Source: Prochlorococcus sp. AG-409-J16 (lineage in GTDB: Bacteria > Cyanobacteriota > Cyanobacteriia > PCC-6307 > Cyanobiaceae). Taken from it: a stretch of 64,000 nt of DNA. The notes beneath the pieces were generated by a model that was given only the letters and a program-made list of their open reading frames with translations, had not been told where the DNA came from and did not search any database. How positions within the stretch are numbered: the first letter of the stretch is position 1; each line of letters begins with the position of its first letter. This document shows positions 1 to 64,000 of this stretch, piece by piece. The position numbers and the translations under genes were made by a program. Location of the stretch: positions 1 to 64,000 of the forward strand of contig QCKB01000004.1 of NCBI GenBank assembly GCA_003215655.1, read 5' to 3'.

Positions 1-541
1 CATTCGAGTAACTCTCTCCTAAAGCAATCCCAGCAAGAGTTAACAATAAATTCCAAATCAGACTGCCAGCAGTTGTCCAAATTAGAAATGGCATAAAAGG
101 CATTAACTCAATGCCTGCAGGCACAGAAATTAAAGTTCTCACTCCCGGTACTAAACGCCCCCAAAAAACTAAAGATTTGCCATAGCGATTAAACCAACGT
201 CGACTTCGGGCTAAGTCATCTGAACCAATTCCAATCCAACGACCATTTTTATTTAACCATCTCTCTATTTTTTCTTCATTAGCTAACCGCCCAATTCCAT
301 ACCAAGGGAATGCTCCCAATACTGTCCCTATCAAACCTGCTAAAAGAACAGGCATCAATTGCAATTGTCCCTGCTGGACATAAAAACCTCCCAAAGGCAT
401 TATTAACTCAGAGGGAATAGGAGGAAAAAGATTTTCTAAAAACATAGCAAGCAATATTGCTGCGTAACCAATCCATTGATTGGCATGGACAGCCTGACCA
501 ATCAAATCAGGTAATGTATTAATCAATTGAGTAATATCCAT
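1..541 (-). CDS. DedA family inner-membrane protein (C-terminus beyond left edge)
   Basis: My translation from the ATG at 539-541 gives about 180 residues with no stop before the window edge. Two hallmarks of the DedA/SNARE-associated family are visible: ENLFPPIPSELIMPLGGF near residue 35 and GRLVPGVRTLISVPAG near residue 130, with hydrophobic stretches between and after them. DedA proteins are polytopic membrane proteins linked to lipid-carrier recycling and membrane homeostasis; the substrate of this member cannot be read from the sequence. It lies on the same strand as the sahH gene upstream, about 60 bp away, so co-transcription is possible. The missing C-terminus is only the window boundary, not a truncation. 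Confidence 0.9.
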   Translation of the reverse strand, partial: MDITQLINTLPDLIGQAVHANQWIGYAAILLAMFLENLFPPIPSELIMPLGGFYVQQGQLQLMPVLLAGLIGTVLGAFPWYGIGRLANEEKIERWLNKNGRWIGIGSDDLARSRRWFNRYGKSLVFWGRLVPGVRTLISVPAGIELMPFMPFLIWTTAGSLIWNLLLTLAGIALGESYSN

Positions 542-600
542 AAATTTTTAAAAGGTTAAAGGCCTCATATTTTGAATAATTAAAGGAATAAGGTAGTCAA

Positions 601-2031
601 TCAATAACGGTAATGTTCAGGCTTATATGGACCATCAACAGGGACACCTATGTAGTCAGCCTGATTCGAAGACAAGACTGTAAGCTTTGCTCCTATTTTA
701 TCTAAGTGCAGACGTGCAACCATTTCATCAAGATGTTTAGGTAATACATAAACTTCATTGGAATAATTATCACCTTTCGTAAAAAGTTCAATTTGAGCTA
801 ATACCTGGTTAGTAAATGAGTTACTCATCACAAAACTAGGATGACCTGTTGCACAACCAAGGTTTACTAAACGTCCTTCAGCCAAAAGAATAATCCTATT
901 ACCACTTGGAAGAGTAATGTGATCAACTTGTGGCTTGATATTTTCCCATTTGTACTGCTTTAGAGAAGCAACATCTATCTCATTATCAAAGTGTCCAATA
1001 TTGCAAACAATTGCCTCATCCTTCATGCGAATTAAATGTTCATGGCGAATAACTTGATAGTTGCCAGTCGCAGTTACAAAAATATCAACCGAATCAACAA
1101 CTTCCCCAAGACGAACGACCCGATAACCCTCCATTGCAGCCTGAAGAGCACAAATTGGATCAATCTCTGCAACCATTACTGTTGCTCCAAGACCTCTCAA
1201 AGATTGCGCTGAGCCTTTACCGACATCGCCATAACCCATAACCAAAGCAACCTTTCCAGCAACCATTACGTCTGTTGCTCGTTTTATTCCATCTACTAGA
1301 GATTCTCTACATCCATATAAATTGTCGAATTTACTTTTAGTCACTGAATCATTGACATTGATTGCAGAGAAAGGAAGTTCTCCGCTCTTTTGCATCTGAT
1401 ATAAACGAGCAACGCCTGTAGTGGTCTCTTCTGTAACCCCCTTAATAGATTGCTTAATTTTGGAATAAAAAGTTGAATCCTCTTCAAGCTTAATTCGAAT
1501 GGATTTATACAAAGCTTCTTCCTCTTCATTGGAAGGGTTTTCAAGAACTGATGAATCATTCTCAGCCTTGCAACCAAGGATGACCAACCCAGTTGCATCT
1601 CCCCCGTCATCAAGAATCATGTTTGGTGACTTGGTCTCACCCCACTCCAGAATGCGATGCGTATATGCCCAATATTCATCTAATGTTTCACCCTTTTTTG
1701 CAAACACTGGTATTCCAATGGAGGCTATAGCTGCAGCAGCATGATCCTGAGTAGAAAAAATATTGCAAGACGCCCAGCGGACTTCAGCACCCAATTCGAC
1801 AAGTGTTTCAATTAAAACCCCTGTTTGAATTGTCATATGAAGGCTGCCTGCAATCCGAGCACCCTTCAAAGGCTTTTGATTACCATATTTAGTCCTAAGT
1901 GCCATTAGACCTGGCATCTCGGTCTCGGCAATTGTCAGTTCTTTCCTGCCAAAATCAGCCAGATTAATGTCTGCGACAACATAATCACCAGAGACCTCAG
2001 TTGAGGTATTGAATGTGGACAATGCCACCAT
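601..2031 (-). CDS. ahcY: Adenosylhomocysteinase (S-adenosyl-L-homocysteine hydrolase)
   Basis: This 476-residue cytosolic enzyme reversibly splits S-adenosylhomocysteine into adenosine and homocysteine, relieving product inhibition of SAM-dependent methyltransferases. Visible signatures are the substrate-domain stretch [15 protein letters not shown] (about residues 56-70), STQDHAAAA, the NAD-binding [11 protein letters not shown] (about 265-275), and the C-terminal KPEHYRY whose Lys and Tyr reach into the partner subunit's NAD site. Length is normal for the long bacterial form. The ATG at 2029-2031 is preceded on the minus strand by CCTTAGAGAG. The start lies only 25 bp from the divergent tsaE start, so the two promoters must overlap. 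The bacterial gene is also called sahH. Confidence 0.97.
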
Positions 2032-2056
2032 GGTTAAAACTCTCTAAGGGGGAATC

Positions 2057-2542
2057 TTGGCTAGGAATCTCTGCGAATACGCTGAGGATTCCAACTCCAT
2101 TGGAAGGCAATCTACAGATGAACCCTGGAAACTAAAAAATGTTGATGAAACTATTGCTCTAGGAGCAAAGCTAATCGAACTCCTTCCAAATCTAAAATTG
2201 CTTCTTTTACAAGGTCCATTAGGTGCAGGAAAGACTTGCCTTGTAAAAGGTCTAGCAAGCAGTCTGGGGATAAAAGAACCGATTACTAGTCCAACTTTCG
2301 CACTAGCGCAGCATTACCTTGAAGGGAGCTCCCCATTAGTACATCTAGATCTCTACAGACTGGAAACCCCACAAGCTGCAAATGAACTGTTTCTTCAGGA
2401 AGAAGAAGAAGCTGAGTCACTTGGAGCCTTGATGGTAGTGGAATGGCCTGAACGTTTAAGCCTTCATCTCCCAGAAGCATGGAAAATAAATCTGGAATAC
2501 CTATCAAATGGAGAACGAGAAGCTCGACTCACTCAACCCTAA
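2057..2542 (+). CDS. tsaE: tRNA threonylcarbamoyladenosine biosynthesis ATPase TsaE
   Basis: A 161-residue P-loop ATPase needed with TsaB, TsaC and TsaD to make t6A37 in ANN-decoding tRNAs. The TsaE pattern is clear: Walker A GPLGAGKT (about residues 54-61), ITSPTFALAQHY, the HLDLYRL motif and VEWPERL near the C-terminus. The reading frame opens with TTG at 2057, preceded by AAGGGGG about five bases upstream, which supports this non-ATG start. The N-terminal 25 residues ahead of the conserved core are not recognisable. It is divergent from sahH with 25 bp between start codons and overlaps the pfkB-type gene tail to tail by 4 bp. Confidence 0.93.
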   Translation: MARNLCEYAEDSNSIGRQSTDEPWKLKNVDETIALGAKLIELLPNLKLLLLQGPLGAGKTCLVKGLASSLGIKEPITSPTFALAQHYLEGSSPLVHLDLYRLETPQAANELFLQEEEEAESLGALMVVEWPERLSLHLPEAWKINLEYLSNGEREARLTQP

Positions 2543-3561
2543 TCAGTAGCAAGAAATGCTAAGACTTCTTCTTGAGTTGGTTGGGGTTGAATGCCACCTG
2601 ATTCCATGCAAACAATTGCTCCGCATGCCATGGCAAATCGAACCATCTCCTTAACCTTCTCTGTACTTAACATCCGTTTTTCAATCGTAAGAAACTGATG
2701 TAGCAAACCAGCGGCAAAAGCATCACCTGCACCAGTAGTATCAACAATTTTTCTTGTGGTAATTACAGGTATAGAGCCCTCAAATCCGCCAATAAACCAT
2801 CTCACTGGTCTAGGACCATCTGTAACAACAACATCTGGATTTTTTGGCAACGATCTAGAAATTACTTGTGGGTTTTCTGTATTAAAAAACCAATCAGCCT
2901 CTTCCTTAGCAAGCTTTAGCAAGTTGGCTTCATTTAAAACTGGCCTAATTGCTTTTAATGCTTTTTGGCCAGGTCCACTATCAGCTTTTTTACTTATGTC
3001 CCAAAAGGTTGGTCTCCAGTTGATATCAAGAGCAATTTTCATATTATTTTGACAAGCTTGATTTATCGTCCATAAAAGAGCTTCTGATGCAGCATTCACT
3101 GCTAGAGGGATTGTCCCTAGCAACAACCATTGAGAATTCTTTGTTATCAAAGGCCAAACAGAAGTAATTGCATTGCATTCGAGAGCTTGATCTGCAAAAC
3201 CTTCTCCGCGATCGCCAGCGAATCCCTGAAAACTTCTTTCCCCATCTTTATCTCGACGTACCAAAACGATTCGAGTAGGTCGTATCTGATCAATCTGTAG
3301 ACCATTAAGGTTCACACCACGAGATCTCATCAAAGAAAGGAATTGATTTGCTATCTCGTCTTTTCCAAGACGACCAATAAATGCAACCTTGGTGCCCAAT
3401 CTGGCCAAACCACATGCAACGTTTGCAGGAGCACCTCCCAAGCAGTCTTCAACTGGGTGATCTAATGCTGGATCTCCACCAAGGGGGCCTAATCGATCCA
3501 ACAAAGCCTCGCCTATGCAAATAATTTCTGGATTTTCTGCCTTGTGAGGTGTGCTGTGCAT
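2539..3561 (-). CDS. PfkB family carbohydrate kinase (fructokinase-like)
   Basis: This is a 340-residue ribokinase/PfkB-fold sugar kinase. The N-terminal signature GGAPANVACGLARLG (about residues 42-56) and the C-terminal signature DTTGAGDAFAAGL, containing the catalytic Asp and the anion hole, are intact. The domain order and the ICIGEALLDRLG opening resemble bacterial and plant fructokinases, so ATP-dependent phosphorylation of fructose or a close ketose is the best guess. Substrate specificity cannot be settled from motifs, and ribokinase- or adenosine-kinase-like activity is the alternative. It ends inside the tsaE stop region and starts 34 bp downstream of the mutY stop on the same strand, so it may share the mutY transcript. 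Confidence 0.88.
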   Translation of the reverse strand: MHSTPHKAENPEIICIGEALLDRLGPLGGDPALDHPVEDCLGGAPANVACGLARLGTKVAFIGRLGKDEIANQFLSLMRSRGVNLNGLQIDQIRPTRIVLVRRDKDGERSFQGFAGDRGEGFADQALECNAITSVWPLITKNSQWLLLGTIPLAVNAASEALLWTINQACQNNMKIALDINWRPTFWDISKKADSGPGQKALKAIRPVLNEANLLKLAKEEADWFFNTENPQVISRSLPKNPDVVVTDGPRPVRWFIGGFEGSIPVITTRKIVDTTGAGDAFAAGLLHQFLTIEKRMLSTEKVKEMVRFAMACGAIVCMESGGIQPQPTQEEVLAFLATD

Positions 3562-3595
3562 TGTTATTTTCGATGAAATTAACTATCCAATGACG

Positions 3596-4792
3596 CTAAG
3601 GATCCTTAGTTAACTTATCTGTATTGAGATACTTTTTCAGAGAACTAATGATCTTGGTATTTGCAGCAGGGAAAGGGTAATTTTCTAAGGATTCCGGTGA
3701 GACCCATTCAACCTTCTGACTTGCTAATGGCTGAGGCTTTCCGCGTAGCCACTTACAAATATGGACAATAAAACGGAGCTTTTTATGACTATATGCATGC
3801 TCAAAGTCAATCAATTTTTCGCCAACTTCCACTTCGATTGATAACTCCTCTTTTAACTCACGAGCAATAGTTTGTTCAATCGACTCATCGACCTCTTTTT
3901 TTCCCCCAGGAAATTCCCACATTCCTCCTAATAGTCCTTGTTCAAGTCTTTGATCAATAAGAATCTGATGATGATGATTTAGAACAACACCGATTCCTAT
4001 CACCTCAAATGGCAATGGCTTTGCTGGTTCCTTCACAGGAAACTCTTTCTGCTTTCCCAAAGCGTAAGCAGAGCAATACTCTTGCCAAGGGCAAATGTCA
4101 CATCGTGGATTAAAAGGCGTGCATACCATTGCCCCAAGATCCATCAATGCTTGATTAAACTTTCGTGGCTTTAAAGGTGAAAGTAATTGCTCGCTAATTA
4201 ACCAAAGCCTAAAAAGATCTCTCTTTGGAGGCTTAGAACTAGCAAAAAGTCTTGCCAAAAGACGTTTGACGTTCCCATCTAACAGTGGCTGTGGCAGATC
4301 AAAAGCTGATGAAAGAATGCTCCCTGCCGTAGTTCGTCCTATTCCTGGTAAAGCCAGCCAAGTCTCAATATCTCTAGGCCAAAAACAAGAATTCAAAGAC
4401 CTCTTAGACCCTATTAAATTCATAAAAATGTTTGCGACCTTATGCAAACGATGAGCCCTGCTGTAATAGCCCAGTCCCTGCCATCGCATTAGGACCTCCT
4501 TCTCATTAGCATTTGCCAAATCAGGAAGTGTGGGAAAAACACTCATCCAGCTTTCCCAATAAGGCAAGACAACCTTTAATTGTGTTTGCTGAAGCATTAC
4601 TTCAGCAATCCAAATTTTATATACACAAAGCATTTCGCCAGAGTCTGGCTTAGTCCCATCAGCCTTTAGTTTCCAAGGAATCCAGTGTCTTCCATTAATC
4701 TCAAACCAATCGAGAAGTGCAGAACGTAAAGCAATTACCTTCGACGAAGGCAAGAGAAGGCTTAGGCTGAGTTCTTCATCACTACTACTCAT
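3596..4792 (-). CDS. mutY: A/G-specific adenine DNA glycosylase MutY
   Basis: A 398-residue base-excision repair enzyme that removes adenine mispaired with 8-oxoguanine. Visible are the catalytic-Glu motif IAEVMLQQTQ, the helix-hairpin-helix LPGIGRTTAG with the downstream catalytic Asp in LLDGNVKRLL, the [4Fe-4S] cysteines in the pattern C-x6-C-x2-C-x5-C (starting CTPFNPRC), and a C-terminal NUDIX-like domain that reads 8-oxoG. The NUDIX box (GGKKEVDESIEQTIARELKE) looks intact, with REL-EE residues, although in MutY this domain usually recognises rather than hydrolyses. A short insertion (KADGTKPDSGEM) precedes the catalytic helix. The gene is divergent from the hydrolase gene with an 87 bp gap. 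Confidence 0.95.
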   Translation of the reverse strand: MSSSDEELSLSLLLPSSKVIALRSALLDWFEINGRHWIPWKLKADGTKPDSGEMLCVYKIWIAEVMLQQTQLKVVLPYWESWMSVFPTLPDLANANEKEVLMRWQGLGYYSRAHRLHKVANIFMNLIGSKRSLNSCFWPRDIETWLALPGIGRTTAGSILSSAFDLPQPLLDGNVKRLLARLFASSKPPKRDLFRLWLISEQLLSPLKPRKFNQALMDLGAMVCTPFNPRCDICPWQEYCSAYALGKQKEFPVKEPAKPLPFEVIGIGVVLNHHHQILIDQRLEQGLLGGMWEFPGGKKEVDESIEQTIARELKEELSIEVEVGEKLIDFEHAYSHKKLRFIVHICKWLRGKPQPLASQKVEWVSPESLENYPFPAANTKIISSLKKYLNTDKLTKDP

Positions 4793-4879
4793 ATCTCAAA
4801 ATAACTAGTAGCAAAAAAAATATGTTAAAAGCACTCAATATCCTCCAATCAAATACAAAATGATCGAAGGGTTTGTGTC

Positions 4880-5791
4880 TTGATTGTGTCTGAGAGCCAT
4901 ATTTGGAAATGGAACAATTTCGAGGTTGCATGGAATCTTGAAAAGCAGAGCTCAGAGTTACCAGTTTCTGTATTGCTAATTCATGGGTTTGGGGCTTGCA
5001 AAGAACACTGGCGACACAACCAATCTGAACTTGCCAACTTCAGCCCATGCTTTGCTATTGATCTGATTGGCTTTGGTGAAAGCAGTCAACCAATTGCAAG
5101 GCTTATAGGTGATCCGGCAGAACAAAATACTTTTGAATACAACTTCGATAACTGGGCTCGTCAAATAAGCGACTTTTGCAATGAAGTCATAAAAACCCCT
5201 GTTTTATTAGTCGGTAATTCAATTGGAGGCGTAATCGCTCTACGAGCATCTCAACTTCTCGGTTCAAATTGTTGTGGAGTCGTACTTGTCGGATGCGCAA
5301 CTCGTGCATTAGACGACAAAAGACTAGTTGAACAACCTAGCTGGGCTAAATGGTCAAGACCTTTATTAAAAGGTTTAGTTCGCCAAAGATGGCTAAGCGT
5401 TAATCTTTTTCGAAATGCTGCAAGCCCTGCTGTTATAAAAAAGGTACTTAAACAGGCTTACCCAACTGGAAAAAATGTCGATAACGAACTGTTGGCCTTA
5501 CTTCAAAAACCCAGCCAGAGAAAAGGGGCACCTGAAGCATTCCATGGTTTTATCAATCTATTTGATGATTATCTAGCACCAGAGTTAATGAAAAGTCTCC
5601 AGATCCCAGTCGATTTAATTTGGGGAGAAAAAGATCCTTGGGAACCTCTAAAAGAAGCTATGAGCTGGAAAGAAAATTTCTCTTGTATTAGATCTCTCGA
5701 GACAATCGCTGGGGTTGGACATTGTCCACACGATGAAGATCCTGAATCAGTTAATCAACTACTTATAAAAGTAATTCAAGCAGTTAAATAA
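4880..5791 (+). CDS. Alpha/beta-fold hydrolase
   Basis: A 303-residue alpha/beta hydrolase with a complete catalytic set: oxyanion region LLIHGFGACKEHW, DLIGFGESSQP, nucleophile elbow VGNSIGG (Ser), the acidic residue in WGEKDPWEP and the His in GVGHCPHDEDP. A lid-like helical insert lies between the elbow and the acid. Cyanobacteria carry many such proteins (esterases, lactonases, chlorophyllase-like enzymes), and the substrate here is unknown. The track start is TTG at 4880 with GAAGGG about ten bases upstream; GTG at 4886 is an alternative start. The 3' end overlaps the convergent sigma-factor gene by 16 bp. Confidence 0.85.
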   Translation: MIVSESHIWKWNNFEVAWNLEKQSSELPVSVLLIHGFGACKEHWRHNQSELANFSPCFAIDLIGFGESSQPIARLIGDPAEQNTFEYNFDNWARQISDFCNEVIKTPVLLVGNSIGGVIALRASQLLGSNCCGVVLVGCATRALDDKRLVEQPSWAKWSRPLLKGLVRQRWLSVNLFRNAASPAVIKKVLKQAYPTGKNVDNELLALLQKPSQRKGAPEAFHGFINLFDDYLAPELMKSLQIPVDLIWGEKDPWEPLKEAMSWKENFSCIRSLETIAGVGHCPHDEDPESVNQLLIKVIQAVK

Positions 5792-6783
5792 GCGTCTATA
5801 GATTTTCCCAACCTGCGAAGCCCACTTAAACCATCCCTTTCAAGATTACGTACTCTATCGCGACTGATCCCAATGGCTTTTCCTATCCTTGTGAGGTTCA
5901 TTGGATCTTGGCCGTCTATGCCATATCTCATGCGTAAAACACGGCGCTGCATTTCAGGTAATTGATCTAATAAGCAATTCAAATCTCCCTTCATGCAATC
6001 TGCCTCTAGTTGAATACTTGGAACATCTCCATCCCCTGGCAATAAATCCATCAATACCGAGTCCTCTCCCTCTCCTACTTTCTTTTCCAAGCTCATTGGG
6101 TTCCGAGCACTACACATCAAATCCTTTACTTCTTCTTCAGGTAATTCCACATACTCAGCGAGCTCTTTAATAGATGGAGTACGTCCTAACTGTTGACTTA
6201 ATTCTCTTTGCCCAGTCTTTAACTTATTGAGCATCTCAGTTATATGAATTGGCAGTCTGATGGTTCTACTCTTTTCCGCAATAGCACGAGTAATTCCTTG
6301 CCTAATCCACCAATATGCGTAAGTTGAAAATTTATATCCTCTCGTTGGATCAAATTTTTCCACGCCTCTGACCAAACCGATCGTCCCTTCCTGAATTAAG
6401 TCCAGAAGCTCCATATTCCTCTTGGTGTATTTCTTAGCCACGCTTACAACTAACCGCAAATTAGCTGAAACCATTCGCTCCTTTGCCCTACGTCCAATCT
6501 TTAGCCTCTTTTTTAATGTTAAAGGAGAAATATCTGACTCATTAGCAAGCTCTTCAAGCGTAGGCTTCCTTCCTATCTTTTTTTCAATCTCTGATTCTGT
6601 TGCCTCTAAAACAACAAGCTCTTGAACCTTTCTACCCAGGGTTATCTCCTGCTCATGAGATAACAAAGGCACCCGACCGATATCTCGCAGATAAGAGCTA
6701 ACCAAATCGACTTCCGTACGCTGAGTCCGCAGCGAAAACTCAACTTTCTTAGAATCTTTTTCTTGAACTGACCGAGTACTCAC
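5776..6783 (-). CDS. Group 2 RNA polymerase sigma factor (sigma-70 family)
   Basis: A 335-residue sigma factor with regions 1.2 to 4 but no long region 1.1: DLVSSYLRDIGRVPLLSHEQE (1.2), SANLRLVVSVAKKYTKRNM and DLIQEGTIGLVRGVEKFDP (2.1-2.2), YKFSTYAYWWIRQGITRAI (2.3-2.4, -10 recognition), RTIRLPIHITEMLNKL (3.0), and the region 4 helix-turn-helix NLTRIGKAIGISRDRVRNLE. This architecture is that of the non-essential group 2 sigmas that cyanobacteria use for stress, light and circadian responses; which paralogue it is (SigB/C/D-like) I cannot assign. The 99 bp upstream of the start hold two adjacent palindromes listed separately. It follows mgtE on the same strand. Confidence 0.95.
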   Translation of the reverse strand: MSTRSVQEKDSKKVEFSLRTQRTEVDLVSSYLRDIGRVPLLSHEQEITLGRKVQELVVLEATESEIEKKIGRKPTLEELANESDISPLTLKKRLKIGRRAKERMVSANLRLVVSVAKKYTKRNMELLDLIQEGTIGLVRGVEKFDPTRGYKFSTYAYWWIRQGITRAIAEKSRTIRLPIHITEMLNKLKTGQRELSQQLGRTPSIKELAEYVELPEEEVKDLMCSARNPMSLEKKVGEGEDSVLMDLLPGDGDVPSIQLEADCMKGDLNCLLDQLPEMQRRVLRMRYGIDGQDPMNLTRIGKAIGISRDRVRNLERDGLSGLRRLGKSIDAYLTA

Positions 6784-6844
6784 AGCAACTGTGTTGAGTT
6801 TTGTAAAGCATACCGCGAAGAAGTGTAAAGAAGGCTCGGAAGGG

Positions 6845-6876
6845 CCAGTTTGAACTGGTAAATGGTAATAATTACC
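6845..6876. promoter_or_regulatory. Two adjacent palindromes upstream of the sigma-factor gene
   Basis: Two perfect inverted repeats lie side by side between the mgtE stop and the sigma-factor start. CCAGTTTGAACTGG (6845-6858) has 6-bp arms and a 2-base centre; GGTAATAATTACC (6864-6876) has 6-bp arms and a 1-base centre. They sit 62-93 bp upstream of the sigma ATG on the minus strand. They could be operator sites for a dimeric regulator of the sigma gene, or weak 3' structures of the mgtE message. No U-tract follows on the minus strand, so a classical terminator is unlikely. Confidence 0.35.
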
Positions 6877-6882
6877 TATTGG

Positions 6883-8304
6883 TCAAGAAGGGGCTACGTT
6901 CGTGTGATTTAAAAGCCAAGCCGCAGTTCGCAAATAAATTAGAACTCCAGCCACATCTGTAGCGGTAGTAATAAATGGGGCCGACATCAAGGCTGGGTCC
7001 AAGCCCATCTTGTCGAAAAGCAAAGGCAAAGCCGCTCCAGCAGTTGCAGCCAAAGTGGTTATTGCCATCAAACTGATCCCAACTGCAGCTCCAACCAAAG
7101 GTCCCTCTCCTTTCCACCAAGCAAAAGGAACAACAACAACAAGCATTAAAAGACCTAAAAGAGCACCAGCAATGGCTTCTCGCACAACAGCTTTCATTGG
7201 ACCAAGTGCCTGAATCCTTTGGGTACTTAAGCCACGGATAACCACTGTTGAACTTTGAGCTCCAACATTCCCACCTGTTCCTATTAACAAAGGAATAAAT
7301 GCAGCCAACAGAACTACTTGATTAAGTACAAACCCATTCATCGCAATGACTTGAGTAGTAAAACCATTAGCCACAACAAGCGCCGCTAACCAAACAACTC
7401 GGCGTCGGGCAACAGTAAACAAATTGCTTTGAAAATAATCATCTTCATCTCCTGCCTGAACAGCACCAGCTGCATATAAATCTCGTGTTGCCTCCTGTTC
7501 AATTACATCAATAACATCGTCAACTGTGACGATGCCAACCAAGCGCTGTTCTCTATCCACAACAGGAACAGCAAGAAAGTCATAACGCTGAATAGCTCTT
7601 GCGACTTCCTCTTGATCAGTATCTGTACTTACATTCACTACATCTCTCGTCATTACATGCCCAATCAGATCTTCAGGGTCAGCTGTAACCAAATCCCTCA
7701 ATGACAGGATTCCAGTGAGATGTCTTTCCCTATCAGTCACATAAAGGCTATAAATCGTCTCCGTCTCAGTAGCTCGTCGACGAACAATAGTTAGAGCCTG
7801 AGCTGCACTATGAAATTCCTTAAGATCAATAAATTCAGTAGTCATTAACCTCCCAGCCGTCTCTTGCTCATAACCAAGCAATTGAGCCGTTACTCGTCGT
7901 TCCGCTGGACTGAGCTCAGCCAACAAGCGCCTTACAACCTTCGCTGGTAATTCATCAAACAACCGGACACGATCATCTGGCGACATTTCCTCAACTAACT
8001 CAAGTACCTCACTTGAGCGAAGGCGATCAAGCAAGCTCTGTTGAACAGCCGGATCAAGATTTTCATAAACCTCGATCGCCTCATTTTTACTAAGCAATCT
8101 AAAAGCCAAGCCTTGCAAAACAAGAGGAATGTTCCCTATCGCTTCCGCAATATCAACAGGCTGAACAGGCTGAAGCAAAACCTTAACTGCGTCATAATTT
8201 CCAGCAGACAACATCGCTTCCAGCTGCTGAGCAACTACATCGGCCAACTGAGAGCCACTAACTGGTACTGATTTTGGACTGGACGCCCCAGTTGCCTCAT
8301 TCAT
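6883..8304 (-). CDS. mgtE: Magnesium transporter MgtE
   Basis: A 473-residue Mg2+ channel of the inner membrane. The domain order is standard: an N-terminal superhelical domain (about residues 25-155, with EEMSPDDRVRLFDELPAK), two CBS domains (about 160-280, including MTRDVVNVS and DRLVGIVTVDDVIDVIE-like text), a plug helix and a C-terminal five-helix membrane domain containing the conserved GTGGNVGAQSST. Mg2+ binding in the cytosolic CBS/N domains is known to close the pore in this family. The ATG lies 75 bp from the likely gpx start on the other strand. It is upstream of, and on the same strand as, the sigma-factor gene. Confidence 0.95.
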   Translation of the reverse strand: MNEATGASSPKSVPVSGSQLADVVAQQLEAMLSAGNYDAVKVLLQPVQPVDIAEAIGNIPLVLQGLAFRLLSKNEAIEVYENLDPAVQQSLLDRLRSSEVLELVEEMSPDDRVRLFDELPAKVVRRLLAELSPAERRVTAQLLGYEQETAGRLMTTEFIDLKEFHSAAQALTIVRRRATETETIYSLYVTDRERHLTGILSLRDLVTADPEDLIGHVMTRDVVNVSTDTDQEEVARAIQRYDFLAVPVVDREQRLVGIVTVDDVIDVIEQEATRDLYAAGAVQAGDEDDYFQSNLFTVARRRVVWLAALVVANGFTTQVIAMNGFVLNQVVLLAAFIPLLIGTGGNVGAQSSTVVIRGLSTQRIQALGPMKAVVREAIAGALLGLLMLVVVVPFAWWKGEGPLVGAAVGISLMAITTLAATAGAALPLLFDKMGLDPALMSAPFITTATDVAGVLIYLRTAAWLLNHTNVAPS

Positions 8305-8379
8305 GGGCGAGCCTTTAGGGCAAGATCAGTGTATTGCTCAGAAGACTCGCTAAGGTCAATGGTTATCAGCTGCATATCA

Positions 8380-8859
8380 ATGACCGTCAACGTAAACAAC
8401 GTACAAGTCATCTCAAAGGATGGACAGGCAAAGGGTTTAGGCGATTACAGCGGAAAGGTATTACTAATAGTGAATGTCGCAAGCCAATGCGGATTTACTA
8501 AGCAATACAAAGGTCTGCAAGCACTCCAAGATAATTATGGCCCCAGTGGTTTTGAAGTACTTGGCTTTCCATGTAATGACTTTGGAGCTCAGGAGCCTGG
8601 CAATCTTTCAGAAATACAAAACTTCTGCCAATCAAACTATGGAGTAACTTTCGAGCTTTTCGAAAAAGTCCATGCTATGGGTCAAACAACAGAACCATAT
8701 AAAACCCTTAATCAAACCGAACCAGCAGGAGATGTTGCATGGAATTTCGAAAAATTCCTTATCAGTAAAGAAGGAATAGTGATTGGTCGCTACAAAAGTA
8801 ATATCGAACCAGAAAGCTCTGAATTAAAGCTTGCTATTGAGAAAGCCCTTCAAAGTTAA
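8380..8859 (+). CDS. gpx: Glutathione peroxidase-like thiol peroxidase
   Basis: A glutathione-peroxidase family enzyme that reduces peroxides. The catalytic tetrad region is visible: NVASQCGFTKQY with Cys in the position of selenocysteine, the Gln in GFPCNDFGAQEPG and the Trp-Asn pair in AWNFEKF. I place the start at the ATG at 8380 (MTVNVNNVQVIS), which gives 159 residues, the normal family length; the reading frame is open 17 codons further upstream (from 8329) but that extension looks unrelated to the family. Cyanobacterial Cys-type members mostly use thioredoxin or NADPH systems instead of glutathione. The 3' end overlaps the convergent crcB gene by 36 bp. Confidence 0.93.
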   Translation: MTVNVNNVQVISKDGQAKGLGDYSGKVLLIVNVASQCGFTKQYKGLQALQDNYGPSGFEVLGFPCNDFGAQEPGNLSEIQNFCQSNYGVTFELFEKVHAMGQTTEPYKTLNQTEPAGDVAWNFEKFLISKEGIVIGRYKSNIEPESSELKLAIEKALQS

Positions 8860-9207
8860 CTTTCTTGCAAATGCAAATCCTAAAACCATAAACAAAAGGC
8901 CAAATACTAAGGAGAGCAATATTAATAATAAAGCTTGAATAAAATCACCTTTGTGGATCATTGCAAAACAATCAACCATCCAAGTACTGAAAGTTGTCAG
9001 TGCTCCACAAAAACCAACTCCAAAAAATATTTTACTTCTTTTCTTATCGGGCAATCCCATTATAAATCCGAAAATCCCAGCTCCAATAATGTTCAAAATA
9101 AAATCATTATCAAATAGAAATCGAATCAATGCTCCTGGTATCGAACCAGTTATGACATAAATATAAGCTGCTAATTGACTGAACTTAATTGAGACAGATT
9201 TAGCCAT
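8824..9207 (-). CDS. crcB: Fluoride channel protein CrcB/Fluc (second of a pair)
   Basis: A four-helix membrane protein of about 127 residues in the Fluc fluoride-export family. Visible motifs are GSIPGALIRF near the N-terminus and GFCGALTTFSTW, which contains the phenylalanine-box and central Na+-site region. The frame is open to 9261, but I choose the ATG at 9205-9207 (MAKSVSIKF) because it overlaps the upstream crcB stop by exactly eight bases (ATGGCTAA), a translational-coupling arrangement. Two different crcB genes in tandem usually encode an antiparallel heterodimer. It is convergent with gpx. Confidence 0.9.
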   Translation of the reverse strand: MAKSVSIKFSQLAAYIYVITGSIPGALIRFLFDNDFILNIIGAGIFGFIMGLPDKKRSKIFFGVGFCGALTTFSTWMVDCFAMIHKGDFIQALLLILLSLVFGLLFMVLGFAFARKLTLKGFLNSKL

Positions 9208-9595
9208 ATCCCAATTTATATCCACCAGCTGCCAGGAGGATGCCACCAAATAAAGAAGCAAGCAAAAGAAAAAAGAAATCCTTAAAATCTTTTTCTAAAA
9301 GGGCCTGAAGTAATTGAAAAATAAATGTAGAAAAGGTACTTAAGCTACCCAAGAAACCTACACCTATCAAAAGAAAAATCGATGATAAAAATTGGTTCTC
9401 AACTAAACCAGATCTAATGCCAAAAAGAAAACCAAGTGCAAAGGTAGAAATGAGATTTAAAAATAATATTGCCAATGAGCTGTTTATTGAATACTTTAAG
9501 AATGTGTTAACACATTTGAACCGCAAACACGCCCCAAATCCAGCACCAATTGAAACTAATAGAGACTGAATTAAAGCCAAAAAAGATTCAGGCAT
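9200..9595 (-). CDS. crcB: Fluoride channel protein CrcB/Fluc (first of a pair)
   Basis: A partner CrcB/Fluc protein of about 131 residues with GAGFGACLRF near the N-terminus and GVGFLGSLSTFSTF in the second half, plus four hydrophobic segments. The frame is open to 9619; I prefer the ATG at 9593-9595 (MPESFLAL), since it overlaps the upstream gene's stop by eight bases (ATGCCTGA), exactly the geometry of the next junction. With the second crcB it would form a dual-topology fluoride exporter in the inner membrane. No fluoride riboswitch is recognisable, and transcription seems to come from gyrB upstream. Confidence 0.9.
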   Translation of the reverse strand: MPESFLALIQSLLVSIGAGFGACLRFKCVNTFLKYSINSSLAILFLNLISTFALGFLFGIRSGLVENQFLSSIFLLIGVGFLGSLSTFSTFIFQLLQALLEKDFKDFFFLLLASLFGGILLAAGGYKLGYG

Positions 9596-9922
9596 TGAGC
9601 CATCCACGTCTACCTGCATTAATTAATTCCTTGGTCTCTCCATCAGCAATTTCTACATAAATCCACCTACTTCCATCTTCAGCTTCCCAATATCTTACGA
9701 GACGAAAAGGTGTACCGATTTTCAGCCTGCACAAAGATGGCGCAACAGCCAAAGGTAAAGCTTTAAGAGAAATACTTTTCTCGGCCAAGAAAGGTTCAGC
9801 TAAATTCCTCTGCTTAATCTGAGGCAGATTCCGCTCAGCACCCCCTGCAGGCAAAGAAATTGGAGCAAGGAGTGAAATACTCAACAACCAACCCCAACGC
9901 AATAGAACTACTACTGAACCCA

Positions 9923-9923
<1 letters not shown>
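9588..9923 (-). CDS. Small exported SH3-like protein, function unknown
   Basis: A protein of about 111 residues with an N-terminal signal-peptide-like stretch (LLRWGWLLSISLLAPISLPAGGA) and a C-terminal half that resembles a bacterial SH3 domain (LKIGTPFRLVRYWEAEDG through RRGWLNA). The likely start is the ATG at 9921-9923, which shares one base with the gyrB stop (TGATG); a TTG one codon upstream is also in frame. It sits between gyrB and the crcB pair and overlaps both, so it belongs to that operon. SH3b-like modules often bind cell-wall or protein ligands; no function can be assigned here. Confidence 0.7.
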
Positions 9924-11965
<2,042 letters not shown>

Positions 11966-12045
11966 TTACCACTTTTAAGCAATAGAAGCTCACAAATTTC
12001 GCGAAGACTTAACCCCAAAAAAAGCTTCAATCCAAACTAGAAGGC

Positions 12046-12966
12046 ATGAACTCCCTCCAGCCTGATGGCGCAAACTCAAATGTTTTAGTAATTATCCTTT
12101 TAGGGCCAACTGCAAGTGGAAAAACTTCACTGGCTCTTGATATTGCTGAATCACTAAAACTTAGCGTGATCAATGGAGATTCACGACAGTTTTATATAGG
12201 CATGGATGTTGGAACAGCTAAACCAACCAAGGGCCAACAAAGTCGCATACCCCATGAACTTATTGACATCAGTCCCCCAAACAAACCAATCAACCTAAAA
12301 GAATTTCAAACAAGAGCCAACATCACAATCAATGAATCTCTTAAAAAGCAAGGGATGGCATTCCTTGTCGGAGGAAGTGGCTTATACCTGAAAGCAATCA
12401 CACATGGTCTTATTCCTCCTGCTGTTCCCCCTCAACCAGTCATTCGAAGACAGCTCAGCAAAATCGGACAAAGCATCTGTTACAAGCTTCTAGAAAAAGC
12501 AGATCCAAAAGCCGCAAAGCGTATTGCTTCTAATGATGCAGTAAGAACTCAACGAGCATTAGAAGTTCTTTATGCAACTGGGCTACCAATAAGTGCTCAG
12601 CAAAATGCCTCTCCACCTCCATGGCAAATACTTGAACTGGGGTTAGATCCCAACAATCTTCGCGAATTAATAATTGAACGCACAAAGCTTATTTATTCAA
12701 AAGGTCTTATAGAAGAAACGCAGCAACTGATTAAAGACTATGGGGAAGACCTCCCATTGCTTAAAACAATTGGCTATGAAGAGGCTTTAAAGTTGATTCA
12801 AGGACAAATGAACCATAATGAGGCTTTAGAAAGAACCATTAGGCGAACACAACAATTTGCGAAAAGGCAAAGAACATGGTTCCGAAGACAACACAAGCCG
12901 CATTGGCTAAAAAGTCAGGAACCTCTTAGTGAAGCCTTATCACTCATCAGAACCCGTCTAGTGTGA
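12046..12966 (+). CDS. miaA: tRNA dimethylallyltransferase MiaA
   Basis: A 306-residue cytosolic enzyme that adds a dimethylallyl group to N6 of A37 in tRNAs reading UNN codons. Recognisable are the P-loop [11 protein letters not shown], the substrate motif [26 protein letters not shown] and the C-terminal [17 protein letters not shown]-type tRNA-binding stretch ([18 protein letters not shown]). Length fits the family. It lies 59 bp upstream of infC in the same direction, so both may form one translation-related transcript. Its start faces gyrB across a 155-bp divergent space. Confidence 0.95.
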
Positions 12967-13025
12967 GCAATAGGCGCATAAAATTTGTTCCAAATGTCGT
13001 CTTCTCTTTTCTTTAAACCCACTTA

Positions 13026-13691
13026 ATGCCACCACGTCCTCGTTTTGATCGTCGTGCACCCGTCAGGGAGCTCCCTAACATCAATGATCGAATTAACTAC
13101 CCAAAATTGCGGGTGGTTGACTCTGACGGCACTCAACTAGGAGTTATCGACAGAGAAGAAGCCTTAGAAGTCGCAAAGGACAGGGAATTAGATCTAGTCC
13201 TAGTTAGCGAAAAGGCAGACCCACCTGTTTGCCGAATAATGGATTACGGCAAATTCAAATTCGAGCAAGAAAAAAAGGCAAAAGAAGCCAAGAAAAAATC
13301 ACACCAAACTGAAGTCAAAGAAGTAAAAATGCGATACAAGATTGACCAACATGACTACAAAGTTCGAATTGGGCATGCAGTCCGTTTTTTGAAAGCAGGT
13401 GACAAAGTTAAATGCACAGTTATTTTTAGAGGACGTGAAATTCAACACACTGCGCTTGCGGAAACTCTTCTACGAAGAATGGCAAAAGATCTAGAAGAAC
13501 AAGCAGAAATTCAACAAGCTCCAAAACGCGAAGGCCGGAACATGATTATGTTCTTAACACCTAGGAAAACGCCTCTAGTCAAAACAGATAAGGAAGAATC
13601 CGGAACACCTAAACCTAAACGTGTAGTAAGAACCATTACTACTCCATCTCGAATGGCATCGAACAACTTGGCAAATAAAAACAACCCCTGA
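13026..13691 (+). CDS. infC: Translation initiation factor IF-3
   Basis: A 221-residue IF-3, which binds the 30S subunit and checks initiator tRNA and start-codon pairing. The N-terminal domain shows [20 protein letters not shown] and [19 protein letters not shown]; the C-terminal domain begins [26 protein letters not shown] and contains [12 protein letters not shown]. Many bacteria start infC with AUU for autoregulation, but here the frame begins with an ordinary ATG (ccttaATGCCACC context). A basic, Pro/Lys/Thr-rich tail of about 40 residues extends past the conserved core, as is common in cyanobacteria. Confidence 0.95.
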
Positions 13692-13725
13692 TACAGCTCA
13701 AATATTAAAAAAAAAGGGAAAAAAG

Positions 13726-13760
13726 CAATTGGCATAGTTCTATATGACAACGGCCAATTG
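13726..13760. promoter_or_regulatory. 8-bp inverted repeat between infC and the GntR-type regulator
   Basis: CAATTGGC (13726-13733) and GCCAATTG (13753-13760) form a perfect inverted repeat separated by 19 bases. It lies 53-88 bp upstream of the regulator's GTG start. The centre-to-centre spacing of about 27 bp fits two half-sites on adjacent helical turns, so autoregulation by the downstream GntR-type protein is possible. As an infC terminator it is poor, because no T-run follows. Confidence 0.3.
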
Positions 13761-13813
13761 TCACGTGAGCCTTAGCTCCTTAAGGTGGACGCATTACAAC
13801 GTGGCCGACAGGC

Positions 13814-14803
13814 GTGCGATTCCATATCCAGCAAGAAAGCGACATCCCGGCTTCTACGCAGCTCTACAACCAAATTTGTTTTGCGATTGCGGCCAGACAC
13901 TACCCTCCTGGGCACAGGCTGCCCAGCACAAGGCAACTTGCCATGCAAACAGGGCTCCACAGAAACACAATCAGCAAGGTCTATCGCCAACTTGAAACAG
14001 ATGGCGTAGTAGAGGCAATGGCTGGATCAGGGATTTATGTCCGTGATCAACAAAAACCTCGTGAGATCCGAACACCTCCTCATATTCGAAATAAAGGGGT
14101 TACTGATGTAGATCAAGAAGTCAGAAAGTGTGTGGATGGGCTCCTGAATGCTGGATGTACCCTCCAACAAACCAGAGAACTGCTAACACGCGAGATTGAT
14201 TGGCGGTTACGTTGCGGTGCAAGGGTTTTGGTCAGCACACCTAGAGAAGACATAGGAGCCTCAATGCTGATCGCTGAGGAATTGGAACCAAAGATCAATG
14301 TTCCTGTTGAAGTGGTACCAATGGAGGAACTTGAAAACGTTCTCCAAAGCTCTTCTGTTGGGACTGTAGTAACAAGCAGATACTTTTTACAGCCAATGGA
14401 GGAACTAGCTAAGCAACATGGAGTAAGGGCTGTGGCAGTTGACCTCAATGACTTTCGACAGGAATTAGCCATGTTGAAAGAACTCCGTCCAGGAAGCTGT
14501 GTTGGTCTTGTAAGTATTAGTCCAGGAATCCTTCGTGCCGCAGAGATAATCCTCCACAGCATGCGAGGCAATGAACTACTACTAATGACCGCAACCCCAG
14601 ACGTGGGAAGCCGGCTGCTCGCACTTCTCAGAGCATCTAGTCATGTACTTTGTGACCGGCCAAGCCTTCCCTTAGTAGAGCAAAGCCTTCGCCAAAACCG
14701 ATCCCAACTGATGCGGATGCCGCAATTACATTGTGCTGAAAGTTATCTAAGTACAGACACTATCGACAAACTACGAAAAGAAATTGGTCTCCAAAAGTCT
14801 TAA
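13814..14803 (+). CDS. GntR-type transcriptional regulator with an uncharacterised ligand domain
   Basis: The N-terminal 80 residues are a GntR winged helix-turn-helix ([61 protein letters not shown]). The remaining 240 residues look like an alpha/beta domain with two halves ([61 protein letters not shown]), reminiscent of sugar- or amino-acid-binding folds but not a GntR effector family I recognise. The start is GTG; no ATG precedes the wHTH core in this frame. It sits between infC and cysE in the same direction with 17 bp to cysE, so a role in sulfur or core metabolism control is conceivable but unproven. Confidence 0.85.
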
Positions 14804-14820
14804 ATAAATTAGTCAGATCG

Positions 14821-15582
14821 ATGCTGAAAGTCCTTAAAGCCGACCTAGCAATCATCCATGAACGTGACCCTGCAGCAAGGGGAGCGCTAGAAATACTTCT
14901 TTGCTATCCAGGATTTCAAGCAATTACTCTTCATCGGCTAAGTCACAAACTATGGAATTCAACTTCACGAGCTCTACCAATGAAGCTAATAGCTCGTGTT
15001 ATTAGTCAAATTGGAAGGAACTTAACAGGTGTTGAAATTCATCCAGGTGCACGCATAGGTAGCGGAGTATTTATTGATCACGGCATGGGTGTTGTTATAG
15101 GAGAAACTGCCGAAATAGGAAACCGCTGCCTCCTCTATCAAGGGGTGACTCTTGGTGGGACAGGAAAAGATCATGGCAAAAGACACCCGACTTTGGATGA
15201 AAATGTGGTAATAGGGGCAGGTGCCAAAGTCTTAGGGGCTATCCACGTAGGAGCAAACACAAGAATCGGCGCAGGGTCTGTAGTAGTTGGTGATGTAGAA
15301 GCCGACAGCACAGTGGTGGGAATTCCAGGGCGAGTCATACATCAAAGTGGAGTGCGGATTAATCCTCTTGCTCACTCCGCCTTGCCAGATGCAGAGGCAA
15401 ACGTAATTAGAAATCTGATGGAGCGAATAGACCAACTAGAAAATCAAATTGTCTCATTACAAAGCTATTTAGAAGATGTCTCTAAAGGACAAATACCAAA
15501 AAATATTTTTTCCGGAAAATCACAGAGTCTAAAAGACAAAGAAATCATTGAATTCTTAGGAGATAGCAATATAAAATCATAA
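14821..15582 (+). CDS. cysE: Serine O-acetyltransferase
   Basis: A 253-residue left-handed beta-helix acetyltransferase that makes O-acetylserine, the carbon skeleton for cysteine. The N-terminal helical part has [24 protein letters not shown] and HRLSHKLW; the hexapeptide-repeat domain contains [45 protein letters not shown] and [21 protein letters not shown] with the catalytic His-Asp region. A divergent tail of about 65 residues follows. The gene is convergent with secA; only 10 bp separate the two stop codons and no terminator hairpin is apparent there. Confidence 0.95.
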
Positions 15583-15592
15583 AACTAAGTCT

Positions 15593-18469
15593 CTATTCTT
15601 GATCCTGAACTGGCTCTTCAGCTTCAACAGAAGCTGGAGGTGCTGGTTGGAACATAAACATAGAATATATAACATTGCGTCGCATATTCATCATCATCTC
15701 TAGGAACATATCATAGCCTTCATTTTTATATTCAATCAAAGGATCCTTCTGACCATAACCTCTCAAGCCAACGGACTCTCTAAGTGCATCCATAGCCTGT
15801 AAATGCTCTCTCCAAAGCATATCAATTTGTTGAAGAATAAAAAACCTTTCAGCCTCTCTCATTAGTCCAGGCCTTTGCTCTTCTATTTGAGATTCCTTGA
15901 TGTCATATGCATTACGTAACTGTTCCTGAAGAAAAGCCTTTAACTGATCAACATTTAAGCCCCTTAACTGATCAGGGGTTAAATCTTTGAGCAAATAAAC
16001 GAACTCCTGAACTTTACTTAGAAGTTGATCAACATCCCATTCTTCAGGTGGTAAATCTGGGTTCACATAAGCCTCAACAATATCATCCATTGTCCTCTCT
16101 CCATATCCAATTACTTGTCTCTTTAAACCAACTCCCTCAAGTACTCTTCTACGTTCAGAATAAACTGCACGGCGCTGATTATTCATAACTTCATCATACT
16201 CAAATACTTGTTTACGAATGTCATAGTAATAAGTTTCTACTTTCTTTTGTGCTCCCTCTAAAGACCTGGTAAGCATCCCAGACTCTATTGGCATATCTTC
16301 CTCAACGCGAAAAGCATTCATTAATGCTGCAACCCTTTCACCCCCAAATATGCGCAACAAATTATCTCCCAAAGATAAGAAAAAACGTGTACTTCCCAAA
16401 TCGCCCTGTCGCCCAGCTCTTCCTCTCAACTGATTATCAACTCTGCGAGATTCATGGCGTTCTGTACCTATCACATGTAGACCTCCTGCTTCTCGAACAT
16501 GCACTTCCTCATTGACTACAACCTCATCAAATTCACTCTTAACTATTCCTATTGCCTTCCTAAGTTCACTTATCTGTTTGTCGTCAGTAGGAGCTTTCTC
16601 AGCGGCAGTCGAAATCCGATCCTCCAGCTCAATTACCGACAAAGTTCTATCTCCCCAAGTCTTTACTAAATTTTTCGCTAGTGCAACAAGTGCAGACTCT
16701 GTTTGCTCTGTTAAAGCACAAGGGTAAAGGCTTCCAATCGCTTTAGCCTCACTTGGTGCATGAAATTGCTTTTCTTTATTGGAAGCCACAGTCTTTTCGC
16801 CAAAACCACCTCCGGAGTTTTCCTGACTGCGCTGCAATGGCACTGGAGGGCGATGCACCTCTTCAACTGCAACCAACCTAGGTAGCAAAACCTCCCTCAA
16901 CTTAAGACGAGCCATGTAATCACTATTCCCACCAAGAATGATGTCGGTTCCTCTGCCAGCCATGTTTGTAGCAATTGTCACTGCTCCTGCTCGTCCAGCC
17001 TGTGCAACTATTTCGGCTTCTCTTTCAACATTCTCAGGTTTTGCATTTAATAGATTATGAGGAACCTCTTGCTCAGAAAGTAGAGAACTAAGCAACTCAC
17101 TCTTTTCAACACTTGTAGTTCCAACCAATACAGGTCGACCAAGCTTATGTATTTCTGCCGTCTCATTAGCTACCGCTCTCCATTTCGCAGCTTCAGTTTT
17201 ATAAACCTGATCTACCCAATCTTGCCTAGCAGTAGGACTATTAGTTGGGATCACAGAAGTTTCTAATTTATATGTCTTCTCAAATTCAACCTCTTCGGTT
17301 TTTGCTGTGCCTGTCATGCCCGCGAGGCATGGATAAAGCAAGAAGAAATTTTGATAAGTAATAGAAGCCAAAGTTTGAGTCTCAGGTTGTATATCCAACT
17401 GTTCTTTAGCCTCAATAGCCTGATGCTGCCCATCACTCCATCGCCTCCCAGGCATAACACGACCAGTAAATTCATCAACAATTACTGCATCACCATCTCG
17501 GACAATGTAATTGACATCTTTAATAAATAGCTCCTTAGCTTTTAGAGCATTAGTTATGTAATGAGCCCAAGGATCTTTAGGGTCAAATAAATCACTTATT
17601 TGAAGAATCTCTTCTGCCTTAGAAAACCCTTCATCAGTCAATGTGCAACTGCGTTGCTTCTCATCTACCTCATAATCACCTTCCGGATCAATACCATCTT
17701 TAGCAATCTCAGCGCATCTATTTAAAGAACCTACAACTTCAGCAGCCTTCTGATACTTTTCTTGGGGCCGTTCAATTTGACCAGAAATTATTAAAGGTGT
17801 TCGAGCCTCATCAATCAAAATTGAATCTACTTCATCGATAACACAATAATGAAACTCTCTTTGTACTACCTCACTAATATCAGTAGCCATGTTGTCACGT
17901 AGATAATCAAAGCCAAGCTCCGAATTCGTGGCATATGTAATATCACAAGCATAGTTACGACGTCGCTCAGAAGGATTCATATCTTGTTGAATCAAACCAA
18001 CACTTAGTCCAAGGAATTTATGTACCTGTCCCATCCATTCAGCATCACGGCGAGCCAAATAATCATTAACAGTCACGACATGAACGCCCCGACCAGTTAA
18101 AGCATTTAAATAGCTGGGCAGAGTTGCCACTAGGGTTTTTCCCTCACCTGTCTTCATCTCGGCAATTTGCCCCTCGTGCAAGACCATCCCACCTATCAGC
18201 TGCACATCAAAGTGCCTCATACCAAGTACGCGTTTTGCAGCCTCCCTTACAACTGCGAAAGCCTCTGGAAGTATCTCATTCAGAAGATTTCGTTGTTTGT
18301 CCAAGGTTTCTTCTTTTTCCAGAACCTCCCGAAACTCTGCAGTCTTCCCTCGCAATTCATCGTCGGTTAAGGGGGCAATATCCTCCTCAAGGACATTGAT
18401 ATCTGTAACTATTGGCTGGAATCGCTTCAGCTTCCGGGTATTTGGATCACCCAGCAGGAGCTTGAGCAT
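15593..18469 (-). CDS. secA: Preprotein translocase motor ATPase SecA
   Basis: A 958-residue SecA, the ATP-driven motor that pushes unfolded preproteins through SecYEG at the cytoplasmic and thylakoid membranes. Visible are [19 protein letters not shown] (Walker A), [36 protein letters not shown] (Walker B), the preprotein cross-linking domain, [12 protein letters not shown], and [29 protein letters not shown]. It is longer than E. coli SecA because of an insertion around residues 540-650, typical of cyanobacteria, and it lacks the C-terminal zinc-binding tail, ending in an acidic EEPVQDQE. The upstream 193 bp (18470-18662) separate it from a divergent glycosyltransferase gene. Confidence 0.97.
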
Positions 18470-18662
18470 GAGAAAAGCCGAATAGCAATTTGGATAGCCT
18501 ACTTAAGTAGAAAGAAATAAGGGAGTATTGGTATCTCTACCTCTTAAAAAAACCAATCCTCCAATAGATATACGAAAAAAGGTAGTTTGAACTCCGTTCG
18601 AATATGCAATTGTGATGAGTTAGGAAAATAGAGCACCCAATACCCAGCAATCGGTCAAAGTA

Positions 18663-19550
18663 ATGCCCATGAGCAAAACAAAGCCCTGCTCGAGCTCGAT
18701 AACTTGGTTAATGCCTCTTTCACCAAAAGAGTCGCCTGCGCTGCTTGAAACAACGCTGCAATGCCTGGAAAGACAAACATTAAAAGCAAATGAACTAGTC
18801 ATAGCGGTAGATGGGCCTTTAAAAAAAGACTTAGAAACAATTATCCAGTCCAGCAAATTACCCATAAAGCTTTATACACAAGAAAAACCTCTTGGCATTG
18901 GGGCAACTTTGAAGAAAATAGCCCCTAGCTGCATTGGAGATTTAATTGTAAGAATCGATAGTGACGACCTTTACTCACCTGAGCACACTGAACTAATTAC
19001 AAAGCCATTTACATTCCAGTCCAAATTAGGAGTAGTTGGATGCCAATTACTGGAGGTTGATATTCGAAATAATTCTGTAATTGCTTCTCGGCAAACACCT
19101 ATTTCACCACGAAGAACAAATCTTTGGTTGTCATGGAGGAATCCAATGAACCACCAAACTGTTGCAATTAATAAACAAGCACTTTTACAGGCTGGTGGAT
19201 ACCGACACATGCCTAACTTCGAAGATTGGGACCTTTGGCTGCGTATTTCAAAAGAAGGTTATGAACTAATAAACTTACCCTTATGTACGGTTGCGGCACG
19301 AGTTAATCGTAATCACAGAAAACGTAGACTTGGAATAAAATATTTAACTACGGAAATCAATTTTTACCAGCGACAAATTACAGAAAAAAAGATAAGTTTA
19401 TTAATAGCTTTTATAGCATGTTTAAGCAGACTCCCATGGCGATTGTTACCTGTGCCAATTTTAAACATATGGATGCAAAGCAAGTTGCGTGGCTCACCAA
19501 CGATGCAAACTTCCTGGGTGACCCAATCTATCCTGGATCACTCGCGGTAA
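18663..19550 (+). CDS. Family 2 glycosyltransferase (AmsE-like)
   Basis: A 295-residue GT-A fold transferase. It has CLERQTLKANELVIAVDGP near the N-terminus, the metal-binding DSDD motif in VRIDSDDLYSPEH (about residues 100-112) and the acceptor-side NFEDWDLWLRISKEG, all typical of GT2 enzymes of exopolysaccharide pathways related to AmsE/WcaA-type proteins. A hydrophobic C-terminal segment (ISLLIAFIACLSRLPWRLLPVPIL) may anchor it to the membrane. The start is MPMSKTK at 18663, or the ATG two codons later. It is the first surface-glycan gene after secA and overlaps the opposing GT2 gene by 57 bp at its 3' end. Donor and acceptor are unknown. Confidence 0.88.
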   Translation: MPMSKTKPCSSSITWLMPLSPKESPALLETTLQCLERQTLKANELVIAVDGPLKKDLETIIQSSKLPIKLYTQEKPLGIGATLKKIAPSCIGDLIVRIDSDDLYSPEHTELITKPFTFQSKLGVVGCQLLEVDIRNNSVIASRQTPISPRRTNLWLSWRNPMNHQTVAINKQALLQAGGYRHMPNFEDWDLWLRISKEGYELINLPLCTVAARVNRNHRKRRLGIKYLTTEINFYQRQITEKKISLLIAFIACLSRLPWRLLPVPILNIWMQSKLRGSPTMQTSWVTQSILDHSR

Positions 19551-20483
19551 AAATCTAGCCGGTAAAAACAAAAGAGGAAAGCATATAAACAGTGAAAAAC
19601 AATATCTAACTGATATCAAAGAAAGATGTAAATGAATACGCCAAGGGTTAATCCCATTGATACGATTTGAATAAAACTGCTGAACTCTTAGGCACTTAGC
19701 AACGTTTCTCTTCCAATCTGAATGAAAAATAAGTTTTAATAAAGACCTTCTATCTTGTGGTTCAATAAAACCACTAAAACTCGATATAGTCATTGCCATC
19801 TCAAACCATGTAGGCGCTTTCGGCCAAGAATCACCAGATGATCCATGCTGAATTGGTTGTAAGTCTGAAAAAAGAATTTTCTTCTTATCCAACGTAGAAG
19901 CCTTTAAAGCAGGCAATATATGTGAAAGTTTACTGGAATATCCTAAGTAAGCGCTAGCTAAATAAGTTCTACAAGGTTTGCATCTAAACATCCAATTCGA
20001 AACCAAACATAGATTATTTAGTGCTGCTGGATAGAAACTTCTTGGCAACCCTTGAACATATTCACTAAAATCGATTGATTGTGATCTAGATTGCCTACCA
20101 AATAAACTGGAATCAAATTTAATGGCTACTATGTTATCAGGTACTTTAGGAATAAGACTTCTAAAAGAATAAAAGTAATCTGGTGAAAAACTATCGTCAT
20201 CACCTACAATCATTAACCATGGTGTTATACAATATTCAAATGCTCTTAAGAAATTTGCGCCAGCTGAAAGGTTTGCTGGATTAAATCTATAAATAAACTT
20301 ATTTTTTAATTCCGGTAACTCTTTAATAATTGATTCCTGAAGATCAGGCTTTTGATCATTATCAGATATTACTACTTCTGCAATCTCAAATACATTTAAA
20401 TCATACAAATTTTTCAAAAGCTGCTTAAGCTTTTCCTCTCGTTGATAGGTCGGTATCCAAATCGTTAAATACTTTTGCAACAT
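19494..20483 (-). CDS. Family 2 glycosyltransferase
   Basis: About 329 residues from the ATG at 20481-20483, one base after the stop of the upstream gene; a TTG three codons earlier is also in frame. It begins LTIWIPTYQREEKLKQLL, continues EVVISDNDQ and carries a DDD metal-binding motif in MIVGDDDSFSPDY, all diagnostic of GT-A glycosyltransferases of family 2. The C-terminal third has hydrophobic segments (ISVRYCFSLFICFPLLFLPARF) that may associate with the membrane. It is the last gene of the long minus-strand polysaccharide operon, and its end runs 57 bp into the convergent GT2 gene. Confidence 0.88.
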   Translation of the reverse strand: MLQKYLTIWIPTYQREEKLKQLLKNLYDLNVFEIAEVVISDNDQKPDLQESIIKELPELKNKFIYRFNPANLSAGANFLRAFEYCITPWLMIVGDDDSFSPDYFYSFRSLIPKVPDNIVAIKFDSSLFGRQSRSQSIDFSEYVQGLPRSFYPAALNNLCLVSNWMFRCKPCRTYLASAYLGYSSKLSHILPALKASTLDKKKILFSDLQPIQHGSSGDSWPKAPTWFEMAMTISSFSGFIEPQDRRSLLKLIFHSDWKRNVAKCLRVQQFYSNRINGINPWRIHLHLSLISVRYCFSLFICFPLLFLPARFLPRVIQDRLGHPGSLHRW

Positions 20484-20484
20484 T

Positions 20485-23400
20485 TTATCCAATTATTTTT
20501 CTTAAAATGTGCAAAAAGCGTTTAAAGAAATACTGAATAATGGAAAGGCTCTTAAACAGATTAAATAGGCGGAAGAAAATTGGGAATAGCTTAATAGAGC
20601 TAATTAAGTCAATAGCGAAATCTAAGCTATATAAACAGTCACATATTAATTTGTGGATCCAATATGGGTACTTAAAACTTGCAATATAGAGCTTGCTAAA
20701 TACTGAAGAAAAGGATTGTCCGTTAATTAATGTTTGAATTGTATTACTATTTAAAATTTTTCTACGATATTCTTCTATAGATTTTAGAGTAGCTATATCT
20801 ACCTTAAAAGGGACTGCACCAAGAGGTTCAGGGTCAGATATAAGTAGATCTAAAAAATCGATCGATAAATCTGATTCTCTATATAAAGAAGCTGTTTCTA
20901 ATTGTTTTAATGATGATAGTGAAGTTAATTTATCAAGAAATTCATTTGCTTTATCTGTAATTAAAGGTGTTAGGTCAACTGGGAATTTCCTATAGGACTG
21001 ACTAGGGAATGGATTGCCTGTTAAATAAACCGGAACTCCAAGGTTAGCTGCCTCTAGAGTAAGGTTTGTCAATGGATCACAGCTAATAAGACCATTTGAT
21101 TCCTGAATAATCTCTATAAGTTGCTTCTTTGATTTAGGAAAAGATCGAGTTATAGTAATTACTCGATAACTAAGCAAATGCCTATGTAAATATCTAGGTA
21201 AAGCTTTTAATCTTCCTTTCCCTGTATAAACAAGAACTTGTTTATTCTTTGGAGGCTGTGGTCTATGTTTTAGCAAAGCATGAGTGAACTCTTCTTGAGG
21301 CTTAGGATGTAAAAATAAATAGCGTAATTGGTTAGGCAAAGCAAATTCTGAAAAGGCAACTAAGTGATCGCCAATTCGAATATCTGGTTTAAAGTTTGTT
21401 AAAACACCAGCAGGTGCCAGTATCCACCATATAAGGTCTTTAAAATGTTGACGAAGCTTCCTTACTAATCCCTTTGGTGAAGACTCAGGTAGCAGTAAAA
21501 CACTACCATCAGATTCCTTAGGATCAGAAATAAATGGCAATTCTCGATATATCTTAGGTAGTTTTTGATGATATCTTTGAAAGAATATGTATGGCTTAAA
21601 TGGCAAAAGAGAAATCTGGTGTCCTGAATCTCTTAATCGCATTGCCAATGAAAGCATGCAAGCATGTCCGTTACTCCGAGCATTTAGATCAGTCGGAATA
21701 AGCATGACTATAGGTCTCAGTTTTGAAGGCAGAATTAAAGAAATATCATTACTTTTATCTAGAATCAAAGAGCGTTCTGCAGGATGTAACTGAGCTAATA
21801 GATATTGGTTTAAATATAAAGGATGAGCTGTAGATGTACTATCGATTAAAAAAGATGAAATCAAATTATGAAAAGAGTTCTGATAAATATTTTCATTTGA
21901 TAAGAGCCAATCATTTGTACTAGATACACTAAGCAGTTCTCCACTAAATCTAAATAGTTTATTTTTTTCATATTTTGAAAGGGCTTGGGTTAAAGATATC
22001 GAGCTATCAGAAAGGCAACAGCATGACCAACTACAGTTAGCTAATGAAGAGAACCATGCAGAATAAATTCCTTTTCCTTTTTGAAGAAATTTATTAAAAT
22101 TAGAAATTGTAGTGTGAATAGCTCTTGAAGACAAAATATGAGCTGCAGGTGAAGGCAAGTCAACCTTTCTTGTATGCGAAAAAGATGCAAAGTTCTGAAT
22201 ATATGCTTCTCTAGATATATCTTGAGCTTGCGGGAAATAGGTATCATCAATTTTTGGAATACGTGAATATCCAGCTGATACACAAATTTGATTGTTGTAG
22301 CATGGAAAGGTTATTGCTTCCCAAAGGAACGACTTCTCTAACCAGGCACCTAGATTATTTTCTATACTACCTTTTTCAATTTCTGAACCCTCTTTCAAAA
22401 CAAGCAAGGGTAAATCATATTCTATGGAATTTTCAATCTCATTTTCGTCTAAAATTATTATTTTATATTCTTTCAAATTATCCTCATAATGAGACAGTTT
22501 ACTGAGTTGAGATGATATTAAATATATATTTTTAAATTTCAAATCTATTTCAATAATTGACTTAACAGTTTTAAGTATCAAGTCTATATTTAAAGATTCA
22601 GACAATAATAAAATATTAAAAAGCTTATGTTTAGGGCTGCATTTTGAGCGATCAACAAGAAACCGATAATGATTTGGATCTAAGTTTTCAAATAGAAGCG
22701 ATGTAGACTCTGCACTATTTTTATGGTTTAAAGATAAAAATTCTTTAGCCTTCTGAAGAATTTCTTGTTTTGGATTAGCAGAAGAGGCAACAGACTTATC
22801 AGATAGCCTCCATGCATATAAAGGAAGTGGTAAGTAAGCCACATTCTTCGGGTTTAAAAACTCTCTTAATCGAAGGTAAAATTCCCAATCTTGTATTCCG
22901 TCAAAATTTGAATACATACCACCTGCCTGAATATACAAGTCAACTCGAACTACAGTAAGATGTATTAAATAATTAAACTCAAGAAGAGCATCAGGATTCC
23001 AGGAAAATTTTGGAATATAATTAGCAGTTCCATCATTATCTTTAAAAGCAATATGATCAGTATATAGAAGCTCGCATTTTGTATTTGTCTTTAAATAATT
23101 ATTGATAATAGAAATTGCACCAGGGTGCAATAAATCATCCTGATCCACCAATGCAACGTATGGGGTTTGGACTTGACTTATAGCTTTATTTAAGGCAGAT
23201 GAAATACCTGTATTGCTTGATTGATGAATAACATGAATCCAATCATATGTCTTAATTTCTATATCTATTAAATTCCAAATTTCATTAGAAGATCCATCAT
23301 TTACTAAAAGAAGATTAAAACACTGATTGCTTTGCTGAAGCAATGAATACAATAACTGAAAGAATTGGTCGGGTTGAGGGTTAAAACATGGAATAACTAT

Positions 23401-23562
23401 CGTAATTAGAATATTATTATTATTTTTTTCTTCTTGTCTTGATAGCTTTCTGTATTGCAATGGGGCTCTAGACCAGTCCTTACAAAGTCCCCTTACTTCT
23501 ATAGGCAAATTTGCAGATGAGAAAGGGGGCCAATTCTTAGGAAGAGAATGTATTAAGCTCAT
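20485..23562 (-). CDS. Large two-domain glycosyltransferase (GT2 plus GT-B-like)
   Basis: A 1025-residue protein with two apparent catalytic regions. The N-terminal GT2 domain (about residues 50-260) has TIVIPCFNPQPDQFFQLL, LLLVNDGSSNE and ALVDQDDLLHPGAI. A linker of about 300 residues follows. From about residue 610 a GT-B-like region begins (VMLIPTDLNARSNGHACM), with VLVYTGKGRLKALPRYL and ISCDPLTNLTLEAANLGVPVYLTG near residue 830, where a GT1/GT4-like donor site would be. The protein could add two successive sugars to one acceptor. It overlaps the stop of the upstream SDR gene (ATGA). The DNA is markedly AT-rich compared with secA. Sugar specificity is not readable. Confidence 0.8.
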   Translation of the reverse strand: MSLIHSLPKNWPPFSSANLPIEVRGLCKDWSRAPLQYRKLSRQEEKNNNNILITIVIPCFNPQPDQFFQLLYSLLQQSNQCFNLLLVNDGSSNEIWNLIDIEIKTYDWIHVIHQSSNTGISSALNKAISQVQTPYVALVDQDDLLHPGAISIINNYLKTNTKCELLYTDHIAFKDNDGTANYIPKFSWNPDALLEFNYLIHLTVVRVDLYIQAGGMYSNFDGIQDWEFYLRLREFLNPKNVAYLPLPLYAWRLSDKSVASSANPKQEILQKAKEFLSLNHKNSAESTSLLFENLDPNHYRFLVDRSKCSPKHKLFNILLLSESLNIDLILKTVKSIIEIDLKFKNIYLISSQLSKLSHYEDNLKEYKIIILDENEIENSIEYDLPLLVLKEGSEIEKGSIENNLGAWLEKSFLWEAITFPCYNNQICVSAGYSRIPKIDDTYFPQAQDISREAYIQNFASFSHTRKVDLPSPAAHILSSRAIHTTISNFNKFLQKGKGIYSAWFSSLANCSWSCCCLSDSSISLTQALSKYEKNKLFRFSGELLSVSSTNDWLLSNENIYQNSFHNLISSFLIDSTSTAHPLYLNQYLLAQLHPAERSLILDKSNDISLILPSKLRPIVMLIPTDLNARSNGHACMLSLAMRLRDSGHQISLLPFKPYIFFQRYHQKLPKIYRELPFISDPKESDGSVLLLPESSPKGLVRKLRQHFKDLIWWILAPAGVLTNFKPDIRIGDHLVAFSEFALPNQLRYLFLHPKPQEEFTHALLKHRPQPPKNKQVLVYTGKGRLKALPRYLHRHLLSYRVITITRSFPKSKKQLIEIIQESNGLISCDPLTNLTLEAANLGVPVYLTGNPFPSQSYRKFPVDLTPLITDKANEFLDKLTSLSSLKQLETASLYRESDLSIDFLDLLISDPEPLGAVPFKVDIATLKSIEEYRRKILNSNTIQTLINGQSFSSVFSKLYIASFKYPYWIHKLICDCLYSLDFAIDLISSIKLFPIFFRLFNLFKSLSIIQYFFKRFLHILRKIIG

Positions 23563-24536
23563 TTTAATATAATCTGCTCAGCGCTATTAGATAAACCAGC
23601 AGCAGTTTCTAGCAACTGCTGTTCTAAAGTTTTAGGAATTAAACCATAATCATCTAATAATTGTAGGAAAAGACTTGAATCAGCAATATAACTATTAGGA
23701 ATAGCTTCAAAATCTATTGAAAATTTGACTGGTGGTAAACCAAAAATCTTAGTAACTTCTTGAGCTAAATTAAGTAAATCTGTTTTCATGGTTACAGCAG
23801 CAATAGGTTTTTTAAATTTCAAGTCACCACTAAATTCAAACAACCATTTCCAGGCAAGAGCAGTAATATCTCCAGCATTTCCATAACTACGTAAAACAGT
23901 AGTCGTTGAATTAATACATATCCGTTCCTTACGCAAAGCAGATACTAAAAAATCTCCAAGAGCAAAACGCTCTGCTTTCCTAATGAAACGACCTGAAAGG
24001 GCATAAATTCGTAAAACAAGGCTTGGCACAAGACCACTCAAGCGAACCTCTTCTTCATGTTTTAGCAATCCATAGATATCATTAGTACCTTCCTCATCAA
24101 AAGAACTTGGTTCATCAAAGGCTTCCGCCGCTCCTGTAGAAATGATTACAGCTCTCGCAGAACGAGCAAACTCCAGTGCTTCTACAAGCTGACTTGTAAT
24201 CCAGCGGTTAGTCTTTACATATTGTTCACGACCCACATCAGAAAGGCGATCTCTAGTAAGAAAAGCTGTATGAAATACAGTTGAGATTTCATGGGATTTG
24301 GCCAATGCTGGCAATCCTTCAAGAGGTTGTACCAGTAAATCAAATGGTCCCTGGAATTCATAAGCAGGAAAACTTATAACGGCTGCCTTGCTAGCAAAAA
24401 GCCTTACCCTCTCAACGAAATCCTTAGGAGTAAGCAATCTCTGCAACTCATATATTGCAGTACGTCCTACCCAACCTGTTGCTCCAGTAATGACAATCAA
24501 GCCATTCGGAGGAGGAGTGATGAATTCTTCAATCAA
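23559..24536 (-). CDS. NAD(P)-dependent sugar epimerase/dehydratase (extended SDR)
   Basis: A 325-residue Rossmann-fold protein of the extended short-chain dehydrogenase family. The nucleotide loop is VITGATGWVGRTA and the catalytic pair is in YGLLKHEEE (Tyr-x3-Lys), with STGAAEAF before it. Such enzymes epimerise, reduce or dehydrate nucleotide sugars. No ATG precedes the Rossmann loop; the frame starts with TTG overlapping the upstream stop as TTGA, a coupled junction like its neighbours. The position next to the aldolase and thiamine-diphosphate genes suggests it processes the same unusual sugar, but the exact step is inferred only from context. Confidence 0.8.
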   Translation of the reverse strand: MIEEFITPPPNGLIVITGATGWVGRTAIYELQRLLTPKDFVERVRLFASKAAVISFPAYEFQGPFDLLVQPLEGLPALAKSHEISTVFHTAFLTRDRLSDVGREQYVKTNRWITSQLVEALEFARSARAVIISTGAAEAFDEPSSFDEEGTNDIYGLLKHEEEVRLSGLVPSLVLRIYALSGRFIRKAERFALGDFLVSALRKERICINSTTTVLRSYGNAGDITALAWKWLFEFSGDLKFKKPIAAVTMKTDLLNLAQEVTKIFGLPPVKFSIDFEAIPNSYIADSSLFLQLLDDYGLIPKTLEQQLLETAAGLSNSAEQIILK

Positions 24537-25333
24537 CCGTTTTCAAGGACCTTCCATCTACTTTCAAGCAAATTAATACGTGCCTGGTCCTCTTTATGCA
24601 TTATTCCGTAATACTCACGCTTATTAAGAAGCCATAGAAGTTCAAAGTGAACCGCCTGACGAAGAACTACGCCTAGGTTTTCAAGGCCTAATGCTGCTGA
24701 CTGAAAAACCATCTTTCTTGTTTCGAAGCGATCCAAATGAACTGCATTAAACCTCCTTAAATTGGGAAGAGCATCGCTGGAGATAGCACCTCCTACAACA
24801 AACTGAAGTCCACGTGATCGACACAATCGAGCAACTGATTCACCAGCAACTGTTACCTTCTCAGACTCAATACCCTCTCTACCTAATCCCAAAGATCCAC
24901 TGTAATCAACCCTTCCAAATACCACCCCATCACAACCAGGACGATTTGCTGCTAAATCAACCATCGATTCAATATTTTCAAATGCTGTACAAGTCTCTAC
25001 GTTAAATAAAAATGTAACATCATCTTGTTCAATTGCTGGGAAAACTTTTTCTTTAGCAGCAATATATTTTAAAAGTGCATAAGGAGTCTCAACCATAGGG
25101 GCAATTATATATCTAACACCAAATTGCTTTGCCTCTAATAAATCTCTAATAGCCTCACATCCTCCTATTTTTAATGCCAAACCAACTTCAGCCTTATTAG
25201 CAATTTCTAAAAGCCGTAATAATTCATCAGTTCTTGTTCCTTCTGCCTCGAACTCTGCTTTTGTAGCAACGATCCCAAACTCATCCCTTCCTTGGCGCAG
25301 AATGTCAAGCATTTTGCGCTCATTAACATTCAT
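24533..25333 (-). CDS. HpcH/HpaI-like (citrate lyase beta-type) aldolase
   Basis: A 266-residue TIM-barrel protein of the HpcH/HpaI aldolase and citrate-lyase-beta superfamily. The metal- and pyruvate-binding motifs are visible: APMVETPYALLKY supplies the Glu and GVVFGRVDYSGSLGLG the Asp and glycine loop. Members use pyruvate or acetyl units in class II aldol or lyase reactions. The family is better known in catabolism, so its place among nucleotide-sugar genes is notable: it may form or break a C-C bond on a sugar, or supply pyruvate to the thiamine-diphosphate enzyme encoded just upstream. The ATG at 25333 follows a candidate extended -10 promoter. Confidence 0.8.
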   Translation of the reverse strand: MNVNERKMLDILRQGRDEFGIVATKAEFEAEGTRTDELLRLLEIANKAEVGLALKIGGCEAIRDLLEAKQFGVRYIIAPMVETPYALLKYIAAKEKVFPAIEQDDVTFLFNVETCTAFENIESMVDLAANRPGCDGVVFGRVDYSGSLGLGREGIESEKVTVAGESVARLCRSRGLQFVVGGAISSDALPNLRRFNAVHLDRFETRKMVFQSAALGLENLGVVLRQAVHFELLWLLNKREYYGIMHKEDQARINLLESRWKVLENG

Positions 25334-25363
25334 AATTAGCCGCCAAATACAAATAATAATTTA

Positions 25364-25372
25364 ATTATATCA
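25364..25372 (-). promoter_or_regulatory. Candidate extended -10 promoter inside the polysaccharide operon
   Basis: In the 63-bp gap between the thiamine-diphosphate enzyme gene and the aldolase gene, the minus strand reads TGATATAAT, a perfect TATAAT with the TGn extension. Initiation about seven bases downstream would leave a leader of roughly 24 nt before the aldolase ATG. No good -35 hexamer lies at 16-18 bp, which extended -10 promoters can do without. If used, it would drive the five downstream genes separately from the rest of the operon. Confidence 0.4.
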
Positions 25373-25396
25373 CACTAGATAAATTTATTAGCTTAA

Positions 25397-27214
25397 TTAA
25401 TTTCCCGGAAGCTCTTCAGGGAGAAATCTAGAAACCAAATCAGCAAGATCCTTTGCAAGCTCAGGGCTCATTTGATGTAATGGATTTGACTCCATCCCAC
25501 CATCTTTGCTTACGCGACTTGTAATCTTTGGGAAATAAGTCTGCTCTCCATGCAAAGGAACCAAGAAAATTGCAGGCCCATTTTTTTTCCAAAGACTCGT
25601 AAATTTTTCAGATAGCCACCAATTATTAGAAAGTTCTAATACTTTAATTCCATATGCTTCTCCGAGTTTTTCCCAATTTGGGAATCCAAGACCAGAAGAA
25701 TTATCACAGCCAATGTATGCTCCTTGAAAATAATTTTTTTGTGTCATTCTAATAGAAGCATAACCTTCATTACAAAATAAGAAAATTTTTAAATTCAAAT
25801 TATTAACGGCTACTGTGGCTAATTCTTGTAGGTTTTGAGTGAATCCACCATCACCTTCTACCAAAACTGTCCGGTTAGTAGAATCAGTAATAGCTGTTCC
25901 AATAGCACCAGATAATCCATAACCCATACTTGCTAATCCTTTATTTGTAGTCATCGTTTGACCTTGCTTAATATTAAAAGCTTGCATCATCACTGTAAAT
26001 GCTCCTCCGCTACTGCAAGGAACAATATGATCTTCAGAACTACATAATTCTGATAATTTACCGACCATTTCATATGGATTCAAATAACCTGTAGGAGTTA
26101 AGTTACAATTCTCGGAAAGTGGTAATACTTCCTTTACCTTTTTACAATATTCAAGCCATCTATCATGTTTACCCAGGTCAAATGTCAATAATTTATTTAA
26201 AAAGTTATTAGCATCTGTCTCAATGGCCAGATCGATTATTGGATTCGGTTTTGCAAGCTCTATGGGATCGATATCTACCTGTATAACCTGACCTGAAGGT
26301 ACAAATTTTTTCCAATTAAATCCAGTCTGTTGTAAGCCCAATCTACTGCCAATAGCAACCAAACAATCTGACTGCTGAAGAAGCAAATTGCTATATCTCT
26401 GCCCCCAAGTATTAGGACGTCCAAAATAATTATTATGGGCTGCCCCATAGCGATCTGAACCATTCCAAGTTGTCATAACAGCTAAAGAAAGAGCTGCTAA
26501 TTGAGACTCCAAATAGTGCGCAGTGCTTCTAGAAATTCCTCCACCAAGAAGAATCACAGGACGTTCTGCCTTCGAAATTCGTAAAGCTATGTCCGCAACA
26601 ATCTCAAGACTTAAAGAGCTTTGATGGCTTAATCCAATATCTTTAGAGACTAGGTCAGTATTCTGATCAGACCATTCAGCAGGAACATCTTTAGCCTGAA
26701 CGTCAAGTGGGAGCTCAAGGAATACAGGACCTGGTCGACCCAACCAACTGGAAGATACTTCTGAGAAAAAGGCAGGGAATTCAAGAGGCTCTTTTACACA
26801 TATGCTTCGCTTACAAACTGGCTTGGCTAAGGCAACTCCATTAACTTCTTGAATCCCCAATTGTCTCATCTCTGTTGGAGCGAGATCTTCCACCTTTACT
26901 TGACCTCCTATAACTAAAACCTCACGGCTTTCCAGCCATGCACCAGAAAGTCCAGTAATAGTATTTGTCAGTCCTGGACCTGCTGTTACAAGTGTCATTG
27001 CCTTCCCAACCCCATTCGGAACAGAAGGATTAGATAAAGTCGCATTGTGATATTCAGTTGCTATAACTGCAGCAACCTCATGCACTACAGGAACACAAAT
27101 CATCTTATTCCTTGCAGAATTTAAGAGGTGCATAATATTTCCTCCCGCAACGAAGTAACAATGAGTAAACCCATTTTCTTTAAGCCAATCAAATATCAAA
27201 TCTGAATATTTCAT
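25397..27214 (-). CDS. Thiamine-diphosphate enzyme of the acetolactate-synthase family
   Basis: A 605-residue three-domain ThDP enzyme. The N-terminal Pyr domain has the activating Glu in VPVVHEVAAVIATEYHNA and the TAGPGLTNTITGLSGAW loop; the central domain follows; the C-terminal PP domain has the Mg-ThDP motif starting GDGGFTQNLQEL and ending FCNEGYASI. Ordinary acetolactate synthase serves valine and isoleucine synthesis, but this copy is divergent and embedded in a CDP-sugar operon. The known sugar parallel is YerE of yersiniose synthesis, a ThDP flavoenzyme that transfers a two-carbon unit from pyruvate to a CDP-4-keto-dideoxyhexose. A YerE-like role is my inference. No small regulatory subunit is adjacent. 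Confidence 0.8.
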   Translation of the reverse strand: MKYSDLIFDWLKENGFTHCYFVAGGNIMHLLNSARNKMICVPVVHEVAAVIATEYHNATLSNPSVPNGVGKAMTLVTAGPGLTNTITGLSGAWLESREVLVIGGQVKVEDLAPTEMRQLGIQEVNGVALAKPVCKRSICVKEPLEFPAFFSEVSSSWLGRPGPVFLELPLDVQAKDVPAEWSDQNTDLVSKDIGLSHQSSLSLEIVADIALRISKAERPVILLGGGISRSTAHYLESQLAALSLAVMTTWNGSDRYGAAHNNYFGRPNTWGQRYSNLLLQQSDCLVAIGSRLGLQQTGFNWKKFVPSGQVIQVDIDPIELAKPNPIIDLAIETDANNFLNKLLTFDLGKHDRWLEYCKKVKEVLPLSENCNLTPTGYLNPYEMVGKLSELCSSEDHIVPCSSGGAFTVMMQAFNIKQGQTMTTNKGLASMGYGLSGAIGTAITDSTNRTVLVEGDGGFTQNLQELATVAVNNLNLKIFLFCNEGYASIRMTQKNYFQGAYIGCDNSSGLGFPNWEKLGEAYGIKVLELSNNWWLSEKFTSLWKKNGPAIFLVPLHGEQTYFPKITSRVSKDGGMESNPLHQMSPELAKDLADLVSRFLPEELPGN

Positions 27215-27218
27215 TAGA

Positions 27219-28334
27219 CTATTTATTCATAGAATCAGGTTTTTGAATAGTTTCTTTTAGATGATTTAAAGTATTTCTTATTGCAGAAAGGATAAGATCC
27301 TGAGATTCTTTATCAGCAGGTATTCTTATTTCTTCAACACCAAGAGGTGTAATTGAATTTCTTGAAACTGGAACTATTAAATGAAAACAACCAACAGAGT
27401 GCTTCTTATCAGAAAGAAATGCTGCTAGAAATAAAGAATCCTCAAACGAATTTATTTGATCTAAACTTAATATAGGACTTAAAAGGGATAAGCAATGGTT
27501 CCATAATGGAGTTAGATAAGATTGATTGTCCTTAAACCGTATTGCAGCCATCATACCGATTGCTACGGCAAGACCATGTGGGACCGAAAATTTAGTAGCA
27601 GATTCAAGTGCATGTCCCCAAGTATGCCCAAAGTTCAACAATCGACGTTCAGCCTTATCAAATTCGTCTTTCTCTATAAACCATTTTTTAACTTCTAAAG
27701 TCATATATAGTAATTTTCCTAATTGATATTCATCCCATTCCTGATCTATTATAGGCTGAACTAATTTCTCATATTTTTCAAAAGTGAGACTTCCTCTACA
27801 AAAACATATTTTTGCAGCTTCAGCTATTCCAGCTATTAATTCTTCCTTAGGTAGAGATCTTGCAAATAGTGGAAGAATGTCAATTCTTTGAGGTGGGTAA
27901 AAGTTTCCTATCAAATTTTTATATGAACCAACATTAATTGAACTCTTGCCACCTAAACAAGAATCAGCCATTCCTAAGAAAGTTGTGGGGACATAACTCC
28001 AACTAATACCACGCATATATAAAGATGCTACAAACGTTGCAATATCCTGTACAACTCCACCGCCAATTGCAACCAAATGAGAATCACGCCCCAATCCAAC
28101 TTTCTTTAACTCAATAAAAACTTCAAGGATTGAACCAAAAGACTTTGCACACTCATTTGAATCAATCCAAATTATTGGTATATCGTTAGGGATAGAGAGT
28201 TTGTCAGAAAAAAAAGAATCTATTAAGAAAGCATTCCCTAAAGGAGACCAGCTGCTTAGATCAGTCAATGTAGAAAACTGAACTGAATAATTTGCTAAGG
28301 AGCTATTTATCTGTATATCAGGAAAATTCTTCAT
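27219..28334 (-). CDS. Sugar-phosphate cyclase superfamily enzyme (AroB-like)
   Basis: About 371 residues from the ATG at 28332-28334; the frame is open 14 codons further into the upstream gene. It is clearly homologous to 3-dehydroquinate synthase: GGGVVQDIATFVASLYMRG, PTTFLGMADSCLGGKSSIN, the metal-ligand Glu and neighbouring Lys in GIAEAAK, and the His ligands in LNFGHTWGHALE and VPHGLAVAIGM. All three metal ligands are kept, so it is probably active. Its place among CDP-sugar genes rather than shikimate genes suggests a specialised cyclase, or an NAD-dependent enzyme acting on a sugar derivative; I cannot exclude that it is the cell's dehydroquinate synthase. Confidence 0.8.
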   Translation of the reverse strand: MKNFPDIQINSSLANYSVQFSTLTDLSSWSPLGNAFLIDSFFSDKLSIPNDIPIIWIDSNECAKSFGSILEVFIELKKVGLGRDSHLVAIGGGVVQDIATFVASLYMRGISWSYVPTTFLGMADSCLGGKSSINVGSYKNLIGNFYPPQRIDILPLFARSLPKEELIAGIAEAAKICFCRGSLTFEKYEKLVQPIIDQEWDEYQLGKLLYMTLEVKKWFIEKDEFDKAERRLLNFGHTWGHALESATKFSVPHGLAVAIGMMAAIRFKDNQSYLTPLWNHCLSLLSPILSLDQINSFEDSLFLAAFLSDKKHSVGCFHLIVPVSRNSITPLGVEEIRIPADKESQDLILSAIRNTLNHLKETIQKPDSMNK

Positions 28335-28341
28335 AGCAATC

Positions 28342-29037
28342 TTAGAAGTGACTAAGTCCAATAAACCCACAATCAATAGTTAAAAACTGACCAGTTATTG
28401 AAGAGTTCAAAGGTCCTACTAAAAATGCTACAGCTGAAGCTATATCTTCAGGTAAAGCAAGCCTTCGCAATGCACTTTTCTCGGAAATAGAAGATATTTG
28501 CTTAGCTGAAAGATGTTGACGAGTCATTGGTGTATCGACAACTCCAGGCAAAACGGCATTAATAAGGATTCCTTTTGGCCCAAGATCAATTGCACAAGAC
28601 TTGACCAAACCATGTAGAGCAGATTTAGAGATTGTGTAAGACAATTTACCTGTTCTACTTTCTAACTGCATAATAGAGCTAACAAGACAGAGTCGAGACC
28701 CACTAGTCAATTTACCAGCCTTAAGTAGTGCTGAAAGAGTAGAAGTAATAAAGACAACATTTGAATTCCAAAGTTTATTCAGATCCTCTAACTCAAATTC
28801 ATTTATTGAATCACTGTGATTCAACCCTTGAGCCCAGATAACTGAATCCAAAGTGGGTAGGGACTCAAATAAATTTGGACCAAGTGAATCTTTATAAGAG
28901 ATTTGAATATGTGAACTTGAATCAATACCTCTGGCTGAACCTGATGTAAAAATAGAATATTTTTGCTTGGAAAGAGTTTCATAAATTGAAGTTCCGAGAG
29001 CACCACCTGATCCAAATAGCAAAGCATTCATAATCAT
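28342..29037 (-). CDS. Short-chain dehydrogenase/reductase
   Basis: A 231-residue classical SDR. The cofactor loop reads LFGSGGALGTSIYE, slightly degenerate against TGxxxGIG. The catalytic residues Ser, Tyr and Lys are present in SSIMQLES and YTISKSALHG, followed by NAVLPGVVDTPM and a FabG-like C-terminus (ITGQFLTIDCGF). It likely reduces a keto group with NADPH or NADH. In the yersiniose pathway an SDR called YerF reduces the branched product of YerE, and this gene could play that part; this is inference from neighbours. Its ATG overlaps the rfbH stop as ATGA, and its stop is seven bases before the likely cyclase start. Confidence 0.82.
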   Translation of the reverse strand: MIMNALLFGSGGALGTSIYETLSKQKYSIFTSGSARGIDSSSHIQISYKDSLGPNLFESLPTLDSVIWAQGLNHSDSINEFELEDLNKLWNSNVVFITSTLSALLKAGKLTSGSRLCLVSSIMQLESRTGKLSYTISKSALHGLVKSCAIDLGPKGILINAVLPGVVDTPMTRQHLSAKQISSISEKSALRRLALPEDIASAVAFLVGPLNSSITGQFLTIDCGFIGLSHF

Positions 29038-30578
29038 TTATTTAAAGAAGCTTCTTCTTTAACTGCAATAAATTTATCCTGGACAAATTGATGAATTAAA
29101 GCTAATTCGTGATCAATCATCTCATCTGTAAGACCTGGGTAAGTTCCTAAGAAAATTGCTTGTTGCATTAACTGATCAGCTCCTGACATTTCTGGAACGG
29201 CCATTCGAATTGCCTCGGGACTTTCCTCAATAAGTTTGACAAAGGCTGGCTGACGAAGAAGATTTCCACCAAACAACAGACGTGTTCCCACTCCCTTAGA
29301 AGCTAAATAGCTGCCTAATTCATAACTGCTAAAAGGTGCCTCTGTACGAACCAAAAGTAAGAAGCCAAACCAACTGCAATCTGTCCTCGAACCTGATGAA
29401 TCCCAAGAAAAGGATCCACTTGCTGAAAGATATTTAATGGCATGTGTAGGCAAGCAAAATGAAAAAACCTTATCCAATGAGTCCAACCCTTGCCTCAGTC
29501 TCTGCCAATTATGCTTGCGTGCCTCAATGAACTCTGGTAAGCGACGAATTTGTATTCTTCCAATAGCTGCCTGAGGGTCAAGGGGCTTAAGATTATAGCC
29601 AAAGTGAGAATAAATATATTTATGGTCATAACCCTTAGGTAACTCTCCAAGCTTCCAGTTGTAACGTTTTCCACAGGTGTCATCATGACCACTTGGACAC
29701 CAACAATCGCGACCCCAATCACGAAAACTCTCCACTATTCGCGCCAATCGAGAGCTTCTAACAATATTTACGGCCCCTCCTTCTCCCATAGTTAAGTGAT
29801 GAGGCGGATAAAAACTTTGTGTACTCAAATCTCCCCAAGTTCCTGTCCAACGAATTACATAATCAGGGCCAGCATCTAAACCAGGACTATTTTGATTAAA
29901 ACCTAAATCCTCTGCCTTTTTCTTAGGAAGGGTATAACTACATCCCAAAGCATCACAGTTATCTTCAATCAACCAAAGATCATACTTCTGACAAAAAGAT
30001 AACACTGCTCCAAGATCAAAAGGATTACCTAAAGCATGAGCTGCCATAACAGCCTTTGTCTTCCCTGGAACATATGCTGCTTCCAATTGATCAACACGAA
30101 TATTCCCAGTAATTGGATTGTTATCTACGAATACTGGAATACATCCATTCTGTAAAATTGGTGTAACTGTCGTAGGAAAACCTGCAGCGCAGGTAATCAC
30201 CTCATCATTTTTTTTAAGACGTTTCTGTAAAGGTAGCAAAGGAGATGTAAGGGCTGAAAGGGCAAGTAAGTTCGCAGATGAACCTGAATTAACTGCCAGA
30301 CAAGAACTTACGCCAAGAAATTCCGCTAATTCCTTCTGAAAAGCCTCACCTTCACTGCCCAAGGTCAACCAAAAATCAAGCGTACTGCTAATTGCAGCCT
30401 CAACCTCATCCTCAGTAAACACCCTTCCTGCATAAGGAATAGAATCACTATCAGAGTTAAATGCTGGCTTCAACTCATCTGAGCCAGGTCTAAATAACCG
30501 ATGAGCTAAGCGCGCATATTCACGAGTTAATCTCAAAATCTCTGCCTTCTTGTGATCTAACTCTGCTTGGCTTGCCAT
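29034..30578 (-). CDS. rfbH: CDP-4-keto-6-deoxyglucose-3-dehydrase (RfbH/AscC, E1 type)
   Basis: About 514 residues from the ATG at 30576-30578 (MASQAELDHKK); a TTG five codons earlier is also open. It belongs to the DegT/DnrJ/EryC1 fold, but the usual catalytic lysine is replaced by histidine in SFYPPHHLTMGEGGAV, the hallmark of PMP-dependent E1 dehydrases that remove the C3 hydroxyl of CDP-4-keto-6-deoxyglucose. The [2Fe-2S] cysteines are also present: CDALG upstream and the C-x-C-x7-C cluster in DCWCPSGHDDTC. The spacing between them is 83 residues, about 26 more than the C-x57-C described for the classical enzyme, because of an insertion after CDALG. The partner reductase (RfbI/AscD) is not in this window. 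Confidence 0.93.
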   Translation of the reverse strand: MASQAELDHKKAEILRLTREYARLAHRLFRPGSDELKPAFNSDSDSIPYAGRVFTEDEVEAAISSTLDFWLTLGSEGEAFQKELAEFLGVSSCLAVNSGSSANLLALSALTSPLLPLQKRLKKNDEVITCAAGFPTTVTPILQNGCIPVFVDNNPITGNIRVDQLEAAYVPGKTKAVMAAHALGNPFDLGAVLSFCQKYDLWLIEDNCDALGCSYTLPKKKAEDLGFNQNSPGLDAGPDYVIRWTGTWGDLSTQSFYPPHHLTMGEGGAVNIVRSSRLARIVESFRDWGRDCWCPSGHDDTCGKRYNWKLGELPKGYDHKYIYSHFGYNLKPLDPQAAIGRIQIRRLPEFIEARKHNWQRLRQGLDSLDKVFSFCLPTHAIKYLSASGSFSWDSSGSRTDCSWFGFLLLVRTEAPFSSYELGSYLASKGVGTRLLFGGNLLRQPAFVKLIEESPEAIRMAVPEMSGADQLMQQAIFLGTYPGLTDEMIDHELALIHQFVQDKFIAVKEEASLNK

Positions 30579-30619
30579 AAATTTAGAGCTCAAAAAAACT
30601 ACGCTAAGTCTGCAAAGTA

Positions 30620-31702
30620 TCAGCTCTTCAAATACCGATCTATCTGCTCAATACAAAGTGATCGTGACAATTCTCTTGAATTGAACCTGCGATACCACTC
30701 AACAGTCTGTGAAATCGTAACCTCAAAACTCCAACGAGGAGTCCAATCAAGCTGATGAAAAGCCTTATCAGTCGATAAATCGAGGCGCAAAGCTTCATGA
30801 ACAGATACCGAATCAGATTGATCAATCCATGTACCTGGCCAATGACTGAGAATTTCTTCAACAAGTTCCTGCACTGTCTTATTTGAGGCTCTATTAGGAC
30901 CAAAGTTAAATGCCGTAGCTAGAGAAGGATTCAAATATAAATTCTGTGCCAGCTTTAAATATCCATGAAGAGGTTCAAGAACGTGCTGCCATGGCCGCGT
31001 AGACCTAGGAGCCCTTACAGGTATAGGTTTTCCTTCTATCAAAGAACGAATTACATCTGGAACAATTCGATCCTTAGCCCAATCACCTCCACCTATCACA
31101 TTCCCTGCACGAGCAGAAGCTATTCGAAGGTTAGGCCTCTGATGAGGCATTTCGCCACAAAAACTTGAACGCCAACTAGCAATTGCTATTTCAGCTGCTG
31201 CCTTGCTACTGCTATATGGATCATGCCCACCTAATAGGTCCTCTTCTCGATACCCATAGTCCCAAGAACAATTCTGATAAACCTTATCTGTAGTTACTAT
31301 TACAGCGGCAACTTGGTGATCAACCTCACGAAGCGCCTCAAGGACATTGCATGTCCCAATTACATTGGTATTCCAGGTAAGTAGAGGGTCTTGATAACTT
31401 CTTCTAACAAGCGGCTGAGCAGCAAGGTGGAAAACAATTTCTGGTTGAAAAGCCTTGATTCTCTCTTTTAAATAAGCTGCATTCGCAAGATCCGATCTCA
31501 CGTCTTGAGCAAAATCTGAAGCAATTTCCAGACTTTCAAATAATGAAGGTCCTTCCTGATCATCAGGGTCCAATCCATACCCTTCAACCACAGCTCCCCA
31601 ATGCATAAGCCATAAAGCGAGCCAGCTGCCCTTAAAGCCTGTATGACCACTTAGCCATACTCGACGTCCTTTCCAGAAATCAATGGAGCAATTAGTAATC
31701 AT
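30620..31702 (-). CDS. rfbG: CDP-glucose 4,6-dehydratase
   Basis: About 360 residues from the ATG at 31700-31702, which shares a base with the rfbF stop (TAATG); the frame is open 12 codons further upstream. The loop VWLSGHTGFKGSWLALWL is diagnostic of RfbG, and TTDKVYQNCSWDYGYREED with YSSSKAAAEI gives the catalytic Asp/Glu-Tyr-Lys set. The enzyme oxidises C4 and removes the C6 hydroxyl of CDP-glucose with tightly bound NAD, giving CDP-4-keto-6-deoxyglucose, the substrate of RfbH encoded next. It acts in the cytoplasm. Confidence 0.94.
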   Translation of the reverse strand: MITNCSIDFWKGRRVWLSGHTGFKGSWLALWLMHWGAVVEGYGLDPDDQEGPSLFESLEIASDFAQDVRSDLANAAYLKERIKAFQPEIVFHLAAQPLVRRSYQDPLLTWNTNVIGTCNVLEALREVDHQVAAVIVTTDKVYQNCSWDYGYREEDLLGGHDPYSSSKAAAEIAIASWRSSFCGEMPHQRPNLRIASARAGNVIGGGDWAKDRIVPDVIRSLIEGKPIPVRAPRSTRPWQHVLEPLHGYLKLAQNLYLNPSLATAFNFGPNRASNKTVQELVEEILSHWPGTWIDQSDSVSVHEALRLDLSTDKAFHQLDWTPRWSFEVTISQTVEWYRRFNSRELSRSLCIEQIDRYLKS

Positions 31703-32472
31703 TACCAAGTCTTCCAAGGCGCTCGTTTGGCTTGCCATAGTTCCTCCAATAATTGACGATCTCGCAAAGTGTCCATTGGCTGCCAGAAACCATGATGCTG
31801 AAAAGCATTTAACTGGTTCATAGCTGCTATCTCAGGCAAGCAGTCTTGTTCCCAAATACTTTTATCTCCTTGAATGAGATTTAACACTTCTGGCTCTAAG
31901 ACAAAGAACCCACCATTGATCCATGAACCATCTCCCTGAGGCTTTTCCTCAAATGAAAGAACTCTGCCTCTTTCAAACGCCAAAGAACCAAAACGTCCAG
32001 GAGGTTGAACTGCGGTAAGAGTTGCCCAGCGTCCTTGCTTTTTATGGAAATCAATGGCTGCTGTTATATCTACATCAGCAACTCCGTCACCATAAGTAAA
32101 ACAAAATGGTCCTTTATCATCAAGATATGAAGAGACCCTTCGCAATCTTCCACCAGTAAGAGTGGATTCCCCTGTATCAACAAGAGTGACCTTCCAAGGT
32201 TCAACATTTTGTTGATGAACTTCCATATGATTTTTGTTCATATCAAAAGTTACATCACTACTGTGAAGAAAGTAATTCGCAAAATACTCCTTAATCAAAT
32301 AACCTTTATAACCGCAGCAAATTATGAAATCATTAATTCCATGATGGGAATAAATTTTAAGAATATGCCAAAGAATAGGGCGGCCCCCAACCTCAACCAT
32401 TGGCTTAGGTTTAAGATGAGTTTCTTCAGAGATGCGCGTGCCAAGCCCACCGGCAAGAACAACGGCTTTCAT
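31702..32472 (-). CDS. rfbF: Glucose-1-phosphate cytidylyltransferase
   Basis: A 256-residue nucleotidyltransferase that joins CTP and glucose-1-phosphate to make CDP-glucose, the entry step of the pathway. Visible are the pyrophosphorylase loop [38 protein letters not shown], the RfbF-typical [14 protein letters not shown] and [12 protein letters not shown] with the metal-binding Asp. Length matches the family. It lies 3 bp downstream of the Wzm-like permease gene and overlaps rfbG by one base, so export and sugar synthesis genes share a transcript. Confidence 0.95.
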
Positions 32473-32475
32473 ATA

Positions 32476-33309
32476 CTAAACCCAAAAAGGTATATGGTAG
32501 CGAAGTCTCTTGAGCAATATGCAAACTAGGAAAATTGCAAATATATTAAGAAGCAAAGTAATAGTTTCAACATTCAAATTAACACTACCTTCAATCACCG
32601 AAGACCGAACAGGCTCCAATATTCGATAAAATGGATTTAAATCAGCAATTAGCTTTGCTTTACCTAAGCCTTCCTTCTGATAAAGAATAGGTGAAACTAA
32701 AAATGTTAGTTGCATTATAATAGGTGTTAACTGACCAAAATCCTTAAATCTCGCTCCTAAAACTGCCATTAGAATAGTCATCCAAAAGCAAAAAAGAATT
32801 AGATTTGCCAATGGCAGCCAAATCGTACTAACTGTATTGAACAAAATAGCTGGGGAAATAAAAGATAATGCAATTAACACAATTCCAAAACTTTGCGCAA
32901 AAGTCTGAACCTGAAATGACCATTCCTCTAAACAGTAAAAAATCGATGGCAAGGAATTATTGATCAACTGATCTCTCCGATTAAAAAATAATGCACAGCT
33001 ACTTATTACCGAAAGGCTTATAAAGCCCCAAATTGTATAACCCAATCCCAAGTAAACTATATATTCCCAAGGGTTAGGTATTTTAAAAACTATTCCATAT
33101 ACTGAACCAAGTATTGCAACACTAAATAGATTACTCAAACCAAGCCAAAAGCTGCCAAAATATGTTCTGCTAAAGCGTGCCAAAGTTCTCAACCATGCGC
33201 TATACCACCAAGCTCTCGATGTGCGTATTGCATACAACAAACCAAACCCTTTAGCAGGAGATACATTCCTTAGATGCAAATCTAAAATTTTATTTTTTTT
33301 ATCAATCAT
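32476..33309 (-). CDS. wzm: ABC-2 type polysaccharide export permease (Wzm/KpsM-like)
   Basis: A 277-residue membrane protein with about six hydrophobic segments (for example [62 protein letters not shown]) and the family pattern [14 protein letters not shown] before [12 protein letters not shown]. These proteins form the channel that moves undecaprenyl-linked glycan across the inner membrane. The start overlaps the stop of the ATPase gene by four bases (ATGA), typical of a coupled Wzt-Wzm pair. The symbol is by similarity to O-antigen exporters; a teichoic-acid- or capsule-type exporter is less likely in a Gram-negative. Confidence 0.88.
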
Positions 33310-34136
33310 GAATCAACCTTACCCTTATAGATTACAAATGCTTCTTGCAAAGGGCCATCAAAAACTACACGTCCATGCTCTAGGACTAAGCCTCTAGCGC
33401 AAAAGCGATTCAATAGCTCAATAGAGTGAGAAGCCAATATCAAAGTCCCAACCTCACCTAAAAACTTTTCAAGGCGCTCTTGTGCACGAGAAAGGAACCA
33501 TTGGTCACCTGCACCAATCCCCTCATCAAGAGCTAAAGCCTCATGGCGAAAAGCTGTTAACAAACCAAATTGAAGACGAGTTTTCATTCCATCGCTATAA
33601 GTTCTTATAGGCAAATGTATAAAATCTGCTAATTCCGTAAAGGTAACAAGTTCTTCAAGGAATTGATCAAATCCATCAGTTGTATTGCAGTTAAATAAGT
33701 AATGTGCACGTGCAGCATGGAAACCGCTTAAGTCAGTATCAACCCAGAAACTTTTATCTATCAAGGGCGCTACATTCGAATACCTACGTATGCGCCCACG
33801 CGTTGGAGCATATATGTCACATAACAAACGCAATAAAGTACTTTTTCCTGCACCATTATGACCTAGTAGTGCCACCCTTTCGCCTTTTTTAATAGTAAAG
33901 TCTAAATCACTCAAAGCCTTAACAGCTATTGCACCTCCATTATTCCTATTAAGCATTCCACCAGTAAGACCACCAACTAAAGCTGACTTAAGAGATCTGC
34001 TACCAATACCCTCGACTGGAATATCAAGGCAAACATGATCCAATTCAACCAGAGGAGTGGCTTCGGAAGAAATATTTGAATGGATGATTTTCTGCACAGA
34101 TATAAATATAAGTTTATAGTTATTTATTCCAACCAA
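33306..34136 (-). CDS. wzt: ABC polysaccharide export ATPase (Wzt/KpsT-like)
   Basis: A 276-residue ATPase with Walker [10 protein letters not shown], the signature [14 protein letters not shown], Walker [13 protein letters not shown] and the switch region [10 protein letters not shown]. It lacks the extra C-terminal carbohydrate-binding domain of the long Wzt proteins that read chain-terminating groups, so chain length or termination must be controlled elsewhere. The first codon is TTG at 34136 with a GTG 13 codons later as an alternative; no ATG precedes the ATPase core. It overlaps the sulfotransferase-like gene upstream by 17 bp. Confidence 0.9.
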
Positions 34137-35154
34137 TATGGAATAACCTAGAGAAATATCTTAAAAGCCTAGAGAGAAACTTTTTTAATGAATTATTAGA
34201 GGTCACTTGTTGAGTTCGCAATTTTTGACATTCTATATTCAAAACACTAAGCTCTTGTTCTTGCGCGTGCAATCTTTCTTGTAAACGAATCTCTGGGGAA
34301 CAAAGCTGCTGCCTCTCTATAACTTCTAAAATTGATCTAGGCAAAGCAGAAAAAGTATCGATAAATTGATTTCTGAAATCAGGTTTAGCATCTTTTACCT
34401 GATTATAAAGTTTCTCACAAGAATCCAATAGTACAGGGTCCACCAATGTCTGTGGATTTGAGGGAGGTCTAGATAAACCAGAACGATTCAAACCAGGCTC
34501 AACATGTTGTCTAAAGATAGTCCTCCATTGAGACATTTCTGGAACCTGTATACCTTGGCGATCAAGCAGACCGTTGAGCTCTTTAATAATTGATTGAGAT
34601 TGAATTTCTAAATCATCTATTAGCAACGAGCTATACAGAGTCAATACATCGCCTGGACGAATAGAAGCAGCCAAATGAAAATTATAAATAAACCATAAGC
34701 CAAGCCCCCGCTCTATAGGAATTGCATTTCTTGCATACAGAGAAATAGCTACTTCCATTGGCTCTCTCAATACACAAGCCAAAGGTACTCTTTTGAGCAA
34801 AATATGCAGATAGGCTGGATGAGTTATGCATAAACGAGGATCCTTATCAACCCAATTATTATTGAGTGCATAAGATTCAAAACTAAGACGTTCATTATGG
34901 AAAACTTCTAACCTGCCTTGAATAGGCCAAGTGATTGGAAAAAGTGGTGGGGTATGCCAATGAGCACCAATAGAGCTCAATAGTGACTCATTCAGCTCAA
35001 GAAGCTGTCTCGACTCAAAAAATCCACGAGGATTATCCAAAGAAGCTTCTGGCTCCTCCTTGCAATCGTCATTCCCATCAGACAAAGCCAAAGCACCCTT
35101 CAATAGAGACGCTAGTAGAGAAGTTCCTGAGCGATGGCAACCAGTAATAAACAA
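34120..35154 (-). CDS. Sulfotransferase-like protein with C-terminal coiled coil
   Basis: About 344 residues. The N-terminus [18 protein letters not shown] matches the 5'-phosphosulfate-binding loop of PAPS-dependent sulfotransferases, and [19 protein letters not shown] is a plausible 3'-phosphate motif (Arg...Ser). The C-terminal 60 residues ([19 protein letters not shown]) look like a coiled coil and a basic tail. The start is uncertain: only TTG at 35154, or ATT/GTA codons just upstream, precede the first beta strand before an in-frame stop at 35167. Sulfation of the exported glycan is the likely role, given the neighbouring Wzt/Wzm genes. Confidence 0.75.
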
Positions 35155-35325
35155 TACGAAAATGACTCAAGATTTAAACTCTAGTGTGTCAGGTATCGTT
35201 TTTTGTCAAAGAGAAATATAAAAAGCCTCTAAAGAAGAAACAATAGGTTGGGCTGCTTAAAATAATACATACTAATTGAGAAGAAAAAAATTTGAATATT
35301 TTAATTAATGCTAACTATTTAAAAA
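35155..35325. other. Intergenic gap within the minus-strand glycan cluster
   Basis: A 171-bp AT-rich gap separates the GT4 gene from the sulfotransferase gene. On the minus strand there is a TTGACA at about 35204-35209, but no convincing -10 hexamer at 16-18 bp spacing. No tRNA-like fold or strong terminator is visible. It is the largest gap inside the cluster, so a transcript boundary here is possible. Confidence 0.3.
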
Positions 35326-36642
35326 TTATAAGAAAAGACTTCTAGCCATTACTAGTAGAACAAGACCAAGTACATCAGGGTGTAGAAGGTCTAATCGTGA
35401 TTTGATTTTCTTTTGAAGGCAAGTCTTAACCCAATAACTATCATCTGCCTGTAATAATCTTAGTAGGCTCGCCAACTCAGATGGCTTACAAGTATTAAAA
35501 CGAAGTGCTGCGTTTCCGCCTGCCTCTCGTAAACCAACTGCGTCGCCCAATAGAGGAATGCCACCACTAGCCATAGCCTCAACAGCAGGCAAGCCAAACC
35601 CCTCAGCATGGCTTGGTATTACAACCGCTAAAGCATTTTTATAAATCAAGCTCAGCTCTAAGTCAGTAAAGCCAGCAGCAAGAATTCTCCCTTTCATATA
35701 AGGTGCAGAATTCTCAAGCTCCGTGCGGCGCTTATCTGCCGCAATACCACAAATCACAAGCTGAACATCAATCAACTCTGGATCTAATAATGCTTTAACT
35801 ATTAGCTCTGGGTTCTTATAAGAACCAATAACGCTAGTCCCAGGTAACAAGATATATGGTTGTTTAAGACCTAAATCAGCTTTTATTCTCTTCCACAACC
35901 GATCGCTAACATTTTTGTCTTTATCAGTTCCTAAAAAAATCTCACTTGGCGCAGGATGACACCAAGCTATAGAGCCAATAGGCCTATCTAATAGTTTCTC
36001 TAGATATGAAGCAGTATCAGCTGAAACAGCAAGATGCTTTGATGCACCATTTATCCAACGCTTCCTAACAAGTTTCATCGATTCCCGTACACCATAAATT
36101 TCGGGTAAGCAGTCATGCACTAAGGCAAGCTCAGCGCAATGAGGAAATTCTTTGCCACAAGAACTAATCCAACTTGACAGAAAAACGTCAGCAGAAAAAC
36201 GTAAAGCGAAATCTCTATTCTCTTTAGCAATTGAAAAAATTGATTCTGGATCTAAAGGATCAACCGATTCCCCTGCTTCAGAAGGAAATCCTTCAGTAAT
36301 AGCCAAATGGCTATCTCGATCGATCAAGCAAATAGGAGCATCCAATGTAAACATCCCTGGTAGCCTCCAACAATTGAGAATTTGCTCCCAAACCCTTGTA
36401 ATCCCTCCATATTGCTTAGAGAACCAAATACCATCTATTAACAATCGTGGACCTTTTCCCCCAGCTATACGTAGAAATAATTCTCTTTGAAGAAGATCTT
36501 CTCTCAATAAGGGTTGCAAAGAAAGTAGTCGCGTTTGAACTTTTTTTGCTCCTTCAAGGCCATTAGCTCGCCAAGCGTCTAAAACCAAGCCAGCTGCAGA
36601 AAAGTCACCTAAATCTGTCTTTAAAGATGATTGCACTTCCAT
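35326..36642 (-). CDS. Family 4 glycosyltransferase
   Basis: About 438 residues from the ATG at 36640-36642 (MEVQSSLKTDLG); a GTG 15 codons upstream is also in frame. The C-terminal half carries the GT4 donor-site pattern: LPGTSVIGSYKNPELIVKAL, ILAAGFTDLELSLIYKNALAVV and the EX7E motif in SHAEGFGLPAVEAMASG. The N-terminal half is GT-B-like and contains SSWISSCGKEFP, as seen in mannosyl- or rhamnosyltransferases that lack a membrane anchor. It is the most upstream minus-strand gene of the cluster and is divergent from the sulfotransferase gene at 36847. Confidence 0.87.
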   Translation of the reverse strand: MEVQSSLKTDLGDFSAAGLVLDAWRANGLEGAKKVQTRLLSLQPLLREDLLQRELFLRIAGGKGPRLLIDGIWFSKQYGGITRVWEQILNCWRLPGMFTLDAPICLIDRDSHLAITEGFPSEAGESVDPLDPESIFSIAKENRDFALRFSADVFLSSWISSCGKEFPHCAELALVHDCLPEIYGVRESMKLVRKRWINGASKHLAVSADTASYLEKLLDRPIGSIAWCHPAPSEIFLGTDKDKNVSDRLWKRIKADLGLKQPYILLPGTSVIGSYKNPELIVKALLDPELIDVQLVICGIAADKRRTELENSAPYMKGRILAAGFTDLELSLIYKNALAVVIPSHAEGFGLPAVEAMASGGIPLLGDAVGLREAGGNAALRFNTCKPSELASLLRLLQADDSYWVKTCLQKKIKSRLDLLHPDVLGLVLLVMARSLFL

Positions 36643-36846
36643 ATATCTTAATTCTAAGCGAAAAAGAGAGACCGGATTTAAAAACACTCAGAATGGAAAT
36701 GGGTCTGTTTATTTAGTTAAGGACAAAAGAAACGAGAGTTGAAACATTAAGATGCGAAATGAATACAAATGCTTAAATTATGATATGCACAGAAAATAAA
36801 ATTTTATCCCTTGCAAGCTCTCAGATTCCTTAATAAATTCATCGAT

Positions 36847-37593
36847 ATGGAGAAAAAGGTACAATTTCTAATTTGCGGGGCTCAAAAAGGGGGCACTACG
36901 GCACTTACTCAATATTTAAATCAACATCCTAATATTTTCATTCCCGAAATCAAAGAAGTTCATTTTTTTGATAATGAATCCAGGAAGTGGGATAATAAAG
37001 ATTATACAGATTATCATCAAAACTTCAAAGAAGGAAAAAGTAATCAAATTTGGGGGGAAGCAACACCAATTTATATGTATTGGGATAAATCTCCCGAAAG
37101 AATTTGGCAATATAATTCTAATATAAAGATTATAATAATACTGCGAAACCCTATAACTAGGAGTTATTCTCACTGGGCAATGGAATCAAACAGAGGCCAA
37201 GATTCATTAAGCTTTGAAAAGGCAATTGAGCTAGAAGATAGTAGAAAAAGAGAAGATCTACCATTCCAACATAGAGTGTACTCATATGTTGATAGAGGCT
37301 ATTATTGCAATCAAATAAATAGGCTTTGGCATTATTTTGGGAAGGATTCTGTTTTGATACTGAAGCAAGAAGACCTCAGGCTAAAGACAAAGGAATGTTT
37401 ATCAAAAATAACTAATCTCCTCAATATACAGGCTTTCAAAACTATAGATTATGTAGAGTCACATATTGGACATTACAGCGAGAAAATGGACCCCAATACA
37501 AAAATATACTTAAAAAAAATTTTTTACTATGAAATCAAACAACTAGAGGTGATGCTTAATTGGAATTGCAAAGACTGGTTAGAGGAAGAATAA
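36847..37593 (+). CDS. PAPS-dependent sulfotransferase
   Basis: About 248 residues from the ATG at 36847 (MEKKVQFLICGAQ); a TTG 12 codons upstream keeps the frame open but adds no family-like sequence. The 5'-phosphosulfate loop is FLICGAQKGGTTALTQYL and the 3'-phosphate motif is IIIILRNPITRSYSHW, with the conserved Arg and Ser. It resembles bacterial sulfotransferases of the heparan/Nod-factor type (Sulfotransfer_1). The gene opens a short plus-strand group in a very AT-rich stretch and ends 1 bp before the next gene. The acceptor is presumably a surface sugar. Confidence 0.9.
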   Translation: MEKKVQFLICGAQKGGTTALTQYLNQHPNIFIPEIKEVHFFDNESRKWDNKDYTDYHQNFKEGKSNQIWGEATPIYMYWDKSPERIWQYNSNIKIIIILRNPITRSYSHWAMESNRGQDSLSFEKAIELEDSRKREDLPFQHRVYSYVDRGYYCNQINRLWHYFGKDSVLILKQEDLRLKTKECLSKITNLLNIQAFKTIDYVESHIGHYSEKMDPNTKIYLKKIFYYEIKQLEVMLNWNCKDWLEEE

Positions 37594-37594
37594 A

Positions 37595-38482
37595 ATGAAA
37601 GTACTAATTACAATCCCACATGTTTTTGCTCCAAAAATAGATTCACCTTATTCTTCACAAAGGGAAGAAAAGCGAGACCTAAAAAGAAAAGCCCTATTTA
37701 ATGCAACTATAGAAAATATTAATCGACATGGGAAAAGGAGTTGGATTCATGCATCACTTGGAAAAGGTAAAGAGATTATCACTAGAGAGATCGAGGCAAA
37801 TTTAGGTATTGACCTTACTGTAAAAATTTATACTCATAAAGTACACACTCTTGCTGATTCACTTCCTATTCAAAAGGGTCTGGAGATCATTTATGCAGAA
37901 GAAAATGATGTCGCCAAAATACCTATGATTGCTTCTAAAAATGCAATTGAAGAAGTTGATAACTATGACCTTATAGGCTATATGGAAGATGATATCTTGA
38001 TAGAGGATAAAGAATTTTTTGCCAAAATAGAAAAACTAGTTGAGATAACTGGTGGAGAATATGCTTTTTTGCCTCATAGGTGTGAAAAGATTCCCAGTGA
38101 AGGTGATGTGATACTTTCTGGCGATCCTGATGGAGGAAGACCAGACCTATTTTGGGATACAGGAGAAACAATTCAAATAACTTGGCCTTTAGGTAAACGT
38201 AGTTTTTACAGAGCTACCAATCCGCATTCAGGTTGTTATTTCTTAATGCAAGAACAAGCTAAAAAAGTAAGAGATTACTGGCATGAAAATAAATGGAACG
38301 CAACATTTCAGCTCTCCGGACCTCTAGAACAAGCAGGTAGTGGAATATTACTACCTGTACTAAAATTGATGAAGCCTATACCTTCAGATTACAGATTTCT
38401 ATCTGTATTACATCAAGATGAGCTTTGGAAAAGACACCCAAAGGAAATTAAAGCTAATTCATGGATAGAACTCAAAGATTAG
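37595..38482 (+). CDS. Putative GT-A-like glycosyltransferase, uncharacterised family
   Basis: A 295-residue protein I cannot place in a named family. It opens MKVLITIPHVFAP and carries DLIGYMEDDILIED, a DXD-like metal site after a hydrophobic strand, then YAFLPHRCEKIP, TNPHSGCYFLMQEQA and GPLEQAGSGILLPVLKLMKP. The same motifs in the same order occur in the protein at 61481-62338, so the two define a family within this window. The layout (Rossmann-like start, DXD, acceptor-side motif) fits a GT-A glycosyltransferase. It follows the sulfotransferase gene by one base and overlaps the TPR-SGNH gene by 22 bp. Confidence 0.65.
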   Translation: MKVLITIPHVFAPKIDSPYSSQREEKRDLKRKALFNATIENINRHGKRSWIHASLGKGKEIITREIEANLGIDLTVKIYTHKVHTLADSLPIQKGLEIIYAEENDVAKIPMIASKNAIEEVDNYDLIGYMEDDILIEDKEFFAKIEKLVEITGGEYAFLPHRCEKIPSEGDVILSGDPDGGRPDLFWDTGETIQITWPLGKRSFYRATNPHSGCYFLMQEQAKKVRDYWHENKWNATFQLSGPLEQAGSGILLPVLKLMKPIPSDYRFLSVLHQDELWKRHPKEIKANSWIELKD

Positions 38483-40128
38483 AATCAGCAAAACAAGCAT
38501 TAATTATAAATGCACATCAAAGCGATATATATCGGCATATCGGTGAACTTTTTCATGGAGAAACTCTCTATCAAAAAGCAATCAAAGCATTTAACTGTTC
38601 TTTGAATATAAATAATCAGGACGATCAAACACACTGCAGCTTAGGTCTAACATTACACAATCTTGGCAGACATAAAGAAGCAATTTATCATTATAAAAAA
38701 GCTGCAGATTTAAATCCTAAAAATTATACTGCACTTTACTATATAGGTTTTATTCTTATTCAAGAAAATAGAGTAGAAGAAGCAATCGAATCATTAAAAA
38801 GTTGTATTTCTATTTCTAAAGATACTTCACCAGCTTATTATCTTCTAGGTTTAGCTCTAGAACGACAAGGTCAATATAAAGAGGCAAGAAGAATTATAGA
38901 TGAAAAAATACTCGAAAATAAAACGCTTTTTCCAGAAATCTCTTTTGCAATGGGAGAGTTGGAGACAAAAAGGAGGCAATATCAATGTCACAGTTCACAT
39001 TCAGGTGGCCTAGTTGAAATATTACTATCCAAACTAAATAAAAAAAAATTACATTGTTTTGGAGACTCGCATAGATCCGTATTTAACAATCTCCCATTCA
39101 TTGAATGTCATAATGTTGGCTCTGGAACTGCTTACAATTTAATTAAAGTAGAGAGTACATCTGGTGCAGGAAACCAAATACTTGAAAAAATAAAAATTTT
39201 CAACCCAGAAGAGGATGCATTAATAATGGCTTTTGCAGAAATTGATTGCATGGAACATATTGGGAAGAGAAGTATGTTAGATCAAGTCGATCCAAACGAT
39301 TTGATAAAGTTTTTAGCCAATAGATATTGTGAATTTATTGACAAATTAATCAGTAAAGGATTTAAAGTCTTGATATATGGTCCAGCATTTAGTGGATATG
39401 CATTGAATTCATATGCATCACAAAAAGAAAGAAATTATATGCTTATTAAGCTTAATCAGAAAATGAGGGAGCGATGTAACAACAAGAAGAATGCGTGGTT
39501 TACATCATTAGATGATTTATTCATTAATAGTAAAAATATACTGCCAAGGATGAATTTTTCTGAAGATGCCAGGCATCTTGACTTTTTCCCTTCTGGCTCA
39601 AGTGAAATCCAATCAATAATATTATCAAGATTTATCCAAGAAATGTCAGATACCTATAATGAAATAAATAATAGGTTTAAAACAATTCATTCACTTCAAA
39701 ACCATTGTGTTAATAAGCCATTTATTATTGTAAAAAATTCCAAAAAGTCTTGCTTAGTAAAAGGCATACTTAATGAAGTTAATAAAATAGAAATAGAAAA
39801 TAACAAAGATGATTTTACATCTATGATAATAGATTTATTAGACCATACCCTTATTAGTCAGATTTCATTTGGAATAAATTCCATCGGCAATGGTAAAGAG
39901 TTAAATATAAAAATATTTATTGAATTATTTAGCCAGAAAGGGATTGTTTTTGGCTCTGAAACAACAGCAAAAACAGGATCAAAATTCAATATGATTTTCG
40001 ATCCAAAAATATCTAGAAGTATCAGAATTAGATTCAAAACATTAGAGAAATCAGCTTTTACAATAAATAAATTATTGATTGCTGGAAAAATCTATATTGT
40101 CCAAGGCTTAAGCCATTGTGATTACTAG
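38461..40128 (+). CDS. TPR protein fused to an SGNH-like hydrolase/acyltransferase domain
   Basis: A 555-residue protein of three parts. Residues 20-150 are TPR repeats (GLTLHNLGRHKEAIYHYKKA, IGFILIQENRVEEAIESLKS). Residues about 195-390 look SGNH-like: CFGDSH at 199-204 with the nucleophile-type Ser after GD, GSGTAY near 220, and a C-terminal D-A-R-H (369-372) in the usual Asp-x-x-His position. Residues 400-555 are unassigned and beta-rich in appearance. SGNH domains in glycan clusters often add or remove O-acetyl groups, so modification of the surface sugar is a fair guess. DNA here is among the most AT-rich of the window. Confidence 0.7.
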   Translation: MDRTQRLESAKQALIINAHQSDIYRHIGELFHGETLYQKAIKAFNCSLNINNQDDQTHCSLGLTLHNLGRHKEAIYHYKKAADLNPKNYTALYYIGFILIQENRVEEAIESLKSCISISKDTSPAYYLLGLALERQGQYKEARRIIDEKILENKTLFPEISFAMGELETKRRQYQCHSSHSGGLVEILLSKLNKKKLHCFGDSHRSVFNNLPFIECHNVGSGTAYNLIKVESTSGAGNQILEKIKIFNPEEDALIMAFAEIDCMEHIGKRSMLDQVDPNDLIKFLANRYCEFIDKLISKGFKVLIYGPAFSGYALNSYASQKERNYMLIKLNQKMRERCNNKKNAWFTSLDDLFINSKNILPRMNFSEDARHLDFFPSGSSEIQSIILSRFIQEMSDTYNEINNRFKTIHSLQNHCVNKPFIIVKNSKKSCLVKGILNEVNKIEIENNKDDFTSMIIDLLDHTLISQISFGINSIGNGKELNIKIFIELFSQKGIVFGSETTAKTGSKFNMIFDPKISRSIRIRFKTLEKSAFTINKLLIAGKIYIVQGLSHCDY

Positions 40129-40191
40129 CTTCTCAAAAAGAAAGGACATATTCAAGTCGTCACCAAAATATTTGCACTGCAAAATACTCAC

Positions 40192-41364
40192 ATGCGAAAA
40201 TATAATACTCAACCATGCTCTACAAAGGTGCGCATAGTCTTGGTCAACCATGGAACCGCCTCTGAATGGGGAGGAGGTGATGGGGTTCAAATCCGTGAAA
40301 CCGCTAAAAGGCTTATCCAACGTGGACATGCAGTAAGTATTCAAAATAGTGACAGGCCAAATATTGATAGCGCTGACATCGTTCATATATTTAATTGCAG
40401 AGTTCAAGATTCATTTTTTCAACAAATAGAAACTTGTCAGAATGCTGGTAAACCAGTTGTTGTCTCGCCAATCTGGATATCTATTGGACGCGCCATATGG
40501 GGGAGTAGGGGAACTTATGCGATTCTTCAGAAGGGAATTAATCAAGGAGAAGAATCTATTCAATCAGACCTAAAACAATTGAGGAATAGAAAGCTAATAG
40601 TAACTATTAATCAGCAAGAAATCAATTCCCATGGTTTGGGGACATATGACCTTGATTGGCAAGAAAAAGTAAGCGAGTTACTAAGACAAGCTAATGGTCT
40701 TCTTCCTAACAGCTGGTTAGAGTTAAAGGCTATACAAACCGACTTGTATTGGAGCGGGGATAATTACGAGATTGCACATTACGGGGTTGATTCCTCAATA
40801 TTTCTTGATGCAGATCCTGAGCTATTCAGAAGGCATACAGGCATACAAGGTCCTTTTGTATTGCAAGCAGGTCGTATAGAAGCAGGCAAAAACCAAGCAA
40901 TGCTCTGCTGGGCCTTAAAAGAAACTAATTTACCGATTGTTCTAATAGGTGGAACAAAGCACTGGCCTGCATATGCGGAAATTTGCAAAGCAATCAGCGG
41001 TGACAAACTGACGATAATTGATCATTTACCTCAGAACCTTCTTGCCTCTGCTTATGCAGCAGCAAGAGTTCACTGCTTAGCAAGCTGGATGGACACTTGT
41101 GGTTTAGTCAGCCTAGAGGCGGGGCTAAGTGGTACTCCATTAGTGGGTAGTACGTTTGGCCATGAGCTCGAATACTTGCAAGGAGATGCCTGGCTAGCAG
41201 ATCCGGGAGATCCGGAAAACTTAAGACAAGCAGTTCAAAATGCATGGAATGCAGGACATCATTCGGATAGGCCTACGCGGTTAAAGAAAAGAATTCTTAG
41301 CGATTTCAATTGGGAAAAAACAGCTGATGCAACCGAGGCACTATATAAAAAGGTGTTAAATTAA
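40192..41364 (+). CDS. Family 4 glycosyltransferase
   Basis: A 390-residue GT-B enzyme. The N-terminal domain has VRIVLVNHGTASEWGGGDGVQ and ADIVHIFNCRVQDSF; the C-terminal donor domain has FVLQAGRIEAGKNQAMLCWAL, IDHLPQNLLASAYAAARVHCL and the EX7E-like region TCGLVSLEAGLSGTPLVGS. The donor sugar is unknown. Codon use and GC look closer to the core genome than the three genes just upstream. It is convergent with the methyltransferase gene, the stop codons lying 7 bp apart. Confidence 0.88.
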   Translation: MRKYNTQPCSTKVRIVLVNHGTASEWGGGDGVQIRETAKRLIQRGHAVSIQNSDRPNIDSADIVHIFNCRVQDSFFQQIETCQNAGKPVVVSPIWISIGRAIWGSRGTYAILQKGINQGEESIQSDLKQLRNRKLIVTINQQEINSHGLGTYDLDWQEKVSELLRQANGLLPNSWLELKAIQTDLYWSGDNYEIAHYGVDSSIFLDADPELFRRHTGIQGPFVLQAGRIEAGKNQAMLCWALKETNLPIVLIGGTKHWPAYAEICKAISGDKLTIIDHLPQNLLASAYAAARVHCLASWMDTCGLVSLEAGLSGTPLVGSTFGHELEYLQGDAWLADPGDPENLRQAVQNAWNAGHHSDRPTRLKKRILSDFNWEKTADATEALYKKVLN

Positions 41365-41371
41365 ATATTAT

Positions 41372-42130
41372 CTAAGGCTGAAACATTACAAAAACATTCA
41401 TACCAAACATTTTTATATCCCCAACTTGAAAACTTGTAATATCTTTAATATTTGAACCTTTAACTAATCTAGCAATCTCAAATTGATAGTCTATACTAAT
41501 ACCCTTTCTATTTAGAAATAATCTTGATGAGCCTTTCCTAGGAGAACAAGAAGGGGATATTGCAATAGCAAGTTGCCATTTGTGACCAATAGATGTATCG
41601 CAAATAAATTCCTTTAATGCTGAGGTCACTTCTGGGTTGATTGGATTACAAAAATCATCCAATATAATTACACCTTCAGGCATTAATAAATCATCCATTA
41701 AACATAAGTCATTAAGCACATCAAGATGCTCATGGCTTCCATCTATAGAAGCAATCCTTATCTTTCCTTTGTATTTTTGAAGTCGATTCTTTATAGATTG
41801 ATCAGAAGAAATTCCCCTCATTAGGATCGTCTCTCCATTAATAGAATGAGTACTATTTAAAGACTTAATATTTGCTATAGCCTTATCATAAATATCTTCA
41901 GTTCTACCTCCACTATATGTAAATTTGAATGGATCAATACCGATTGTTATTTCTTCTTCTCTTCTAAAAGTAGCTAGATGAGCCAAGGTCTTACCCAAAT
42001 AAACACCGATCTCTAAGCTATGCCCAATAACATTTGCATTCTTCTGAATCTCAGCCACAGCTTGTATTCCAGCTGCGCATACTGGGTGAAGCCACCCCTG
42101 AATATGTGCCGCAGGGTCCTTATACTGCAT
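41372..42130 (-). CDS. Class I SAM-dependent methyltransferase (CmcI/Methyltransf_24-like)
   Basis: A 252-residue Rossmann-type methyltransferase. The SAM site is in HSLEIGVYLGKTLAHLA and ITIGIDPF, followed by IRIASIDGSHEHLDVLNDL and VIILDDFCNP, whose His and Asp residues resemble the metal-binding set of cephalosporin-hydroxylase-like sugar O-methyltransferases. O-methylation of a surface sugar is therefore likely. It starts 155 bp from the HlyD gene stop on the same strand. Confidence 0.8.
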   Translation of the reverse strand: MQYKDPAAHIQGWLHPVCAAGIQAVAEIQKNANVIGHSLEIGVYLGKTLAHLATFRREEEITIGIDPFKFTYSGGRTEDIYDKAIANIKSLNSTHSINGETILMRGISSDQSIKNRLQKYKGKIRIASIDGSHEHLDVLNDLCLMDDLLMPEGVIILDDFCNPINPEVTSALKEFICDTSIGHKWQLAIAISPSCSPRKGSSRLFLNRKGISIDYQFEIARLVKGSNIKDITSFQVGDIKMFGMNVFVMFQP

Positions 42131-42285
42131 GTTGAATCTTTTTCGATATTAGCCATAATAAATGGTCAAGGTTGAATATTTTTATTGACTTTTCAATCGT
42201 CAATGAATCCAAAGTGGTAGCGCTAACAAGAATACATATAACTCTTATATATATTGATTTAATTGCAATTAGTGATAAGTAAAGT

Positions 42286-43842
42286 CTAACGAAATTGCTT
42301 GATACCCTCAAATTGTTTAGTAAACATATCAGTCAATATTGTTATAGCAGGACGTGTTCTAAGCTTTATATTTGCGGTTACTCCCATTCCACTCTGCAAG
42401 TTGAGCTCATCCTTGCCAGATTGAACAGATTGTTCCTGTAAGCTAATAATTCCTGGAAAACGATATTGATTACTTGTTCGATCAGGCGGCAAAGCGTCAG
42501 ATCCTAAGCTAGTCAATGTGCCTTTCATATATCCGAACTCCCCTGAGGGGAAGGAATCAACAGTAACAGAAGCTGGCATTCCAACCTTAAGAAAACCAAT
42601 ATCACTATTCTTAATGTCGACCTTTGCTTGCAATAGATTATCAGGAACAATTTTTAATAAAACTTGCCTTGGATTAACTACTGAATAAGGAGCAACTTTC
42701 GAATCAAAGATTGTGCCATCAATAGGTGCAAGAATAGTACGATAACTAATAGCCTCTTTAACAGTATCCAAATCTGAACGAAGATTAATTTGTTGCCGAT
42801 TAACTTGATTTAATTGCGTATTAGCAGATCCAATAATACGTATTTTCTCTTCCATAAGTGAAGCAACTTCAGCACGAAGTTCCTGTACCCTGTTCAACTG
42901 ATTTAAGTAGCTATTCCTTGCCATAGCACCAACTTCATATAAAGGCTTAAGGTCCTTAGCTATCTGTTTCTGTAACCTATAGGACTCTCTTCGACTTTCT
43001 ATTCTTGTTCCAAGTTGTTCAATAGTAGAGCGAAGCTGCTGTGTCTGATTGCGAGCTGTATTTAACTTATTTGATAGATCAGGGTCATCAACCAAGGGTA
43101 AAGCTGGCATAGGACCTAACCGTGAAGGTTCACCATCACTGGCAATAATTGCTTGAAGAGCTAATGCTTGCAATTCAAGCATTACCAAGCTCTGCTCAAG
43201 CCCTTTTCTTCTACTCGCTAGACCTTTTGCTTCAACATCCATAAGAGGCTGTCCTGCTTGTACCAATTGTCCTTCTCTAACAAAAACCTTACGAACTACT
43301 CCGTTGCTTGGAGACTCAATTTTTTTAACACTGCCAGAGGGCTCAAGCCGTCCTCGAACACTAATTGTCTGATCAATTCGTGCTGTAAATGCCCAAATTA
43401 CAACTGTTCCGCATAAGCCAGCTGAAATCCAAATCAAGGCAGAAGACCAATGCCTTCCCTGCTCAACGAATGCAGAGCTACCTACCCATGGTTGAATTTG
43501 AGAAGCAGACTCATCTTTTGCTTCTACAGGCTGATTCTTAGCCGTTATGAAAGACTCGTCTTCAGGTTTAATAACACTCTTTAAAACAATCTTTGCCTGA
43601 GGCAATGCATTTTTTACACGCCGAGAAAACGCGCTAGCCTGATCACCATACTTTATAGAGTTTTTTATTGCCTTTGAACCAACTTCCAGAGACTTATCTA
43701 TAATCTTATCGCCTATTTTGCGAGTCTTATCTATTAATTTTGATGCTTTAGTACTTGATCTATAAAATGCATTTTTAAATAATTTAGATGATTTTTTGAA
43801 AATCATAGATTGAGATATTTTAGAGAAGAGGTTTTCAGTCAA
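42286..43842 (-). CDS. Type I secretion membrane fusion protein (HlyD family)
   Basis: A 518-residue periplasmic adaptor. An unusually long, basic N-terminal cytoplasmic region of about 130 residues precedes a single membrane helix (SSALIWISAGLCGTVVIWAF). The biotinyl-lipoyl half-motif (SPSNGVVRKVFVREGQLVQAGQPLMDV), a long coiled-coil hairpin (about residues 215-370) and the second half-motif (ILAPIDGTIFDSKVAPYSVV) follow. The start is TTG at 43842, overlapping the transporter stop by eight bases (TTGACTGA) and preceded by AGGAG seven bases away, so I accept it over the internal ATG at 43806. It links the ABC transporter encoded upstream to an outer-membrane TolC-like channel not present here. 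Confidence 0.92.
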   Translation of the reverse strand: MTENLFSKISQSMIFKKSSKLFKNAFYRSSTKASKLIDKTRKIGDKIIDKSLEVGSKAIKNSIKYGDQASAFSRRVKNALPQAKIVLKSVIKPEDESFITAKNQPVEAKDESASQIQPWVGSSAFVEQGRHWSSALIWISAGLCGTVVIWAFTARIDQTISVRGRLEPSGSVKKIESPSNGVVRKVFVREGQLVQAGQPLMDVEAKGLASRRKGLEQSLVMLELQALALQAIIASDGEPSRLGPMPALPLVDDPDLSNKLNTARNQTQQLRSTIEQLGTRIESRRESYRLQKQIAKDLKPLYEVGAMARNSYLNQLNRVQELRAEVASLMEEKIRIIGSANTQLNQVNRQQINLRSDLDTVKEAISYRTILAPIDGTIFDSKVAPYSVVNPRQVLLKIVPDNLLQAKVDIKNSDIGFLKVGMPASVTVDSFPSGEFGYMKGTLTSLGSDALPPDRTSNQYRFPGIISLQEQSVQSGKDELNLQSGMGVTANIKLRTRPAITILTDMFTKQFEGIKQFR

Positions 43843-46800
43843 GGTCAGTCTCCTGTTGTGAATAGAGAGCGTAGTAACGACCCTTAAGCTCTAACAGTTC
43901 CTTATGAGTTCCTTTCTCTATTAACGATCCCTGGTCTAACATTAAAATCTGATCAGCTGCTCGAATAGTAGACAGACGATGGGTGATAAAAAATACTGTT
44001 GAACCACTAAACTCCTTCTTTAAGTTTATACAAACTTGCCTTTCTGTTAAATAGTCCAATGCACTAGTTGCTTCATCCAAAATCAACAAAGAAGGCCTTT
44101 GCAAAACTGCTCGAGCAATAGCAATTCTCTGTCGCTGTCCGCCAGATAAGCCCGATCCCCTCTCACCAACTCTTGTTACGTAACCATCAGTTAACTCCAT
44201 AATGAAATCATGAGCACAAGCGACTCTTGCCGCATGCACAATTTCCTCAGTAGATGCATCGGGACAAGTTAAAGAAATATTATCCCGAATAGTCCCTTCA
44301 AATAACAAACTGTCTTGAGGAACAATTCCTATCTGTCTTCTAACAGATCCTAGTTGCAATTTACCAATGTCATAACCATCAATAAGAATGCGACCAGAAG
44401 ATGGCTCATAAAGTCTAGGAACTAATTTCATTATTGTGCTTTTTCCACTACCACTTCTTCCAACAATTCCTACAAACGCACCTGCAGAAATTTCAAAACC
44501 TACACGATTAACGACTAATGGAGATCCATCATTAAATCGAAAATCAACATCCTGAAACTCAACTTCTCCTGCAATAGGTGGCAAAGGTAACTGATCTAGA
44601 TCCTCTGTCGAGCCTTCGGCAGTTGCATCAACTACATCACTCAAACGCTCCATAGATAAAGCTACACTTTGGAAACTTTGCCAACTGGTAGCAAGATTCA
44701 ATAAAGGTCCAACTACATAGCCAGAAATAATCCTAAATGCTATTAATTGCCCAATAGTTAATTGGCCCTTAATCACTAAATATGCTCCTACCCAAAGTGT
44801 CAATAAACCAGTTAATTGATTTAAAAAGGCCCCTACAGTCCCAGCAGAAACTCCTATCATTAGTGTCCTAAAATTTTCACTCATAAAATTCGAATATCGT
44901 CTCTGCCACTGCCAACGCACATTATTTTCAGCATTCTGCGCCTTAATAGTTTGGACTCCATTAAGAGACTCAACTAATAAGGATTGAGTTCTTGCATTTG
45001 CCTCTGCAGCCTTTCTCAACTGTCCTCGAATTATTGGAGAAACCACTACTACTAAACCAAGAAATAAAGGAATAACTCCAAGTGTTACGGCTGTAAGGAC
45101 ACCAGAGTAAACAAACATCACTCCTATATATATGACTGAGAAAACAGCATCAAGAACAAGAGTTAAGAGGCTACCAGTCAAGAAATTCCTAATGTTCCCC
45201 AATTCCGCCAATCTGGTCTGCAATTCACCTACAGGCCGATTATCAAAATAACGCTGAGGCAATCGCAAAAGGTGCTGTATAACTTGTGCACCTAATGCAA
45301 TATCTATTCTATTTGTAGTATCAGCAAATAAGTATGTCTGTACGGCTCCTATTAAACCTTGAAAAAGAGCAACACCTAAAAGAACTATACCAAGGGTATA
45401 TAGAGTATCTAAATTTTGCTGAACTATAACTTTATCAAATATCTGTTGCATAACCAAAGGTTGAGCAAGACCCAAAAGTTTCAGCATTAAAGCTGCAAAA
45501 AAGACTTCTATGAGACTTCTTCGATATTTTCGTAATTGAGGGAAAAACCATTTAAAGTTAAGTTTCCTTTGATGTACATCTCGACTAGGTGTTAAACAAA
45601 GTATGCGAGCTCCCGCTTCTCCTTTAAGCAATTCATCTAAGGAAAAAGTAACGCGTCCGTATTCTGGTAAAACAGCTTTTACTTCTCCATTACTTATATC
45701 ATGAATCATTGCTAACTGGTCTTCACAAATTGCAAAACAAGGAAAACTAACTCTTGAAAGTTGAGCAGATGGTAAGTCACTTATTGTTCCAAAAAAACCC
45801 ATTAAAGTAGAAAGATTTCCAAGAGTTTCTAAGCTAACTTTTCGATTTCTTAGAGTCTCTTTAGCAGCTCTCTCTAATACATCCTTTCGGAAAGGGACAT
45901 TGTAAAAAAGAGATAGCATTTCGAGGCAAGCCATTGTTTGCCCGAGGCTGCCTATACCAGATGAAACAGGAATGCGGTTACCCTTCCATAAGATAGGAGC
46001 TGAATCCTTCTCGAGATTAGGAATATTTATTTCATCAAAACGTTCCCCTTGGGGAGCTGGTGCCTGAACCAGTAAATCTTTATACCTATCATCTTGTTCT
46101 GGTTGGGGTGGTAAAGAGGTGTCTTCAATTCCCTCTAAAGATGGTCGCAACTCACGCTCCCATATTTCTCGAACTATTCGAACTAAACGAAGAGGTTCTC
46201 CTTGTGGGATCGTTTTTAAAACTTCGGCTTTTACTTCTTGACCTATAGGTAAATTCTTTTCCTTTATTTGTGCATTCCAAAGCCAGATAAAATTTTCATC
46301 TTCAGGTAAATCTCTTTCTTGCCTTGCAGCTACAAGTTTCATATATGGAAGCAAACGCCGCATAACTTCTCTCTCTTGAGGCTCTGCAAAAGGCCTACAT
46401 CGCATCCCAGGCTCTAAAACATTTATTAATTCTGCAGGGGAATTATTTGTATCAAGCCATTCAGAAAAAGATTTATCTCTTCTTTCAAGCTCATAAAAGG
46501 TTTCGGCAGTAAAGCCAATAAGTTGCAATGGAGTAGCTGCTGTTATCCATTCACAAGGATATTTTCTAGCCAATCCCGCCCAGCCAACTAAATCATATGG
46601 ATTTGAAAAAGCAAGAGTTACTGGACGACGCAAGCCAGGATCAGTATGAAGAACTCGACCTCTACCTTCTACAATGAAGTAGCAATAGTCAGGCATCCGA
46701 TCAGATACCAAGAGTTGTTGACCTATATTGCAATAAAAGTCCTGTGTTCTCTTTGCCAACCATTCAATATTCTCCTCACTAAGAGAACTAAAAGCAGGCG

Positions 46801-46846
46801 ATTTAATCAGAAGAGTCTGATTTTTTGATATTGAACTATTTGCCAT
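43835..46846 (-). CDS. Type I secretion ABC transporter with N-terminal cNMP-binding and C39-like domains
   Basis: A 1003-residue exporter. Residues about 10-130 look like a cyclic-nucleotide-binding fold (YCYFIVEGRGRVLHTD, NPYDLVGWAGL). Around residues 290-420 lies a C39-like domain whose catalytic Cys and His are missing: GSLGQTMACLEML has Gln where peptidases have Cys. That is the pattern of HlyB-type transporters that bind but do not cut their substrate. The membrane domain spans about 445-715, and the ATPase has Walker A GRSGSGKST (about 800), signature LSGGQRQR (about 902) and Walker B LLILDEATS. It shares TAATG with the foldase gene. The RTX-like protein encoded 7 kb away is the obvious candidate substrate. 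Confidence 0.93.
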   Translation of the reverse strand: MANSSISKNQTLLIKSPAFSSLSEENIEWLAKRTQDFYCNIGQQLLVSDRMPDYCYFIVEGRGRVLHTDPGLRRPVTLAFSNPYDLVGWAGLARKYPCEWITAATPLQLIGFTAETFYELERRDKSFSEWLDTNNSPAELINVLEPGMRCRPFAEPQEREVMRRLLPYMKLVAARQERDLPEDENFIWLWNAQIKEKNLPIGQEVKAEVLKTIPQGEPLRLVRIVREIWERELRPSLEGIEDTSLPPQPEQDDRYKDLLVQAPAPQGERFDEINIPNLEKDSAPILWKGNRIPVSSGIGSLGQTMACLEMLSLFYNVPFRKDVLERAAKETLRNRKVSLETLGNLSTLMGFFGTISDLPSAQLSRVSFPCFAICEDQLAMIHDISNGEVKAVLPEYGRVTFSLDELLKGEAGARILCLTPSRDVHQRKLNFKWFFPQLRKYRRSLIEVFFAALMLKLLGLAQPLVMQQIFDKVIVQQNLDTLYTLGIVLLGVALFQGLIGAVQTYLFADTTNRIDIALGAQVIQHLLRLPQRYFDNRPVGELQTRLAELGNIRNFLTGSLLTLVLDAVFSVIYIGVMFVYSGVLTAVTLGVIPLFLGLVVVVSPIIRGQLRKAAEANARTQSLLVESLNGVQTIKAQNAENNVRWQWQRRYSNFMSENFRTLMIGVSAGTVGAFLNQLTGLLTLWVGAYLVIKGQLTIGQLIAFRIISGYVVGPLLNLATSWQSFQSVALSMERLSDVVDATAEGSTEDLDQLPLPPIAGEVEFQDVDFRFNDGSPLVVNRVGFEISAGAFVGIVGRSGSGKSTIMKLVPRLYEPSSGRILIDGYDIGKLQLGSVRRQIGIVPQDSLLFEGTIRDNISLTCPDASTEEIVHAARVACAHDFIMELTDGYVTRVGERGSGLSGGQRQRIAIARAVLQRPSLLILDEATSALDYLTERQVCINLKKEFSGSTVFFITHRLSTIRAADQILMLDQGSLIEKGTHKELLELKGRYYALYSQQETDLD

Positions 46847-47586
46847 TAACCCTGTTCATAATGGATCTCCTCAATAGAATCTCCTTTCATAATTTTCTTA
46901 ACACGATCATCAAGAAATTTGTTCAAAAGATTCTTCAATAGATCACTACGCATAGACACATCGAAACGCGCTGGGGTTAAGTTTTCAAGTCTAATCAAAG
47001 CATGCCACTCTTTTGTCCCATCACTCATTTTTATTGGTGGGTGAATTTCTCCATTCTGAAGGGATCGCAAACACTGCCCTAAGCTTAAAGGCCTGATTTG
47101 ACCCATTGCAATAGGGCCAACAATTCCTTTTCTAGAAGCCTCAGGCCCTTCTCCATAGTTAGTCGCAAGATCAACGAAAGCTGCTTCCCCTTCTTCAAGT
47201 CTTATCCAAAGCTCACGCGCTAAAAACATGTCTTCGACTCTCAAAATTGAATAAACAACTTCATCGTATGCACCTTTTGAAGCTAAAAATGATTCCTCTA
47301 AAGATGGTCCCCATCTTGCCTCTGAAAAAAGTCTCAGAGCCTCTGGTCGAGAGAGGTGTAAATCAAGATCTTCTTCATTCCACCCTCGGTATTTCAAAAC
47401 TTCTTTCAAATCTTTTCCAACAAGAAACTTCTCTTTTTCCTCTTTAACCCATTCTTCTGGGACTGGAACAATTGATGTGATCAATTCTTCTTGCTGTCGT
47501 CGAACTACAACAGCTACATGAGCCATTCTCACTACTAGGCCTTCAATCTCTTCTGAAGTCAAATAGGGCAATTTATTATCAGCCAT
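46846..47586 (-). CDS. Parvulin-like peptidyl-prolyl isomerase (PpiC-type) of the secretion operon
   Basis: A 246-residue protein without a signal peptide. The C-terminal half resembles a PpiC rotamase domain: FVDLATNYGEGPEASRKGIVGPIAMGQI, CLRSLQNGEIHPPIKMSDG and HALIRLENLTPARF. The N-terminal half is helical and SurA/PrsA-like. It lacks an obvious export signal, so it may act on the substrate in the cytoplasm before secretion. Start and stop both overlap the neighbours as TAATG, which binds it tightly to the ABC transporter. Foldases of this kind next to type I systems are unusual but have been seen in marine cyanobacteria. Confidence 0.82.
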   Translation of the reverse strand: MADNKLPYLTSEEIEGLVVRMAHVAVVVRRQQEELITSIVPVPEEWVKEEKEKFLVGKDLKEVLKYRGWNEEDLDLHLSRPEALRLFSEARWGPSLEESFLASKGAYDEVVYSILRVEDMFLARELWIRLEEGEAAFVDLATNYGEGPEASRKGIVGPIAMGQIRPLSLGQCLRSLQNGEIHPPIKMSDGTKEWHALIRLENLTPARFDVSMRSDLLKNLLNKFLDDRVKKIMKGDSIEEIHYEQG

Positions 47587-49334
47587 TAGTGCAACTTCGC
47601 AGCAGCCAGTTCAGTTAGGTCAAGCAGAAATAGTCGATCAAGAGCCTTCTGCAGCTCTCTTATAACGCCTACCCAGTCGCCCTGTTCTTTTTGACGGAAT
47701 AAACGCATGCAACCTGGGTACCAAGGTGAGTCCAGGCGATCGCGCAACCAGCGAAAATCTGGATTACGTGGCAAAAGTAACCAGGTTGGTTTATTCAAAG
47801 CTCCTGCGAGATGAGCAACTGCGGTATCAACTGTTATAACAAGATCAAGCTGATTAAGTACATATGCCGTATCAGCAAAATCCTTGAGTTGATCGTTCCA
47901 ATCAATAATACGAGGATGATCCCTCCAGGGCTGAAGTTGTACTGCATCTACACCAACTTGCAAACTATGCAAATCAATCAAATCAAGAGATAAAAGATCT
48001 AAAAGTACTGGCATCAAAATTTCAAGAGGGAGGCTCTTGTGTCGATACATCTCTCGATTAGAAGCATTAGCAGCCCAAACAATTCCTATAGATAGGCCGC
48101 CAGGTGGATCTTTAAGCTGGAGATTCTTTGGAGGGTCTCCTGGAGGCCGAAGATAAGGGATTGTGGCCGGGATACTAAAAAGGTCTGTATTAAATAAGGC
48201 TGGAAGACTCATTAAAGGTATATGGGGCCTTAAATCTTTCAAATCAGTTTGATCACCTTTAATCCTAAGCTTCAACCATGGGGCATTAAACCAATCTCGA
48301 AAAAGGACTAAAAGTTCTCTTGGACATTGGAACTCGCACACGAACCCAGTAGCATTTAAAAGATTTAAATATCTGGAAAATTGGATAGAATCTCCTAACC
48401 CTTGTTCACACCATACAACTAAATCTCCTTCACTTTTTATTGTTGAATCTTGAAGCTTATGAAGCCGTGGCCCTCCAGTTGGAACTGATTCAAGAGGAAC
48501 TAAATGTGTTCTCAATCTTGCTTCATAAAAACGCCAACCAGATTCAAAGCGGCCTAGCAGCAAATGGCAAAGTCCTAAATTCCAAAGGGCATGAGAAGAA
48601 CTCTTCTCTAACTCCACACCTCTCTCTAAAAAAACAAGCGCCTCATTTAGCCTCAAACATTTTACTAACAATGTCCCCATATTTACATGACTTGCTAAAT
48701 GCTTTTTGTCATATGAAATCGCCTTATAAAAGCAAGACTCGGCTTGAGTGAAATCATCATTTCCCATAAAAGATAAGCCAAGATCCGACCATCCATCTGG
48801 ATGATCAGGCATCAAAACTAAGCTGCTCTTAAATACAAAAATTGCCTCCTTAAACCTAAGTTGCTCTCTCAATAATAAGCCAAAATTATACCAAGTAAAA
48901 GGCTTAAAGGGGTCAATCCTTAGGCTGTCAAGATAAGATTTCTCGGCAGAAACAGGATCATCATCAGAAAGAATGTTAGCAAGGTTGTAGTGGGCATCTG
49001 CTCGTCGAGGGTTTATATCAAGAGCTCTCTGATAAGCATTTAGAGCCACTTCTTTTCCATCCTCAAACCCACTGCAAGCCATCCCAAGCAATAACCAATA
49101 TTCATCTATTTCATGAATGTCCGAAGGTGCAGATTCCAAACATGCTCGGGCATCATCTGACCGATCAAGCCTCCAAAGTGCCAAGGCCTCTGGCAATGCC
49201 CAAAAGGAGTCTCCAGTACTAGAACGAAGAAGAAGAACCTGATCCAAAAATTCTTCTAATGGTTTTCCTGCTGACAGGTGTATAGCCTGTTCAAGTGCTT
49301 CTTCATAGGATTCAAATGAGAAGTGCTCTTGCAT
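47586..49334 (-). CDS. TPR protein with GT9-like glycosyltransferase domain
   Basis: About 582 residues from the ATG at 49332-49334; a GTG three codons upstream is also open. TPR repeats fill residues 70-280 (ADAHYNLANILSDDDPVSAE, GWSDLGLSFMGNDDFTQAES, ALWNLGLCHLLLGRFESGW). From about residue 300 comes a heptosyltransferase-like region: WCEQGLGDSIQFSRYL, then IGIVWAANASNREMYRHKSL and VITVDTAVAHLAGALNKPTW near residue 505. The family is common in bacteria but its acceptors are mostly unknown. Being first in the secretion operon, it may modify the exported protein. Its ATG and the ATG of the divergent GT41 gene share the four bases CATG. Confidence 0.82.
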   Translation of the reverse strand: MQEHFSFESYEEALEQAIHLSAGKPLEEFLDQVLLLRSSTGDSFWALPEALALWRLDRSDDARACLESAPSDIHEIDEYWLLLGMACSGFEDGKEVALNAYQRALDINPRRADAHYNLANILSDDDPVSAEKSYLDSLRIDPFKPFTWYNFGLLLREQLRFKEAIFVFKSSLVLMPDHPDGWSDLGLSFMGNDDFTQAESCFYKAISYDKKHLASHVNMGTLLVKCLRLNEALVFLERGVELEKSSSHALWNLGLCHLLLGRFESGWRFYEARLRTHLVPLESVPTGGPRLHKLQDSTIKSEGDLVVWCEQGLGDSIQFSRYLNLLNATGFVCEFQCPRELLVLFRDWFNAPWLKLRIKGDQTDLKDLRPHIPLMSLPALFNTDLFSIPATIPYLRPPGDPPKNLQLKDPPGGLSIGIVWAANASNREMYRHKSLPLEILMPVLLDLLSLDLIDLHSLQVGVDAVQLQPWRDHPRIIDWNDQLKDFADTAYVLNQLDLVITVDTAVAHLAGALNKPTWLLLPRNPDFRWLRDRLDSPWYPGCMRLFRQKEQGDWVGVIRELQKALDRLFLLDLTELAAAKLH

Positions 49335-49335
49335 G
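49332..49335. other. Shared palindromic start of two divergent genes (CATG)
   Basis: The plus-strand GT41 gene starts with ATG at 49333-49335 and the minus-strand TPR-GT9 gene with ATG at 49334-49332, so both start codons lie inside the palindrome CATG. Each gene's promoter and ribosome-binding region must therefore lie inside the coding sequence of the other. If the minus gene uses the GTG at 49343 the overlap grows to 11 bp. Confidence 0.6.
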
Positions 49336-51483
49336 AAAGACACCGAATCACTCAGAGCGAAAGCCTGGAAATACCATGAAAGGGGGGAACTCCTAGCCGC
49401 TGAAGGGATCTATCGACAATTGCTGAAAGAGGATGGTGCAGCAGTAGATGCTTTAAATCTAGGGGCACTACTGCGACGACTTGGACGGCTTTCAGAAGCA
49501 ACATCACATTACCAAAACTGGCTCAAAGCTCATCCAAAAGAATTGACATTGCGTCTTAACGCTGTCAACTGCCTGCTTGAAGCTGGAAATATAGAACTTG
49601 CCAATCAATGGATTCTGGAAGGCCTAAAGCTAGAACCAGAACAAATAGAGCTTTTGCAATGCCGTGCCAGAACTTTAATGAGTTCTGGCAAAAGACAAGA
49701 AAGCCAACAAATACTAGAAAATATTGTTAAAAAAAAGCCAAAAGAAATCAATGCTTGGCTGGATCTTGGACTATGTCGACATTTAGAAGGCAATCATGCC
49801 TTGGCATTAAAAGCATTTAAAGAAGCTGCACATCTAGACCCAAACAACTCTAAAGCTGTAGCGAATCAAATAAGAATGCTAGAAATTCTAGGTGAATGGA
49901 CTAAAGCAGAGAATCTAATTGATAATTGCAATAAAGAACTACGCGAAAATCCCAAAATAAGAGGATCAGTTGCTCGCCTATTGATTAGCAAGCAAAAGTT
50001 AGAAGAGGCAGCCAAAGAGTATAAAGAGCTTTGCAAGATTGAACCTCATGAATCTGTCAATTGGCTAAATCTTGCGGCTTGTTTAAGGAACCAGCAATAC
50101 ACACATGCAAGCAAAGCTATTTTAAAAGAAGGTCTATTAAGACATCCTAAAAATAATGATCTTAAACAAGCATTTGGACAAGCATTAGCCGCTCTAGGTA
50201 AACACAAGCAAGCACTTAAAGTCCTAGAAGAAGGTCTGAAAACAAGTGATCCAAATTCCAAGGTCCACTTGTTTAATCTACAATTTATTGGCGCTGGATA
50301 TGGACTCCTTAGCGCAAAGCGAAGAACTGAAATAGCAAAAAACTGGGAAAGTCATCAATATCAGGAAGGAGTCGGAGCATTGTGGGGGGACAGAATTAGA
50401 TCTCCTATAGGAACAAGGAAAATAAGAATTGGCTATTTATCAGCTGACTTTTGCAAGCATCCAGTTGGTCGATTCATGTTACCAATACTTAAAAATCATG
50501 ACCATGATAAAGTTGAAATCTTTGGATTAAATTGCACTAGTCATAATGATGAATTAACAGAAGAAATTAAAAAATATTGCGACAAGTGGCTCGACCTGAG
50601 ATTTGCAAATGATTTAGAGGCTGCAAGATTAATTAGTGATAATAAGCTAGATATAATAGTAGAGTTAGGAGGTTATACAGCAGGAAGTAGATTAGGAATT
50701 TTAGTACATAAACCAGCACCTATACAATTAAGCTATTTAGGCTATTTTGCACCAACTTACCTAAATTGCATAGATGGATGGATAGGAGATAAAGCTTTGT
50801 TTGATGGACTTGACAGTGAAGACAAAAAACAAAATCAATTAATTCTAAAGGGAGGATATATGGCTTATAACGAGAAAGATTTACCTGAAACTAAAAGAGC
50901 ACAAAATGACTATTTCCGTTTTGGAAGTTTCAATCACTCAAGAAAATTAGGAGAGAAAACTATCACTCTTTTCAATGATGTAATGAAATCAATACCAAAT
51001 ACCCAGCTAGTACTTAAAAGTATCAGCTTTGTAGAGAAAGAGGAGCAAGAGCGCATAAAGAAATTATTCATAGAAGCTGGACTCGAAAAAGAGCGATTAA
51101 TACTTATTCCTTATATAGATGGGCAGCGCAATCATCTTGCATCTTATGAAGAAATAGATGTTGCCCTAGACCCACTTCCATATGGAGGTGCTACAACAAC
51201 TTGTGAGTCTCTAATAATGGGAATCCCTGTCATCACATTGGCAGGAGATGGGATGGTTGGTCGACTAAGTTCAAGTATATTGATGCATTCGGGGTGTAAA
51301 CAATGGATTGCAAATAATAAAAAAGAGTTTATAAAAATTGCAAAATCACTATATAAAGAAGGCAAAAGAAGTTCAGCCAAACGAAACCAATTAAGGCAAG
51401 CAATTAACAACTCTCCTCTATGTGATGGGGAAAGACTTTCCTCAGAGTTAGAAACGCTCTATTTCAATAATGTCTTTTCATAA
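49333..51483 (+). CDS. TPR-GT41 protein (bacterial O-GlcNAc-transferase-like)
   Basis: A 716-residue protein. TPR repeats cover residues 5-330 (LAAEGIYRQLLKEDGAAVDAL, AWLDLGLCRHLEGNHALALK). The catalytic GT41 region starts near residue 364 with RIGYLSADFCKHPVGRF, whose His matches the active-site His of eukaryotic OGT; the Lys of FGSFNHSRKLGEKT matches its catalytic Lys; and VALDPLPYGGATTTCESL forms the UDP-sugar site. These enzymes add GlcNAc or another hexose to Ser/Thr of proteins in the cytoplasm. A second GT41 protein is encoded convergently, and the Ser/Thr-rich RTX-like protein nearby is a plausible acceptor. The donor sugar is not known. Confidence 0.92.
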   Translation: MKDTESLRAKAWKYHERGELLAAEGIYRQLLKEDGAAVDALNLGALLRRLGRLSEATSHYQNWLKAHPKELTLRLNAVNCLLEAGNIELANQWILEGLKLEPEQIELLQCRARTLMSSGKRQESQQILENIVKKKPKEINAWLDLGLCRHLEGNHALALKAFKEAAHLDPNNSKAVANQIRMLEILGEWTKAENLIDNCNKELRENPKIRGSVARLLISKQKLEEAAKEYKELCKIEPHESVNWLNLAACLRNQQYTHASKAILKEGLLRHPKNNDLKQAFGQALAALGKHKQALKVLEEGLKTSDPNSKVHLFNLQFIGAGYGLLSAKRRTEIAKNWESHQYQEGVGALWGDRIRSPIGTRKIRIGYLSADFCKHPVGRFMLPILKNHDHDKVEIFGLNCTSHNDELTEEIKKYCDKWLDLRFANDLEAARLISDNKLDIIVELGGYTAGSRLGILVHKPAPIQLSYLGYFAPTYLNCIDGWIGDKALFDGLDSEDKKQNQLILKGGYMAYNEKDLPETKRAQNDYFRFGSFNHSRKLGEKTITLFNDVMKSIPNTQLVLKSISFVEKEEQERIKKLFIEAGLEKERLILIPYIDGQRNHLASYEEIDVALDPLPYGGATTTCESLIMGIPVITLAGDGMVGRLSSSILMHSGCKQWIANNKKEFIKIAKSLYKEGKRSSAKRNQLRQAINNSPLCDGERLSSELETLYFNNVFS

Positions 51484-53576
51484 AGTTTAATTAGATCTTG
51501 CTCAATATTGAGCATTAAATCTTCTGCATTACCGAGAGGGTTAGTCCTAACTAGATTTCGCCACTTGTGCCGATTTTGTCTTAATTCCAGAAGGCAATCT
51601 GCTTGCTCAACAGCCTTATCCAAATATGCCTTGGATGAATCAACTGACCAATCTGATAATCCAGCACCATGTAAAACAGCAGTACTCATTCGACTTACAT
51701 ATGAATTACCAGCTAAAGCAATCACAGGTGATCCCATCCATAAGGCTTCACAAGTTGTGGTACAGCCACCATTAGGGAAACAATCAAGAACAACATCTAC
51801 CATCTTGTACTGTTCGAGATGTTCAATTGCACTAGGTGCTCGGGGAAGCCAAATCACCCGATCAGGATCAAAGCCCTGATGCCTCATCCTTCTACATAAA
51901 AGTTCTTGAGTACCATGATCATCTGTATTAGGAGCTTTAAGAACTAAAGAGGCAGTGGGAAGTATCTCAAATAAGCGGGCCCATAGGCGGAGTGTTATAT
52001 CAGAGAGTTTTCGATTGTGATTAAAACTTCCAAAGCGTATTCCCCCAGAAGGGGCTTCAACAACATCAATTTGTGCTTCTGGCAAAGATGAAGGTGGTTG
52101 CCATGCAATAAAACAACGGTTAAGCCGATGTAATTCTTCGGTATGCCATTCGTTGTGAGTTTGAGGGAAGAGTTGTTCATCACCTAGCCAAATATCCATC
52201 GAAGGCAAACCCGTAGAAGCAAAGTAACCAAGATAATTAACTTGTAATTGCGCTACTCGAGCTAAAAAGCCTCGAGCAAAATGTCCACCGGTCCACCCAG
52301 AAAGATCTATGGCTACATCAGCTTCAAGAGCCCTAACTCGAGGAATGGCATCAGGCCACCAAGATGTCCCAAGATTACATACCTCAAGCTGAGGCAATTC
52401 CTCAAATAAATGCCTATTAGATGATTCAATCTGATCATTCGTGTCAACTAAAATATGCCTATGCACAAGCTTGTCAGTAGAACTAAAGAAACCAAGTAAA
52501 AAACGACTTACAGGATGGTATCCAATATCAGGGCTAAGCCAGGCAACAGTTAATTTCTTATCCTTATTTAATTCCTTCCTGGGTGCATTCCAAGGCTTAT
52601 CCAACTTAACTGATGCCAATTGAGATCGTAGCTCTGGTAATAAATTAACTAAATAGTTTTTTGTTTTTGGGCTTTCAATACTAGCTAATTGCATAATAAG
52701 GTTCTCTCTCATCTCAATACTTATATTTACTTCTCCATCTTTCAAATAACTCAACCAATCAACGTAACCAAGTCGCTCATAGTTATTGAATAAATTTGTA
52801 GAAGCAATGTTTGATGAAGTTATTACAGTATTCCAACTTTGTTGCTTCAAGGAAGTTCTTCGTGCATCCGAAAGCTTATGAAGCAACATCTGTACCTTGC
52901 AAATATGATCGCAGAATTCAGGCTGCATCCCATGCTCATCGATTGCTCGACGAAGACATGGCAAAGTCCTCTGTTGGTCACGAGCAAGATAAGTAAGACT
53001 TAAAAGGTGAACAGTTGCAGGCAAATGATTAGGAAAACGTTCTATTGCAGGCATCAACAAGTCCAAAGCTTCTCGATATAAAAATCTTCTAGAAAGCAAT
53101 CTGCAATGCAAACGAATAACTTCTAACGAATCCTGATTAGGAATACTGAGCAAAATAGATTGAGCCCTTTCCAGTTGATTGATATGGATTAAAAAAGCTA
53201 CTTGGCAAAGTTTCAAAGGCCAAAACTGATCAGGCTCCTTCCATATGTTTTGAGATTGATCACGCAAGAGTTCTATTTGCGCTGTCTGAAGCCAATATTG
53301 AGCTTGCAAAAAAGATATCTCTGGAGACCCTGGTCGGATTTTGCGTAACAGCTCAATCAATGCCTGAGCTTCTTTTATTTGGGCGAACCTCAGACGCAAT
53401 AAAGCTAATAAAACTAAAAGCTCAAATTCCTCAGATTTAATAGCCAATCTCGCAAGCATTAACGACTCTGCAGAAACAAAATGCTGCAAGCGAAGCAGTC
53501 GAGCAGCCTCGTCTATGGGATCGTCTAAGGAAGTTTTAGAAAGCTGGTCAGGCCAGCAAAAGAAAGTCTCAAGCAT
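51459..53576 (-). CDS. TPR-GT41 protein (second O-GlcNAc-transferase-like)
   Basis: A 705-residue protein related to the previous one but clearly diverged. The N-terminal 300 residues are helical repeats of degenerate TPR type. The catalytic region begins near residue 340 with LTVAWLSPDIGYHPVSRF (active-site His kept), and includes DVAIDLSGWTGGHFARGF, FGSFNHNRKLSDIT (catalytic Lys kept) and VVLDCFPNGGCTTTCEAL (UDP-sugar site). It is convergent with the other GT41 gene with a 25-bp tail overlap. It starts directly after the terminator of the RTX gene, so it is either expressed by read-through or from a promoter inside that region. Confidence 0.92.
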   Translation of the reverse strand: MLETFFCWPDQLSKTSLDDPIDEAARLLRLQHFVSAESLMLARLAIKSEEFELLVLLALLRLRFAQIKEAQALIELLRKIRPGSPEISFLQAQYWLQTAQIELLRDQSQNIWKEPDQFWPLKLCQVAFLIHINQLERAQSILLSIPNQDSLEVIRLHCRLLSRRFLYREALDLLMPAIERFPNHLPATVHLLSLTYLARDQQRTLPCLRRAIDEHGMQPEFCDHICKVQMLLHKLSDARRTSLKQQSWNTVITSSNIASTNLFNNYERLGYVDWLSYLKDGEVNISIEMRENLIMQLASIESPKTKNYLVNLLPELRSQLASVKLDKPWNAPRKELNKDKKLTVAWLSPDIGYHPVSRFLLGFFSSTDKLVHRHILVDTNDQIESSNRHLFEELPQLEVCNLGTSWWPDAIPRVRALEADVAIDLSGWTGGHFARGFLARVAQLQVNYLGYFASTGLPSMDIWLGDEQLFPQTHNEWHTEELHRLNRCFIAWQPPSSLPEAQIDVVEAPSGGIRFGSFNHNRKLSDITLRLWARLFEILPTASLVLKAPNTDDHGTQELLCRRMRHQGFDPDRVIWLPRAPSAIEHLEQYKMVDVVLDCFPNGGCTTTCEALWMGSPVIALAGNSYVSRMSTAVLHGAGLSDWSVDSSKAYLDKAVEQADCLLELRQNRHKWRNLVRTNPLGNAEDLMLNIEQDLIKLYEKTLLK

Positions 53577-53604
53577 AAAAAAAAGGCCCCCTAAAGGGGG
53601 CCTT
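53577..53604 (-). terminator. Strong rho-independent terminator after the RTX-like gene
   Basis: On the minus strand AAGGCCCCC and GGGGGCCTT form a perfect 9-bp GC-rich stem (53583-53604) with a 4-base loop, followed by a run of eight U (53584-53577). It lies 20 bp past the RTX stop. The U-run ends immediately before the ATG of the downstream GT41 gene, and the distal stem arm (AGGGGG, ten bases before the ATG) is the only Shine-Dalgarno-like sequence that gene has. Confidence 0.9.
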
Positions 53605-53623
53605 AGTTTGATTAATAACCAAA

Positions 53624-55663
53624 TTAACCAACAGCAGTCACAGCTGTGAATTCGCTGGCATTTGCAGTAGTAGCCGAGATAGCTCCAGTGTTTGTAGTTC
53701 CAAGGAAAGTTGCAAGAACTGTGGAATCTCCAATCACCTGGATACCACCACCACCTGCCTGGGTAGTAACAGTAGTGAAAGTACCAGCCTTAACTTTCGT
53801 AGTGAACACTACACCGGTGTTAGTGACATCGGTAGCAAAGTTAAGAGTGTCATGGCCGCCTTCCCAGTAGTAAACATTACCGGTATTAACTTCAGCGGAA
53901 GTTGTATAACCGAAGGCAAAGTTAATTGAGTCAGCACCTGCACCACCAACAAGAGATGCACTAGACACCAAGGATGTGGCAGCAAAGTTCAGGGTGTCAG
54001 CACCTGCACCAGCGTTAATTACGTTACCGCTGGATACATTTCCACCGAACATCAAGGAGTCGTTGCCGTCTCCAGAGCCAACACGGTTGGTGCCGCTCAT
54101 AGGACCACCAAGCTGGTAGGTATCTGCACCAGCACCTGAGTAAACGCTGGTTGCAACAATGGTTCCTGTACCTGTGATGAAGTTAGTACCACCGCCCATA
54201 AGGATGGTTGCACTTGTAGCTGCAACAAGGTTCAGTGTGTCGTTACCTGCATCGGAATCATTCTTGGAAGCACCACCCCATACAGAAGCTGTATGAACAT
54301 TGGTGATTGTGATGCTGTCATTGCCAGCACCCTGTGAATAGAGCCCTGAAGTACCAGCTGCAGTTGCATCAATGAAGAGGGTGTCACCACCTTCACCACC
54401 GTATACAGAAGACTGCTTGATTAATCCGGTGACCTCAATACTGTCGTCACCAGCACCAGCTTCAATAGTTGCTTGGCTAAGAACGAATACAGCCGCGGAA
54501 CCGTTATCAATGCTCAGGGTGTCATTGCCCTTATTGGCATAAACACCTGTCTGAGAAAGAACGTTATCGTTTAAGCGGATGCTGTCTCCGTCAGCTCCGG
54601 AGTAAACAGTACTCTGATCAGTTGCGTTAGCAATGTAGATAGTGTCAGCACCGGCGTTTGACTGGATGTAGCTCTGTGTAGCTCCACCGTTGAAGTCAAT
54701 TGAGTCGGCAGCATCACCTGTTGTAAGAGTCTCACTACCACCGTAAACAGTAGTTGTGGAAGCAGCACCACTAATAGAAAGTGTGTCTGATCCTTTGTCT
54801 CCCCTCAAGGTGAGGTCGGATGAGGTGCTAGCCAATCTGATGCTGTCTGTATCTGCACCACCACGAATACTTGTGGCATCACTAACTGCTGCGTTAGCAA
54901 AGATGGTGTCGCTACCAGCATTACCTTGAACGAAACCAGCGCTTACAGCGGCATTCAAGTTAATGCTGTCCTTGGAGTCAGATGTTGTATCTGTCTCGCT
55001 TCCACCCCAGATACTGGTATTTCCTTTAGCTATCGCTGTCAAGCTAATAGTGTCTGATCCTTTATCACCAGCGAGGTAGGAACCACTAGCTGTGGAAGTG
55101 ATACTGATTGAGTCGCTATCTGCTCCTCCTCTAACAGTATCTTGAGTGGTTTTATCACCAATGCTGATGGTGTCACTACCAGCGTTACCTTGATAGAAAG
55201 ATGTTGAAGACTTACCTGCTGTAGAGATGGAGTCAGCTCCATCAGTTGTAGTTACATCACTAGCACCACCGTAAACAGTAGAGCTGGTAACTCCGTCAGA
55301 AGTTGCTCCCATGTAGATGGTGTCAGAACCAAGTCCACCTGAGAGGGTTGATGAGCTAAAGCTCTTAGTTGATTTCGCTACAGAAATTGAGTCATTTGCA
55401 GCTTCACCATCAACTATTGAAGAGTTGAAATGATTGGCTGTATAGAAAGTGTCGTTTCCTCCACCTCCGAGAACCGTTCCACCTGTATAGGCAGCGGCTT
55501 TGGTTACTAGGTCGTTACCAGTACCAAGATCAACAATGTCTGTGGCACCAGATCCTGTGATGGTGTCATTACCGCCAAGGCCTGTAACAGAATCAGTTCC
55601 GGAAGAGCCTCCGACAATTATTTCGTCAGCTGTCGCAGTTCCGGTAAGGCTCGAATAGGTCAT
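53624..55663 (-). CDS. RTX-like secreted surface protein, Ser/Thr/Gly/Asp-rich, no cysteine
   Basis: A 679-residue acidic protein with no cysteine, no signal peptide, and few charged residues other than Asp. Degenerate calcium-binding RTX nonapeptides occur throughout (GLGGNDTITGSG, GGGGNDTFY, GSGDGNDSLMFGG, GGAGADSINFAFG). Residues 128-392 form three tandem copies of an approximately 88-residue unit, each with four blocks of the type YGGSE-DSI, QGNAGSDTI, RGGADSDSI and GDKGSDTL. The C-terminal 80 residues lack RTX motifs and may hold the type I secretion signal. Together with the nearby transporter, adaptor and GT41 genes this suggests an exported, O-glycosylated, calcium-ordered surface layer or adhesin. 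GC is visibly higher than in its neighbours. Confidence 0.88.
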   Translation of the reverse strand: MTYSSLTGTATADEIIVGGSSGTDSVTGLGGNDTITGSGATDIVDLGTGNDLVTKAAAYTGGTVLGGGGNDTFYTANHFNSSIVDGEAANDSISVAKSTKSFSSSTLSGGLGSDTIYMGATSDGVTSSTVYGGASDVTTTDGADSISTAGKSSTSFYQGNAGSDTISIGDKTTQDTVRGGADSDSISITSTASGSYLAGDKGSDTISLTAIAKGNTSIWGGSETDTTSDSKDSINLNAAVSAGFVQGNAGSDTIFANAAVSDATSIRGGADTDSIRLASTSSDLTLRGDKGSDTLSISGAASTTTVYGGSETLTTGDAADSIDFNGGATQSYIQSNAGADTIYIANATDQSTVYSGADGDSIRLNDNVLSQTGVYANKGNDTLSIDNGSAAVFVLSQATIEAGAGDDSIEVTGLIKQSSVYGGEGGDTLFIDATAAGTSGLYSQGAGNDSITITNVHTASVWGGASKNDSDAGNDTLNLVAATSATILMGGGTNFITGTGTIVATSVYSGAGADTYQLGGPMSGTNRVGSGDGNDSLMFGGNVSSGNVINAGAGADTLNFAATSLVSSASLVGGAGADSINFAFGYTTSAEVNTGNVYYWEGGHDTLNFATDVTNTGVVFTTKVKAGTFTTVTTQAGGGGIQVIGDSTVLATFLGTTNTGAISATTANASEFTAVTAVG
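54488..55282 (-). repeat. Three tandem ~264-bp repeats encoding 88-residue RTX-like units
   Basis: The protein copies are residues 128-215, 216-303 and 304-392 of the RTX-like protein. They align without gaps except for one extra residue in the third. Each has the order YGG-(SE/ASD)...DSI, Q(G/S)NAG(S/A)DTI, (R/Y)(G/S)GAD(S/T/G)DSI and (G/A)(D/N)KG(S/N)DT(I/L)S. The first two copies are closest to each other; the third is more diverged. Confidence 0.75.
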
Positions 55664-55680
55664 TTAATGGGTTCGTGTGG

Positions 55681-55718
55681 TGGTGGGTGGGTTGTACTCC
55701 TCACTACCGCACCCACCA
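55681..55718 (-). promoter_or_regulatory. 5'-UTR hairpin of the RTX-like gene with a Shine-Dalgarno core in its loop
   Basis: TGGTGGGTG (55681-55689) and CACCCACCA (55710-55718) form a perfect 9-bp stem with a 20-base loop. On the minus strand the loop carries GAGGAG (55702-55697), a good anti-SD match, but 33 bases from the ATG, too far for normal use. The bases next to the ATG lack any SD. Two smaller hairpins lie further upstream (55736-55749 and 55763-55780). The leader may control translation or stabilise an abundant message. Confidence 0.45.
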
Positions 55719-55790
55719 AGGGGGCGGTGTGTGTCTGGCTAAAAAGCCATGACAGTAGTAATTGGGCAAAAAAACGCCCATTGCGCGCAG

Positions 55791-55820
55791 AATATAAGCG
55801 ATTGGGGGGGCTTATGCCAA
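55791..55820 (-). promoter_or_regulatory. Candidate sigma-70 promoter of the RTX-like gene
   Basis: The minus strand reads TTGGCA (55820-55815), 18 bases, then TATATT (55796-55791). Both hexamers are close to consensus with allowed spacing. The -35 lies in the last codons of the upstream GT4 gene. Initiation near 55784 would give a structured leader of about 120 nt. With the strong terminator behind the gene this makes the RTX-like protein a single-gene transcript. Confidence 0.5.
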
Positions 55821-57050
55821 GGAAATGGCCACTTGTGTGGATGTCTGCTCACAAAGCAGCTTGTCCCAAGCCTTTAGACCACTTTCTATCGAATAGTGCT
55901 TTGACGCAGCCTTAGCTGCATTAGAAAGCTTTGTTCGCAAAAGAGAATCGTCCAAAAGTGATTCCACTGCAACAGCTTGAGCTTCAGGGTCAAAGAAATC
56001 AACTAAAAGAGCCGATTCATCGTGCACTAAAGCCTCATGAACAGGAGGAGTGTCACTTGCAACAATTGCGCATCCTGCTGCCATTGCTTCTAAAAGGCTC
56101 CAACTAAGAACAAATGGAACTGTGAGATAGAAATGAACTGTGCTACAAGCCAATACTTGATGATATTCATGCTCCTGTAATGAACCAAGCCAATGAGTTC
56201 TTGCTGGATCAAGCTGCATTTCATTCCTTGCCCAATCAGACCAACCTCTCCCATCAGAACGCGAACTTCCATAAGCAGCACCATCTGTGCCAACTAACAA
56301 AACATGCAGACGAGGACGCCGCTTTTGCAGCAGAGCTATTGCTTCAATCGCCTGAGGGAATCCCCTGTATTCCTCAAAACATCTACTGACATATGTCAAT
56401 ACTTCTATATCAGGATCGTCAGGAAGCGAAAGTGGACGAGAAGTATTTGATTCTTTTAATGCTCCCAAACTAGTTGTATCAACTCCTTCATGAATTACAT
56501 GAAAGCGATCACGTATTTTTTCTGGAAACTGATAAAGCTGCCAATTTGTAGGGGTCACAGCTAAGTCACATGTTGCAAACTCTAATAAGGTTTGAGCATT
56601 CCAAGTATGCAAGCGCAATTTTTGATCAGCCTCTAACTCTCCCCCATGAAGAAAATCCACATCAGCATCACTTGACTTGTAATACCACTCAAAGAAGGCA
56701 ATTCTCCTAACTTTAGGAAAGGCTTGATCTAAATAAAGTCCATTTCCAAAACCCACGTGATTAACAATGCAGTCTGGTTCCCAACCTTTTTCTTTTAATT
56801 GAATTGCCGCTCTAAAAGCAGCCTGACCTTCCAAAATGGCTGTCTCTAAGCGACGGATATATGGATGAATAGTTGGACCTCCCCCCAGGCGAGAAGGCTC
56901 ATAATTAATCAGCTTGAAACCATTAGGAGGCAACGCATGCCATTCTTTGTTCTTTGTAAGGAAAACAATTTCATGCCCTTGAGCTACCCATTCAGGTACT
57001 AACCGGCGAAATTGTGCAGGATAATTTGTATGGGAAATAAGGATGCGCAC
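55812..57050 (-). CDS. Family 4 glycosyltransferase
   Basis: A 412-residue GT-B enzyme starting with GTG (MRILISHTNYPAQFRRLVPE). The donor domain shows VLTYVSRCFEEYRGFPQAIEAI, HVLLVGTDGAAYGSS, HWLGSLQEHEYHQVLACSTV and FVLSWSLLEAMAAGCAIVASD. It is clearly a paralogue of the protein at 58293-59501, sharing the opening HxNxPxQFRxLxP and the F-V-L-x-W-S-L-L-E-A-M-A motif. It follows the duplicated PT-linker gene with no gap (stop TGA next to the GTG) and ends in the RTX promoter region. It may glycosylate the surface protein or its anchor, though this is inference. Confidence 0.9.
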   Translation of the reverse strand: MRILISHTNYPAQFRRLVPEWVAQGHEIVFLTKNKEWHALPPNGFKLINYEPSRLGGGPTIHPYIRRLETAILEGQAAFRAAIQLKEKGWEPDCIVNHVGFGNGLYLDQAFPKVRRIAFFEWYYKSSDADVDFLHGGELEADQKLRLHTWNAQTLLEFATCDLAVTPTNWQLYQFPEKIRDRFHVIHEGVDTTSLGALKESNTSRPLSLPDDPDIEVLTYVSRCFEEYRGFPQAIEAIALLQKRRPRLHVLLVGTDGAAYGSSRSDGRGWSDWARNEMQLDPARTHWLGSLQEHEYHQVLACSTVHFYLTVPFVLSWSLLEAMAAGCAIVASDTPPVHEALVHDESALLVDFFDPEAQAVAVESLLDDSLLRTKLSNAAKAASKHYSIESGLKAWDKLLCEQTSTQVAISLA

Positions 57051-58022
57051 TCAAGTAGGAAGAGCCTCAGCGAAGATCTGCTGATAATGGGGCAATAACC
57101 AAGCAGGGAGCTTTTCGGCTGCTCCATCAACTTGCATTGTTCCAGGCAAAAAATAAATCATAGTTATCAGGAATGCATTCAAAGCTAATGGTTGCCCAAA
57201 ACCCCCTCCAATAGAGGGATTTAACTTAGAAACAGCATTCTGCTTTCTCGCCTGTTCCTCAGGAGATAAAGGTTCTTTCTGGATACCCGATCTAACCAAA
57301 GCCCAATACCTGTCACCTAGCTCTGTACTCCAAAACTGCTCCAATTGATTCTCAGGACAGATTTCAATCGCTGCTGCCAAAGCAGAACGAACTTGCAAAA
57401 GTTCATTTCTAATCTCTTCATCATCTGGATCGATGTAATAAAGATTTGAAAGACCAAGAAGTCGATTCAATTGAATACGATTTGACAACAATTCTTCTAG
57501 GTTTAAAGGAAAAGGTCCTAATTCCGGTGCAGGTGGAATTGAACTTGCAGCAGTAGGTGTCTGAGTTGGAGTTGGAGTTGGAGTTGGAGTTGGAGTTGGA
57601 GGAGGCGAAGCTAATCCTTGCGGCGAGGGAGTTGATGAGGCAGGTATAGTTCCATTTTCATAAAGCTCCTTATAAGCATTTGCAAGCCAAACTGGAAAAT
57701 ATTGCTCAACATTATTGATCTTTAAAAGCCCTGGAGGCGCCAACAAAAAGTTTGCAAGCATTAACTGCTGGCACATTGGATGAGCCAATCCTTCTTGACT
57801 AAAACGTTCACCAATTTCATTCCTCAGTGCTACCTGATTCGCAGTGAAGTGAGCTTCATTATGGAGTGCCTGAACCATCTCACGCGTAGCCTCCCCAAAA
57901 CTTGAATTCCACAGCTGTTCCAGTTGATCACGAGGAGCGGCAAGCCAAAAAGCTACTAATGCATCACGATTGCCTTCTACTGCACATGTAGCAAGACTCC
58001 AAGGGTTTCTAGGCAGGGCCAC
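57051..58022 (-). CDS. Duplicated-domain protein with a Pro-Thr linker, function unknown
   Basis: A 323-residue protein starting with GTG; I do not recognise the family. It has two related halves joined by a (PT)n linker around residues 140-155. Matching pieces are LEQLWNSSFGEATREMVQAL with LEQFWSTELGDRYWALVRSG, and PGLLKINNVEQYFPVWLANAY with PGTMQVDGAAEKLPAWLLPHY, pointing to an internal duplication of about 130 residues. No signal peptide or membrane helix is evident. It lies between two paralogous GT4 genes and is coupled to the second, so it may be an accessory or scaffold protein of that glycosylation step. Confidence 0.7.
   Translation of the reverse strand: MALPRNPWSLATCAVEGNRDALVAFWLAAPRDQLEQLWNSSFGEATREMVQALHNEAHFTANQVALRNEIGERFSQEGLAHPMCQQLMLANFLLAPPGLLKINNVEQYFPVWLANAYKELYENGTIPASSTPSPQGLASPPPTPTPTPTPTPTQTPTAASSIPPAPELGPFPLNLEELLSNRIQLNRLLGLSNLYYIDPDDEEIRNELLQVRSALAAAIEICPENQLEQFWSTELGDRYWALVRSGIQKEPLSPEEQARKQNAVSKLNPSIGGGFGQPLALNAFLITMIYFLPGTMQVDGAAEKLPAWLLPHYQQIFAEALPT
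57565..57600. repeat. Hexanucleotide tandem repeat GTTGGA x6
   Basis: Six exact copies of GTTGGA run from 57565 to 57600. They encode the Pro-Thr linker of the duplicated-domain protein on the minus strand. Copy-number change by slippage would lengthen or shorten the linker two residues at a time and keep the frame. Confidence 0.9.
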
Positions 58023-58062
58023 TCTTAAATACGGTCAAACTCCATTCAATTTACTAAATAAA

Positions 58063-58290
58063 TCAACGACGAAATTCAAGTCGGGCAAGAATATATGTAA
58101 GAGCTGCTAAAACTGCCGTCATTAGAAGAGGGGCAAGGAGCACATAGGCCATCCAGACTTGTCCCTTCTGAATAAGCCATGATATGGAAACAAAATAAGG
58201 AATAGAAGACAAAACCAATGGCAACCATCTCCTCCATCCACTCATAATCCATAAATGACGTAATTTCTGGGCTCTAGTGAAATAAATCAT
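58063..58290 (-). CDS. Small two-helix membrane protein, function unknown
   Basis: A 75-residue hydrophobic protein with two likely membrane helices (WLPLVLSSIPYFVSISWLI and WMAYVLLAPLLMTAVLAALTYIL) and basic ends (RAQKLRHLW, RLEFRR). It fits exactly between the GT4 gene (2 bp gap) and the duplicated-domain gene (40 bp gap), all on the same strand, which supports a real gene. Nothing in the sequence reveals a function; a membrane anchor for the neighbouring glycosyltransferases is one idea. Confidence 0.6.
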   Translation of the reverse strand: MIYFTRAQKLRHLWIMSGWRRWLPLVLSSIPYFVSISWLIQKGQVWMAYVLLAPLLMTAVLAALTYILARLEFRR

Positions 58291-58292
58291 TT

Positions 58293-59501
58293 CTAAGCAA
58301 ACTCCTCTATTAAGTCAGTTAGCTTGGGCAAAGTATGTGTTTGGTCATAAGCAATAGCTCTCTTTCTGGCAGATTCGCCTAATTGTTTTCTCATTGATTC
58401 GTTTGATAAAAGAGAACAAACTTTTTTTGCAAGCAATTGAGGGTTGTCCATTGGAACTAATAAACCTTCAATGCCATCTCTAATTACTTCCTGAACAGGC
58501 ATACCATAGCTACCAACTATTGCACAGCCACAAGCCATGGCTTCAAGTAAACTCCAACCTAAAACAAATGGATAACTGAGATAAATATGTACCCAAGAAG
58601 CCTGTAATAAGCCAATAAGATAAGGATGAGGAATTCTTCCTAAAAAATGAATCCTTTCTAAATCTAATTTTCCTTCTAATTCCTGAAGCATTACTTGCCT
58701 AAGATGCTGGCCACTGGGATGTCCTGATCCATAGCCTTGTTCATTATCACCAACAATTATTACTCGCAAATTTGGCATATAGCTTTGGATCTCTGGTAAT
58801 GCCCGCATGAACACATCAAAGCCTCTAAGCCTTTCTAAGTTCCTATTAATAAATGTTAGTGTTGGTTCATTTCGGTCAAACCGAATTCCTCTCACCTCAC
58901 AAATAATATTTGGATTTGGACGAGCCAATGAGGCGTCTATTCCTTCATGAATAATATGCAAGTTAGAACCTTGAAAACTATCAGGAAAACTTCTTGCCTG
59001 ATGCTCTGTAGGAAGAACCCAATACCTTGCATTTGAAAGAGCAACTCTTGTAAGAGAATTACGACCAAGATGTTCAATCTTGTGCTGCAACCCAGGCCTT
59101 GGCTTCAATGGATCACTACCAAATCCACCATGTTCTGGTCTAATCCAAAGCTCTGGCCATATAATTTGCGGCACGTCAGACCAAACCTCCTCCAGCCCAA
59201 GGGTTTCACCCCATCCTGAATGGGCCAATATGCAATCTGGAGTCCAGCCTTCAGACTTGAGATCAGCACAAACTGAAGCGACTGCTTCTGCTCGCTGCAA
59301 ACCCTCAAACCAAATTTCCTGACTCATTGGCAGAGGAGCCGAAGGCTTTGGTGGCTTTTTATAGCGAAGGATCCGACATTGAACTGCTATTGGACGCTCA
59401 TGAGAGCAGATCGCAACAAGCTCATGCCCTCTATTAAGCAAATACGGGGCAAGCTGACGAAACTGTCCAGGGAAATTTTGGTGAATCAACAGCACTCTCA
59501 T
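58293..59501 (-). CDS. Family 4 glycosyltransferase
   Basis: A 402-residue GT-B enzyme (MRVLLIHQNFPGQFRQLAPY) with a donor domain marked by LTFINRNLERLRGFDVFMRAL, RVIIVGDNEQGYGSGHPSG, HFLGRIPHPYLIGLLQASWV and FVLGWSLLEAMACGCAIVGS. It is a paralogue of the protein at 55812-57050 in the same operon, so the pair may add successive or alternative sugars. It is the first gene of the minus-strand run that ends at the RTX gene. Its ATG is 14 bp from the divergent GT9-like gene. Confidence 0.9.
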   Translation of the reverse strand: MRVLLIHQNFPGQFRQLAPYLLNRGHELVAICSHERPIAVQCRILRYKKPPKPSAPLPMSQEIWFEGLQRAEAVASVCADLKSEGWTPDCILAHSGWGETLGLEEVWSDVPQIIWPELWIRPEHGGFGSDPLKPRPGLQHKIEHLGRNSLTRVALSNARYWVLPTEHQARSFPDSFQGSNLHIIHEGIDASLARPNPNIICEVRGIRFDRNEPTLTFINRNLERLRGFDVFMRALPEIQSYMPNLRVIIVGDNEQGYGSGHPSGQHLRQVMLQELEGKLDLERIHFLGRIPHPYLIGLLQASWVHIYLSYPFVLGWSLLEAMACGCAIVGSYGMPVQEVIRDGIEGLLVPMDNPQLLAKKVCSLLSNESMRKQLGESARKRAIAYDQTHTLPKLTDLIEEFA

Positions 59502-59515
59502 ATTTTTAATATCTC

Positions 59516-60580
59516 ATGAGACGTGACCATGCTCACTGGCCAATGTTCTGCTGTGATCTTCAATATGCACAGTCCTGGCTAACTAAACAAAACTCACTAC
59601 TCAATAATGAAACAGAGCAATTGCTCCATAATGCTATTACCCTGGGTTTAAAAAAAGAAGTCCTAGAATTATTAGATTCACATCCATTAGAACTTTCAAA
59701 AAAGATACAAAGGGCTATCAGATTTAGAGTCTGCAGATCTGAGGGTGGCGATTACTATCCATGGCTCTTTGAGCCTTTACAACTAAAAGAAATAGTAGAT
59801 AAATGGAAAAGTATGAAACAGAATAAAAAGGATACTGTAAAAATATTGCTTCATGGTGGTGTTGGTGATCACTTGCAGGATTTAGGCCTGCTGATACCAT
59901 TATTTAAAAATACAAATATGCCATTAGAGGTATATATGAGTGAACAAAGAAAAATACAGTTTGAGAGTTTATTAAAAGGTATTATCCCTATATCTGATAA
60001 GGGTCTTAATAAGAAAGATGGCCTACATATTATGGAGTTAATGGCTGCACTTGGTCCTAGTCCACCAAGCTATCAAAGCTGGATTAAAATATCACAAGAA
60101 AAAAACAATAAAATTAAAAGAATACTAACTTGCTGGAAGGCTGTTGGGAAAGGTGATAGGCTCTCATACTGGAGCAGGTCTGTGAGATTTAATGAAGTAA
60201 TTAAGTTCTACAAAATATTAATTAGTAATGGGGTTGAAGCCAATACAATTACTGATATTAGCAATTGGGAACCATGGGAAGCAAATGTCCTTAAAAGAGC
60301 TGGGGTAAATCAATACAAGCCAAGCAATGGTGACATTCTAGGCCTAGCTTCCTTAGTCGCAAAATCCGAACATGTTATCAGTATAGATACAGCTCTCGTA
60401 CACTTATGTGTATCAATGAATAAAAAAAATAATTTGCTATTGCCATACTTCTTTGATGAAAGGTGGCAAGATTTATTAAAAAAAGGAAGTAGTTATCAAC
60501 AAAATTGTTTAATATCTAAACAGATAGAGTTTGGAAAATGGGAAAAGAATCTAAATCAGTTAATCTCTAACTTAATTTAA
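59516..60580 (+). CDS. GT9-like (heptosyltransferase-related) protein
   Basis: A 354-residue protein with KILLHGGVGDHLQDLGLLIPL (about residues 110-130), the N-terminal motif of GT9-like proteins, and SEHVISIDTALVHLCVSMNK near residue 290, the donor-side motif. The N-terminal 100 residues are unassigned. It is shorter than the TPR-GT9 proteins at 47586 and 63563 and lacks the TPR part. The DNA is strongly AT-rich. It overlaps the convergent exostosin-like gene by 9 bp. Whether it is catalytically active is uncertain. Confidence 0.7.
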   Translation: MRRDHAHWPMFCCDLQYAQSWLTKQNSLLNNETEQLLHNAITLGLKKEVLELLDSHPLELSKKIQRAIRFRVCRSEGGDYYPWLFEPLQLKEIVDKWKSMKQNKKDTVKILLHGGVGDHLQDLGLLIPLFKNTNMPLEVYMSEQRKIQFESLLKGIIPISDKGLNKKDGLHIMELMAALGPSPPSYQSWIKISQEKNNKIKRILTCWKAVGKGDRLSYWSRSVRFNEVIKFYKILISNGVEANTITDISNWEPWEANVLKRAGVNQYKPSNGDILGLASLVAKSEHVISIDTALVHLCVSMNKKNNLLLPYFFDERWQDLLKKGSSYQQNCLISKQIEFGKWEKNLNQLISNLI

Positions 60581-61477
60581 AAGACTTAATCTTAATGAAA
60601 GAGACAATTCACAAAAATACCTGCCCCACCATTTACTTATTTTATTCTGAAGTTGATTAATATATATTTTGTCTTGCAAACTATTTTTTGCAAAACATAA
60701 AGCATCCTGCCAAGTAGCAAAAACTGGTATTGGATGCGGACCAATTAATAAGCGATTAGCAGAAGACCTATGATCAACAATTAGTGGAATACAACCACAA
60801 CATAGGCTTTCCCATAAACGAAAAGTGTCTAAATGTCGATCACCTTCTGGAGCCAAAGAAAATATGGAATTCAAAAGCTGATTTCGATATTTATTTAGCG
60901 GTAAACCTTGACCAAAACTCTTTGCACCATAGTAAAAGCCTTTTGGCAAATCTTTTTGAAAGATTGAAACGGCTTCTCTTCGAGACCCTGAAGACCATAT
61001 TGTCCCAATGAATGTCCATGGATATTGTCTATTACTTGCTTTTTCATACTTTATTAGATCTTCTGAAAGAAAAACATCTCGAGGTCCAATTGGAAAAGTC
61101 CGCAAAGCAGGTAAGTCATCAAAGCGCTTATGCCAAAAGTTTCGCCAAATCGTTGTCTGTGGCGGCAGCTGAGCATAAAGCTCATCACCATCTAAGCCTT
61201 CTTCATCACTAATATGGATTAAATTAAAAGATCCAAGACTTTCAAGAGCAGCTATTCGGAGTTGTCGTGCTAACTTTTGATCATTCAATTGTTGTTCTAA
61301 AGGCTCTCTCTGAAGCCTAAGCAAGCCAGATTCAACCAAAACAATAGGTCCTTGGATCTCAGACTTTGATAACTGTCGAAAAGAACTTGATATAGTTTTA
61401 TCGCCAAGTAGTTTATTCAGCCAATAACATTCAAACTGACGATTAGAATCACAACCCCAAAGTAAATGTATTGACAT
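60572..61477 (-). CDS. Exostosin-like glycosyltransferase (GT47-related)
   Basis: A 301-residue protein whose C-terminal half resembles exostosin/GT47 domains: YPWTFIGTIWSSGSRREAVS, then SIFSLAPEGDRHLDTFRLWESL and CCGCIPLIVDHRSSANRLL. In this superfamily the S-L-A-P-x-G-x...S-x-R-x-x-E-x-L-x-x-G-C-I-P region contacts the nucleotide sugar. The N-terminal half shows FNLIHISDEEGLDGDE but no membrane anchor. It follows the DXD-type gene at 61481 by three bases on the same strand, so they are probably co-expressed. Confidence 0.75.
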   Translation of the reverse strand: MSIHLLWGCDSNRQFECYWLNKLLGDKTISSSFRQLSKSEIQGPIVLVESGLLRLQREPLEQQLNDQKLARQLRIAALESLGSFNLIHISDEEGLDGDELYAQLPPQTTIWRNFWHKRFDDLPALRTFPIGPRDVFLSEDLIKYEKASNRQYPWTFIGTIWSSGSRREAVSIFQKDLPKGFYYGAKSFGQGLPLNKYRNQLLNSIFSLAPEGDRHLDTFRLWESLCCGCIPLIVDHRSSANRLLIGPHPIPVFATWQDALCFAKNSLQDKIYINQLQNKISKWWGRYFCELSLSLRLSLLN

Positions 61478-61480
61478 TAT

Positions 61481-62338
61481 CTATTTATCAGGTGAATCTA
61501 TCAATCCATGATAGCTAGTTCCAAAATGTTGAATTTCTAACCAAGACGCATTTTTCAAACCAGGTTTAAATAAATTAAATGCTTTAGAAATTCCAAGAGT
61601 AGCTGCACTTTCCAATGGAGAAATAAAAGAACAATCTCTATCCATCCAATATGGCTGATCTACCCAATATTTAATTTGATTTAAGGATAAGAAAAAGCAA
61701 CCTGAATGAGGATTTAAAGGTGGTTCAAATAACAAGTCTAAACCTCCCCACCTACATTTTAAAACTGGTGTTTTTTTAGGAATAATAAGTCTTAATTCAT
61801 CCTCTATTATAGGCCCATCAATAAAAAATTTATCAACACGATGTGGTGTACTGTTTAATTCAAATCGTTGAGGAAGTATTATATTCTCCTCTCCCATTGT
61901 CTTATAAAACCATCTAATCTTTTGAAAAAATAAAGAGTCATAAATCAACAAATCATCCTCAAGATAGCAATACAAATCATAATTATTATCTATTTGGGTT
62001 GCTAGATACCTTTGAGCCTCAAAACCAAGTGATCTAGGATTCTCTGGATTAGTTTTTATCTCCTTAAAGCATGAATGATATTCATTAGGCAAATTAGCTA
62101 AAATATGATGTTTTCCATCAGTGATAAGACGAATGTCTATTTCATTGCGTATTGACTCATTCGCTGGATATACAGACCTGTCTGCCATATGCAAATAAGA
62201 CTGGTACAGTCCTAATCTTCGAAGAAAGAGAAGCTGCTGCTTAAGAGCCTCAACACGCGGTCCTGGATTTGGGCGAAGCGATTGATGTGCTCCTCCTTCT
62301 GGTGACCAGTAATGAACAATAGCTAAAAGAATCCTCAT
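61481..62338 (-). CDS. Putative GT-A-like glycosyltransferase, paralogue of the 37595 gene
   Basis: A 285-residue protein of the same unnamed family as the one at 37595-38482. Shared features in order are: opening MRILLAIVHYWSP, the DXD-like CYLEDDLLIYDSLFF, ENIILPQRFEL, LNPHSGCFFLSLNQIKYW and SPLESAATLGISKAFNLFKP. Sequence identity between the two is low outside these blocks, so this is an old duplication or separate acquisitions. It is divergent from the GT4 gene at 62356 across only 17 bp. Confidence 0.65.
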   Translation of the reverse strand: MRILLAIVHYWSPEGGAHQSLRPNPGPRVEALKQQLLFLRRLGLYQSYLHMADRSVYPANESIRNEIDIRLITDGKHHILANLPNEYHSCFKEIKTNPENPRSLGFEAQRYLATQIDNNYDLYCYLEDDLLIYDSLFFQKIRWFYKTMGEENIILPQRFELNSTPHRVDKFFIDGPIIEDELRLIIPKKTPVLKCRWGGLDLLFEPPLNPHSGCFFLSLNQIKYWVDQPYWMDRDCSFISPLESAATLGISKAFNLFKPGLKNASWLEIQHFGTSYHGLIDSPDK

Positions 62339-62355
62339 GCAAGAATGAATAGCTT

Positions 62356-63561
62356 ATGCAAAAAAAATTGAGAATTCTGGTTATAACAAATCTGTACCCT
62401 CCTCAAGAGCTCGGAGGTTATGGCAGATGCATTGCTGACTTCGTATGGGGTTTGATCCAAAGGGGCCACAAAATAAAAGTTCTTACCGCTAATGAAAGTT
62501 ACCTTGGTCTAGGAGAAAAAAAAGGGCCAAATGGAGAAGAAGTTAAAAGAGAAATAGAACTTAAAGGTAGTTTTGAAGGTGGAATGAGTCTTATAAATGA
62601 TATTGGAAGATGTAAACACTTAGATCAAAAAAATCTTTCATTAATACAAAACTGCATATTAGAAGACGATTATGACGGAGTTCTAGTTGGTAATATTGAC
62701 CTCATTGGTCCTGAATTTCTAAAACTTTTAGTAGATAAAGGTTTACCAGTTCTTCATCATATTGGTTTTATGGCACCTCCTATGAATAAAAAAGATATGC
62801 CTTCTAAAAAAAACTTTATGTTAGTAGCATCTAGTCAAGCTGTTAAAGAGTCTCTAACGAAATATGGTCTAGAAATAAAGCAAGATTCAGTAGTATATCC
62901 AGGAGCAAGAGTGGAAAAGTTTGGGAAGGAGGCTACTAAAAGACATCTACCACAACCTCTATCTGGATACCTAACTCATAAGCCTGGAACTAAAGCTAAT
63001 CCAATCAAAATAGCTTTTGCTGGATTAATTATGGCGAGTAAAGGAACTCATACAGTCATTGAAGCTGCAGGTCAACTGAAAACTAAAGGTATAGAAGTTC
63101 AAGTTAATATTGCAGGCGCAGAGTTTCAAAAAGGCTACACTGAAAAAATTAAAAACTATATTAATAATGTAGGGATAGAAGATAATATTTATTGGTATGG
63201 CCAACTAACTAGAAATCAACTATCTAGATTCATGATACTAAATCACATTGGAGTATTCCCTTCAATATATCCAGAAGCATTTGGTATTGTTGCTGCTGAA
63301 TTTATGTCTACTGGTCTAATAACAATAACAAGTGGTGTAGGAGGAGCAGCTGAATTGATAAATCACGGAGAAAATGGATTGAAGTTTAGGCCCGGTGATG
63401 CGAATCATTTGGCTATGATTATCGAGGAATTAATAGAAAATCCAAAATTGATGATTGAATTAAGCAAAGAAGGAAAGAAAACAGCATATAATAAATTCTC
63501 AGTAATAGAGTCTGCTAAGAAATTAGAAGCGATGATTCTGGAAAAAATAACCAACACTTAA
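62356..63561 (+). CDS. Family 4 glycosyltransferase
   Basis: A 401-residue GT-B enzyme. The N-terminal glycine loop is LRILVITNLYPPQELGGYGR; the C-terminal domain shows SVVYPGARVEKFG, IKIAFAGLIMASKGTHTVIE, IYWYGQLTRNQLSRFMI and the EX7E motif in PEAFGIVAAEFMSTG followed by GGAAELINHGENGLKF. All GT4 hallmarks are intact. Donor and acceptor sugars are unknown. The next gene starts one base after its stop. Confidence 0.92.
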   Translation: MQKKLRILVITNLYPPQELGGYGRCIADFVWGLIQRGHKIKVLTANESYLGLGEKKGPNGEEVKREIELKGSFEGGMSLINDIGRCKHLDQKNLSLIQNCILEDDYDGVLVGNIDLIGPEFLKLLVDKGLPVLHHIGFMAPPMNKKDMPSKKNFMLVASSQAVKESLTKYGLEIKQDSVVYPGARVEKFGKEATKRHLPQPLSGYLTHKPGTKANPIKIAFAGLIMASKGTHTVIEAAGQLKTKGIEVQVNIAGAEFQKGYTEKIKNYINNVGIEDNIYWYGQLTRNQLSRFMILNHIGVFPSIYPEAFGIVAAEFMSTGLITITSGVGGAAELINHGENGLKFRPGDANHLAMIIEELIENPKLMIELSKEGKKTAYNKFSVIESAKKLEAMILEKITNT

Positions 63562-63562
63562 A

Positions 63563-64000
63563 ATGAGCAAAATCGCTCCATACAATTTAGTAAAACAGGG
63601 TGGTCAATTAATAAGTGAAAATCCTGCATTAGCACAAAAGCTAATAAGCGAAGGTCTGAAACAAATACCCGAGGAAGGAGTGGCTTGGTTCAATCTAGCT
63701 CTAAGTCTTCATCAACAAAGGAAAATTTCTGGGGCTATAAAAGCATATCAAACTAGTCTTGTTAGTAAAAATTCTCCAATTAATCAAACTTATAACAATC
63801 TAGCCCAAGACCTTTTACTAGCAGGAAGATATGAAGAAGGCTGGGAAGCTTATGAGTATAGATATCTCCAACCTGGTTTCTCAAACTTCGATAAGTATAA
63901 TGATATTTATGGAGAAGCCTGGACTGGCTTCAATGATAAGCGCAAGTGTGAAAATCTAGTAATCATTGGAGAGCAAGGATTAGGAGATACTCTACAGTTT
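63563..64000 (+). CDS. TPR-GT9-like protein (C-terminus beyond right edge)
   Basis: Translation from the ATG at 63563 gives 146 residues to the window end without a stop. It contains TPR-type repeats (GVAWFNLALSLHQQRKISGA, NNLAQDLLLAGRYEEGWEAYE) and ends in LVIIGEQGLGDTLQF, the same motif as WCEQGLGDSIQF in the protein at 47586-49334. It is therefore probably a second TPR-GT9 protein of this island. The start is one base after the GT4 stop, indicating a shared transcript. Confidence 0.8.
   Translation, partial: MSKIAPYNLVKQGGQLISENPALAQKLISEGLKQIPEEGVAWFNLALSLHQQRKISGAIKAYQTSLVSKNSPINQTYNNLAQDLLLAGRYEEGWEAYEYRYLQPGFSNFDKYNDIYGEAWTGFNDKRKCENLVIIGEQGLGDTLQF

Follow-up and report, generated by a model that had tools for sequence, protein, structure and literature searches.

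Proteins A and B, encoded in the genome of Prochlorococcus sp. AG-409-J16, are supported as members of a family of glycosyltransferases with a predicted GT-A fold, for which neither Pfam nor NCBIfam holds a model. The window, i.e., the whole stretch of DNA analysed, comprises the 64,000 nucleotides at positions 1-64,000 of contig QCKB01000004.1 (assembly GCA_003215655.1). An earlier note on this DNA had predicted a new glycosyltransferase family from the sequence; what is added here is the link between this family and a co-inherited secretion and glycosylation module.

A pair of proteins and their relatives

Protein A (37595-38482, forward strand) is 295 amino acids long and protein B (61481-62338, reverse strand) 285; both start with ATG, and they represent the A-type and B-type subfamilies, respectively. 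That the two are related, as the earlier note had claimed, is confirmed: both reading frames are open, and the proteins share 27% identity across 292 columns, covering nearly their whole length (BLASTP, E = 6e-16). The local alignment score is 163, compared with a mean of 34 for shuffled sequences (sd 5, maximum 59 in 1000 shuffles; z = 26). A and B are the only family members in the 1.84 Mb host genome.

All of the shared motifs that had been listed are present in both proteins and in the same order, starting at residues 131 in A and 127 in B (EDD), 159 and 155 (LPxRxE), 209 in both (NPHSGCxFL), 242 and 240 ([GS]PLExA), and 260 and 258 (KP). Only the bracketed start of the first motif was slightly off, the actual sequences being GYMEDDILI and CYLEDDLLI. 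A further conserved histidine, outside the original motif list, is found at position 273 in A and 271 in B. The residues that recur below are thus EDD 131-133, NPHSGC 209-214, PLE 243-245 and His 273 in A, and EDD 127-129, NPHSGC 209-214, PLE 241-243 and His 271 in B.

A profile search had been suggested as one check of novelty, and no existing glycosyltransferase family of Pfam or NCBIfam claims A or B: neither protein matches any family model in these two collections, and their matches to PHROGs are at chance level at most. No glycosyltransferase model of Pfam is matched by any of 52 relatives, and none of NCBIfam by a third relative (L080). PDB sequences searched with the family profile give no match at a meaningful level. 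Snurportin-1, a mitoribosomal protein and NamZ appeared as weak matches and were rejected as relatives, since the matches are at chance level.

The family is widespread and has relatives throughout the Cyanobacteriota. Within the Cyanobiaceae, A is matched in 58 of 300 genomes and B in 57 (E <= 0.001), these being largely the same genomes. A phylum-wide profile search of 386 genomes identified 46 carriers, many of them outside the Cyanobiaceae, and one scan across the species genomes of GTDB yielded 165 family loci, the best 80 of which include Planctomycetota, Pseudomonadota, Chloroflexota and one Candidatus Uhrbacteria assembly. Three relatives are plasmid-borne, with Azospirillum and Nitrobacter among the plasmid carriers, and no relatives were found in phages or in IMG/VR. 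In the annotated records examined, family genes are named either 'hypothetical protein' or, misleadingly, 'calcium-binding protein'. The latter label, in Azospirillum oryzae, was considered as a sign of an RTX fusion and rejected; the gene has just 978 bases, and a transferred name is more likely.

In a tree of 91 sequences, the A-type and B-type proteins form separate clades (100/100 and 98/99, respectively); A and B are therefore old paralogues and not the product of a recent duplication. All sequences of other families and phyla form one group (93/91), while the other picocyanobacterial forms (C) split into two groups.

The secretion cluster and its inheritance

The genes of A and B stand on either side of a type I secretion cluster. 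A is located inside a run of genes on the same strand, together with a sulfotransferase (PF00685, 36811-37593) that lies 1 base upstream and is kept beside A in relatives, and a TPR protein (38461-40128) that overlaps the end of A with its start and whose C-terminal part matches no assigned family. A GT4-type glycosyltransferase (40192-41364, forward strand), which is conserved in the cluster, and a methyltransferase (at 41372) come next. The reverse strand then encodes an HlyD-type periplasmic adaptor (42286-43842), a type I secretion ABC exporter with a cNMP-binding domain (43835-46846; the nearest NCBIfam model is TIGR01846, HlyB), a PpiC-type peptidyl-prolyl isomerase (46846-47586) and a TPR protein with a GT9 (heptosyltransferase-like) domain (47586-49343). 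These are followed by a TPR-GT41 (O-GlcNAc-transferase-like) glycosyltransferase on the forward strand (49333-51483) and a second TPR-GT41 enzyme on the reverse strand (51459-53576).

The putative exported substrate, an RTX/beta-roll protein of 679 amino acids without cysteine, is encoded at 53624-55663 on the reverse strand. Serine and threonine make up 28% of its residues, compared with a window mean of 12%, and 24-27% of the residues in five long homologues from equivalent clusters; the protein is likely to be an exported surface protein. Between this gene and B, there are two glycosyltransferases that combine PF12000 and GT1 domains (PF12000-GT4 enzymes; 55812-57050 and, nearer to B, 58293-59501, both on the reverse strand), a protein without a Pfam family at 59516, and a GT47/RXYLT1-C-like protein (60572-61477, reverse strand) that lies 3 bases downstream of B. 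The reverse-strand gene at 57051-58022 encodes another conserved cluster protein without a Pfam family, which has 323 amino acids and consists of two similar-looking halves connected by a Pro/Thr linker.

The glycan context on which the earlier note had relied is present, and it is more specific than that of a generic polysaccharide locus alone, since the cluster is one for type I secretion and protein glycosylation. Elsewhere in the window, a reverse-strand operon (24533-32472) beside the genes of a Wzm/Wzt ABC transporter encodes an NTP transferase, SDR/dehydratase proteins, a long DegT aminotransferase (519 aa), a 3-dehydroquinate-synthase-like protein, a TPP enzyme and an HpcH/HpaI aldolase. 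It looks like a pathway for an unusual (amino- or cyclitol-like) sugar of a surface glycan.

The gene order of the cluster is conserved, with rearrangements in some cases, in the eight other genomes examined that carry A and B. Exporter orthologues were defined by at least 62% identity, which is separated by a clear gap from the next sequences at about 53%. Of 301 genomes of Cyanobiaceae, 19 have the exporter orthologue and 19 the B-type gene, with 18 having both (1 and 1 discordant, p 9e-27); the A-type gene is present in 16, in 15 of them with the exporter (1 and 4 discordant, p 8e-21); and the B-type gene shares 18 genomes with the TPR-GT41 enzyme encoded at 49333 (1 and 0 discordant, p 5e-28), where all p-values overstate the independence of genomes and loci that are related to each other. 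This TPR-GT41 enzyme is present in all 18 genomes that combine B with the exporter, and in no others. One genome carries A alone (G021) and one B alone (G158), without the rest of the module; both assemblies are incomplete or fragmented. Carriers and non-carriers are found inside one genus (e.g., g5, g10, g35 and g46), which suggests that the module is acquired or lost as a whole. At 16 of 30 loci of the C subfamily, another exporter of this type is found at a distance of up to 15 kb.

The reading towards which we lean, with modest confidence, is that A and B are metal-dependent glycosyltransferases which, in the cytosol, extend the O-glycans of RTX/beta-roll proteins destined for secretion; catalysis, donor, acceptor, the order of steps and sulfation are all putative. 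A and B would work with the two TPR-GT41 enzymes and the PF12000-type GT4 enzymes. GT41 would set the first sugar on serine or threonine of the Ser/Thr-rich RTX/beta-roll protein, the GT4 and GT-A enzymes would elongate this glycan in the cytosol, and the neighbouring sulfotransferase would sulfate it. The modification would take place before or during export through the adjacent type I secretion exporter.

It is also conceivable, and in our estimate rather unlikely, that A and B are GT-A enzymes of LPS O-antigen or exopolysaccharide synthesis that act on lipid-linked oligosaccharides, and that the secretion cluster is nearby because both belong to a shared surface-glycan island. Such a role is suggested by the Wzm/Wzt-like ABC transporter and nucleotide-sugar genes 2-14 kb from A, by the grouping of surface-glycan genes all along the window, and by relatives without secretion context, such as that of Azospirillum, where the family gene is found among unrelated genes. 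However, Wzt/Wzm homologues are located beside A in some relatives only, while the exporter, GT41 and the family are co-inherited as one unit. Moreover, fusions with PF12000-GT4 and GT41, as well as neighbouring RTX genes, are found repeatedly beyond the Cyanobiaceae.

The gene context outside the Cyanobiaceae was examined at 20 loci from other cyanobacterial families and in 20 control stretches of the same genomes. A PF12000-GT4 gene is present within 10 kb at 8 of the 20 loci and in none of the controls (p 0.0016), an isomerase at five loci and in no control (p 0.02), and a full-length exporter (>300 bits) likewise at five loci and in no control. Exporter-like matches of any strength do not differ significantly (10/20 loci, 5/20 controls), and the presence of RTX proteins near the family at five of 20 loci, compared with one of 20 controls, is suggestive only. 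In the species scan, an RTX reading frame lies within 3 kb at 26 of 72 loci. Most of these loci are from Microcoleaceae and their relatives, and as close kin they do not count as independent cases. In Oscillatoriales, the family gene is often 135-1700 bases away from a nearly cysteine-free RTX protein of 530-720 amino acids. At L188 (10535-12526), L200 (7372-9360) and similar Oscillatoriales loci, such proteins, of about 660 amino acids, are encoded beside both the family gene and a PF12000-GT4 gene.

Homologues of the PF12000-GT4 enzyme near B adjoin the family gene at three loci (L141, L143 and L148) and PF12000-GT1 is fused to the domain in two genomes (L145 and L149), these five loci belonging to Planctomycetota and a betaproteobacterium. 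Another fusion, of 1015 amino acids, joins the GT-A domain to GT41 (L191, genome G407, 9867-12911); it is encoded within an array of TPR-GT41 genes, near two pilin-like genes. The GT41 fusion is absent from all 14 relatives of G407 that were searched, and since it thus occurs in one of 15 genomes of its family, its weight as Rosetta-stone evidence is moderate rather than strong. In two relatives of G407 (G439 and G475), the family gene is far from GT41 genes, which speaks against the proposed role.

Predicted fold and candidate active site

Fold prediction and comparison with GT-A structures, the other check that had been suggested, give a GT-A fold for both proteins. The model of B, built with an alignment of 35 sequences, has a mean pLDDT of 91.5 and a pTM of 0.90, and that of A has values of 80.4 and 0.82. 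Foldseek returned 186 matches at E <= 1e-3, with GT6 and COLGALT1 on top. When the chains placed highest by Foldseek are ranked by Z, the best matches are SpsA (Z 14.7; 3.2 A over 194 residues) and B4GALNT1 (14.5) for A, and SpsA (13.8; 3.2 A over 198 residues), B4GALNT1 (13.4), WrtF (13.3) and LH3 (13.1) for B. The ranked lists for both proteins consist of GT-A enzymes, and include the fucosyltransferase WrtF, GT27 GalNAc-transferases, TarP and TarS.

Similar to A and B, SpsA of Bacillus subtilis (GT2; PDB 1h7l / 1qg8) is a single GT-A domain of comparable size. However, identity is 8-9% with no family-level sequence match, the LPxRxE, NPHSGCxFL and PLExA motifs are peculiar to A and B, and SpsA belongs to the spore coat rather than to a secretion cluster. 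The glycosyltransferase domains of the GT27 GalNAc-transferases, LH3 and B4GALNT1 also share the GT-A fold (Z about 12-14.5), but they are eukaryotic secretory-pathway enzymes with 6-13% identity to A and B. GT27 enzymes have a G-loop, an acidic residue at a helix start and a C-terminal histidine in the same order as the A/B family. Their DXD variant is DxH, and differs from the EDD of A and B (PMC7185993).

Taujale et al. 2020 (PMC7185993) describe a GT-A core in which DXD, G-loop, xED and C-His follow in this order. In the family, EDD, NPHxG, PLE and the C-terminal histidine follow in the corresponding order, with NPHxG and PLE as the candidate G-loop and xED, placed by order and secondary structure. 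The DXD site named in the earlier note stands: E-D-D is unvarying across 52 and 38 sequences, and is located where the central strand (122-127) of the B model ends. The NPHSG stretch comes just before strand 214-218. G213 of NPHxG is invariant, as is E243 of PLE, a glutamate without a following aspartate at the start of helix 241-253. The histidine (H271 in B, H273 in A), also invariant, closes the last strand (268-271) of the B model. In full, the invariant residues are, in B numbering, S20, D121, Y125, E127, D128, D129, D134, K140, P156, R158, E160, G175, N209, H211, G213, Q221, E243, K258 and H271. The prediction of a new glycosyltransferase family is therefore supported by the lack of a Pfam or NCBIfam model, the GT-A fold and the order of the core motifs, with novelty judged against these two collections.

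Very probably, members of the family have the glycosyltransferase activity that the models predict, and the enzymes are most likely metal-dependent and cytosolic. The papers searched yielded no biochemical data on the family. The acidic EDD cluster and the C-terminal histidine would hold a divalent metal and the diphosphate of the NDP-sugar, the NPHxG loop would interact with the donor, and the glutamate of PLE at the helix start would act as the catalytic base, if the enzyme inverts. We regard it as very improbable that the domain is instead degenerate or non-catalytic, with a scaffolding role. Such a role would fit a candidate base that is glutamate rather than the usual aspartate of xED, and the activity of the family is a prediction; however, glutamate bases are present in other GT-A families, with precedents in GT43 and GT14 (PMC7185993). 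A decayed enzyme would also not be expected to keep metal-site and loop residues that are invariant in members of several phyla. The least probable reading is a GT-A-like nucleotidyltransferase that makes a donor (of the NDP-sugar pyrophosphorylase or CMP-Kdo synthetase type). The Foldseek matches do include KdsB and GDP-mannose pyrophosphorylases, but the Z-ranked rows are glycosyltransferases, the C-terminal histidine and PLE motif are conserved, and the N-terminal signature of sugar nucleotidyltransferases, which is rich in glycine and arginine, is not seen in the family.

Glycosylated RTX proteins and a possible wider system

That cyanobacteria have RTX surface proteins with glycans attached has been known since the 1990s. 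Oscillin is a calcium-binding, heavily glycosylated RTX protein of 646 residues, and SwmA also appears to be glycosylated (PMC3034196). The literature searched yielded no glycosyltransferases for oscillin or other glycosylated cyanobacterial RTX proteins. The RTX neighbours of the family in Oscillatoriales (530-720 aa) are of about the same size as oscillin, and it is possible that RTX proteins of the type found at L188 and L200 are oscillin relatives.

Among known systems, the cluster in the window resembles those of HMW1C-like GT41 enzymes, in which a cytosolic GT41-type enzyme is encoded beside a secreted surface protein. HMW1C modifies asparagine, and its substrate exits by two-partner secretion. 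Glycosylation by HMW1C-like GT41 enzymes is described as N-glycosylation in PMC10507012. In contrast, the cluster in the window brings together TPR-GT41 enzymes, a type I exporter, and additional GT4 and GT-A enzymes.

Tentatively, and with less confidence than in the role proposed for A and B themselves, the family might supply the enzyme that elongates the glycans in a bacterial system of O-glycosylation which is widespread but has yet to be described. In such a system, RTX/beta-roll proteins would be decorated in the cytosol for type I secretion, with TPR-GT41 starting the glycan and PF12000-GT4 and GT-A enzymes elongating it, and it would include the missing oscillin-type glycosylation genes of filamentous cyanobacteria. 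The module supplies named candidate genes for the glycosylation of cyanobacterial RTX surface proteins. Recognition of the family provides a testable enzyme, and a marker by which a protein-glycosylation module can be traced in marine picocyanobacteria as well as in filamentous cyanobacteria.

Follow-up and report, generated by a model that had tools for sequence, protein, structure and literature searches.

What does a protein that joins TPR repeats to a GDSH motif do among the glycosyltransferase genes of a Prochlorococcus strain? The gene in question (38461..40128, stop included; forward strand) starts with ATG and encodes 555 aa. It lies in the window, by which we mean the whole stretch of 64,000 nucleotides that was analysed. 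A preliminary description of this DNA had read the product as an SGNH enzyme with N-terminal TPR repeats and a beta-rich tail, docked onto a glycan-assembly complex and perhaps acting as an O-acyltransferase or esterase.

Layout of the TPR-SGNH protein

When the whole protein was searched against Pfam, TPR repeats and nothing else were found, at approximately residues 20-150 (TPR_11, E 1.2e-18; TPR_1, E 2.2e-18), and the NCBIfam names were of TPR type only. The AlphaFold2 model has nine helices in residues 3-152 (38467..38916, forward strand like all parts of this gene), and by both Pfam and the model the protein contains the tandem 34-residue helical repeats of a TPR, as had been claimed. The closest Foldseek matches of this superhelix were OGT and SPINDLY (4gyy, E 3.1e-10). 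Like these GT41 enzymes, which were the top Foldseek matches, the window protein would join a TPR superhelix to a glycan enzyme; the clear likeness is confined to the TPR half, whereas the catalytic domain of the window protein is SGNH-like. No signal or membrane segment was evident from hydropathy and from reading of the N-terminus. Since no hydrophobic segment is present (the maximal 19-residue Kyte-Doolittle mean was 1.18) and the N-terminus is polar, the protein is probably cytosolic.

The whole-protein model, built from 34 rows, reached a mean pLDDT of 77.2 and a pTM of 0.53, and structure searches with it returned matches that were mostly driven by the TPR part. After the repeats, the model shows an alpha/beta domain (residues 196-395; 39046..39645), a linker of low confidence (399-432) and then the strands of a C-terminal beta-sandwich (432-545; 39754..40095), which bears out the beta-rich tail of the preliminary description. 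In the alpha/beta domain five strands (196-201, 214-218, 252-257, 303-307 and 345-349) precede a helix at 380-395. Ser203 of GDSH (residues 201-204; 39061..39072, with the serine codon at 39067-39069) is placed after strand 1, and Asp369 and His372 of DARH (residues 369-372; 39565..39576) are placed ahead of the last helix. Both motifs are thus found where they had been reported, and both are conserved among relatives. Structure prediction of residues 190-390 had been suggested as a check of the SGNH assignment; the order of strands and helices came out as expected of the flavodoxin-like, five-stranded SGNH type, but while pLDDT blocks ranged from 56 to 97 across 196-395, the DARH stretch was modelled with values of only 61 (361-370) and 56 (371-380).

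When residues 186-555 were excised, no meaningful Pfam match was obtained up to E 10, and neither Lipase_GDSL_2 nor discoidin or CBM families were listed. The tail folded alone, from a single sequence without alignment, gave a poor model (mean pLDDT 56.7) with a core at approximately model residues 41-150 (54-82). Foldseek listed CBM11, CBM15, CBM22, CE2 and Gap123 among many beta-sandwiches (E approximately 6e-4 to 5e-3, TM 0.3-0.4), the match to the Gap123 chain 6oyc_B being weak (E 1.5e-3, TM 0.39). In VIA-align, TPP II scored best (Z 7.4, rmsd 3.5, 100 aligned), and the top rows also included IBDV VP2 (7.0), CDTb (6.9), CE2 (6.8), GOLD (6.7), DDR1 (6.6) and CBM32 (6.5); Z values of about 6.5-7.4 may reflect a common arrangement alone, and the CBM and discoidin rows were mixed with unrelated beta-sandwiches. 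CE2 esterases such as 2waa, which we take to consist of an SGNH domain and a jelly-roll domain, would resemble the window protein in this combination. The tail aligned to residues 7-134 of 2waa (Z 6.8, rmsd 4.0, 96 aligned), a value at the level of a common arrangement, and the jelly roll is N-terminal in 2waa, whereas it is C-terminal here. When a profile of nine tails was run against PDB sequences, 10 of the 11 rows were one region of coagulation factor VIII, presumably its C1 discoidin domain; their best E, 0.08, falls short of significance. F5/8 type C proteins occurred in just 1 of 60 genomes, too few for a profile to set against the tail. The models and comparisons suggest a beta-sandwich or jelly-roll-like tail that is weakly of discoidin/CBM type.

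Relationship of the middle domain to SGNH enzymes

Among the family proteins scanned, none exceeded the curated cut-off of Lipase_GDSL_2 (PF13472). Below the cut-off, this model matched three of the nine members of A1, a profile made from nine sequences of SGNH-like domain plus tail (best E 0.0019), and, at E <= 0.1, seven of eight stand-alone relatives, the best of which reached E 2.3e-5 and 25.4 bits against the required 32.9. In profile-profile comparison, the family alignment A3 (the window protein, L003 and 32 of 38 non-redundant viral rows) matched 12 Lipase_GDSL_2 proteins (A4, taken from 14 listed at 20 loci in relatives) with prob 96.1 and E 3.5e-9, and 15 hand-chosen viral stand-alone proteins (A5) did so with prob 95.7 and E 9.6e-9; an alignment of GT4 enzymes, used as an unrelated control, gave prob 0.3. 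Blocks I to V were in register with the GDSL proteins, GDS over GDS and DxxH over DGxH. The higher figures depend on the stand-alone viral rows, as the nine TPR-family rows alone gave prob 44.3 and E 2.3e-4 against the GDSL profile. The 15 viral proteins were matched by the TPR-family profile (prob 99.9, E 1.3e-36) and themselves matched the SGNH-like domain of the window protein alone (prob 99.3, E 7.7e-21). One sequence of WcbI, an acetyltransferase that uses CoA, gave prob 0.1 in a set-up without power, in which a single true GDSL protein scored just 1.1. In Foldseek searches against viral models, proteins named esterase (E 9.2e-8 and 2.9e-7) and GDSL-like lipase (1.3e-6) appeared among TPR matches, with low TM.

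Searching the PDB by profile at E <= 1 returned 11 matches; seven were named acylhydrolase, acetylesterase/lysophospholipase, PAF or GDSL-like (best E 0.0051), and the other four included two receptors. These names, weak as the matches are, would suit a general cytosolic esterase or thioesterase that acts on small metabolites and uses its TPR for oligomerisation. Such a role is very improbable in our judgement, given the patchy spread of the family, found in 32 of 400 family genomes with the own genome included, and the glycan-assembly context of the gene both in the window and in genome G279. GDSH-type motifs are also associated with metallophosphoesterases. This reading of GDSH was set aside because the GDSL profile match spans blocks I to V and no such family is present in the Pfam lists.

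For conservation counts we used 32 rows that had not been chosen by motif, i.e. the window protein and 31 loci. From 44 loci, the copies L001 (of the window) and L003 (of L004), the duplicates L026 and L050, and nine sub-threshold loci (L033, L035, L036, L039-L043, L049; eight of them, excluding L042, read GESH) had been left out. Block I of L031 and L045-L047 was misaligned and was re-read as GNSH, GDSH, GDSH and GDSH, respectively. The block I serine was kept in 27 of the 29 rows with a block I (Cys in one, Thr in one), His372 of block V in 31 of 32 and Asp369 in 28 of 32; L011, with GGTQ the sole row without the nucleophile, also lacks the block V histidine. GDSH was present in 80 of 20,000 shuffles of the 555-aa protein and relatives retain both motifs, so GDSH and DARH are not there by chance. 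Ser203, Asp369 and His372 are proposed as a putative catalytic triad. Their conservation does not prove it, because E260 (29/30 rows), D262 (30/30) and N332 (29/32) are conserved equally well.

Block III is where the domain departs from the classical pattern. Its Asn, the oxyanion donor in classical SGNH enzymes in the excerpted parts of PMC9487903, is replaced by Ile or Val in 29 of 30 rows and by Thr in one, with Asn in none, in the register of the profile-profile alignment; the window protein reads AEID here (residues 259-262; 39235..39246) and the family GE[IV]D. At residue 222, a possible place of block II, Gly (11/32 rows), Ala (7/32) and Pro (4/32) were found. The domain thus shares with Lipase_GDSL_2 proteins the GDS of block I, the DxxH of block V, the predicted order of five strands and a profile alignment that spans blocks I to V, and differs from them by GE[IV]D for GxND, a His after the nucleophile, a score under the cut-off and the fusion with TPR and beta-sandwich. 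Because the GDSL match and the conserved GDS and DxxH go together with a replaced block III Asn, the middle domain appears, as judged from profiles, to be an SGNH-like variant rather than a standard member of the superfamily. The SGNH claim of the preliminary description accordingly stands as far as profile-profile match, sub-threshold Pfam and PDB matches and strand order go, but not for block III. By the same sequence comparisons, the domain seems to represent an uncatalogued family with the signature GDSH...GE[IV]D...DxxHL.

The missing Asn, together with paralogues in which block I is altered (GGTQ, GVSH, GDCH), would also fit a scaffold without catalysis, built on the TPR and the tail, with the SGNH-like domain as a binding module for a glycan or a protein; the OSK family, which binds RNA and is non-enzymatic according to the excerpts of PMC9487903, provides a precedent. 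We find this reading decidedly doubtful, since the Ser (27/29) and the His (31/32) are among the most conserved letters, although E260, D262 and N332 equal them.

Spread of the family and its viral relatives

Searching with the single protein gave matches in 9 of 99 relatives, and the A1 profile found 32 of 400 family genomes and 9 of 386 genomes of the phylum, with the own genome counted in each case; a search of the genome contigs with the protein gave one locus. Many relatives are TPR fusions with open frames of approximately 559-912 aa. Stand-alone proteins of 225-266 aa occur as well; these extend to a second family of the phylum (L045-L047) and include one, L051, from the own genome. The own genome additionally contains a TPR paralogue that bears GVSH (L050), and altered forms of block I among paralogues comprise GGTQ, GVSH and GDCH. 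The closest relatives were L003 and L004 of the uncultured Prochlorococcus AG-404-P15, with 53% identity over SGNH-like domain and tail, and L025 of G279 was also close. Identity to the window protein was highest in the middle domain in both L004 (TPR 44%, SGNH 63%, tail 39%) and L025 (36%, 43% and 24%).

Scans of viral sequences with single proteins found no relative, and tblastn of the SGNH-like domain against phages gave nothing at E 0.01. The DNA pattern FGE-D-C-R-x-H matched 51 viral contigs. These loci (L052-L102) were chosen by F-G-E-[I/V/M]-D-C-R-x-H, so those letters were selected, while GDSH and the C-terminal His lie outside the pattern. Upstream of the viral block and in the same frame, GDSH was found in 46 of the 51, GDCH in one (L084) and GDSG in two (L053, L088); two were cut off (L065, L083). 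In PHROGs, one of nine A1 members matched phrog_19683 ('virion structural protein', 2e-5) and three of seven viral proteins matched phrog_13881 (unknown function). A literature search, to which subscription journals were mostly out of reach, brought up no paper whose title concerns a fusion of TPR and SGNH in picocyanobacteria.

Position of the TPR-SGNH gene: a slot of changing content within a conserved island

Directly upstream of the TPR-SGNH gene, on the same strand, are a sulfotransferase gene (36811..37593; Sulfotransfer_1, E 7.3e-16) and, after 1 bp, a gene for a 295-aa protein (37595..38482) without Pfam match, which may be a GT-A glycosyltransferase as judged by eye from an acidic EDD stretch. 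The latter overlaps the start of the TPR-SGNH gene by 22 bp, in an operon-like manner. A GT4 glycosyltransferase gene assigned by Pfam (40192..41364, forward) follows 63 bp downstream and then a methyltransferase gene (41372-42130). On the reverse strand come genes for an HlyD-type adaptor and an HlyB-type ABC exporter of type I secretion (T1SS; 42286..46846), both under the curated NCBIfam cut-off (type_I_hlyD, 6.2e-54; type_I_sec_HlyB, 1.5e-201), a parvulin-type PPIase (46846..47586; Rotamase, 7.6e-6) and a TPR-GT9 protein (47586..49343; TPR and Glyco_transf_9, 4.7e-5). A TPR-GT41 glycosyltransferase of OGT/SPINDLY type (49333..51483, forward; Glyco_transf_41, 1.2e-40) is followed on the reverse strand by a second enzyme of GT41 type (51459..53576; 3.3e-23, TPR under the cut-off) and an RTX-repeat protein (53624..55663; E 1.1e-4, 22.6 against a cut-off of 23), the proposed exported acceptor. 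The Ser+Thr content of the RTX protein, 27.8%, is the highest among 45 window ORFs, and its G279 homologue has 27.2%. Glycosyltransferases including GT41 enzymes, a T1SS and a Ser/Thr-rich RTX protein share the island with the gene, and the glycan-assembly setting claimed for it holds.

The 295-aa gene is present in 17 of 400 family genomes, and its surroundings were covered in 16 of them (G356 was left out). A TPR-SGNH gene adjoins it in two of the 16, G000 and G279. Around the 295-aa gene of the other 14 genomes (15 places), no ORF of at least 100 aa matched A1 at E 1e-3; GT4b and HlyD were on the window-like side in 12 of these 15 places, with other genes between. Ten slot proteins were scanned, giving GT9 in two, GT2 with a sulfotransferase part in one, DUF5672 in one and no Pfam match at E 0.001 in six. 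In G279 the order is RTX, GT41, TPR-GT41, TPR-GT9, PPIase, HlyB, HlyD, GT4, TPR-SGNH, 295-aa gene, GT4 and SecA. The TPR-SGNH homologue between the GT4 and 295-aa genes has 37% identity over 481 aa, and at these places G279 has no sulfotransferase, no methyltransferase and no counterpart of the long block that lies in the window between the GT4 gene at 35326 and SecA. Two observations speak against a strict link between gene, island and T1SS. The gene of L004 (G042, of the same small clade) is on a contig other than that of its genome's island, where the slot holds a 356-aa protein, and HlyB/HlyD homologues were found in one of 18 family-member neighbourhoods (L117), some of the contigs being short.

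Because the island has the look of a machinery for glycosylation and export of a Ser/Thr-rich protein, we propose acyl editing of the sugars of that protein. Tentatively, and with appreciable doubt, the TPR-SGNH protein may be a cytosolic SGNH-like O-acyl editor, i.e. an acetyltransferase or an esterase, of the glycans on the exported RTX protein. As judged from gene content, the GT41 enzymes would O-glycosylate the RTX protein in the cytosol, and the TPR-GT9 protein, GT4, the putative 295-aa glycosyltransferase and the sulfotransferase would extend the glycan. The TPR domain would dock the enzyme onto the acceptor protein or onto other TPR-bearing enzymes, and the beta-sandwich tail, to go by its weak fold similarity, may grip the glycan. 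Ser203 with His372 and Asp369 would form an acyl-enzyme and either acylate a hydroxyl of a sugar, probably with acetyl, or remove such a group. This step might cap or uncap a sugar before the next sugar or a sulfate is added, and the finished RTX protein would leave via HlyB/HlyD.

The substrate could instead be LPS/O-antigen or some other polysaccharide intermediate, whose acyl groups the enzyme would edit; the place of the gene in the island would then mark a shared hotspot of sugar modification. The Wzm/Wzt-like genes at 32476-34136, as the ORFs were read, could use the same enzymes, and sugar-metabolism genes upstream lie in the window too. L004 and L012 have epimerase-, kinase- and transketolase-like genes as neighbours, and the stretch examined there shows no T1SS. 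Against this, in both the window and G279 the gene is in the T1SS-side block, overlapping or adjoining the 295-aa gene and beside GT4, and that block encodes GT9 and GT41 enzymes that carry TPR as well; a polysaccharide target therefore seems somewhat unlikely to us.

For the O-acyl editor of an exported glycoprotein, streptococcal Asp2 may serve as a working precedent by analogy. In the excerpts of PMC5578698, Asp2 has a predicted triad (Ser362-Asp452-His482) and O-acetylates GlcNAc on GspB, an SRR glycoprotein, only during accessory Sec export; the acetyl group blocks glucosylation at the same C6, according to the excerpts of PMC7948813. Likeness to Asp2/Gap2 would consist in a proposed Ser-Asp-His enzyme that acts on an exported Ser-rich glycoprotein, Asp2 being encoded in aSec operons (PMC5578698, PMC7948813, as excerpted). 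Export here would be of type I, whereas Asp2 works with accessory Sec and is itself also an export component; the two are likened by function, not by sequence. SwmA, which serves motility in clade III marine Synechococcus, is reported in an island containing a glycosyltransferase in the excerpted part of PMC7522525.

A wider scheme can be drawn, which we regard as unlikely in its entirety. Marine picocyanobacteria would have a cytosolic O-glycoprotein factory, in which separate enzymes, each bearing a TPR, dock on a shared, T1SS-exported, Ser/Thr-rich RTX acceptor. These enzymes would be GT41, GT9 and a new kind of SGNH-like O-acyltransferase, whose family lacks the block III Asn; the strain-variable slot would swap the final decoration, and coupling of acylation to export as in Asp2 would have arisen independently in Gram-negatives.

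Picocyanobacteria are among the most abundant phototrophs. If the proposal is true, they would have a cytosolic pathway devoted to the decoration of a glycoprotein for export, and its swappable step could alter how phages and grazers perceive the cell. The analysis also points to an uncatalogued SGNH-like family with an altered oxyanion block, which occurs in viral contigs.

Altered catalytic motifs and the GESH subfamily

In the relative G011, a 912-aa open frame (L011/L026) belongs to the TPR-SGNH family, and here GGTQ replaces the block I motif GDSH and DDQS replaces the block V motif DxxH; both catalytic letters are gone jointly. Two homologues, the cellular L010 and the viral L084, carry cysteine at the nucleophile position (GDCH for GDSH). 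A further group of relatives, L033-L043 together with L049, consists mostly of a GESH subfamily that lacks the beta tail and shows TPR in its longer frames. A single genome, G270, has up to four matches.

Stand-alone viral proteins

An unnamed family of SGNH-like stand-alone proteins of about 200 aa, with the motif order GDSH...GEIDCRxH...H, was found by pattern search on 51 viral contigs (L052-L102). The 8 stand-alone proteins scanned, 7 viral and 1 cellular, score under the Pfam cut-offs.

Neighbourhood of the TPR-SGNH gene

The variable slot holding the TPR-SGNH gene of the window (38461-40128, + strand) is filled in another genome by a gene for a protein combining GT2 and sulfotransferase parts (L126:8246-9934, + strand). 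Also in the window, an RTX-repeat protein (53624-55663; Ser+Thr 27.8%) adjoins two GT41 enzymes (49333-51483, + strand; 51459-53576, - strand), with the type I exporter HlyD/HlyB (42286-46846, - strand) nearby. The RTX-repeat protein is likely an O-glycosylated exoprotein.
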